From positions 1 through 34,898 of the IMG/VR virus record IMGVR_UViG_3300034096_001238: a stretch of 34,898 nt of DNA, one strand, 5' to 3'. The notes below the pieces were generated by a model. That model was not told the origin of the DNA. It worked only from the letters and a program-made list of their open reading frames with translations, and made no database searches. This DNA is from a virus. Positions 1-34,898 of the stretch are shown here, in pieces. Position 1 is the first letter of the stretch. Each line of letters starts with the position of its first letter. The translations under genes and the position numbers were made by a program.

Positions 1-24
1 ATGGGAGAAGTGGGAAGGAACTGA
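1..24 (+). CDS. 3' tail of an upstream gene (partial)
   Basis: The frame starting at base 1 is open and ends at a TGA at 22-24, which leaves only seven codons inside the window. It is most likely the end of the gene preceding the helicase in the same operon, since the helicase start lies 11 bases downstream. The first codon happens to be ATG, but a seven-codon gene is not credible. Nothing can be said about its product. Confidence 0.3.
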   Translation: MGEVGRN

Positions 25-35
25 CAAGGAAGAAG

Positions 36-1001
36 ATGGAGAAGGAAGGATCACAAGAGTCCTCGATTGAGCTGTTGAGGGAGTTCGGATTCCAGCCTAT
101 CAGAGCTGCTGTCCGACAGTCCATCGCGGTCGTGGATCAGGCAAGGAAGGGTCTCAGGGTGGTATTCCCCACCAAGTGGTCCAGACTGAACAGGCACCTT
201 CTCGGAGGCCTTCAACCCGGTAAGATGTATGTCATTGCGGGACGGCCGGGCTCGGGTAAGAGTGCTCTTTCCAATCAGATGCTGTTCGACATCCTTGACC
301 TTGCTGCATTGGCAAAGAAGAAGGTCGTTGTGTTCTACTGGTCATTCGAGATGCCCGGGTATCAGCAGATACTCAGGAGTGCATCAAAGGATACCGGCAA
401 ATCCCTCAATGACTTCTACTCTGTCGACCGCAGCATGGACGACATAGGGTTCAAACAGTTCTGTGCGAGTGTCAGTAAGCTGCTCCCGTATCCTATCTAC
501 TTCCAGAACAAACCGAGACCTGTGAAGGACATCGTGAACATCTGCCTGGCCTACAGTGTGAAGAATCCCGATGTGACGATCATCAATCTCATTGACCACT
601 CAAGACTCGTACCTGATTCCGAGGTGCAGCAGGAGATGGAACGTCTAAACATTCTCTCCAAAGCGTGTATGTACATGCAGGCGGAGACTGAGGAGAAGGT
701 CATCAACATCCTATTGTCACAGCTTAATAGGAACATCGAGAGAGAGGACAGGGCCAAGAACCAGTATCAGCCTCTCCTCACCGATCTCTTTGGTGGCGAC
801 TCAATAGGCCAGGACAGTCATGTGGTCATGATGATTCAGAGACCGCACGACATGTATGGTATCACAGCCACATACTGTGGTGAGGATCCAAGAGGTCTTT
901 TGGCGCTTCACATCGAAAAGAACAGGGATGGTATGCTCGGTATGCTCCCTTATGATTTCGATGGGGCAAGATTCACAATTACAGAAAGAAAGAAAGCATG
1001 A
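36..1001 (+). CDS. SF4 (DnaB-type) replicative helicase
   Basis: Predicted replicative DNA helicase that unwinds the phage fork using ATP. Seen in the 321-residue product: Walker A GRPGSGKS at 69-76; a conserved FYWSFEMP stretch near 100-107, typical of DnaB motif H1a (E105); a Walker B-like strand TIINLIDH at 181-188; NILLSQLNR at 224-232 (motif H3); a Gly/Asp-rich DLFGGDSIGQDSHVVMMIQR at 250-269 (H4); and an arginine-finger-like KNRDG at 295-299. It is shorter than cellular DnaB (about 450 residues). Only about 60 residues precede the core, so the N-terminal primase-binding domain appears to be missing. AAGGA stands five bases before the chosen ATG and supports this start, but the frame stays open to the window edge, so a longer N-terminus cannot be excluded. 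Its stop overlaps the next gene as ATGA. DnaB-type helicases are standard in crAss-like phages. Confidence 0.88.
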   Translation: MEKEGSQESSIELLREFGFQPIRAAVRQSIAVVDQARKGLRVVFPTKWSRLNRHLLGGLQPGKMYVIAGRPGSGKSALSNQMLFDILDLAALAKKKVVVFYWSFEMPGYQQILRSASKDTGKSLNDFYSVDRSMDDIGFKQFCASVSKLLPYPIYFQNKPRPVKDIVNICLAYSVKNPDVTIINLIDHSRLVPDSEVQQEMERLNILSKACMYMQAETEEKVINILLSQLNRNIEREDRAKNQYQPLLTDLFGGDSIGQDSHVVMMIQRPHDMYGITATYCGEDPRGLLALHIEKNRDGMLGMLPYDFDGARFTITERKKA

Positions 1002-1330
1002 GAACAATAAAATTCAGAGGGTTACGGTTGGACGGTAAGGGGTGGGTTGTTGGTTCGCTACTTTGCCCACACGCTGGAAATGAAAGCACGTACATCATTG
1101 GATGTAACGGGTCGGATTTTGAGGTTAAACCCGAAACGGTCGGTCAGTTCACGGGGCTGACGGATAGGGATGGAAAAGAGATTTGGGAGGGTGATTTAGT
1201 CAGATACCACTTTCAGAATTCATGGTATAAAGCTGAAATGATATTCAATGACGGGGCATTCAGGATTCGGGGTTGGTCGCATGGGCAGTTAACGCATACG
1301 TTTGAGGTCGCAGGTAATATACACGAGTAA
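998..1330 (+). CDS. YopX family protein
   Basis: A 110-residue protein with the hallmarks of the YopX family (named after SPbeta YopX). It has an N-terminal MRTIKFRG, a W-x-x-G strand (W16-G19) and the signature TVGQFTGLTDRDGKEIWEGD at 47-66. YopX proteins are common in phages and prophages of Firmicutes and Bacteroidota. They form a beta-rich fold and have no established biochemical role. The start overlaps the helicase stop by four bases (ATGA), so translation is probably coupled. Codons here use more A/T-ending forms than in the helicase, in keeping with an accessory gene. The family assignment is firm, but the function is unknown. Confidence 0.88.
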   Translation: MRTIKFRGLRLDGKGWVVGSLLCPHAGNESTYIIGCNGSDFEVKPETVGQFTGLTDRDGKEIWEGDLVRYHFQNSWYKAEMIFNDGAFRIRGWSHGQLTHTFEVAGNIHE

Positions 1331-1521
1331 TGACCCAGGATCAATTCAAACAGACATTCAAGACTGAATACGGTCGGGAATGGAAAGAGGATGACCCTAT
1401 TATTCATACTCTATCAGGACTCACAGGAGTAATGTCAGAACGGTTCCCTGAGGGAATACGACTGACTGAAGTGAAGATTGAAGAGAATAAGGTCAAACTA
1501 TTGAATTCCAGACTGATATGA
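1330..1521 (+). CDS. Small hypothetical protein (63 aa)
   Basis: A 63-residue soluble protein of unknown function. Its ATG shares one base with the YopX stop (TAATG), and its own TGA overlaps the next start, so it sits in a tightly packed operon; this is the main reason to believe it is real. The N-terminal half is polar and probably helical (QDQFKQTF), and the C-terminal half looks like short beta strands (RLTEVKIEENKVKLL). There is no signal peptide, no membrane segment and no cysteine. I do not recognise a family. Confidence 0.6.
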   Translation: MTQDQFKQTFKTEYGREWKEDDPIIHTLSGLTGVMSERFPEGIRLTEVKIEENKVKLLNSRLI

Positions 1522-1784
1522 CACTTGAAGAATTACCTCCATCATCCACTTCCACACGGTTCAGTTTCTATGGAAAAGCACTCGTACTCATTACGAATAG
1601 TGGTGATATGCATCTTTTTTCGTATCTTTCTGAAGTGGCAGTGTACTATCCTGACCGTGACTGTGTGGTAGTGAACATGCCTCAGTCCAAGACCACAGTG
1701 CGTCACATAGATGCATTCATTGAAGTGTTAAGAATGCGGGGAAAGACCCCGAGAATAGAACAATCCAAATCAAAACCATGGTAA
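1518..1784 (+). CDS. Small hypothetical protein (88 aa)
   Basis: An 88-residue protein of unknown function. It starts inside the stop of the preceding small gene (ATGA) and ends one base before the ATPase start, so the spacing supports a real coding unit. The predicted layout is several short beta strands (RFSFYGKALVLITNSG, AVYYPDRDCVVVNM), then a helix around HIDAFIEVLRMRG (about residues 63-75) and a basic tail. No catalytic motif, signal peptide or membrane segment is visible. Like its two upstream neighbours, it looks like accessory phage cargo between the replication genes. Confidence 0.6.
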   Translation: MTLEELPPSSTSTRFSFYGKALVLITNSGDMHLFSYLSEVAVYYPDRDCVVVNMPQSKTTVRHIDAFIEVLRMRGKTPRIEQSKSKPW

Positions 1785-1785
1785 A

Positions 1786-2481
1786 ATGGCAGAAGTCATA
1801 ATCATTGAAGGCCCTTCAGGTACGGGTAAAAGTACCTCATTACGGAATGTGGATCCTGTTGCCAGCAATGCTGTCCTCCTTGTTCCCAATGCCAAGCCTC
1901 TTCCATTCAGAGGAGGTGATGCGAAGTGGGGAAAGAGGAAAATGCTCTTGACAGAGATGACGGATATCGCACCCAGGATCGATAAACTGATCCAACAGGG
2001 AGCAAAGAACATCATCATTGAGGATTTTAGTCACTATTTCAACACCCGGATACTGAGTGACGATTTTATGGCCAAGTCCTCAGGTTCAGCGACATTCGAG
2101 AGATGGAAGATCTTTGCCAAGGATGTCATGAAGGCACTGTTCCTCAGAGCCCCATTGTGGCCGGCCGATGTGAAGATCATCGTGTTCCATCATGTGGACA
2201 AGGGTGACGATCAGTTCTCCAAGTTCAAGATCTTCGGAAAACTCCTTGGGGACAATCTTGATCCTGTGAGCTATGTCCGCATTGTCCTTCACACGGCCAT
2301 CCTTCCTGAGAAGAAAGGAGATGACCGGTTCGTGTTCCAGACGCAGCAGGACACCATGAGAGAGGCCAAGACCCCTATGGGGATGTTCTCTGAGATGTAT
2401 GTCCCGAACGATCTCAACACTGTTCTGCAGGCCATTGCGGAGTACGATGCCCTTGAACAACCTGCAATAGAGACAGTTTAA
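1786..2481 (+). CDS. RecA-fold AAA ATPase, Sak4-like phage nucleotide-binding protein
   Basis: Predicted ATP-binding protein acting in phage recombination or replication, 231 residues. Seen: an N-terminal beta strand leading directly into Walker A GPSGTGKS at 9-16, a Walker B-like strand KNIIIEDF at 74-81, and a later hydrophobic strand KIIVFHHVD (about 139-147) that could be the sensor strand. This compact single-domain layout matches phage AAA_24/Sak4-type ATPases, which assist single-strand annealing together with a phage SSB. A putative SSB gene lies four genes downstream (3559-4365). The C-terminus is acidic and may be a protein-binding tail. It is not a helicase, as there are no SF1, SF2 or SF4 motifs beyond Walker A and B. 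The ATPase call is secure; the recombination role is inferred from family and context. Confidence 0.78.
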   Translation: MAEVIIIEGPSGTGKSTSLRNVDPVASNAVLLVPNAKPLPFRGGDAKWGKRKMLLTEMTDIAPRIDKLIQQGAKNIIIEDFSHYFNTRILSDDFMAKSSGSATFERWKIFAKDVMKALFLRAPLWPADVKIIVFHHVDKGDDQFSKFKIFGKLLGDNLDPVSYVRIVLHTAILPEKKGDDRFVFQTQQDTMREAKTPMGMFSEMYVPNDLNTVLQAIAEYDALEQPAIETV

Positions 2482-2687
2482 TGAAAGCAGTGTTCACCTC
2501 AGAGGATCCGGAAGAGATCCGGAGACTTTCAAAATGCACTGACATGGCAATTGCTCTGTGGGAGATCGATCAACTTCTTTCAAAGGAGATCGAAGAGGAA
2601 GAGGGCAGTGCTGTGTTCAATCTTATTGACAGAATCCAGGATGTCTACATTTCAAGAGGTATCGTCCTACACGACATAGTAACATGA
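2481..2687 (+). CDS. Small acidic helical hypothetical protein (68 aa)
   Basis: A 68-residue acidic, mostly helical protein that overlaps the ATPase stop by one base (TAATG) and the next start by four bases. The layout is a short strand (KAVFTSEDPEE), then a helix with ALWEIDQLL at about 25-33, then a second helix ending in RGIVLHD. From memory, it resembles a widespread class of short phage proteins with an L-W-x-[IF]-D-Q helix near mid-length, whose function is unknown. That resemblance is weak evidence. No enzymatic motif is present. Confidence 0.58.
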   Translation: MKAVFTSEDPEEIRRLSKCTDMAIALWEIDQLLSKEIEEEEGSAVFNLIDRIQDVYISRGIVLHDIVT

Positions 2688-2989
2688 AGATGGACTATTT
2701 TGAACTCGAATGCGCAGTGGAGCAATGGGCCAAGGACAAGGGCATCCTTGAGAAGGGCACATCCATGAAACAGGCCATAAAGACCCTTGAGGAGACAACG
2801 GAACTCATCGAGGCAGTGGCAGACAATGATCCGGAGGCCATCAAGGACGCCATCGGTGATGTCGTGGTGACCCTCATCATTCAATGCAAACTCCGTGGAA
2901 TAACTCTTGAACAGTGCCTTGAGCATGCATACACGCAGATCAGTTCCCGTACTGGGAAAATGGTCGATGGTATGTTCATCAAGGATTGA
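2684..2989 (+). CDS. MazG-like nucleotide pyrophosphohydrolase
   Basis: A 101-residue all-alpha protein of the MazG / dUTPase-2 superfamily, which hydrolyses NTPs, dNTPs or (p)ppGpp to monophosphates plus pyrophosphate. The magnesium-binding signature is present: LEETTEL with E36, E37 and E40 on one helix, and EAIKDAIGDVVV with D55 and D59 on the next. A C-terminal SRTGKMVDG segment resembles the substrate-binding loop of short phage MazG proteins. In phages such enzymes may cleanse the nucleotide pool or blunt the host stringent response; which applies here cannot be told from sequence. The ATG at 2684 overlaps the previous stop as ATGA, favouring it over the ATG two codons later. Confidence 0.82.
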   Translation: MKMDYFELECAVEQWAKDKGILEKGTSMKQAIKTLEETTELIEAVADNDPEAIKDAIGDVVVTLIIQCKLRGITLEQCLEHAYTQISSRTGKMVDGMFIKD

Positions 2990-3021
2990 AACAGTAATCT
3001 AACCAATCAAATCAATAACAA

Positions 3022-3555
3022 ATGGCTATCGAAGCTCGGGAGAACGCGGCTCCCACAACAACCGCAGACCTGTCACGTTGCACAGTAGTCAACGAGATCA
3101 CCCCTGATATGATAATCCTTGATCTGGCCTATGGTCTTACTCGGGAGATGATCGCATCAAAGTATGCCTATGTGGATCATTCAGGTGTGACACAACCATT
3201 CGAACTGTGGATGGTGGACGAGATGTTCAAGGATCCTATGCTGAAAGGTCGTAAGCCTTCCAAAGTGAAGAGACTTCCTTTCCGTTTCAAGGCATCTGAT
3301 CCGTCTGTGACCATCATGGACGTGGATTTCGATCCATTGGCACCTGTTGCGACCACTACAGTCACTGTGGAGACCACGAACACTGTTGAGTATCAGGACA
3401 ATTTCCTGACCCAGGAGGAGATCGTGGCTGAGAATGATGCCATCATGGCCGCTCAGTACGCTGAGGAAGAGGCTGCTGCAAAGGCCCAGTACGAGGCAGA
3501 GACTGCTGCACGTGCACAGTTTGAAACAGAGTCAGAAATCGGTGATCAACTCTGA
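3022..3555 (+). CDS. Hypothetical protein with Ala/Glu-rich heptad-like C-terminal tail
   Basis: A 177-residue protein of unknown function, immediately before the putative SSB. Residues 1-130 look globular, with a basic patch at GRKPSKVKRLPFRFK (about 76-90). The C-terminal 35 residues are helical and highly charged, and contain three imperfect tandem units beginning AQY, AQY and AQF (144-154, 155-164, 165-171). This tail could form a coiled coil. It is preceded by a 32-base A+T-rich leader without a Shine-Dalgarno, the kind used by Bacteroidota. The next gene begins three bases after its stop, and both open with Met-Ala-Ile. A DNA-metabolism role is inferred from context only. Confidence 0.72.
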   Translation: MAIEARENAAPTTTADLSRCTVVNEITPDMIILDLAYGLTREMIASKYAYVDHSGVTQPFELWMVDEMFKDPMLKGRKPSKVKRLPFRFKASDPSVTIMDVDFDPLAPVATTTVTVETTNTVEYQDNFLTQEEIVAENDAIMAAQYAEEEAAAKAQYEAETAARAQFETESEIGDQL

Positions 3556-3558
3556 GAT

Positions 3559-4365
3559 ATGGCTATCCAAGCGAATGCCTCTACGGAGGTCGTAGTAGGT
3601 GCAGGGTTCAAACTCTACACCGGTATTTCAGAGTTCAAGGTCATTGCAGTGAACCCTACCTTGGATGAACTCCATGCATTGGGGATCATGGTGCAGAGTG
3701 AGCCTAAGTATCAGGTACTTATCAAGGAGAAGGAGGTACAGAAGATCGTATTCTGGTTGAAGAACGCAGATACGTCCGTGTCCTGTGAGTTCCTTGTGAA
3801 TCCCGGACCTTGGAAATCATCCACAGGCAAAGTGAAGGTGTTGAACATCATCGGTCAGGATCAATGGCTGGTACAGAATGCCGATGGTACATTCGACACT
3901 TCCAATCTTCCTACCTTCATCAAGGAGACAGACACTTTTTACGTGATCCCACGTGGACTGGACAGGGTGACCGACTTCATCAAGGCATGGGCGAATGTGG
4001 CCGATGGTGACGAGGTGAAACTCGATACCATCCCTCAGCTGGAGAAAGGGAATGTCAATGAACTGAAGCAGCTTGTGAAGGCATTGCAGAACAACTCTGT
4101 CCGTATGCTCGTGTATGTACGTGACGGTAAGTACCCTGCGGTCTACACAGAGCACTTCGGCCGTGTGAACCCTAAGCGTGACGATCTCTTTCTCAAGGCC
4201 ATGTCCAGCAGTGATTACGGTCAGGTGAAAGGGGAGTACACCATCGAATGGCAGGAGTATGTGCCAGGTGCTCTCACTGCCGATCCGATCACGGACACCA
4301 CCAGTGGTGACGACTGGGTGATGCCTGATTCCCCTCTGAACGGGGATGATGATCCTTTCAAGTGA
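3559..4365 (+). CDS. Putative single-stranded DNA-binding protein with acidic C-terminal tail
   Basis: A 268-residue protein, probably the phage SSB that coats single-stranded DNA at the fork. Its C-terminus (about 249-268) is low-complexity and acidic, ending N-G-D-D-D-P-F-K. This closely parallels the D-D-D-I-P-F tip of bacterial SSB, which recruits replication partners. The first 230 residues alternate beta-strand-like segments with aromatic residues (for example KIVFWLK, QWLVQN, TFYVIPRG, YTIEWQEYV), as expected for OB-fold material, although the fold is not certain by eye. It lies between the ATPase/MazG cluster and the primase, and is followed by a strong terminator, so it closes a transcription unit. 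The tail argument is observed; the OB fold is inferred. Confidence 0.62.
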   Translation: MAIQANASTEVVVGAGFKLYTGISEFKVIAVNPTLDELHALGIMVQSEPKYQVLIKEKEVQKIVFWLKNADTSVSCEFLVNPGPWKSSTGKVKVLNIIGQDQWLVQNADGTFDTSNLPTFIKETDTFYVIPRGLDRVTDFIKAWANVADGDEVKLDTIPQLEKGNVNELKQLVKALQNNSVRMLVYVRDGKYPAVYTEHFGRVNPKRDDLFLKAMSSSDYGQVKGEYTIEWQEYVPGALTADPITDTTSGDDWVMPDSPLNGDDDPFK

Positions 4366-4376
4366 GATTGAAGAAT

Positions 4377-4412
4377 GGACGGGTATCTCAAAAGGGTACC
4401 CGTCCTTATTTT
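4377..4412 (+). terminator. Rho-independent terminator after the SSB gene
   Basis: A perfect 9-bp inverted repeat, GGACGGGTA (4377-4385) and TACCCGTCC (4397-4405), encloses a short A-rich loop. It is followed at once by the T-rich run TTATTTT (4406-4412). It lies 12 bases after the SSB stop and before the primase start, on the strand of both genes. It is the only canonical intrinsic terminator I see in the window. Confidence 0.85.
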
Positions 4413-4436
4413 CACCGGTCCTAATTTCAAACAGAT

Positions 4437-5519
4437 ATGGCCATCAGACACAGGGACAGTTCATGTGATCTGAGGCCTGATGAGATCCTTGCAAGAGCCT
4501 CAGAGGAGGATATCTTCAGAAGGTACTGCCCTGAGTTCAGACAGTTGAATGTCAAGTTCAGATCCTCATTGAGGCACGACAGGAACCCTGGGGTCAAGAT
4601 CTTCTGCAATCATCATGGGAGACTGATCTACAAGGATCATGGGTTCCCTGAGCACACGTTCGATGTCTTCGGATATGTCATGTACATGTACCGATGCACC
4701 TTCAAGGATGCTCTCCGTATCATAGATGCTGACCTTGGACTGGGCCTCATGTCAGGTAGACCCTCCGTACGTCTCAGACTCCCTCAGATCCAGAGACCTG
4801 TGACCTGTTCCGACATCAGGATAAAGGCAAGGTACTGGAAAAGCACCGATCTGGACTACTGGGATTCCTACCTGATCGACAGGAAGCTCCTTGAGAGATC
4901 AAGGGTCGTTCCCATTTCCCACTATTGGATCAACGGTACCAGATACACTGCTCCCGACATCTGTTTCGCCTACACCGAACACTCACCGAGATTCAAGATC
5001 TATGCTCCTATGGAGACAGACTTCAAATGGTTCGGGAATGTAGAGGGGAGACATGTACAAGGCAGGATACTGATGCCTGATTCAGGGAACAGGATCATCC
5101 TCACTTCCTCACAGAAGGATCTCATGGTGCTGTATTCCATAGGGATCCCTGCCCTTGCAATGCAGTCAGAGACACAGATGCCCACTGACATGATGATGAA
5201 GGCCCTCATGGCCCGATTCAAGCATGTCGATGTCCTCTATGACAATGACTTCACATCAGAGAAGAATCCCGGTCAGACCATGGCCGTGAGAATATCCCAG
5301 GAGTACGGACTCAGGAACATCGTGCTTCCTCCGAGTTACAATGCAAAGGATCCATCAGACCTGATACAGGCACATGGACCGGTCATCTTACACAGACTAT
5401 TGAATGAAAAAGAGATCAAGCATACCCGCCAAGAAGACGAAGGTCGATGGCATAACCTTCAAGTCCAAGTTGGAAGCACTTACGTACCGGCTCCTGAAGG
5501 AGGCGAATGTCCCTTCTGA
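4437..5519 (+). CDS. DNA primase with degenerate zinc-binding region and TOPRIM domain
   Basis: Predicted DnaG-like primase, 360 residues. The N-terminal part (about 41-80) follows the CHC2 primase layout (FRSSLRHDRNPGVKIF, then YKDH, then DVFGYVM) but lacks the paired zinc-ligand cysteines. A TOPRIM-like segment spans about 219-300: strand IILTSSQKDLM at 220-230, then VDVLYDND with D269 and D271, then KDPSDLI at 304-310. The usual TOPRIM glutamate (E-G-x-x-D) appears replaced by T-S-S-Q-K-D. It starts 24 bases after the terminator and opens the second + strand unit. Residues 323-360 overlap the next gene in another frame. Primases of this type are standard in crAss-like phages. Confidence 0.8.
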   Translation: MAIRHRDSSCDLRPDEILARASEEDIFRRYCPEFRQLNVKFRSSLRHDRNPGVKIFCNHHGRLIYKDHGFPEHTFDVFGYVMYMYRCTFKDALRIIDADLGLGLMSGRPSVRLRLPQIQRPVTCSDIRIKARYWKSTDLDYWDSYLIDRKLLERSRVVPISHYWINGTRYTAPDICFAYTEHSPRFKIYAPMETDFKWFGNVEGRHVQGRILMPDSGNRIILTSSQKDLMVLYSIGIPALAMQSETQMPTDMMMKALMARFKHVDVLYDNDFTSEKNPGQTMAVRISQEYGLRNIVLPPSYNAKDPSDLIQAHGPVILHRLLNEKEIKHTRQEDEGRWHNLQVQVGSTYVPAPEGGECPF

Positions 5520-5835
5520 GTATGAACAGAGATCCTACGAGCTCATAGAAGGGTTCAGGCCGAAAACGGAGTGCTGGGAACACAGGTATGACAGGTTCAT
5601 GCTCAGAGATACCAAGATCTCCTCCATCAGTTACACCCCTGATTTCACATGTCCGAACGGTACATGGGTGATCGAGGCCAAAGGAAGAGCGAATGAGAGT
5701 TTCCCTATACGGTGGAAGCTGTTTAGGAGACATGTGGAGCAGTACTTTCCTATTCCTGTACTGTTCCTCGTCACCAATGAGAAGGACATCAGAATGGCAA
5801 TTGAACGAATCAAAGAATTGAAGAACGATGAGTAA
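5404..5835 (+). CDS. DUF1064-like PD-(D/E)XK nuclease
   Basis: A 143-residue predicted Mg-dependent endonuclease. Signature residues: E24 in KSKLEALTYRLL, D80 in SYTPDF, and E91-x-K93 in WVIEAKG, which together form the PD-(D/E)XK active site. The order and spacing fit phage DUF1064 proteins, which are Holliday-junction-resolvase-like nucleases suggested to process recombination or replication intermediates. The conserved K-V-D-G-I-x-F-x-S-K-L-E-A stretch starts at residue 13, so the start must lie upstream, inside the primase gene; the resulting overlap is 116 bases in a different frame. The stop overlaps the next gene by eight bases. Confidence 0.8.
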   Translation: MKKRSSIPAKKTKVDGITFKSKLEALTYRLLKEANVPSEYEQRSYELIEGFRPKTECWEHRYDRFMLRDTKISSISYTPDFTCPNGTWVIEAKGRANESFPIRWKLFRRHVEQYFPIPVLFLVTNEKDIRMAIERIKELKNDE

Positions 5836-6304
5836 CCTGATTCCGAAATACGATCACCATCACAGGTCATTCTGGGACGGACTGCAGCCAGGGGACCTCA
5901 TCGCAGTTGCAAGGGACAATGCCTTTGTACCTGGAGTGTTCAGGAAGGTGACTGAAAGGAATACCAGAAGTATCTGGGTGAAAATCTCTGGGAGTATCCA
6001 GACGTATTGGAAGCCAACTGAGCATGAGGATCTTTTCAAACCGTCCTGGAGTGCACATACAAGGCCGTACGGTGCAAGGTACATTCTGGTTGATAACTGT
6101 CCTGTGAAGATCCACTACTACGACCTCAATGTCTTTCAAACAGTTAAAGGAGTTCTTCAATTGCCAACTGCATCTTACACTCAATCACACAGTTATCATC
6201 GAGTGCTTCCTTATCCTTTGAAAATGCTATCAGCTCCGGAATTCCAGATTTACAATCACATCAGGGAACTGATGCAATTACCACCAGTTAAAAGACAGAA
6301 ATGA
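5828..6304 (+). CDS. Hypothetical protein (158 aa), aromatic and basic
   Basis: A 158-residue protein of unknown function. It overlaps the nuclease end by eight bases and the rIIA start by four (ATGA), so it belongs to the same coupled unit. It is rich in Tyr, His, Trp and Arg (for example KYDHHHRSFWDGL near the N-terminus). An early segment, GLQPGDLIAVARDNAFVPGVF, looks like a small beta-barrel opening. The last 60 residues are less G+C-rich in codon choice than the surrounding genes. No catalytic motif, signal peptide or membrane segment is seen. Confidence 0.68.
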   Translation: MSNLIPKYDHHHRSFWDGLQPGDLIAVARDNAFVPGVFRKVTERNTRSIWVKISGSIQTYWKPTEHEDLFKPSWSAHTRPYGARYILVDNCPVKIHYYDLNVFQTVKGVLQLPTASYTQSHSYHRVLPYPLKMLSAPEFQIYNHIRELMQLPPVKRQK

Positions 6305-8964
6305 GCATCAGAGATGTAGGCAGGAACATAGCCAATCAGTCAGGTCTGGAGAAGAAGATCGACACAGGGGCATCAAGGCTCGTGTTCGACATCCTTCAGG
6401 CCACACAGTATTCGTATCCCATACCATCAACGGTACGGGAATTGGCCACCAATGCCTGGGACTCCCAAAGGGAGAAGGAGGTGGCCATTGAGATTCTCAC
6501 CGGAAAGAAGAGAGAGGAGGATTATTACATCCGCAGGGATGATGAGCAGTATTCTGCAAGCAACTTCGACAGTTCCTATTATGACCTTGATCACTTCAGT
6601 GAGGACAGTCTTGTGACTCTGAGATACACTCAGCGGAACGGATCAGGTTTCTGTGACACGTTCGAGGTAGTGGACAAGGGTGTCGGACTCAGTCTGAAAC
6701 GACTGGAAGGAATGCTCAGTCTGGGATTCTCGACCAAAAGGAACACATCAGAGGGATTCGGGGCTTTTGGTCTCGGGGCCAAGGTGGCATTCTCAACAGG
6801 GGTGCCCAGTTACTCCATTACCACTGTCCATAACGGCCGGAGATTCAAATGTGTATGTTATCCGTACAGCACATCATTCACTGTGCCAAGGTTCAATGAG
6901 GAGGGAGAGGAGAATCCCGTTGCCCATCTGCAGGACGGTACGACAGTGTACTATGAGCCCACGGAGGAGAAGAACGGTACCACAGTATCCTTCCAGGTCA
7001 AAAGGCACAACCGGTCACAGTTCAATGATGCTGTGAATGAGCAGTTGATGTACGTGAAAGGTATCATGTACGAGGTCATCGATGAGTATGGGAACTCTCA
7101 GAGGAATCTTACTGAGAAGAAGCTCATGCACAGTTCAGATGCACTTCTGATCAGTGAGAGTTTTGTGTACCATTCCCCTCACATTGTCATTGTCAAATCC
7201 CCCAAGGATCAGGCAGGCATCTGTTACGGTATGGTGGACTTCAAGGAACTGGAACTCGAACAGCTGTACGGCTCCATCGGTTTCAAGTGTCCTATCCGTC
7301 AATCGTACCGGAATCCTGACGGCACAGAGACAGTGGTGCAGGAAGGAGTAGCCGTCACTCCGAGCCGAGAGAAGGTCATCTGGAACGATGAGACCAAGAA
7401 ATATGTCCTCAAGGTCATTGAGGAGGCCGAGAAGGAGGCATCTGAACTTGTCAGTGCCACCATCAGGTCTTCAGGGTCAGAGATCACCAAATGGCTGGAG
7501 AGTGTACGTACGGTCACTTCACAGGGATTCGATACCAATACGGTACTCGGTAGGTTGAGTAAGATCGTGAACAAGGAGAACATCAATGTCTCCCATCCAC
7601 AGCATCCTGAGCTCTCTTACAATACCAAGAAGGGCATCAAATCCCTGTTCGACAGGATCATCCTTGAGCAGGTGTCACAGTCCAATGGGAAGGTCACCAT
7701 CAATGAGGTCACCACGTTCTCTCATATCAGATCATGGAACAGGGTGTATGTCAAGGATGGCAACTATTCCAAGGCCAAGAACATGATGCTCTCAAAGGAG
7801 AGTTCCTTCCTGACCGTCAGGTTGAAGTCGTACATGAGGGACGGAAAACTGTTCACTGCGGTCGATGAGGATCAACCCGAGGACAAGGTCCCATTGATCT
7901 GGAAACTGTTCCTTGAGGATCCATCTGTCACCAGTTACGATGAGATAGTGGTACCTGAGGATTTCCAACAGAAGGTTGACACTCTTGAACAGGAACAGAA
8001 ACTGGATGAACTTTCCCCTTCTGACCGTAGAAAGTTGGAAGAGAAGGAACTTGTGCAAACTTTCAGGGGAGGTCCAGGATATGCATCCTCATTCATTCTT
8101 TCAAAGGTTGAGCCTAAACGTCATGAGCTCCTGAATCCGAAATCTGAAGTATACTGGTTCACATCAGATGAAAGATCAGCTGTAGAGGCTTTCCTGACCC
8201 TGATAGCATTTGATCTTCCTATGGTGGATCAGGTCACAGATGTCAGTTACCGTAATACAGAAAGATGCTTCTGCACTGCCTGGGATTATGACTACAGGAT
8301 CAAACCGGACAAGATAGGATCTTCACCGACCTTCATTCAGGTACGTCAACAACTCACCACAATACCTCACAATGAGAATTTCATGCACTGGAGGGAGATG
8401 TTCAATGTCCGTAACGGTAATGTGAAGACGGTTCATCCTCTTGTGAGAAAGGCCTTTACAAGGAAATTCATTCCTATGAGCCTGATCGATTCCAGTGAGT
8501 TCAATGCTCTTGATCATTTCCGTTTCATCCCTGAACTGTGTGAAGCTTACAGAACTCTGAAGAGATTCATGACAACGGCCAATAATTACCGTAGGGATGA
8601 TTACTATGAGAAAGCAGGATTCAATGAACTTGAGGATCTTTACGCACTTCAACAGAAATTCAGGGAACTGGACTCGGATGAGGAACGTATGCAGTTGAGT
8701 TTCCGTAACTTCATACTCACGGACATCACTGATGTGGATGTGGTGGATACGGACATGATCGATCTTGCAAGCTCATTCGAGGAGTTCCTGCGGCCTGTAG
8801 GAAAACTGATGGCAGCATTGAACAATTATGAACTGAGAGATCCTCAGGTACAATCATCAGTGATGCAATTTCTTGCCCTTCATGGAAGGGACACCTGGGA
8901 ATGGGGCACAGAGGAAAAAGCCCCTCAGAACAGTAACCAATTAAACATCAACATACATGCTTGA
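6301..8964 (+). CDS. rIIA: rIIA-like GHKL ATPase
   Basis: A large (887-residue) homologue of the phage rIIA lysis and exclusion protein. The N-terminus carries a GHKL (Hsp90/MutL/gyrase B type) ATP-binding domain: RELATNAWD at 46-54 with E47 and N51, VVDKGVGLS at 123-131 (the D-x-G-x-G motif, D125), and GFGAFGLGAK at 152-161 (lid glycines). The rest is a long, mostly soluble region with charged helices and no membrane segment. T4 RIIA (about 725 residues) works with RIIB, associates with the membrane and blocks exclusion by prophage-encoded systems such as RexAB. rIIA/rIIB pairs are recurrent in crAss-like phages, where their role is untested. The rIIB-like gene starts inside its stop region. 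It lies in a different position from any lysis cassette. Confidence 0.85.
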   Translation: MSIRDVGRNIANQSGLEKKIDTGASRLVFDILQATQYSYPIPSTVRELATNAWDSQREKEVAIEILTGKKREEDYYIRRDDEQYSASNFDSSYYDLDHFSEDSLVTLRYTQRNGSGFCDTFEVVDKGVGLSLKRLEGMLSLGFSTKRNTSEGFGAFGLGAKVAFSTGVPSYSITTVHNGRRFKCVCYPYSTSFTVPRFNEEGEENPVAHLQDGTTVYYEPTEEKNGTTVSFQVKRHNRSQFNDAVNEQLMYVKGIMYEVIDEYGNSQRNLTEKKLMHSSDALLISESFVYHSPHIVIVKSPKDQAGICYGMVDFKELELEQLYGSIGFKCPIRQSYRNPDGTETVVQEGVAVTPSREKVIWNDETKKYVLKVIEEAEKEASELVSATIRSSGSEITKWLESVRTVTSQGFDTNTVLGRLSKIVNKENINVSHPQHPELSYNTKKGIKSLFDRIILEQVSQSNGKVTINEVTTFSHIRSWNRVYVKDGNYSKAKNMMLSKESSFLTVRLKSYMRDGKLFTAVDEDQPEDKVPLIWKLFLEDPSVTSYDEIVVPEDFQQKVDTLEQEQKLDELSPSDRRKLEEKELVQTFRGGPGYASSFILSKVEPKRHELLNPKSEVYWFTSDERSAVEAFLTLIAFDLPMVDQVTDVSYRNTERCFCTAWDYDYRIKPDKIGSSPTFIQVRQQLTTIPHNENFMHWREMFNVRNGNVKTVHPLVRKAFTRKFIPMSLIDSSEFNALDHFRFIPELCEAYRTLKRFMTTANNYRRDDYYEKAGFNELEDLYALQQKFRELDSDEERMQLSFRNFILTDITDVDVVDTDMIDLASSFEEFLRPVGKLMAALNNYELRDPQVQSSVMQFLALHGRDTWEWGTEEKAPQNSNQLNINIHA

Positions 8965-10108
8965 TTATCAGGTAATTGACGATCAGATCACCGGTATCAT
9001 CGGTGACAAGGGCTTCTCCGTCCCTTTCACAAAGGAGGCTTACGAACAGTTTCAGATGTTCGAGGAGCAATTGGAGCAGTCCAATGGGGCTGACGAGTAC
9101 AAGGCCGTTCTCGGTAAGATCGAGGAGTTCGTGTCCGTTCCCTTCAGTACGGTCATTGAGACCGCATGCCCTTACATCAAGGTGGACACTTCCAACAACA
9201 GCTTCTACCTGCATTACAATGAGGTGACATCCGACATCCCCATGCCCAAGGCACTGGTGGACAGGATCATCGCCTCTCAGGAGAAGGGAGTGGACGTAAT
9301 GCCCCTTGTGAAGATGTGGGTCAGGTTCCTCAGGAATCCTCTTCTCCGTAGCAAGGGCAAGTCCTTTGCGAAGAAGTTTTTCAACTTCGTGAACATCAAG
9401 TATGTTCATCCGAAACTGAAGAAGGAACTCATCGAGAAGGGATTCTCTGAGGACGTGGCGACCGAGAAGGCCACCATGTATCAGATGAAGATCACCAAGG
9501 AAGGCCTCCTGAACGGATACAAGGTGTCCAGGGAGATCCTTCACAAATTCGATCCTGAGACAGGTGAGCAGGTCGATCGTTACAAGAGGACCTTCAACGT
9601 GGACACCGGTGAAATCGAAAATAGCGGTCTCCCTGACAAGGTGGAGGAGAGACTCTTCGAACCGGCCGTCATGGGTGACCGTGGAGATGCATTCTCATGT
9701 GTGGGACCGAACGGTTATGCAAAGGAGGGTCACTTCATCAAGGTGGGCTGTGTGCATGCCCTTGATTCATGGGACAAGGTGAACACCAATGATGATCAGG
9801 CGTGTGTACCCGGTCTCCATGTAGGAGGTCTGAAGTACATCGCAGGGTACTCAGGGGAGATCCACAATGTGTTCATCGATCCTATGCACGTAGGGGCCAT
9901 CCCTGATGACGGTTCAGGTGCCATCCGTTGCAAGCAGTACTTTGTCCATTCCTCGCTCGCTGGCGTGAACGGTTCGATCTATCATTCAAGTGACTATGCC
10001 AAACTCACTGACGGTGAGTGGAATACGATGCTTGAAGAGGCAGTGAAACAGCACATGTCCAGCAAGGAGCAGTCAGACAGGGACATCGATCTTCTGAAGG
10101 CACTGTGA
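8957..10108 (+). CDS. rIIB: rIIB-like protein
   Basis: A 383-residue partner of the rIIA-like protein. The C-terminal third has the characteristic rIIB pattern: C-V-P-G-L-H-V-G at 283-290, then DPMHVGAIPDDGSGAIRCKQ at 308-327, rich in Gly and Asp. A lysine/phenylalanine-rich helix (about 130-150) and a middle region NGYKVSREIL (about 186-195) precede it. The start overlaps the rIIA stop by eight bases, which implies co-translation and equimolar production, as expected for a complex. The start region is A-rich with no Shine-Dalgarno. In T4, RIIA and RIIB together counter prophage exclusion; here that role is an inference from homology. A hairpin follows the stop. Confidence 0.85.
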   Translation: MLDYQVIDDQITGIIGDKGFSVPFTKEAYEQFQMFEEQLEQSNGADEYKAVLGKIEEFVSVPFSTVIETACPYIKVDTSNNSFYLHYNEVTSDIPMPKALVDRIIASQEKGVDVMPLVKMWVRFLRNPLLRSKGKSFAKKFFNFVNIKYVHPKLKKELIEKGFSEDVATEKATMYQMKITKEGLLNGYKVSREILHKFDPETGEQVDRYKRTFNVDTGEIENSGLPDKVEERLFEPAVMGDRGDAFSCVGPNGYAKEGHFIKVGCVHALDSWDKVNTNDDQACVPGLHVGGLKYIAGYSGEIHNVFIDPMHVGAIPDDGSGAIRCKQYFVHSSLAGVNGSIYHSSDYAKLTDGEWNTMLEEAVKQHMSSKEQSDRDIDLLKAL

Positions 10109-10122
10109 TGATGTCGGATGCA

Positions 10123-10149
10123 GGGGGAGTATCCTATGGGTATTCCTCC
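10123..10149 (+). terminator. Strong hairpin after rIIB, possible terminator or RNA-stabilising element
   Basis: Bases 10123-10134 pair with 10138-10149 over 12 positions, including three G-T wobbles, around a three-base loop (TAT). The hairpin lies in the 74-base gap between rIIB and the exonuclease gene. No real T-run follows (next bases T-C-A-T-T-C), so it may only attenuate read-through or protect the rIIAB mRNA 3' end. The pairing is observed; the function is inferred. Confidence 0.45.
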
Positions 10150-10182
10150 TCATTCATACACTGATTCCTAAAATGAGAAAGA

Positions 10183-10998
10183 ATGATTCATACAAGAGAG
10201 AGAGGATCGGTGATTCCCGACATGGAGGTGTTCAGAAACGACAGACTCGCACTGATAGACGCTGACAGTATCCTGTACTTCTGCTGCAAGAGGGACTGTT
10301 CCTTCGATGAGGTCAAACAGAGGTTGGATGATCTCATGTTCAGTATCCTCAAGGACACAGGATGCGGGAGATATGCGGCTTTCATGAGTGATCCTCAGAG
10401 CTTCAGGAAGAAACTCGGATTCGTCCGTACGTACAAGGGGAACAGAACAGGTAAGGAGACCCCGGAGCTGCTTTATGCCCTGAAGAAATATGCTGAACGT
10501 GAGTGGAGATTCTACACTGTGGAGAACTTCGAGGCGGATGACTGTGTTTCCCTGCACAGGGAGAAGGGAGTGATCTGCTCACCTGACAAGGATGTTCTCC
10601 GGCAGATAGAGGGATACCATTGGAACTACCAGAAGAACACCTGGATACTGACCCCGAAATCATTGGCAGATCATTTCCTGTGGCTCCAGACCGCATCAGG
10701 TGATCCTGTGGACGGGGTCCCGGGGATAGCGGGGATAGGCGCAAAGAAGGCAGAGTCGGCACTGGAATTCCTCAACGGTGAGGACATGCCCCTCAAGGTC
10801 CTTCAGATGTACATATCTGTCTATGGCCCCACTGATGGGATGAAGGCCGCAGTGGACAGGTTCAAGGAGACCCTTGATCTCGTCTATCTTCTCCGTACGG
10901 AGGAGGATCTTCGCAGACTCGGGTTGGAAATGCCACCTTTGCATGCTGTACATGTACTTGAGATACTCGGAGAGAAATGGGATACAGCACCGCAATAG
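10183..10998 (+). CDS. 5'-3' exonuclease / flap endonuclease (PIN/FEN family)
   Basis: Predicted structure-specific 5' nuclease (T5 D15 / T4 RNase H type) that removes RNA primers and resects ends during phage replication. In the 271-residue frame the metal-binding acidic residues are in order: LIDADS with D26 and D28; a YKGNR arch segment at 84-88; FEADD with E117, D119 and D120; SPDKD with D135 and D137; and GDPVDGVPGIAGIGAKKA at 173-190, which joins the last acidic pair (D174, D177) to the helix-hairpin-helix. It is short but complete for the family. The true start may be the ATG at 10222 (residue 14), because the first 13 residues are not family-like. It ends with TAG and overlaps the next gene by 22 bases. 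Confidence 0.87.
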   Translation: MIHTRERGSVIPDMEVFRNDRLALIDADSILYFCCKRDCSFDEVKQRLDDLMFSILKDTGCGRYAAFMSDPQSFRKKLGFVRTYKGNRTGKETPELLYALKKYAEREWRFYTVENFEADDCVSLHREKGVICSPDKDVLRQIEGYHWNYQKNTWILTPKSLADHFLWLQTASGDPVDGVPGIAGIGAKKAESALEFLNGEDMPLKVLQMYISVYGPTDGMKAAVDRFKETLDLVYLLRTEEDLRRLGLEMPPLHAVHVLEILGEKWDTAPQ

Positions 10999-11711
10999 AG
11001 ATCAAGGATTCACTCACACTCCGTGTACCATGGCATCCGGAGATAGTGGTGAAGGAGGAGGACGGTATCATCACATCGGTACAGCCCGTTGAACTTCCTG
11101 AGATCACTATCGGTACACGTGTCACCGTCAACAAGCAACCGTACAGGATCAACAGGATACAGGCCTCAGGTGTCCATCCCCAGATCAGTTATGATCTTAT
11201 GATGGCCCAGAGAACGAAGTCCTCACTGTTTCTCGTACCAATGCTCCCGGGCACCAGAAGAGAATACATGACGGAGCGTGTCCTTGTCAATGCATTCTGT
11301 GCCATACCTGAGGATCCTCGGTGCATAGCCCTTCTCTACAGGTTCCACGGCTCCAAGGAGTTCAACACACTGGAGACCATGTTGAAGGGATTACCTGAGT
11401 TCCTCAGTATGCAGGATGTCACCAAGCATACTGTCCTTTACGTTCTCAGCGTCCCTGAGCAGTTCACAGAGGACTACGATCTGTTTCTCGCTGGCAGATA
11501 CTCCAAACTGTCAGAGCCTTTCAAACAGCGTCTCCTGAGATTTCATGAATGCGGCCCTGAGAGTCAGCTGGGACAGATCCTCTATCGCAATGAGAAGAGG
11601 AAGAAGGCATTGGAGGAGAGTCTTGAGGTGAAACTGGAAACGGATGCCGAAGTGTTGAGCATACCGGACATCGACAGGGAGACCTATCAACATCACATCT
11701 ACGATCTATGA
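10977..11711 (+). CDS. Conserved-looking hypothetical protein (244 aa)
   Basis: A 244-residue protein of unknown function that begins 22 bases before the exonuclease stop and overlaps the following start by four bases. The N-terminal third (about 1-75) is beta-rich (SLTLRVPWH, PEITIGTRVTVN). The centre has a hydrophobic strand LFLVPML and a segment around YDLFLAGRYSKL (about 167-178). The C-terminal 60 residues are helical and charged, with an R-N-E-K-R-K-K basic cluster. No catalytic motif is evident. The tight coupling to the exonuclease suggests a DNA-replication or repair accessory role, but this is context only. Confidence 0.7.
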   Translation: MGYSTAIEIKDSLTLRVPWHPEIVVKEEDGIITSVQPVELPEITIGTRVTVNKQPYRINRIQASGVHPQISYDLMMAQRTKSSLFLVPMLPGTRREYMTERVLVNAFCAIPEDPRCIALLYRFHGSKEFNTLETMLKGLPEFLSMQDVTKHTVLYVLSVPEQFTEDYDLFLAGRYSKLSEPFKQRLLRFHECGPESQLGQILYRNEKRKKALEESLEVKLETDAEVLSIPDIDRETYQHHIYDL

Positions 11712-12010
11712 ACAATATCGATGGCCCTTCCCTCGCAGAGATACGGGGGAGGGGCAATCTTTACCGTCAATGGTTCTCCAGACTTTCAGAGGAGACCGTG
11801 ACGGTGAGGACGAATGACGGGGAGATCCTCGTAAAAGGCCTGTGGACAGGTACACGTTTCCTGTGCACAGGTTTCACACTGCTGTCAGGTACCATCGTTC
11901 CTGAGGCGGACGTCCTTCAGAGGATGGCCAACAGGGAACGTGGGCTCAAGGAGGAGGCTTCTGCAGATATAGAACTCAGTCTATCCCTGCAATCCAACTC
12001 AAATTATTGA
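11708..12010 (+). CDS. Hypothetical protein (100 aa), last + strand gene
   Basis: A 100-residue protein of unknown function, starting in an ATGA overlap with the previous stop. The central part reads like a small beta-barrel (EETVTVRTNDGEILVKGLW, then TRFLCTGFTLLSG). The C-terminal helix is acidic and Ser-rich. Its last 35 bases overlap the end of the giant gene on the opposite strand, so the two operons meet tail to tail inside coding sequence. No known motif is recognised. Confidence 0.62.
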   Translation: MNNIDGPSLAEIRGRGNLYRQWFSRLSEETVTVRTNDGEILVKGLWTGTRFLCTGFTLLSGTIVPEADVLQRMANRERGLKEEASADIELSLSLQSNSNY

Positions 12011-15000
12011 ATCCAGGTGCGATCTTGAGCAAGGGGGATGGTTTCCACTTCTTAGGTGGGACCTCCCCTCCCTCGATCAACAGATCCACCGTATCCTGAA
12101 ACCCTCTGTTGGCTATCCATGCGATGGATTCCAGCATTCCGATTATGGGTATCCCCTGTTGCATCACTTTGGCGAATTCGATAGGATTGATGAACTGGGC
12201 CATTTCCATGATCACACGTGCCAGAAGATCTGATGTTCTTCTGTTGGCATAGTTCAGTTCATCGTCATCATCGAACGCGGCACCGAGCAGCATTGACATG
12301 AACATCATTCCGAGGATCTGACGCATCTCCATCATCGTACTTCTTACAGATGCCTGACGCATGACAAGGAACTCTTCGAACTTCCTGTTCTCCTCAGCCT
12401 CTGACTCAAAGGCCTTTCTGAGACTGGGAATGGTAGTAGTGGCACGGAATATGGTGAATTCCTGTTTGAGTCTTTCCCTTCGCTCATTGTAGACCCTGTC
12501 CTTTTCAGCTGTCCAATCCCCCTTTTTATCTACGCTCTCCTTTTCCGCTGCAAGGATCGTATAGTTGGTGTCCATTACAAGTGTCATGGCAGCACGGGCA
12601 GCTGTTCTTGCCACTGATTCCAGAAGTGCCCATCCTCCAAGCTCTGCATCCATGTTCTCTTTCGAGTACCGTGCACCTGCTGCTTTGAGTGCCCCTAAGT
12701 ATCTTCCTTCGAAGAATCTCCGGGTGGTGCGGTCATATCTCATCTCACCGAGTCTTGCCTGTGCCATGCCGGGCATCCATCCTTTGAACTGCATCACTGC
12801 CATAAGATAGATGTTGTGGTGATAGGCCGCATAGTCTGACAGTGCCATGGACCCGGTTATGCCCCTCATCTCCGCCTGATGGATCATACGCAGTTCCGTG
12901 ATCACGGCAGGGTCAACCTCCGTCACCACACGTCCGTCCTTCACTTCCAGTGTCTCTGCAAGGCTCTTTGTCCCTTCAGGAAGCTCACTGAGCCTCTTCA
13001 CCTCCCCCTTTTCATTTACGGCCCAGTTATGCAACAGTGCCACGTATGCCATTGAGTGCAGCATACGGTCAGCAGGTATCAACGGGTAGTATCCGTAGAT
13101 CGGATCGAGCACACGTGATGCCGTATGTGCCCTGTTCTCCCGTTCCATTATCACCCTGTACGGCTCACTGCTCGCATCACCCCATGATGAAAGGGCTGCG
13201 AACCGTGATCCCTGTCCCCCTGCCCAGTCCGGTATGGACATCTTCACTGCATCCATGTAGGCATTCTCTCCGTAGTTCGGATTCCCTTTGAACATGGCCT
13301 TGGTGGAGAATGACCCTGCTATGAATGCTGCAGCGGCCCCTTTCACAGGTCCTGTCATCCGTACCCTGGACCAGGAACTCATGAGAAGTCTCAGGAGTTT
13401 TGCCTTTGAGATCTCAGATCCGAAAAAGTTGAAGGTATCATCCTCACTGAATGTCACCCCGTACATCTTGGAATCCGTCAGTGCATCAAAGATCCTCATC
13501 GCCTGCGGATCCCTTTCCAACAGTCCCACCTCGTCAGAGATGCGAGATCCTTTCTTTCTGTTCAGGTGCACCTTACTCTGAGCGAGCATCTGTCTGAGCA
13601 TCATCACCTCACCTTCCACATCCGAGAGATTCCTGTGACGGAGTGCCTCCTCTGTGAATTGAATCAGAGCTCCGAACATGTCCCTGGAATACAATGAAGG
13701 GTCGATCTCCCCGTTGTTCCCTCTCAGAGGCTTGATGTACTTCAATGGTACCACTTTTACACGTGATCCGCCGAGCTGTTCATCAAGATCGGTCTCCACC
13801 ACAAGGGATCTTTTCACTGATTCCTTGAGGTATTTCAGGTAATTATCCCCTCTCATCAGGACCTGACCCGTATCAGCGAGTATGGAAGGCATGAAATTAT
13901 GCCGGATCGATTCATTCGGGATCATCATGTCGATCATGTGCATGTGCTCTTTCCATGCATCGTACCATGCCATCAGCTCAGGATGATCCTTGATCGATCT
14001 GAATTTCTCGGACTGCGCCTTTTCGAATTTCTCTGGGGTCAGTTCAAGGTATCTGTGGCCATCTCTGCTCATCCATGCCTCTTCACTGCCCCACACGTCA
14101 CGTTGTTGTATGAACCTCTCCAGTCCTCTCTGATAGCCTTGACTGGTCTCGGAGATGTAACGCTCCCTCAGAAAGCCTCTGGTGCGCTCAAGATCCCTCT
14201 CATACAGTTCCTTCGCATTGTCCTTGATCCTGTAATTAGATCGCATCCATTCCAATGCTTTCTTGACATCAGCGGGTTCCTGTGTCTCGTACAGGGCCAG
14301 CATACTGTTCCTTTCTTTTTTGAATTCCTGAGAGAGGACTTTGAGGACACTCAATCCGTATCCTGTATCCTCAAGGAACATGTCGTAGATCTCCGGTAGG
14401 GACTTACCGTTCCTTTTACCCCAGGCCTCCAGTCCTTTTCTCAGATCATCGAATCTCTGTACATGGGGATTCAGCTCTGTCATTGCGGATTCCTCCCTCT
14501 CACGCAGCAGATTGGCAGTGTAGGCGAGTATCTCATTGTTCACTGTGCCTGTGGAAGAGAGCATGTCCTTCAGGGTGGTGGGAATGTTCACGGCACTCAG
14601 ATCGTAGTTCTTTTTCAGGACCCTTCCATTGTACTCATTTCCCACGGCCATTCTCAGATCCAGACTCTTCCTCAACCTTGTGTTCAATTGTTCCCTTTTT
14701 TCCACCTGAACATCCTCAGGCATCTCAGACACCTTCGCATCCAGCATGGTATGAAGATGTTCCAACAGTCCGAGCATGCTGTATGCCTGCCCGAGTTCGT
14801 TGTCAGTCATCATCACCTCACCGTTCAATGCCCTGTTCACTTCGTTGAGCACAAGATCCATGTCACTCATGGTCCAACGCAGATCGGAATCGTTGTGGAG
14901 TTCCTTTATGGCCTTCACAAGCAGGTCACGTTCAGCTTTTGCACTGTTGGACATGTTCTTCCCTCCCATAGGGGTCAGTTCCTTCAGTCTCCTGTATATC

Positions 15001-17252
15001 CGGCCGAGTCCTTCACGTATCACAGGGTTTTCCGATTTTTCCTCGGTCATCGGTACCTGCATCAGATACGGATCCACATCCTGTCCAATCGTGAAGTCTT
15101 TTATTCCTGCAGGCTTTCCCTCTTTTGTGTCCCAGTTCAATCTGAAGTGCCCGGGTACAAGACGGGAATAGAGCACATCCTCTACACCGTACTCTGACAA
15201 CAGTGCCTCCTTGTAGAACATTATCTGTGATTCATACCCTTCACGCTTCTTACCGAGGAACTGATCCTCAGCAAGGAGATCCGTGGAAGGGTCAAGGGCA
15301 TGCTTTCCCGGGGATATGAACTTGTAATCATATATCGCAGCTTTCCCATTTGAGAACAGGAACATCAGATCCATGGTACCTGCAGTGTCCTTATGGGCCA
15401 GTTGCACCTCAGGGAGTACGTCCACTTTACCGTTGGGATCGATCTCAGTCTGCTTCTTGTGCATGGCCAGCATGATCTTCTCGATCTCCTTCACGAACCT
15501 TGAGAACTGGACATCACTCAGTCCGGACATGGTCTTCAGTTCAGCCTTCGTAGGTACTTTACCATGGCCTAGATCAGGCATATTGAACTTGTCCCTGTGA
15601 ACCTCAGTGGCGAGTTTCATGGTGATGAACTTGGCAGCCTCATGCAACTGTGTGCCGGTCGTACGGAATCCTTCTGTGAGAGCCTCATTCCCTTTGTAAC
15701 TCGTATCCCTCATGGTCTTGAGGAATTCGATCTGATGTCTGTCAGTGGCCCTGAATGAGTATATCTTCCCTGAGCTGTCCTGATACCTTGCTATTATCCC
15801 TCCAGGGGCATTCTCCAACAGGAGATCACTTGTCTTCAATCCGGCCTTCTTCACCTCTTCCAAGGTCATCTCCAACTGTTTCAGAGAGGAATGCCTGTTC
15901 ACCACCCTATCACGTACAGCCGTTTGAGGGGTGCCCATTGAACGCATGATCTGTCCCCGGGTGAACTGCGACACCACTTCACGGTATTGTGTCATGTCCT
16001 TCCTGAACATGTCCAGAGCTGCCTGTTTGAAAGGGTCAGTATTTTCTGTACCGACATTGAACATCTCCTTCAATCTGCGCAACACCCTGTTCCACCAACG
16101 GGTGTTCCTGTCCTGTGATTCAACAGATACAGCCCCTTGGGATACGAACTTTTTGAATCCTTCTATATCTTGTTTAGTTCCTATTATATGTACATTTTCA
16201 GGGTTTTTAATCATTATTTCAATCCAACCGTCTTGAGAACTTTTCCAATCTCCTTTTGCAGGATTGACCACTGCTTTGATGATATTCCTATCATACTTAC
16301 TGTAAACACTTTCATCTAAAGTGCTCCATACTTCTTCAGGAAGTGTGTAGATTTCAGTATTAAAACTTCCAAAGGCTCTTGCAACAAGTTTGTTGTCTAC
16401 AAAACTGAATCCTTGATCTGTATCTTGACTTCCTAATGATTGTGTTCCTATGAAAGATCTATCGAACCTGTCAAAAGCCTTTTCACTACTATTGTAGTGG
16501 TAAACAATATTTTTTACTTTACTATTAGGGAAGATAGTATCCAGATATTGTGAGTACTGTTGTTGAGTCCCTATCTGAGACAGTTCTGGATTGGATGTGA
16601 ACACATCGGACACACCTGATTTTATTGTTCCCCTCACTCTGTTCAGAATGACCTTCGCAATAGCCTCATCAATGATGTCCTCCTGTGTATATCCGAGATC
16701 CTGATAATCCCTTGTCACCTGTTCGTATTCCGGTTCAGAGGTGATACGGTCACGCATGGAGGAATACAACGGATCTGAGGTGTCTTTGAGGGCCTGTACG
16801 TAGAAGTGGATCACTTCCTCAGGTAACTCACTCTCGTTTCCCTCAAGGTACTGGATCGAACGGTTGAGAAGGTCGGCTGCGGCCACTCCCTGTATCGGAT
16901 TCCCTTCCCTGTCACGGAGCTTGTCCACTACTGTCTCAGAAAGTCCTAATTGACGCATCACATTCCTCATGGAAGCGAGAAGTTCATTCTCCAGGGAATC
17001 CTGTATCTCAGGATCCACTCCGTCAATGCTCTTCAAGAGGTCATCATTCATCACCAGTTCCCCTTCACTGACCATGAAGGGTATGTCATCCGTACCATAT
17101 GCACGTGTGAGCTCCTGACCCATTCTGTAGGCTTCTGACATCAGCTCAGACTCAGTGGCATTCAATGTGAGCTGTCCACCGTCCTCTTTTACAAGATCCT
17201 TGGAGAGCAGTGTCTCACGTACATTGTGTCTTACCGAGCATTTTACGGACAT
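11976..17252 (-). CDS. 1758-aa multidomain late protein: ADP-ribosyltransferase-like and RecB-like nuclease domains
   Basis: A very long late protein, probably packaged in or ejected from the virion, as for neighbouring giant proteins of crAss-like phages. Seen in order: a helical N-terminus (1-225); an ADP-ribosyltransferase-like domain (about 228-375: VYHYN with H252, GFSFVDNKLVARAFG at 281-295, and a closing strand with E345); a RecB/Cas4-type nuclease domain (about 525-720: H537, E615, GTMD with D628, DYK with D642 and K644, QIMFY at 676-680); then about 1000 residues of mostly helical sequence without a recognised enzyme motif. Near the C-terminus is a hydrophobic stretch, ILGMMFMSMLLGAAF, followed by an acidic D-D-D-D-E. 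The mix resembles 'polyvalent' phage proteins. Its start overlaps the end of the RNA-polymerase gene by ten bases, so it is the last gene of the late operon. The coding call is secure; the domain calls vary in confidence. Confidence 0.85.
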   Translation of the reverse strand: MSVKCSVRHNVRETLLSKDLVKEDGGQLTLNATESELMSEAYRMGQELTRAYGTDDIPFMVSEGELVMNDDLLKSIDGVDPEIQDSLENELLASMRNVMRQLGLSETVVDKLRDREGNPIQGVAAADLLNRSIQYLEGNESELPEEVIHFYVQALKDTSDPLYSSMRDRITSEPEYEQVTRDYQDLGYTQEDIIDEAIAKVILNRVRGTIKSGVSDVFTSNPELSQIGTQQQYSQYLDTIFPNSKVKNIVYHYNSSEKAFDRFDRSFIGTQSLGSQDTDQGFSFVDNKLVARAFGSFNTEIYTLPEEVWSTLDESVYSKYDRNIIKAVVNPAKGDWKSSQDGWIEIMIKNPENVHIIGTKQDIEGFKKFVSQGAVSVESQDRNTRWWNRVLRRLKEMFNVGTENTDPFKQAALDMFRKDMTQYREVVSQFTRGQIMRSMGTPQTAVRDRVVNRHSSLKQLEMTLEEVKKAGLKTSDLLLENAPGGIIARYQDSSGKIYSFRATDRHQIEFLKTMRDTSYKGNEALTEGFRTTGTQLHEAAKFITMKLATEVHRDKFNMPDLGHGKVPTKAELKTMSGLSDVQFSRFVKEIEKIMLAMHKKQTEIDPNGKVDVLPEVQLAHKDTAGTMDLMFLFSNGKAAIYDYKFISPGKHALDPSTDLLAEDQFLGKKREGYESQIMFYKEALLSEYGVEDVLYSRLVPGHFRLNWDTKEGKPAGIKDFTIGQDVDPYLMQVPMTEEKSENPVIREGLGRIYRRLKELTPMGGKNMSNSAKAERDLLVKAIKELHNDSDLRWTMSDMDLVLNEVNRALNGEVMMTDNELGQAYSMLGLLEHLHTMLDAKVSEMPEDVQVEKREQLNTRLRKSLDLRMAVGNEYNGRVLKKNYDLSAVNIPTTLKDMLSSTGTVNNEILAYTANLLREREESAMTELNPHVQRFDDLRKGLEAWGKRNGKSLPEIYDMFLEDTGYGLSVLKVLSQEFKKERNSMLALYETQEPADVKKALEWMRSNYRIKDNAKELYERDLERTRGFLRERYISETSQGYQRGLERFIQQRDVWGSEEAWMSRDGHRYLELTPEKFEKAQSEKFRSIKDHPELMAWYDAWKEHMHMIDMMIPNESIRHNFMPSILADTGQVLMRGDNYLKYLKESVKRSLVVETDLDEQLGGSRVKVVPLKYIKPLRGNNGEIDPSLYSRDMFGALIQFTEEALRHRNLSDVEGEVMMLRQMLAQSKVHLNRKKGSRISDEVGLLERDPQAMRIFDALTDSKMYGVTFSEDDTFNFFGSEISKAKLLRLLMSSWSRVRMTGPVKGAAAAFIAGSFSTKAMFKGNPNYGENAYMDAVKMSIPDWAGGQGSRFAALSSWGDASSEPYRVIMERENRAHTASRVLDPIYGYYPLIPADRMLHSMAYVALLHNWAVNEKGEVKRLSELPEGTKSLAETLEVKDGRVVTEVDPAVITELRMIHQAEMRGITGSMALSDYAAYHHNIYLMAVMQFKGWMPGMAQARLGEMRYDRTTRRFFEGRYLGALKAAGARYSKENMDAELGGWALLESVARTAARAAMTLVMDTNYTILAAEKESVDKKGDWTAEKDRVYNERRERLKQEFTIFRATTTIPSLRKAFESEAEENRKFEEFLVMRQASVRSTMMEMRQILGMMFMSMLLGAAFDDDDELNYANRRTSDLLARVIMEMAQFINPIEFAKVMQQGIPIIGMLESIAWIANRGFQDTVDLLIEGGEVPPKKWKPSPLLKIAPGFNNLSWIAGID
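12033..12069 (+). terminator. Candidate terminator hairpin of the + strand operon, inside an opposing gene
   Basis: This hairpin begins 22 bases after the last + strand stop. Three stacked helices form it: 12033-12038 with 12064-12069 (one G-T pair), 12040-12042 with 12061-12063, and 12045-12048 with 12056-12059. A single bulged T and a small internal loop separate them, around a seven-base loop. No T-run follows. It lies within the C-terminal codons of the 1758-residue - strand gene, so it would be a rare case of a stop signal held inside coding sequence. The pairing is seen; the role is inferred. Confidence 0.3.
15095..15680 (-). other. RecB/Cas4-type PD-(D/E)XK nuclease domain
   Basis: Residues about 525-720 of the 1758-residue protein contain the full ordered motif set of this nuclease family: H537 in GTQLHEAA, E615, D628 in AGTMDLMF, the D642-Y-K644 of IYDYKF, and Q676-x-x-x-Y680. 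Spacing matches RecB-like nuclease domains (often annotated PDDEXK_1). All predicted metal-binding residues are present, so activity is plausible. Unlike Cas4 and AddB, no iron-sulfur cysteine cluster is visible. Confidence 0.78.
16128..16571 (-). other. ADP-ribosyltransferase-like domain in an A+T-rich island
   Basis: Residues about 228-375 of the 1758-residue protein. The pattern fits the ART domain of polyvalent phage proteins: N-I-V-Y-H-Y-N (histidine of the NAD site, H252), K-A-F-D-R-F-D, then G-F-S-F-V-D-N-K-L-V-A-R-A-F-G, then a late K-N-P-E-N-V-H-I-I-G strand preceded by E345, the likely catalytic glutamate. By hand count 16141-16560 has 140 G+C of 420 (33%), while the 60-base blocks on either side are 43-53%. 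The reading frame is continuous, so the island is an in-frame domain rather than an interrupting element. Enzymatic activity is inferred. Confidence 0.72.
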
Positions 17253-20200
17253 GGCAGTTCATCGTTAGTGTCAGGGGTACTTTCCACAGTAGCGGTCTGC
17301 GAAGGTAATGTCCTTTCAGCAAGGTTCAATAGGTGCCGGTGTGACTTGCTTGCAGGGACCAGTATCTCTTCCGAGGTACCTGTCCCGTTCTTTCTGAACA
17401 GTCTCAGCTCACGTTCCTGCTTCATCAGTCCTGTCCTGGCCTTATCCTCAAGACTGACATAGTACAGGCCAGTTGCAGTTTTTCCTTCGGCATCCAATGA
17501 GTATTCTGCAAGGTTCCTGTTCCATGTCTGATTGGCAACATAGCTGTCAAGGAAATCCTGAGAACTTGTTGTCACCATTGTCTGTGAAAAGTTCCTGTAC
17601 ACTCCCTGTGACCACTGTGCGAACAGTTCCCCGGGTATCATACTCAGTATCTCAAATGGTGAGTTCAGCATACCTGACTGTAGTATGGCAGTGTGCATGA
17701 TGTCCATTGCGAGTTCAGGATGCCTTTCGTATATCTCCATGAAGGAATCGTACAGAGCATCCTTGTCAGCCGGTTGCAATGATTTCACTGCAGGTCTTAG
17801 AGCGTCAGGAATAGTGGTATCAGACTGCAACTGAGGTATCATGCTGTTGATCCAGAAGTTGTATCTGAGATCCTCATACAAGCTGCCGTTTTGAATAGAT
17901 GCGATCTTTCTCGGTAGGGATCCTGTACCGTACATCAGTTCCTTCATCCTCCTTCCTACTACTACTCCATCAGCGTCAGGTATGTTCTGAAGTACCCATG
18001 TACGCAGTCCGGCCTCCACACGCTCAAGCTCTTTCACCGCATCGTCCATCGATACGTAGGAATCATCTTTGAGAAAGTTCCTCATCAACTCTGTACGTAC
18101 ACTGTCTGCCAATTCCATAGAGTCTGTGATGAACATGTCCTTGAACATGCCCGGTACATCCTCAGAGAACAGTTCCATGGGGTCAAGATAGGACTCGGAT
18201 ACTATCTTTTCCAGATTCGGGAACCTGTTGGAGGCAAGTACCTTCCTGTAGTTCATGACCATGTATTGTGCATGTACCTTGGATTTAGGGGCTTTTGTGT
18301 CGAATGACTGTGCATTGACGGCATTCCCGAGATCCTCTCCGAGGGCCATGTACACCAGAAGATCCCTCAACACCTGTCCCTGCATCTCTGACAACTGCTC
18401 ATTCCCAGGTTTCTTGATCTCCTCAAGACTCATACGTGACATCTTCTGCAACTGATCCAGTGTGAAGAAATATCTTGTTTTCCCCGGGTTCCTGTACCGT
18501 GTACTCAGTGTGACATAGATGTCATACTTGCTCTGGCTTTTCTTTCTTACTCTTAGGAACCGTGAGGTCTGTCTGTCGAGCTCATAAGTGAAATCACGTA
18601 CTGCAGGTTGGTTCATGAAGTAAGCGGTCATTTCCATCGGCACTCCTGCACGCAGTAGGAAACTGACGGCCGGAGCTGTTCTCTCCCCCGCATTGAGGAC
18701 ATGCAGTTCGAAATTGCTCGCATTGTCCACCGCTGAGTTGACATTCTGGGACATGCTGTTGGAAATGGTCATCCGTTTGGTGCCTTCTACTTTCCTGTTC
18801 ATCACAGAGGACAGACTCAGTGTATCTGTGACATCCTCGAATCCCTGGAAGTTGATCTGGGCATCTTTCTTCAGTCTCTTTTTCGGATTCCGACTCTTCA
18901 GTGCCTGTACCTGTTCTGTGAGATCTATCTGTAAACCGACCTTCTGTGCCTTGATGTGATGTGTACCTCCCAATGCGTAGATGCCCACTGTGGACTTGCC
19001 ATCGAATGCGGCCCTGCTCATTCTCATGATGTTCGGTAGGGATGTGGCAGTGTGAAGATTCTTGACATTGTCAAGGTCAGGGATCATCCTGTTCTTGGAG
19101 GAGTTCTCCATCAGATCCTTCTTCAGGGTCTTAATGAGATCGGTGTTCACTGGACGGAGGAATTCAGTGGCACGTGCAGGTATTGTTATCAGGTCCCGCA
19201 TAAGGTCCATCATCCTGTTCTCCAGAGCTGCATTCGTGATCACGTTCTCCAGTTCAATATCCGGATTGAGATTTCTCCAGGACTCGAAAGGCACCAGTCT
19301 GAGTGAGCCGTCCATGGAGGTGATCCAGAATTCGGCCAGACGGTCCCCGGCCTTTTCCATGCGCACCCTCAATTGCTCACGGGTCCTGATAGGTGTATCC
19401 GTATAGGCATTTCCGAAGAGGGTCTCTGTAAGGTTGTTCAACAGGGCAAGGTCTTTTTCTGAAGGTGCCTCCATCAACTCTGTCTGGAGCTTTTCCATCA
19501 GAACCTCATATGCTCTCAGTCTCTGTGCGGCCTCGTCATTGTACCATTCCTCTAATGAATTGAAGTATGGTACCGCTGACAACGTGCCGTCAGGATTGCT
19601 CCTGTGATTCCTGAAGTACATCACAAGTTTGTCGATGTCAAAGTCGGAACCTGACTTGATGAGGAGCATGTGAGGTATCATCACCACAGGACCTGCATGA
19701 TCCGGTAGGAATTCCACTATACGGATGGTCTCTATCGAGTGAAGACCGTCCGTTGGGATACGGATACCTATGGCTTCAAGCATGTTTGAAGGGGCTATCA
19801 ATTTTCCTTCAGACATTATTCCCTGAGGGGTGATGTTGAGGTCCCTGCCTACAAGATCCCTCATGAAGTTCGGTACCCTGACCTCTGCTACCCAGTTGCC
19901 TGTGGAAGGATTCTGATAGAAACCGAGACTGGTGTCTACGAGTTTTCCATCTATCTCTGCCACCTCATAGCCTGCTTCAGACATCTGTATGAGCTGATCC
20001 CCTCTTCTCTTCTGGCGTATGATCTGTTTGCTTATGCCTCCCATGAGCACACGTTCCATGGCCTTGGGATCCACGAACATCTCGAACTTCGGATCCTGGA
20101 ATGTACGTAGGGTCTTCACAGCACTCAGGAGGAATTCCCCTATCTCTTTCGCAGTGCCCTGTTCCTCAAGGAAGTCAAGCACCTTGGAGTAGGATTCTGC

Positions 20201-23200
20201 TGTCATTCCGTATCCTTCAGGTGTCCTTTCTATCTGCAATCTCCTGAGCATGTCATTCATGCCCCTTCTGACCAGTTCTGCACGTACTGTATTGAACTCG
20301 TCCACCATACGGGCAGCAGCTTCCATTCCGGGTATCACCTTACCCTGTTCAAAGAGATCTGCTCCGATGTGTGCCTGGGCCTGTACAGCATTCATGGTCT
20401 TCCCTTTGAAGGACTGACCTATCTTCTGCTGTGATCCGAAGTAGGCAAGGTCTATGTCCACACGGTTCCTTTCCTGAATGCCCTCATCATAAGTGACCAC
20501 TCTGTTCTTCTCCCGATGATGGTATCTCGCTTCCGGTACCTGCTTTCCGAACTTGAACGCAGATGGGATCACCACTCCATCGATCTCATTCTCCCTGAGG
20601 AATCTGAGCATGTTCAGGTAGTTTACATATTTTCTACCATTGAACTGACCGAGTGTCTCATCCAAGGGAACAGAGGACATCTTGAACATGGCCGGCACGT
20701 ATTTTCCTCCTACCATGGCAGGACCGAAGAACTGGAATTTCTCAGGGGCGAATGATCCTCCCTGTATCTTCGGAGAGATTCCCTGTACCATCTCCTGATA
20801 GGCCTCTTCCTTCTCAGCACTCCATTGCCCTGTACCCCATGAGGCCATTCGCATGAAGTCCGATGTGACCCATATGGTACCATCGGCCTTGTCAGTCACT
20901 CCTTTGCCCTCCTTGCCCTTCTTCTCATTGTAGGCATTTATGACCTCCTGTTCCTGTACGAAGCTTTTGAATGCCTCCAACATTTTCCTGTCCACTTTTC
21001 CACGGAATTCATCTATGGTGACGAATCTTCCTGTGGGGCGGGAAGTGTTCTGTCTACGGGGCAACCTTCCTCCGCTCGTTTCAGTCACATGTGTTATGAA
21101 GGACTGATCCGTGTCCATCATCATTTTCGGTCCGGGACTTCCTCCAAGACGTTTGAAAAGGGACACATACACTGCAGGATCTCCGAGGAATGCCTTGAAC
21201 ATCTCATTCTTCCCTATGAAATGCCTCAAGGAAAGATCAAGGACGATGTCATTGAACAGGTCCACGGGAAGTGTCGCATAACCATTCCTGTCACGTTTCA
21301 CTCGGGAGCCGTACGATCCGGGATCAAGGCCGAGAAGACGTACATTGTTCCCTTCCATCTCCACCAGTCTCATCTCAGCCAGGTACTCTGAGAGGATGCG
21401 TGCATCTGACAGCAGGTGCTGCTTCATATCGAGTATGATGGACTTCTCGGCATTTTCCGTGTTCAGGAAGGCTTTCACCGATGCACGTATCCTGGCTTCC
21501 TCTGCAACAGTGATGTCAGTTGGTCTTGAAGGCCTTGCCCCTGATATCTTCTTATCAATGACCGCCAATGTCTTCTCGCTCAACAGACCTTTGAACATCC
21601 TTAGTGAATGCTTGGCGTCCGGTACGAACTCTATGTGATCATAGTTGTAATGCATCCGTATGGCCTGTACGATCTCATCCTCAAGGTATCCTTTGAGAAC
21701 ATTCATTGTGCGTTCCTCCTCCAGGTTCATCTCTCCTACCGCAGGCAGTCTGTTCCATATCGGAAGTTTGGCACCGAGCTCTGTCCCTTTATCCGCAGGT
21801 CGTGGCATCACTGTCACTCCGTCCATCAGGGCGTTCACGTGCATCACAAGCAGGTCACCTGTGGAAAGCTTGGCCACCTTCTCCCCTGTCACACTTCCCT
21901 CAGCATCCTTGAGACCCTGAAGTATCACCACCTCCAATCCGAGAGGCACGTCAGGATTCTCTTTCATATGCTGGGCCACAAGAGAGTTCTCAGCGTATGA
22001 TGTGTACTCTGTGCTCAGATAGGACTGGTTGTAACTCCTGCCACCTGCCACTGCAAGGAAAGGAGGATCACTGACCGAGTACCGGCTTTTACCGTCCGCA
22101 GCAGTGTATCCGAGCTCTTGGGTGCGGGACCCGTATCTGAACTCAAGACGTGCAAGTCTGTTGGCCCTTCCCATCTCATCTGAACGGCTCCGGTCGAACA
22201 TGTTGATCTCACCTCCGGCCAGCGCAGTGGTCAGAATGGCATTCAGACTCTCTCTCAGGACCGTCCCTACTGTTTCCCCCTCGAAGGTGAGATTCTTGGG
22301 GGTCAATGCCTCGGGACGGGAGAATGTGATACCGAACACTCCTGCTATCTCTATCAGTTCTCTGGCGCTCTGTATCTTCGGTAGCCGTGCCAGGAGGTTA
22401 CTCATCGACTCAGGATTCTTTCCCTCAAGTGTCACCATCCTTGTAGGCACGAACACCATCTTGGAACCGTCCATCCTGATGAATTCCGGTCTCTTTGCCT
22501 GAAGGTTCTTCTTCCAGGTGTCCTTGATGTTCTCCTGTGTTCTCAACTGTGCAGGATCGATGGAGGATATTCTTCCATCAGAGGATACCAGTGTCTCGAA
22601 CGGTGCTATGACAGTCTTTCTCAATTGTGAGGAGATCTGTTGCCTGAACAGGTAGGCAGTGGTGTCGAGAGGAGCAGACTTGTCCCTGTTGATGTGATGC
22701 AGTTTCTCCAACCTTCTCAATACCTGCATGCCCCAAGGATGTACAGGATCAGTGCTCATCTCCTTTGCCCTTGACAGGATGTCCTTCCAGTCACGTGCAT
22801 CTTTCATGGCCACCTGTACAGCGTTAAGAACCTCTGTGAGATCGTACAGCCCGTTCATTCCATACCGTTCCACTCTTCCCTTCTTCACGATGGTACCGAA
22901 CAGGAATCTGGCCTCCTTGCCTGCCATGCCTATCACGCTCGTATCACCGAATTCCCTGTCCCAGTTCACGTCCTTCGAGGCGGCTTCCTCCTCTTCCTTC
23001 CCTATTGTCCGTTCGTCATCCTCTTTTCCCTCATTCTTTGCAGCCTCCCCTTCCACTTCCACGAATTTCATGTCCTGCAGATAACTGTTCAGCATGGACT
23101 TTATCCGAGCCACCTTGGTACGGTCTGACAGGAGTTCATTGATGTTCCGTCCTATCAGATCCAACTGACCTTTCAAGGCCTCCTTTTCCAAGGAACCCTC

Positions 23201-26200
23201 TGCAAGTGACCTGTCTTTCTCCACCAGCTTCTTCTGGAGGGAGACTGATGTGAGGGAGAGCAGTGTATTAAACTTTCCTCCAGGCAGTTGAGTCTCTGCG
23301 AATGCCTGATACACGTCCGCTATGGAGTGTATCCCTTTCTGCTGCAGTGTAGGATTACGGCCGTCCAGGTTGTCCAGATCAACCAGTGAGGCCATCTCTG
23401 CAAAGAACATGTGCTGAAAATCCCTCACCTGTTCCATGGACACTCCATCAGGACGTGTTCTCATGTAGACATCACTTCCTATGGCCCTGATAGGTGCAGG
23501 TACCGCATGCAGGAACCGACCGCTCTCCAATTCCTTGAAGAATCCGTCTATGCTCTTCACATCCGGATCGAACTCGAACCGGTCATTGAGATTGAATAGT
23601 CTTCTGAGCAGCAGTCGGATGGAATCGAAGAACCTCTGTATGATGTTCCTGTCGTCTGCAATACCTTCTTGTCCCACTTTCCGGGTCATACCTGAGAGAA
23701 GCCATTTTCTGAACTCCTCTGCCAGCCATTCATCTGCTTGAGTATCGGACATCGTATTGAAATTCACGATGTTGCCCAGGTAGTCCTGAACCTCTCCTTC
23801 AAGTTGTCTGACCTTTCCGTACAGCACTTTACGGTCATTGGGGGTCAGGACGTACAGGGAGACATTATGGAATGCCTCGTGATATACTCCCCCGGCCGGT
23901 GCGAATGAACTCAGCAGGACATCCCCGTATCCTCTCAGCTGGGCCACTGCAGGATCATCCAGCCTGCCGAGCAGTGTCTGTACGTGTGTCACCTGTATAG
24001 GGGTCATCTTCTGGGCACGTGCGATCTCCTCGGTGACCGACTCCTGTATGGCATTGAACACAGGACTGTCTGCCTGTATCGTACGCATGGAGGTCTCGAT
24101 GAGTATGGCCGTCATCACTTCCTCCTGCAGATCGGTGGAGAGATCACTGAAGTTGATGTCGCCTTTCATATTCTCAGTGAGGTACTCCAGACTGTAGTTC
24201 CCATCAGGTGACGGTGAAGGCTCTTCCAACACCATCTGCTCATTGTTCAGGTAGAAGGTAAGGGTCAGTCCATCCTCCTTGTCATAGATCAGACTATGGA
24301 ATCGTGGTTGTACCTTTTCAGAAGCTTCTTCTGTAGGATCGGTGACACCTTTTAAGGCCGCTATCGCTGCGGCATTGTCTCCAGTGAATACCACATCCTG
24401 CCTCTCTGAGGGTCCTCCTGCAGTATCCTCATCAGCAGGTGTCTCCTCGAATGCCCGACTCAATGCATCGATACTCCCGGCCATGGGATTCGGATCTGAC
24501 AATGTAGAAGGAGTACTTGCAGTGGTGACAATAGGTGTTGCAGCTCTGGGAGCCATATCCTGAAGCGCGACATTCCTGTCCACAGTTGAAAGACGTTCCT
24601 CTGACAGATCTGTTGAACTGTACACAAGGTATCCTCCCACGGATGCAGGGGTCAACTTGGAATCTGTCTTGTACGCTGACATCCTTGACATCACCGGCGC
24701 TTTTCCGTTCACAGGGGTCAATAGGAACTTGGTGTAATTCGGATAGGAGTCGATCACTTTCACTGTAAGGTCCTCCTTCAACTGTACCCTGTTCCAACTC
24801 TTATTACCTGCAAGGGTGTCAGCTTTCACATGATACCTCTTATTGGCAAGGAATTTCATGAAGGCCTCGTAGACATGGTTCTTGGCCTCGAAGTCGGCAA
24901 TGGTGATCTTTCCTTCCAGACCGAATATGATATGTGAGTTCTCAAGTCTGGACATTATCTGATACTCTGACGGGCTGTCCTTGTCCCAGTGCTCGTGGAT
25001 GATGTCACGTATCTGGGAACGGAGTGTGACCCCTTTCCAGAGATCCAGATCCCTTGCACCCTTCCGGGCAGTGATATGATCCACTCCGGCAGCACGTGCC
25101 TGCAGATAGGTCTTCAGCATCAGGTGGTACATCCTGGCCACGTTCACACTGTCCTCCTGTGACAGCAGTGATCTTTCCATAGGTATGTATCTTCTCCTCT
25201 TAGAATCATAGGCGAATACTTTTCCCACTCCTGCGACCACACTTCCTGTCGCTCCTGGGAATTCCACAACGGTCGATCTTGTTCCCTTGTCAGAGGTCGA
25301 TGGCATGGAAATCTTCAACGGTACTTCTGCGAGATCAATCACGGACATCACATCGTTGATAGGGAGAAGAGGGTTCTTCTTATCCCCTACTTTCGTTATA
25401 GGGACTCCTGAGCTGCCATGGAACGGTCTGATGAGCACAGGATTGTCAAGGGCAAGGAGTCTTTCACGCTCTGCCTTGTAACTGTTCAACATTTTTTTCT
25501 TCCCATCCTCACTCAATTGATTGAGGTCATGGAAACGTGGAGTGCCTTTTGAGGTCTCAAGGTCAGCGTCCATCATACTCGCGTAGATGAACTTGCCCTC
25601 TTCAAGTATGAGTTCGTAGGAACCGTCCGCTGATACTCTCACAGGCACCATCTTGAGCTCCTGTGATTCCGTCTCCCCTTCTTTCAGGTAGAATGTACCT
25701 GCCATTCTCTCCTTGAGGGCATCTGGTACACTCCTTTCAGAAAATACGAGCATCCTGGTGGTTTTGGACTCTATCCAGTTGTCCATGTCCTCAGGGTTCT
25801 GAAGCCACTTGTACCATCGTATGATGTTGTCCACCCTGTCCAGTTGCACCTGCTCCTCCTGTGTACGGTCCTTTATCGCAGATAGCTGCTTGTGCCTGTT
25901 TATGGCGGCTGAGTGACTCTGTGAGGTACTCTTATGGAAGCCTATGTCAATGGAAGGTAGGAATCTTCCAGGACGCTCGGCATCGATCAGGGCATCGAAG
26001 TCCTCCTCTGCATTCTCTGCAGTGAAAGGCATCTCCTCCACTTCACTCATATCACTCATGTCAGGGGCCGCCATCACTCTCTGAAAGACATCCACCATAC
26101 GTACCCGCATGTAGTCCCTTCTGATCGTATCGGATTCTCTCTGTATCTCTGCCAGTTCCGCAGTGTACTTCTCCATGTTCGACAGCAGTTCATCCCTGAG

Positions 26201-29200
26201 GGCCGTTCTCTGCGCCACGAACAGTCTGATGTCCCCTGCATACACATTCTCAAGTTCAGCGGCAAGTGCAGGGTCTGTCTTCTGAAGCTCCGTCAATGTG
26301 GTCACCAGATCCTTGGTGGCAGATGCTATGAGAGCCTCTGCGGTCGCTATCTGGGCCTTCAATACCTCAAGCTGCCTGGTAGTGTCATTCACACGCTGAT
26401 TGAGCATGTCGATCGTTCCCTGCACGTCCTCGTCCAATTGACGCTTGGCCTGTACGTACCTTCTCATCAGTACCTCGGATCCTTCAGTGCCTGCATTGAA
26501 GTATTCCAGTTCCTCACCCTCTTCCACGAACATGTTCTCAGCGGCCTGCACAGCCTCTATGAATCTTTCGAGATCATTCTCGGTCACATTCTCCATTGAC
26601 AGGAGGTCAGTGGCCTTGAGCATGTCATTCAGTTCCTGACGTGCTACTCCCACTTTTCCTTTTATGGCATTGAACTCCTCCTCGTGCACATCCTTCTCTC
26701 TGGTGGCAACGGCAAGATCTGCTTTCAGTTCTGCCATTGTGATCTTACGGGAATCCATTCCTTTTCTAAGATCCTTGCGTGCAGTGGTCGCACTGTACAG
26801 TTCAAGTTTCTTATCAAGACGTCTCAACCGTTCTTTCAGGTTCCTGTCTATCCTCTTCAATGTGGGGAGGAAACTGAGGTCCTCTGCACTGTCAGACCGT
26901 TCAGCATCAAAGATTACATAAGCTTCCAGTGCCTCTATGTCCCTTGCGAGGATGGACACTATCCTTTTGGCGTAATGCTCACTGACGGGCAGTCTTCCCT
27001 CCTGTATGAGGAAATTGATCCTCTTGTATTCCTGATACAACCATGAGGATGCTTCCTTCACGTTGTTCAGTTGCTGACGTACTATGGGCTCGTCCTTTTC
27101 TATGAGTTCCAATGCTCCGAGAACATACCCTGGAGGATCGAACAGCATTCTGGAAGCTTTTACGGACTCTGCCTCATCAGCTGCTTCCAACTGTCTGATC
27201 TTTTCATTCAGAGCATTGAATTCCGCTTTCAGCTCAGGCATCTCTGCACTGAGTTCTGCAATGTTCTCCTCTATGCCGGCCACACTTGCAATTTTCATCT
27301 GCAGTGTATCGCCGGTCCTGGCCATGGCCTCTTTCAACTCCTCAAGACGCTCTTCGAGATCAGCGTATCCGACAGCCTTGTATGCCCGGATCCTTTCCTG
27401 CATGTCACTGATGGCCGTGTTGACTTCCTCAAGGGCTGTCACTGCCTCTGCTTTTGCCACTTCAAGTTCCTTCTCCACCTTCTCCACCACCTCTCTCTGT
27501 ACTCTCAGCATCTCCTCGAATGTCTCCGGGGCCGATGCTGCGATGAACATGTCAGTGAACTGCTTCCTCTGTATCCTCAGTTTCCGAAGATCATCCAGTT
27601 TCTGGATTATCTCATTCTGATTGGCAGTGGCTGCTATGGGATCCCTTTGGAACAATGCATCAAGAGACTCCATCTCCACATCCCTCTTGGACTCAAGCAG
27701 GATACCTATCAAGGGCTGGGTCATATCCTTCTCAGCGGACAGTACCTTCTCAAATTCACGCAGTCCTTCCAGATCCTCCTGCATGGCCACTGGACGTCTC
27801 TCAGGATTCACACGCTCTATGTCAGCTATCCTCTGCCGTGTCTCCATGAGCTGGCCTGCAACAGATGCATTGAGGTTCAGAGTACCCATACGGGCCACAC
27901 GGATCTTGCCGTCCGTCTGCCTGTACACGATCTCATCCACCATATCAGAGTCTTCAGCGAATTGCACCTCACCCCCGGTCATCTTTGCCAGTTCAGCGAT
28001 GATCTGTTTCTCACGCTTATCGTTCTCCTCCGCCTTGGATGCATAGCGCATCATGAACCTGCGTCTTCCGGCACTTGAACCGATATTGTTGACGTCATCC
28101 ACGTTGGCATACTTCTCCTCGAAGGTCATCGGGAAGGAGCTGTCGATCATATCTGCAACCTTCTTGAAACGGGCCACCCGGTCACTGAAGGATCTTTTGA
28201 GCTCCTCCTTCCTAAGGTTCAGGTCCTCCAAAGGCATTGCAGGGTCATATCCGTAGACCTCCTTGAAAGAGTCAGGATCCATTTTCATGCCCTCTTCGAA
28301 CATCTTCATGGCATCCTCAAGCTGTCCCGTCTCGTTGAGATAGAACATGTGGTCGAAGAAGTCATCCTCTTCAAGGTTCTTCGCATCGAACACACGTCCC
28401 TCCTTCTCAGCGAGTATTCGGGCCTCTACCCTTCCATGCAACTGTTTTGCAAGGAATGCGGCATGTGCCTGATTCAGATATTTCTCAGGATGGGTCTTCT
28501 TGTGCTCCAGGAACTTGTCTTGAAGTTTCTTTTTGAACTCCTCCAGATTGTTCTTGGCAGTCAGTTTTCTTGATGTCTCTGCTATGGATCCGGACATGAA
28601 CATCCCTGAACCTCCTGCGGCTTTTGGCATTCCCATGAGACCGAGAAGGAATCCGAGTCCTATTTCCGTCTGTCCTTCCTTGGTGCCTATGGTCTCACTC
28701 ACAGCCTCTCCGAATCCTCCTATGTACTCACCGAGATCAAGTTCGAACTGTTTTCCTGAACGGGCTGCATTGTAGGCATAGTGCTCTGACATACGTGCGA
28801 GTACACCCTGACCTCCTTCTTCCACAAAACCTTCGTGAACACCTCTCACTGCCCACTTACCTGTACCTACCACACGTGCGGCACCGACATCTCCAAGGCC
28901 GGTCTTTTTGATCCCTTTGATTGCAAGATCCTCTACTTTTCCTGCAGCTTTCCCTGCGGATCTGAACATTCGTTTCATTCCCGGACCGTACATGCCACCT
29001 AACATGATGGCGTTACCGGATCCCACAAGGAACATGTTGCCGGCGAATTGCATATTGGAGAGTCCCACAGCCATGTCCACCATGTTCTTCCTGTCCTCTG
29101 CAGGTATCATTTTCAGCTTCTCCTCACGGGTAGGAGGAGTGCCTGTGCTCTGTTCATATGCTTCGAACATGGACCTGTACTCAGGGTTCTCCAAGGCCAG

Positions 29201-30064
29201 ATCCAGAGTGGAATCGTACCCCATACGGGCCTCAAGTCCTGATTCATACACGGCACCCGTGGCAAGATGAGCAGAGGTCGACAGTATATCAGACCACATT
29301 CTCTTGGTGGCCAGGTCTGCACCTTCCTTTACTATGCCCTGTCCTGTCATGTTCCTCAGGTACTTCATACTCCTCATGGAATTGAACATCCTGTTGCTCA
29401 TAGCGGCCTTTGCACCAAGTGACATGCCTTTCAATGCCACATTGGTCAGTCCTCCGGTAAGGGCGGCCCCTGTGAGGAAAGAGAGACCGTTCACAAACTG
29501 GTCTCCCCAGAAGTTGTAGGTACCCACCTGTCCGAGAGCTGACTTCTCTTTCTCAGCCTGCATGTAGTAATGAGGGAAGGACTCCTGCATGTCCTCTGTC
29601 AGGGAGTCTATGAACCGTGCAGCACTGTTATTCCATAAAGGCTCCAGACTCCATGTCATCAATGCCTTGGGAGCACCGAGCAAAGTCGCACCGGCACCTG
29701 CAGTATTCAATGCGGTACCTCCTACAAGCTTGACCATTGAGTTCCCCACCTTGTCATAGAGAGGCTGGGACTGGGCTCTGAACTCATTCAGATTATTCAG
29801 CTGATGCGCATAGTTGACACCTGCATCATATTGAGAGGCCCCATAGTCGTCCGGAAGATCTACTACACGTGCAGCACTACTTGAAGAACTTGCAAGACTG
29901 ATATCAGTAAGAGCTCCAAAGAAGTCTCCCTTCACAGCTTTAAGATCTTCCTCTGTGAAAAGACTGCTGACTTCCTTTTTCTTTTTTACAGGAGGATCGG
30001 TGACTGATCCTGAAATCGGGTCTGAAAGTTGTGACAGGTCTTCTTTTGAGAACAGATTCGACAT
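17243..30064 (-). CDS. 4273-aa giant polypeptide with crAss-like phage RNA polymerase and zincin protease domains
   Basis: An uninterrupted 4273-codon frame. Seen in order: tandem N-terminal motifs LFSKEDL (4-10) and LFTEEDL (35-41); Gly/Ala-rich hydrophobic segments (about 112-135, 190-222, 340-362, 466-490) that could insert in or cross membranes; long charged coiled coils (about 790-1325); a Pro/Thr/Ser linker (about 1837-1890); a zincin motif HEAFH at 2062-2066 with E2116/E2117 as third-ligand candidates; a highly charged linker (about 2336-2364); and the RNA polymerase core with DFDID at 3474-3478. phi14:2 gp66, a crAss-like phage polymerase with this motif, is packaged and transcribes early genes after ejection; the same role is inferred here. 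The fusion is far larger than gp66 (about 2180 residues), so processing into several chains is plausible. It starts 55 bases after the upstream late gene, without a Shine-Dalgarno. Confidence 0.88.
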   Translation of the reverse strand: MSNLFSKEDLSQLSDPISGSVTDPPVKKKKEVSSLFTEEDLKAVKGDFFGALTDISLASSSSSAARVVDLPDDYGASQYDAGVNYAHQLNNLNEFRAQSQPLYDKVGNSMVKLVGGTALNTAGAGATLLGAPKALMTWSLEPLWNNSAARFIDSLTEDMQESFPHYYMQAEKEKSALGQVGTYNFWGDQFVNGLSFLTGAALTGGLTNVALKGMSLGAKAAMSNRMFNSMRSMKYLRNMTGQGIVKEGADLATKRMWSDILSTSAHLATGAVYESGLEARMGYDSTLDLALENPEYRSMFEAYEQSTGTPPTREEKLKMIPAEDRKNMVDMAVGLSNMQFAGNMFLVGSGNAIMLGGMYGPGMKRMFRSAGKAAGKVEDLAIKGIKKTGLGDVGAARVVGTGKWAVRGVHEGFVEEGGQGVLARMSEHYAYNAARSGKQFELDLGEYIGGFGEAVSETIGTKEGQTEIGLGFLLGLMGMPKAAGGSGMFMSGSIAETSRKLTAKNNLEEFKKKLQDKFLEHKKTHPEKYLNQAHAAFLAKQLHGRVEARILAEKEGRVFDAKNLEEDDFFDHMFYLNETGQLEDAMKMFEEGMKMDPDSFKEVYGYDPAMPLEDLNLRKEELKRSFSDRVARFKKVADMIDSSFPMTFEEKYANVDDVNNIGSSAGRRRFMMRYASKAEENDKREKQIIAELAKMTGGEVQFAEDSDMVDEIVYRQTDGKIRVARMGTLNLNASVAGQLMETRQRIADIERVNPERRPVAMQEDLEGLREFEKVLSAEKDMTQPLIGILLESKRDVEMESLDALFQRDPIAATANQNEIIQKLDDLRKLRIQRKQFTDMFIAASAPETFEEMLRVQREVVEKVEKELEVAKAEAVTALEEVNTAISDMQERIRAYKAVGYADLEERLEELKEAMARTGDTLQMKIASVAGIEENIAELSAEMPELKAEFNALNEKIRQLEAADEAESVKASRMLFDPPGYVLGALELIEKDEPIVRQQLNNVKEASSWLYQEYKRINFLIQEGRLPVSEHYAKRIVSILARDIEALEAYVIFDAERSDSAEDLSFLPTLKRIDRNLKERLRRLDKKLELYSATTARKDLRKGMDSRKITMAELKADLAVATREKDVHEEEFNAIKGKVGVARQELNDMLKATDLLSMENVTENDLERFIEAVQAAENMFVEEGEELEYFNAGTEGSEVLMRRYVQAKRQLDEDVQGTIDMLNQRVNDTTRQLEVLKAQIATAEALIASATKDLVTTLTELQKTDPALAAELENVYAGDIRLFVAQRTALRDELLSNMEKYTAELAEIQRESDTIRRDYMRVRMVDVFQRVMAAPDMSDMSEVEEMPFTAENAEEDFDALIDAERPGRFLPSIDIGFHKSTSQSHSAAINRHKQLSAIKDRTQEEQVQLDRVDNIIRWYKWLQNPEDMDNWIESKTTRMLVFSERSVPDALKERMAGTFYLKEGETESQELKMVPVRVSADGSYELILEEGKFIYASMMDADLETSKGTPRFHDLNQLSEDGKKKMLNSYKAERERLLALDNPVLIRPFHGSSGVPITKVGDKKNPLLPINDVMSVIDLAEVPLKISMPSTSDKGTRSTVVEFPGATGSVVAGVGKVFAYDSKRRRYIPMERSLLSQEDSVNVARMYHLMLKTYLQARAAGVDHITARKGARDLDLWKGVTLRSQIRDIIHEHWDKDSPSEYQIMSRLENSHIIFGLEGKITIADFEAKNHVYEAFMKFLANKRYHVKADTLAGNKSWNRVQLKEDLTVKVIDSYPNYTKFLLTPVNGKAPVMSRMSAYKTDSKLTPASVGGYLVYSSTDLSEERLSTVDRNVALQDMAPRAATPIVTTASTPSTLSDPNPMAGSIDALSRAFEETPADEDTAGGPSERQDVVFTGDNAAAIAALKGVTDPTEEASEKVQPRFHSLIYDKEDGLTLTFYLNNEQMVLEEPSPSPDGNYSLEYLTENMKGDINFSDLSTDLQEEVMTAILIETSMRTIQADSPVFNAIQESVTEEIARAQKMTPIQVTHVQTLLGRLDDPAVAQLRGYGDVLLSSFAPAGGVYHEAFHNVSLYVLTPNDRKVLYGKVRQLEGEVQDYLGNIVNFNTMSDTQADEWLAEEFRKWLLSGMTRKVGQEGIADDRNIIQRFFDSIRLLLRRLFNLNDRFEFDPDVKSIDGFFKELESGRFLHAVPAPIRAIGSDVYMRTRPDGVSMEQVRDFQHMFFAEMASLVDLDNLDGRNPTLQQKGIHSIADVYQAFAETQLPGGKFNTLLSLTSVSLQKKLVEKDRSLAEGSLEKEALKGQLDLIGRNINELLSDRTKVARIKSMLNSYLQDMKFVEVEGEAAKNEGKEDDERTIGKEEEEAASKDVNWDREFGDTSVIGMAGKEARFLFGTIVKKGRVERYGMNGLYDLTEVLNAVQVAMKDARDWKDILSRAKEMSTDPVHPWGMQVLRRLEKLHHINRDKSAPLDTTAYLFRQQISSQLRKTVIAPFETLVSSDGRISSIDPAQLRTQENIKDTWKKNLQAKRPEFIRMDGSKMVFVPTRMVTLEGKNPESMSNLLARLPKIQSARELIEIAGVFGITFSRPEALTPKNLTFEGETVGTVLRESLNAILTTALAGGEINMFDRSRSDEMGRANRLARLEFRYGSRTQELGYTAADGKSRYSVSDPPFLAVAGGRSYNQSYLSTEYTSYAENSLVAQHMKENPDVPLGLEVVILQGLKDAEGSVTGEKVAKLSTGDLLVMHVNALMDGVTVMPRPADKGTELGAKLPIWNRLPAVGEMNLEEERTMNVLKGYLEDEIVQAIRMHYNYDHIEFVPDAKHSLRMFKGLLSEKTLAVIDKKISGARPSRPTDITVAEEARIRASVKAFLNTENAEKSIILDMKQHLLSDARILSEYLAEMRLVEMEGNNVRLLGLDPGSYGSRVKRDRNGYATLPVDLFNDIVLDLSLRHFIGKNEMFKAFLGDPAVYVSLFKRLGGSPGPKMMMDTDQSFITHVTETSGGRLPRRQNTSRPTGRFVTIDEFRGKVDRKMLEAFKSFVQEQEVINAYNEKKGKEGKGVTDKADGTIWVTSDFMRMASWGTGQWSAEKEEAYQEMVQGISPKIQGGSFAPEKFQFFGPAMVGGKYVPAMFKMSSVPLDETLGQFNGRKYVNYLNMLRFLRENEIDGVVIPSAFKFGKQVPEARYHHREKNRVVTYDEGIQERNRVDIDLAYFGSQQKIGQSFKGKTMNAVQAQAHIGADLFEQGKVIPGMEAAARMVDEFNTVRAELVRRGMNDMLRRLQIERTPEGYGMTAESYSKVLDFLEEQGTAKEIGEFLLSAVKTLRTFQDPKFEMFVDPKAMERVLMGGISKQIIRQKRRGDQLIQMSEAGYEVAEIDGKLVDTSLGFYQNPSTGNWVAEVRVPNFMRDLVGRDLNITPQGIMSEGKLIAPSNMLEAIGIRIPTDGLHSIETIRIVEFLPDHAGPVVMIPHMLLIKSGSDFDIDKLVMYFRNHRSNPDGTLSAVPYFNSLEEWYNDEAAQRLRAYEVLMEKLQTELMEAPSEKDLALLNNLTETLFGNAYTDTPIRTREQLRVRMEKAGDRLAEFWITSMDGSLRLVPFESWRNLNPDIELENVITNAALENRMMDLMRDLITIPARATEFLRPVNTDLIKTLKKDLMENSSKNRMIPDLDNVKNLHTATSLPNIMRMSRAAFDGKSTVGIYALGGTHHIKAQKVGLQIDLTEQVQALKSRNPKKRLKKDAQINFQGFEDVTDTLSLSSVMNRKVEGTKRMTISNSMSQNVNSAVDNASNFELHVLNAGERTAPAVSFLLRAGVPMEMTAYFMNQPAVRDFTYELDRQTSRFLRVRKKSQSKYDIYVTLSTRYRNPGKTRYFFTLDQLQKMSRMSLEEIKKPGNEQLSEMQGQVLRDLLVYMALGEDLGNAVNAQSFDTKAPKSKVHAQYMVMNYRKVLASNRFPNLEKIVSESYLDPMELFSEDVPGMFKDMFITDSMELADSVRTELMRNFLKDDSYVSMDDAVKELERVEAGLRTWVLQNIPDADGVVVGRRMKELMYGTGSLPRKIASIQNGSLYEDLRYNFWINSMIPQLQSDTTIPDALRPAVKSLQPADKDALYDSFMEIYERHPELAMDIMHTAILQSGMLNSPFEILSMIPGELFAQWSQGVYRNFSQTMVTTSSQDFLDSYVANQTWNRNLAEYSLDAEGKTATGLYYVSLEDKARTGLMKQERELRLFRKNGTGTSEEILVPASKSHRHLLNLAERTLPSQTATVESTPDTNDELPCP
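18575..20827 (-). other. RNA polymerase core (two double-psi beta-barrel region)
   Basis: Residues about 3080-3830 of the giant protein. The sequence GIRIPTDGLHSIETI, then VVMIPHMLLIKSGSDFDIDKL, matches the catalytic barrel of crAss-like phage RNA polymerases; D3474, D3476 and D3478 would bind the catalytic magnesium. About 300-350 residues upstream, lysines K3128 (MFKMSS) and K3171/K3174 (AFKFGK) fall where the second, beta-like barrel is expected. Downstream, SAVDNASNFELHVLN and then a P-x-x-R-D-F stretch (about 3760-3820) are also typical. The motif is seen; the barrel boundaries are inferred. Confidence 0.85.
23585..23932 (-). other. Zincin metallopeptidase-like domain
   Basis: Residues about 2045-2160 of the giant protein. 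GVYHEAFHNV supplies the H-E-x-x-H zinc motif (H2062, E2063, H2066), and about 50 residues later ADEWLAEEFRKWL supplies E2116 or E2117 as a possible third ligand on a helix. This layout is common in metallopeptidase domains within phage polyvalent and crAss-like late proteins. A role in cleaving this polypeptide or other virion proteins is inferred, and no cleavage site can be assigned. Confidence 0.65.
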
Positions 30065-30083
30065 GGGGAAAATCTTTTACCAG

Positions 30084-30091
30084 CAAAGGTA
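30084..30091 (-). promoter_or_regulatory. Possible Bacteroidota-type -7 box before the giant RNA-polymerase gene
   Basis: On the - strand these bases read TACCTTTG, an exact fit to the TAnnTTTG -7 element of the Bacteroides primary sigma factor, 19 bases before the ATG at 30064. No TTTG-like -33 box is present at the expected spacing, so this may be chance or a weak internal promoter within the late operon. It lies in the 55-base gap, the only sizeable one in the late block. Confidence 0.25.
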
Positions 30092-30119
30092 ATTGTAAAG
30101 TCCCTGAAGAACATGCTCA

Positions 30120-32096
30120 TCAGAACGGTGCTTTCTGTCGAGGCTCCGATATGTCCTTGTAAACGCTTGCTACTTTTCCATTGTACCTGCGCACATTCTG
30201 TATGTACAATTGTGTCAGATAGCTTTCGGCATCTTCAAGATACATTTCTTGCGGTGTTCCATTTACGTTCATGGCCACTTTGGTACGTAAACGGGTATTG
30301 GAACCTTCGGTCTCTATCACATTCCCTGCAAGCACAGTTTCCCCTCCTATTGATACTTTTATCGGAGCGTCTGTCTTTTTCATAGATGCTTGGAGATTGT
30401 ATATTGATGCCAGTCCTTCAAAGTGCAGTGCCTGATCCTTGTAGACTTCAGTGATAACTGAGTACACGGATCCATCATGCACTATCTTGTGTCTCCATCT
30501 ACCGGCATTCACTCCATTTGTTATCTGCTCTGTGGATCCTGGAGCATCTTTACTGGTAGGATCGACTGATTTCTTGAAAGTGTCCACCACTCCACTTCCC
30601 CATCCGAAAAAGCCTGTATCCCCAGCATCCGGACCGGATGATCTTGTAGACTGACTGTAGATGGCATCTTCAAGACTTGCAGCAGGTTCTCCATTCTCTT
30701 GGAACAGAACTCCTTGACCTACAGAATTAAAGCTGTGGTACAACAATGCTTTTGCTGAGGTCTGATCTTCCAATAGCACTGCATATGGCTGTACAGATTG
30801 CTGGAACATTCCCCCCATTCGTATCAAGTGATCCTTCTCAGACTCTCCGGCTCTACGTGGGACATCCTCCTGTAATTTTTTATTGGCTCTCAGGAATGCC
30901 ACAAAACTCCTATCATTCGGTTGCAGGTCTCTTACGGCTGACGTAATATTACCTGCATTGTATGCCTCCAACAGTTTTTGAGTCGTCACAGATTCCTTAC
31001 CGACCTCAAACATTGCCATGCCTCTACTCTTAGCACTGCCTATGGGAAGAGGTGTGAAAGCATTCTCAATACTCTTTGCGCTTCCGAGTTCCTTGAAAGG
31101 ATTCTGACTGAGCTGATCGGGTACGAGTGTGGGCATGTACGGAGACTCTGTTTCCTTGTTGGTAGCAGCTCTTACTCCAGACGCATCAGTGATCTTGAAC
31201 ACATTGCTGACCAGACCTATCTGCTTGGATCCCACATTGAATAGCATATCCTTTAGCATTCCCTTGGATTCATTCTCAGTGTAGGTGGTGCCTGTCGTAG
31301 GATTCACGAACAACTGATCGTTGGCAGCAATGAACTGCTGTCCTTCAGGTGAGTTGTACAGATTGGAGGCAAGGGCGTCTGTCAGATCCTGGATCTTCTT
31401 CTTCGACACTCCCACACTGGTATACCCGTACAAGGGCATGTCATAATTCAGAAGGGCCTGTTCCTCTGGTGACCATCCAGCGGCCATGGCAGCCCGTCTG
31501 ATGGTCGCTCCTCCGTCCTTTGCCACGTCTGCGATCAGATTATTGATCCTTCCCTCAAGATCCTGTCTGAGGGCCACCTTTGGTCTGTAGATCCCTTGGG
31601 TGTCCGAGTCCCATACGTCAGCGGCACTCTCCATCACAGGGGCATTGGTCACAGGGTCGATCACTGCCTTACCCTTGGCATCCTTCTTCACCTGCATGTT
31701 GAAGTCATACACATTGGGAGCACCATGCTTTGCGATCAGCTCAGCTTTCAGTGCTTCTCCCGCCTCCCAGTTCTTGTAGGAGTCTATCGCATTCAGAACA
31801 CTGTGGTCTGTAAGGAATCTCGATGTCGCATCAGTGATGGTCTTCCCCATGTTTTCGAAGTCCACCCTGTTGTTGATGATACTGTCAATGTTCATCTGGG
31901 CACGGTTGATCGCCTGAGCATCGTTCCCTATGGTACGTACAGACCCTATGGCACGGTCAAGGAGGGACTTTGCGGCCACACCCTCATCGTACCTTCCCCG
32001 AAGTGTCTCGGCGATCTTAGGGAGGTGCGTATTGAGTACCACGGGCTCATAGTCCCTAAAGAAACCCTTGGGTTGGAATAGACTCTCGTAGGCCAT
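30120..32096 (-). CDS. Hypothetical late protein (658 aa), probable virion or cargo protein
   Basis: A 658-residue soluble protein of unknown function in the late operon, between the repeat-rich 928-residue protein and the RNA-polymerase giant. The N-terminal 200 residues are mostly helical with a charged character. The middle contains Gly/Asn-rich loops, and the C-terminal region (about 540-640) looks beta-rich (WRHKIVHDGSVYSVITEVY, then IKVSIGGETVLAGNVIE). No enzyme motif, signal peptide or membrane segment is seen. Position and size match the genes before the RNA polymerase in crAss-like phages, which encode virion-internal or tail-associated proteins; this assignment is from context only. 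The start lies six bases after the previous stop, following tandem stops TAG-TAA, with no Shine-Dalgarno. Confidence 0.78.
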   Translation of the reverse strand: MAYESLFQPKGFFRDYEPVVLNTHLPKIAETLRGRYDEGVAAKSLLDRAIGSVRTIGNDAQAINRAQMNIDSIINNRVDFENMGKTITDATSRFLTDHSVLNAIDSYKNWEAGEALKAELIAKHGAPNVYDFNMQVKKDAKGKAVIDPVTNAPVMESAADVWDSDTQGIYRPKVALRQDLEGRINNLIADVAKDGGATIRRAAMAAGWSPEEQALLNYDMPLYGYTSVGVSKKKIQDLTDALASNLYNSPEGQQFIAANDQLFVNPTTGTTYTENESKGMLKDMLFNVGSKQIGLVSNVFKITDASGVRAATNKETESPYMPTLVPDQLSQNPFKELGSAKSIENAFTPLPIGSAKSRGMAMFEVGKESVTTQKLLEAYNAGNITSAVRDLQPNDRSFVAFLRANKKLQEDVPRRAGESEKDHLIRMGGMFQQSVQPYAVLLEDQTSAKALLYHSFNSVGQGVLFQENGEPAASLEDAIYSQSTRSSGPDAGDTGFFGWGSGVVDTFKKSVDPTSKDAPGSTEQITNGVNAGRWRHKIVHDGSVYSVITEVYKDQALHFEGLASIYNLQASMKKTDAPIKVSIGGETVLAGNVIETEGSNTRLRTKVAMNVNGTPQEMYLEDAESYLTQLYIQNVRRYNGKVASVYKDISEPRQKAPF

Positions 32097-32102
32097 GGAT
32101 TA

Positions 32103-34889
32103 CTATTTTTTGTTCAATGATGCGAGGAACTTGTCAAGATCAGCCTGTAGTCCTGTACGCTTGAATCTTTCAAGAGCACCGGTGTCACCTGATATGGCCT
32201 CAGCATATCTACGGTTCATCGCAGTGTCAGCAACAGCCTGTGTACCTTGAAGTATCTGATTCACAATGGCCTGTGTACGTTCACGTTCGAACGTCTTGGA
32301 AGCGGCATCCTGTGCAAAGGCCATTTCCCTGTACCGTGCAGCGTTCTCCTCATTGAACATGTCCGCTTGCAACCTCGAGTCGATGTTACCGGCCTTTTCA
32401 GTCGCATCCACCTGAATGTTCAGACGGTCAGCATCTGCACGTGCCTGTTCATCTGCACGGACTTTTGCAGAGTACGCCTCCTGAATTGTGGACGATGCTC
32501 CAGGCCCTTGACCTCCTCTGAGAATTGCATCGAGCATTGCACGGAAATCCTGCTGAGAACGTGCTATTTCCGCATCAGGTGATATGCGATCAAGGAACAT
32601 CTTCTCCGCCTTCACGCGAGCCGCCTGAGGTACAGGAACCTTATCGAAATCCTGTGTCGCAGTGGCTATGATACCTGCAAGGGAACCCAGTCCTGAGATC
32701 ATCTCAGGTGCGTATTTGAGATAATCAGGTCTTGTACTTGGAGGAGTGGCCGGGGGTCTTGTTTCCGGATTGTCGTATCCGGCCCTGTTCACTTTGGCCT
32801 CTTCCAGTCTTCCCATATTGTAGTCCTTGTCCAGGTGATGGAAATATCCTTCCAATCCTGAAGGAGTAGCAGGTGGGGCCGGAGGTGGTGATGCTGGTGC
32901 TTTCGGCTTTTTGGGAGCTGGAGGTGCAGGAGGTTGAGCGGCCCTGTTCTTGTTCATCAACTTCACATAGGCATCCATCTGTCCAGGGGTCATGTTCGGA
33001 TTCTGAATGAAAGGTGAGAGACTCGGAGTACCGTTCTGATACTTCATCAGTCCACCTTTCTTCGCAGTCTGGTCCATGCCCTGTCCACCGGCTCTTCCTG
33101 CAAGTGCTTCCTGATACTGCATCAACTGGTTGATCTCAGAGTCTGATGCACCGTTCTTGGAGAGCTTCTCGTACAACTGGGCCATGGACATCCCTGACTG
33201 TGGATCCTTGAGGTGATCAGACCACACATAGTCTCCCTTTTCAAGTTTCATAGGTACTCCTCCCTGTTCATGAGTGGGGCCATTGACTTTGACATCTCTT
33301 TTACCACCATTCTTCATGATGATCTCATCCCCTTCAAGCTCTGCATTGGCGTTCTTTATCTGAACACCGTCAGAATAATGCATTCCTCCTGCTTTGTATT
33401 CCATCATGCCTCCGTCTCTTTTTGCAAAGTTTCGTGCAAAGTTGGCTTTTCTTCTCATCTCAGGAGAATACTCACCCTCAGGTGCGTTTAGGATTTTTGA
33501 TGCAGCTTCCTGAACTCCCATGTCCATTCTGGTCGCTTGGGCCTTAAATGTTCCTTTTTTTGCAGGATCTATGTAGATACCACCGTTTTCCCATGTGGCA
33601 CGTGCATATGCCCTGAAATGGGGATTCCCTTCCAGATTGCTTTTGTGCCTTGCATAGAAGGCCTCCTTACCGTGCTTTGATTCAGATCTTTCTCCCATGT
33701 TGGGATTACCGAAGTACTTTACAGAACCATCAGGGCCTGTCACTTTATGGGTCTTCCCTTTACGGTCATCGGATCTTGTGACCGTGTATCCTCCTTTACC
33801 GTACTCCATCATTCCTCCCATTCCCATCTTGGCAGTCTCTGCTGAGTCTCTGAAAGCCTGAGCTGTAGGAGCTCCTGAATCTCCGGGACTTCTCATGGTC
33901 TCCCCTGAACCTGCTTTGATCCTTTCACGTTTGGCGTGTATGTTGGCATAGAGTCCTCCTTTTCCGTAGTCCATCATGTCCATTGCACCTCCGTATTTGG
34001 CTGTAGGTATCTGTCTTTCCTGCATGGCGTTCATTGCTAATTCCTGATTGTTGAGGTGTGATCCTCCAGTGGTGCCTCCCTGGGTTCTGCGATTTTGACG
34101 GGCAAGGCGTGCCTGTTGACTTTCATAGTCTTGTTGATCCGACATTCCTTCTATCATATCCGGTATTATTCCAAGACCTGTCCAGGAAAGAACTGCTCTT
34201 CCATAGTCCTTGTTCTCAGCATGATCGAATGCTGACTGGTGAGGGGTGAACATTTTCATTGCATTCCCGACACCTGCTGCAGTTTCATCAGGATAGGCAT
34301 CGATCATCTTACCATCAACCTCTACACGTTGTTTTCCTGCAGCAGATTGTACACCTTTTACCACTCCTGTTGCAGCTCCTATGATCTGGCCTACCACTGG
34401 AATCGCAGACACTATGGACTCAGTAGTACCTTCAGTGATAGCACGTTGTCCTGCACGCTCTGTGGCTTCAGTATCCATATTTTCACCGTATCCCATCACA
34501 GATCCTCCGTATTGGTATGTGCCGTACATATTCCCTGATCTTGGAAACATGTTAGCGGCACGGTACTTTGCAATGGCCACATTCTGTTCACGCCCCATAC
34601 GGTTGGCCTTGTTGATGGCATCTATCCGAGCCTGAGCCTGCATACCGGCACCTATTCCAGCAGTGATGGCCCCGACTGCAGCAGTACCGAATCCCAATGC
34701 CTGATCAGCATTGAATCCTATACCTTCTGTACCAGTACCAGTACTCCCATTAGGCATCACAGACGCATTGGAGTATCTTCCAGGATTCGAAATTCCAGGG
34801 TCAGTACTCGGTCTCCATCCTGTACTGGACGGATTACTGAAGGATGGGGTACTATTCAGTCCTGATCCTCCCAACTTATACTTCTTCAT
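32103..34889 (-). CDS. 928-aa late protein with Y-x-x-G-G repeats and Pro-rich linker; probable capsid cargo/structural protein
   Basis: The first - strand gene in the window, probably a virion-internal (cargo) or tail-associated protein. Seen: repeated short Tyr/Gly motifs (see the repeat entry); two hydrophobic Gly/Ala stretches (about 62-83 and 158-181) like those of ejected proteins; a small domain at about 384-437 with FGNPNM, then FYARH, then AYARATWENGG; a conserved-looking acidic segment NAELEGDEIIM with a G-x-T-H-E-Q-G-G loop (about 514-544); a Pro/Ala/Lys linker (651-677); and a helical C-terminus (about 720-928) rich in Ala, Gln and Arg. It ends in TAG followed directly by TAA. The frame stays open for the nine bases upstream of the ATG, so the start cannot be fully fixed. 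Comparable proteins occur before the RNA polymerase genes of crAss-like phages. The function is inferred. Confidence 0.8.
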   Translation of the reverse strand: MKKYKLGGSGLNSTPSFSNPSSTGWRPSTDPGISNPGRYSNASVMPNGSTGTGTEGIGFNADQALGFGTAAVGAITAGIGAGMQAQARIDAINKANRMGREQNVAIAKYRAANMFPRSGNMYGTYQYGGSVMGYGENMDTEATERAGQRAITEGTTESIVSAIPVVGQIIGAATGVVKGVQSAAGKQRVEVDGKMIDAYPDETAAGVGNAMKMFTPHQSAFDHAENKDYGRAVLSWTGLGIIPDMIEGMSDQQDYESQQARLARQNRRTQGGTTGGSHLNNQELAMNAMQERQIPTAKYGGAMDMMDYGKGGLYANIHAKRERIKAGSGETMRSPGDSGAPTAQAFRDSAETAKMGMGGMMEYGKGGYTVTRSDDRKGKTHKVTGPDGSVKYFGNPNMGERSESKHGKEAFYARHKSNLEGNPHFRAYARATWENGGIYIDPAKKGTFKAQATRMDMGVQEAASKILNAPEGEYSPEMRRKANFARNFAKRDGGMMEYKAGGMHYSDGVQIKNANAELEGDEIIMKNGGKRDVKVNGPTHEQGGVPMKLEKGDYVWSDHLKDPQSGMSMAQLYEKLSKNGASDSEINQLMQYQEALAGRAGGQGMDQTAKKGGLMKYQNGTPSLSPFIQNPNMTPGQMDAYVKLMNKNRAAQPPAPPAPKKPKAPASPPPAPPATPSGLEGYFHHLDKDYNMGRLEEAKVNRAGYDNPETRPPATPPSTRPDYLKYAPEMISGLGSLAGIIATATQDFDKVPVPQAARVKAEKMFLDRISPDAEIARSQQDFRAMLDAILRGGQGPGASSTIQEAYSAKVRADEQARADADRLNIQVDATEKAGNIDSRLQADMFNEENAARYREMAFAQDAASKTFERERTQAIVNQILQGTQAVADTAMNRRYAEAISGDTGALERFKRTGLQADLDKFLASLNKK
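33027..34886 (-). repeat. Dispersed Tyr/Gly motif copies within the 928-aa protein
   Basis: Seven variants of a short Y-x-x-G-G or Y-G-G motif occur at residues 4-8 (YKLGG), 127-129 (YGG), 299-301 (YGG), 308-312 (YGKGG), 364-368 (YGKGG), 498-502 (YKAGG) and 617-620 (YQNG). Several are preceded by K, E or D and by Met/Gly runs such as GGMMEY. They are spread over two thirds of the protein rather than in strict tandem. Confidence 0.7.
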
Positions 34890-34898
34890 CTCTTCTCT

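Follow-up and report, generated by a model that had tools for sequence, protein, structure and literature searches.

Background

According to the report that described its distribution, the Tlr6F family occurs in nearly all polinton-like viruses, several virophages, numerous large eukaryotic viruses and some phages, and is tied there to no domain with known structure or function (PMC4642659). The eukaryotic-virus side of the family, as used in this paper, is based on that report together with the accounts in PMC12220804 and PMC8547959. As for the crassviruses, residues 425-552 of crAss001 gp45 are described as portal-bound in the capsid interior, and homologues of cargo protein 1 as expected to be ejected (PMC10172136). 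In this paper, a viral DNA of 34,898 nucleotides (IMG/VR record IMGVR_UViG_3300034096_001238), called the window at its full length, was analyzed. It encodes a protein resembling crassvirus cargo protein 1, in which a small Tlr6F-like module, M2, is embedded.

Results

The carrier protein and its gene neighborhood

Judged from its sequence, the 928-aa protein that holds M2 (Table 1) looks like crassvirus cargo protein 1, adjoining a virion RNA polymerase. An iterative HMM started from residues 498-612 reaches residues 439-510 of crAss001 gp45 and also Dulem virus 41, with gp45 joining at an E-value of 0.0024 and later standing at 5.1e-8 in a database of 62 sequences. Direct BLASTP between the window protein and gp45 was not significant (E 0.1-0.4). 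The Pfam model PF25725 (crAss_CARG1) passed its cut-off in 5 of 24 records, including Dulem virus 41 at E 1.1e-39, and matched 8 of 44 module-bearing proteins at E <= 0.05. The window protein lies below the threshold of this model, which matches nothing in the window record at E <= 1. As in crassvirus cargo protein 1, an M3-like segment is found just before the core, and the ORF is placed upstream of the RNA polymerase gene. The term "cargo-like protein" used in the preliminary description is thus supported by both the HMM core and the polymerase synteny. crAss001, phi14:2, Dulem virus 41 and cr10_1 differ from the window in having no M2 at E <= 0.001.

The polymerase-like ORF carries a DFDID motif at 19645..19631. 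Family searches yielded no match for the 658-aa ORF and nothing significant for the 1758-aa ORF, which, from its position, is possibly a further RNA-polymerase-associated protein. Within the 928-aa protein, residues 159-177 may form a membrane helix like that of gp45.

Table 1. Features of the window surrounding module M2
Feature	Coordinates	Strand	Basis
928-aa cargo-1-like protein holding module M2	32103..34889	(-)	ORF, iterative-HMM cargo-1 core, RNA polymerase gene synteny
Putative membrane helix, residues 159-177	34359..34415	(-)	highest hydrophobicity 19-residue stretch, Kyte-Doolittle mean 1.93
Module M1, residues 311-359, phrog_16028 family	33813..33959	(-)	phrog_16028 E 6e-22
Module M2, residues 366-437 (72 aa), Tlr6F/DUF5754-like, GG at both ends	33579..33794	(-)	profiles, alignment, model
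Span of the preliminary description, residues 384-436, C-terminal three quarters of M2	33582..33740	(-)	translation
Module M3, residues 436-494	33408..33584	(-)	sequence comparison
Cargo-1 (portal-bound) domain core, residues 527-576	33162..33311	(-)	iterative HMM
658-aa ORF at crassvirus cargo protein 2 place	30120..32096	(-)	position only, vs crAss001 gp45-gp46-gp47
4273-aa ORF similar to crassvirus virion RNA polymerase	17243..30064	(-)	tblastn
1758-aa ORF downstream of polymerase ORF	11976..17252	(-)	position only

Extent, conservation and predicted fold of M2

The preliminary description had noticed a compact unit at residues 384-436 with the pattern FGNPNM...FYARH...ATWENGG. The pattern is present in the 928-aa ORF, where these residues (33740..33582) read TGPDGSVKYFGNPNM...FYARH...AYARATWENG. 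The unit itself is real; its span had been drawn too short, as an alignment of 53 members has 32 invariant columns, 10 of which precede residue 384. BLAST similarity with many otherwise differing proteins ends near residues 366 and 437. A profile scan of IMG/VR yielded 84 confirmed relatives, indicating that M2 is not a chance pattern. Among the 80 of these that were kept for locus counts, M2 lies inside a longer ORF in every case (65 by regex and 15 read separately), some of these ORFs ending at the locus edge. GG flanks both sides of M2 in each of the 52 different contexts found by regex and in 14 of the 15 loci missed by regex, the last (L062) having GG directly only on the right; the regex counts given for M2 loci, GG contexts, protease fusions and DUF5754 columns overlook diverged copies. 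One copy per record was found in 22 of 23 M2-bearing records. AlphaFold2, supplied with 54 sequences, predicted a compact beta-beta-beta-alpha-alpha unit (pLDDT 83.6, pTM 0.71; E4-11 E14-19 E25-28 H42-56 H58-67 in the window copy).

The neighboring modules are also found in other settings. By tblastn, cyanophages, pelagiphages and roseophages have M1 as a small protein of its own, and M3 occurs elsewhere among crassviruses as a stand-alone gene and as a part of cargo protein 1. Identity of the window M1 with a 28-member LWDNIR module was unsupported (E 0.0094 across 9 columns). Both the repertoire and the order of GG-bounded modules differ between relatives, and the linkers are rich in GG (60 proteins contain 1040 GG, 619 being expected). 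In one relative (L010), module and cargo-1 domain stand in the opposite order, making a fixed position within the portal channel unlikely.

Relationship of M2 to Tlr6F (DUF5754)

Profile comparisons suggest that M2 is a diverged, cargo-embedded member or a sister of the Tlr6F (DUF5754) family. The best Pfam family is PF19058 (DUF5754), which was matched by 35 of 53 isolated modules at E <= 10, with a best E-value of 0.0051; the window copy is not among the 35, and the window sequence alone matched no Pfam family. Genome searches with PF19058 gave matches at E <= 10 in 4 of 6 records, none above the gathering cut-off of 27.4 bits (top module 14.2 bits) and none in the window record, and this loose search was also positive in 4 of 14 control genomes. 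Scans of 44 full-length proteins at E <= 0.05 reported no DUF5754. Stronger values came from hhalign, with E 5e-7 over 65 of 72 columns against DUF5754 proteins and E 3e-7 over 45 columns against 28 proteins all matching DUF5754. Among the corresponding controls, 100 column shuffles gave 0.0038 at best, the reversed family gave 0.094, and 11 other modules gave 0.2 or more. In addition, phrog_7595 was matched by 50 of 53 modules (top 1.2e-5) and by all four tested DUF5754 proteins. A significant profile match outside crAss-like phages was therefore obtained by hhalign for the family, and not for the window sequence alone.

M2 resembles the Tlr6F/OLV2 family in size, basic charge and the order FG ... 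K/R-rich ... [FY]xARH ... W. The conserved FG, ARH and W share positions in M2 and DUF5754, as far as the alignment is followed, and the predicted model of a DUF5754 protein (L108; E2-7 E13-21 E24-33 H45-58 H67-75) has the same order of strands and helices as the window model. Unlike DUF5754 proteins, M2 is below the curated cut-off and lacks SD[FY]TxHK. The full motif SD[FY]TxHKx(3-4)R, a hallmark taken from the Tlr6F family alignment, lies ahead of the [FY]xxRH helix and is absent from the M2 modules, which carry GQHPKDPERK at this position (GERSESKHGK in the window copy). Also, the DUF5754 proteins are small and separate, whereas M2 sits between GG linkers of a large cargo protein, and direct BLAST from M2 reached no stand-alone relative. 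The signature FGDPNM with FxARH named in the preliminary description does belong to one family in unrelated viruses, according to the papers cited above and to gp71 of Roseobacter phage CRP-2. This protein contains FGDPNM and FRARH literally, and BLAST connects it with proteins above the DUF5754 cut-off.

A first DNA pattern for DUF5754-like frames found nothing. A second gave 14 stretches. Nine of them are copies of one unrelated short frame; in the other 5 the motif lies within a DUF5754-like frame, and four of these were used, the remaining one (L093) stopping at the motif. The contigs carrying the nearest DUF5754 proteins (L098, L100, L103 and L104) were considered for a eukaryotic origin; Pfam matches were obtained for 2 of 10 neighboring ORFs, one being a DNA ligase and the other an S74 chaperone.

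Structure searches gave no significant match at E <= 0.001, either among 618 matches in the PDB or among 1068 in BFVD, where the top one was A0A516MCL5 (E 0.037, TM 0.65). In a further PDB comparison of 997 chains, four reached Z >= 2, with a top of 2.6 and with the DNA-binding scaffold SSV1 A100 (Z 2.2) among them, all too weak for use. Designed Scone propellers among PDB sequences had whole-sequence E-values of 4e-6 and 0.0026, yet at least 47 per repeat, and were rejected. A Serratia phage tape measure protein (E 3) and nine phage records found with the module of a relative as query (E >= 0.5) were taken as chance.

The label "DUF5872-like" given to the unit in the preliminary description did not hold. 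PF19197 matched neither the window record at E <= 0.001 nor any of 53 modules at E <= 10, and the model is functional (5 of 26 records above cut-off), so that DUF5872 is ruled out as the family of M2. DUF5872 is, like M2, a small domain of giant viruses, and pieces of it share ORFs with M2 in some relatives, adjoining it in crassvirus cargo-like ORFs; it is nevertheless a separate family, and its being a neighbor of M2 is a coincidence with that label.

Fusion to prohead proteases and other phage contexts

In Roseobacter phage CRP-6, a Tlr6F-like domain is fused to a prohead protease (Peptidase_S78_2, XkdF-like; E 6.9e-20). Both parts are in one ORF in 78 of the best-scoring 80 relatives by regex, and the protease was detected by profile in the two others (L281 and L283); PF14550 was above cut-off in all 17 sampled. 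Like M2, the CRP-6 domain is Tlr6F-like, with literal FGDPNM, and hhalign aligned domains of this type with M2 at E 3.6e-5 over 31 columns. It differs from M2 in being N-terminal to the protease and without GG linkers. In phage KBS-S-2A, a stand-alone gene is flanked by the genes for head morphogenesis and for the major head protein. Capsid or terminase genes are at most 2.5 kb away in only 5 of 12 annotated phage contexts. Tlr6F in phages has already been published; its fusions to cargo protein 1 and to the prohead protease were not found in the literature searched.

Net charge per 100 residues is +13 for the modules and +20.5 for the stand-alone family, compared with +0.3 outside the modules in the clustered set. 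With +5 over its 72 residues, the window copy is not as basic.

Discussion

The boundaries and place of M2, its profile link to Tlr6F and the protease fusion are best explained, at somewhat less than an even chance, by a Tlr6F-like domain plugged by GG linkers into cargo protein 1 that would reside in the head interior, contact the genome, and be packaged and ejected with the cargo. M2 would be a self-contained mini-domain inserted next to the portal-binding part of this protein. Being basic, it may touch the packaged genome or another component of the head interior; it would be packaged along with the cargo and would exit with it through the portal at infection. Elsewhere among phages, this domain would get into the head on its own, as a small protein, or fused N-terminally to the prohead protease. 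Taken together, the two fusions suggest that the orphan family Tlr6F acts inside virus heads.

A rather unlikely alternative is that the domain is a tag for the head, binding capsid, portal or scaffold and steering its fused partner into the procapsid with no need for DNA contact. Prohead protease and cargo protein 1 must both reach the procapsid, and the gene position in KBS-S-2A agrees with such a tag. The prohead protease is active prior to DNA packaging, for which reason encapsidation fits that fusion better than DNA binding does. On the other hand, the domain is strongly basic. Moreover, the capsid architecture of polinton-like viruses and virophages is unrelated to that of phages. The presence of the family in those viruses as well (PMC4642659) makes one conserved capsid partner implausible.

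Clearly less probable is an effector that is delivered with the cargo and then acts on a host target, for example host nucleic acid or a nuclease. The expected ejection of cargo-1 homologues (PMC10172136) and the varying repertoire of GG-bounded modules would suit it; a host-directed role is at odds with the conservation of the prohead protease fusion, and good conservation across viruses of Bacteroidota, marine proteobacteria, cyanobacteria and algae argues against a variable host target. Quite improbable, too, is a neutral bead that merely extends the cargo chain and for which any small fold would suffice. The changing module order and the excess of GG in the linkers are in its favor, but a mere spacer is contradicted by 32 invariant columns in 53 sequences, by the single copy in nearly all M2-bearing records and by the stand-alone and protease-fused forms elsewhere. 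That M2 is confined to crassviruses and resembles Tlr6F by chance among small basic sequences is very improbable: the Pfam cut-off was never reached, full-length scans were without DUF5754 and structure searches without significance, but shuffled, reversed and unrelated-module controls were at least four orders of magnitude worse, FG, ARH and W align, and the secondary structure order is identical in both predicted models.

Returning to a domain of the head interior, crassvirus cargo protein 1 can be viewed as a mosaic of small modules common far beyond the crassviruses. It is possible, though we hold it doubtful, that Tlr6F is a general, genome-associated mini-domain of the head interior, which dsDNA viruses with unrelated capsids swap among a few interchangeable modules (DUF5872, M1 and M3), whether as small proteins, spliced by GG into ejected cargo, or on the prohead protease. 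If this is true, the crassvirus cargo protein would make the role of the whole set readable. As the two fusions would place the orphan family inside the head, the function of Tlr6F becomes testable in cultured phages such as CRP-6-like roseophages, and would become testable in crassviruses once an M2-bearing one is cultured.

Extent and distribution of the module

The preliminary description placed a compact unit at 33740..33582, residues 384-436 of the module-bearing ORF. This span proved correct, but the natural unit is longer: 72 amino acids, residues 366-437 (module M2), beginning with GGYTVTRSDDRKGKTH and ending in ATWENGG. A scan for close relatives found 4 loci. A profile scan confirmed 84 relatives, 80 of which were kept, and the contigs of these 4 loci were included. 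M2 lies within a longer ORF in all 80 kept loci (65 + 15), although some of these ORFs end at the locus edge. GG borders it left and right in all 52 distinct regular-expression contexts and in 14 of the 15 remaining loci. In a profile search of 27 records, M2 was present in 23, as a single copy in 22 and a double copy in one, and was not found in crAss001, phi14:2, Dulem virus 41, and cr10_1.

Positions of features in the window, a virus record of 34,898 bases
Feature	Position	Strand
Module-bearing ORF, 928 aa	34889..32103	-
M1 (phrog_16028)	33813-33959	-
M3	33408-33584	-
rIIA-like protein	6301-8964	+
rIIB-like protein	8957-10108	+

The plus-strand neighbours of the rIIA- and rIIB-like genes are primase, helicase, and exonuclease genes.

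Relationship of M2 to the Tlr6F family

The M2-bearing sequence of the window alone matched no Pfam family, and direct BLAST from the module fails to link it to the Tlr6F family (Pfam DUF5754, PF19058). Among 53 modules, DUF5754 matches 35 (best E 0.0051) and phrog_7595 matches 50 (best 1.2e-5); phrog_7595 also matches 4 of 4 DUF5754 proteins from IMG/VR. When compared by hhalign, the module profile reached these 4 proteins at E 5e-7, and 28 proteins, all matched by DUF5754, at E 3e-7. The controls gave 0.0038 as the best of 100 column shuffles, 0.094 when reversed, and at least 0.2 for 11 other modules. None of the modules passed the Pfam DUF5754 cut-off, no match at E <= 0.05 was seen in 44 full-length module-bearing proteins, and a loose DUF5754 genome search gave matches in 4 of 14 control genomes too. 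The columns FG, [FY]xARH, and a final W are common to the module and the family, whereas the family motif SD[FY]TxHK is absent from the module. Predicted models of the module and a DUF5754 protein display the same order, three strands and then two helices. We regard M2 as a diverged sister of Tlr6F that is embedded in cargo, rather than as a full member.

The FGDPNM and FxARH signature, which the preliminary description ascribed to a DUF5872-like (PF19197) domain, occurs in the wider Tlr6F family: phage CRP-2 gp71 carries literal FGDPNM and FRARH. This protein is 60% identical to that of IMG/VR locus L125 and matches the module profile at E 9e-6 over 35 columns. In the literature, Tlr6F is equated with PF19058 and phages are named (PMC12220804), virophages and algal viruses are also reported as carriers (PMC8547959, PMC3671162), and DUF5754 and DUF5872 proteins are both listed for a Chrysochromulina virus (PMC12085832). 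Searches of open-licence papers turned up no account of Tlr6F joined to a prohead protease or built into a cargo protein of crassviruses.

The carrier protein

The gene order of crAss001 is gp45 (cargo 1), gp46 (cargo 2), and gp47 (RNA polymerase subunit), against which the window shows ORFs of 928, 658, and 4273 aa. The downstream 4273-aa ORF matches crAss-like records (77 for its C-terminal 2585 aa by tblastn), and its DFDID has the same context as in the phi14:2 catalytic RNA polymerase subunit; a regular-expression search found no DFDID-type motif in crAss001 gp47 and gp50. Direct BLASTP of the 928-aa protein against gp45 was not significant (E 0.1-0.4). An iterative profile from its residues 498-612, in a 62-sequence set, reached gp45 residues 439-510 at E 0.0024 and then 5.1e-8. 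According to PMC10172136, gp45 residues 425-552 are portal-bound inside the capsid and residues 214-245 are located in the tail barrel. Because of the gene position and the remote profile link, the carrier of M2 is most likely cargo protein 1. M3 is common to the window protein and a Dulem virus 41 protein (59% over 78 aa).

The Pfam cargo-1 model (crAss_CARG1, PF25725) matches 8 of 44 module-bearing proteins and, at E <= 1, 7 of 24 records, 5 of them above the cut-off; the window record has no match at E <= 1. The cargo-1 domain is not detectable in many module-bearing ORFs, and two ORFs hold M2 in one virus record (G021). Therefore, M2 is not exclusive to cargo 1. YkuD (L,D-transpeptidase) and PG_binding_1 each match 2 of the 44 proteins and DUF3597 matches 4; these parts are perhaps peptidoglycan-active and used at entry.

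Stand-alone and fused Tlr6F domains in phages

A DUF5754-seeded scan confirmed 169 relatives, of which 80 were kept, with frames of 54-194 aa. DUF5754 matches 48 of 53 tested records once each, 47 above the cut-off, and the other 5 are named phages tied in through BLAST alone. One Tlr6F domain used as tblastn query found 112 phage records, with a single place in each. Among 12 hand-chosen annotated phage contexts, capsid, virion-protein, or terminase genes lie within 2.5 kb in 5 (KBS-S-2A, CRP-6, CRP-2, CRP-3, and MW202701) and not in 7.

In CRP-6 gp55, a Tlr6F-like domain is joined to Peptidase_S78_2 (E 6.9e-20), the sole such match among 12 named phages. A gp55 scan gave at least 599 relatives among at least 600 stretches. 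Both motifs occur in one ORF in 78 of the best-scoring 80, a sample biased toward complete fusions, and the protease cut-off was passed by 17 of 17 sampled records. The marine group that carries this fusion with the S78_2 prohead protease (L200, 3893-4582; L204-L283) is widespread. A 650-aa protein of Melnitz-2 has the Tlr6F domain as its C-terminal part, whereas in HTVC008M the domain is a separate gene after the counterpart of that protein.

Companion modules

Of the 53 stand-alone Tlr6F records, 6 also show a DUF5872 match. It lies about 0.4 kb or less from the Tlr6F gene in four of them: CRP-2, CRP-901 (where the match contains a stop), and G018 and G075, which are nearly identical to each other. 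The distance is 4.7 kb in G015 and 20.7 kb in HTVC106P. In crassvirus records G003 and G004, DUF5872 pieces share the ORF with M2; in G005 this holds for one piece, the second being located in the upstream ORF. In ORFs of G003 (L021) and G004 (L037), the two ends of the model align as distinct pieces whose order is swapped, so Pfam DUF5872 may be two modules.

Many marine phages encode M1 as a small protein. It matches 3 of the 53 stand-alone records (two close relatives), 0.5-2.2 kb from Tlr6F, and the window protein matches 63 phage records, through M1 for most among the matches listed. M3 also exists as a stand-alone gene (L006, 5971-6198), annotated 'transcriptional regulator' in crassvirus cr10_1, in cr50_1, and in cr118_1; in cr10_1, the only one in which a head-gene context was seen, it lies between peptidase and major capsid genes.

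When 47 module-bearing proteins were split at GG, the 307 resulting segments yielded 19 clusters that occur in at least 3 proteins. Net charge per 100 residues is +13 for the M2 cluster, +9 for M3, +12 for the LWDNIR cluster (28 segments), +15 for the DVYPSAYANGW cluster, and -12 for one acidic 29-segment cluster, against +0.3 outside clusters and +20.5 in stand-alone Tlr6F proteins. The window copy of M2 is milder (+5 in 72 residues).

Proposed role

The main alternative is that the domain is a targeting tag, which would not have to contact the genome. A tag would better fit the protease fusion, but it fits less well with a family reported from viruses with unrelated capsids. Both fusion partners have their place inside the head, and the domain's free forms are small basic proteins; from this we infer instead that the Tlr6F-like domain would be a head-interior domain, which may travel along with cargo and be in contact with the packaged genome.
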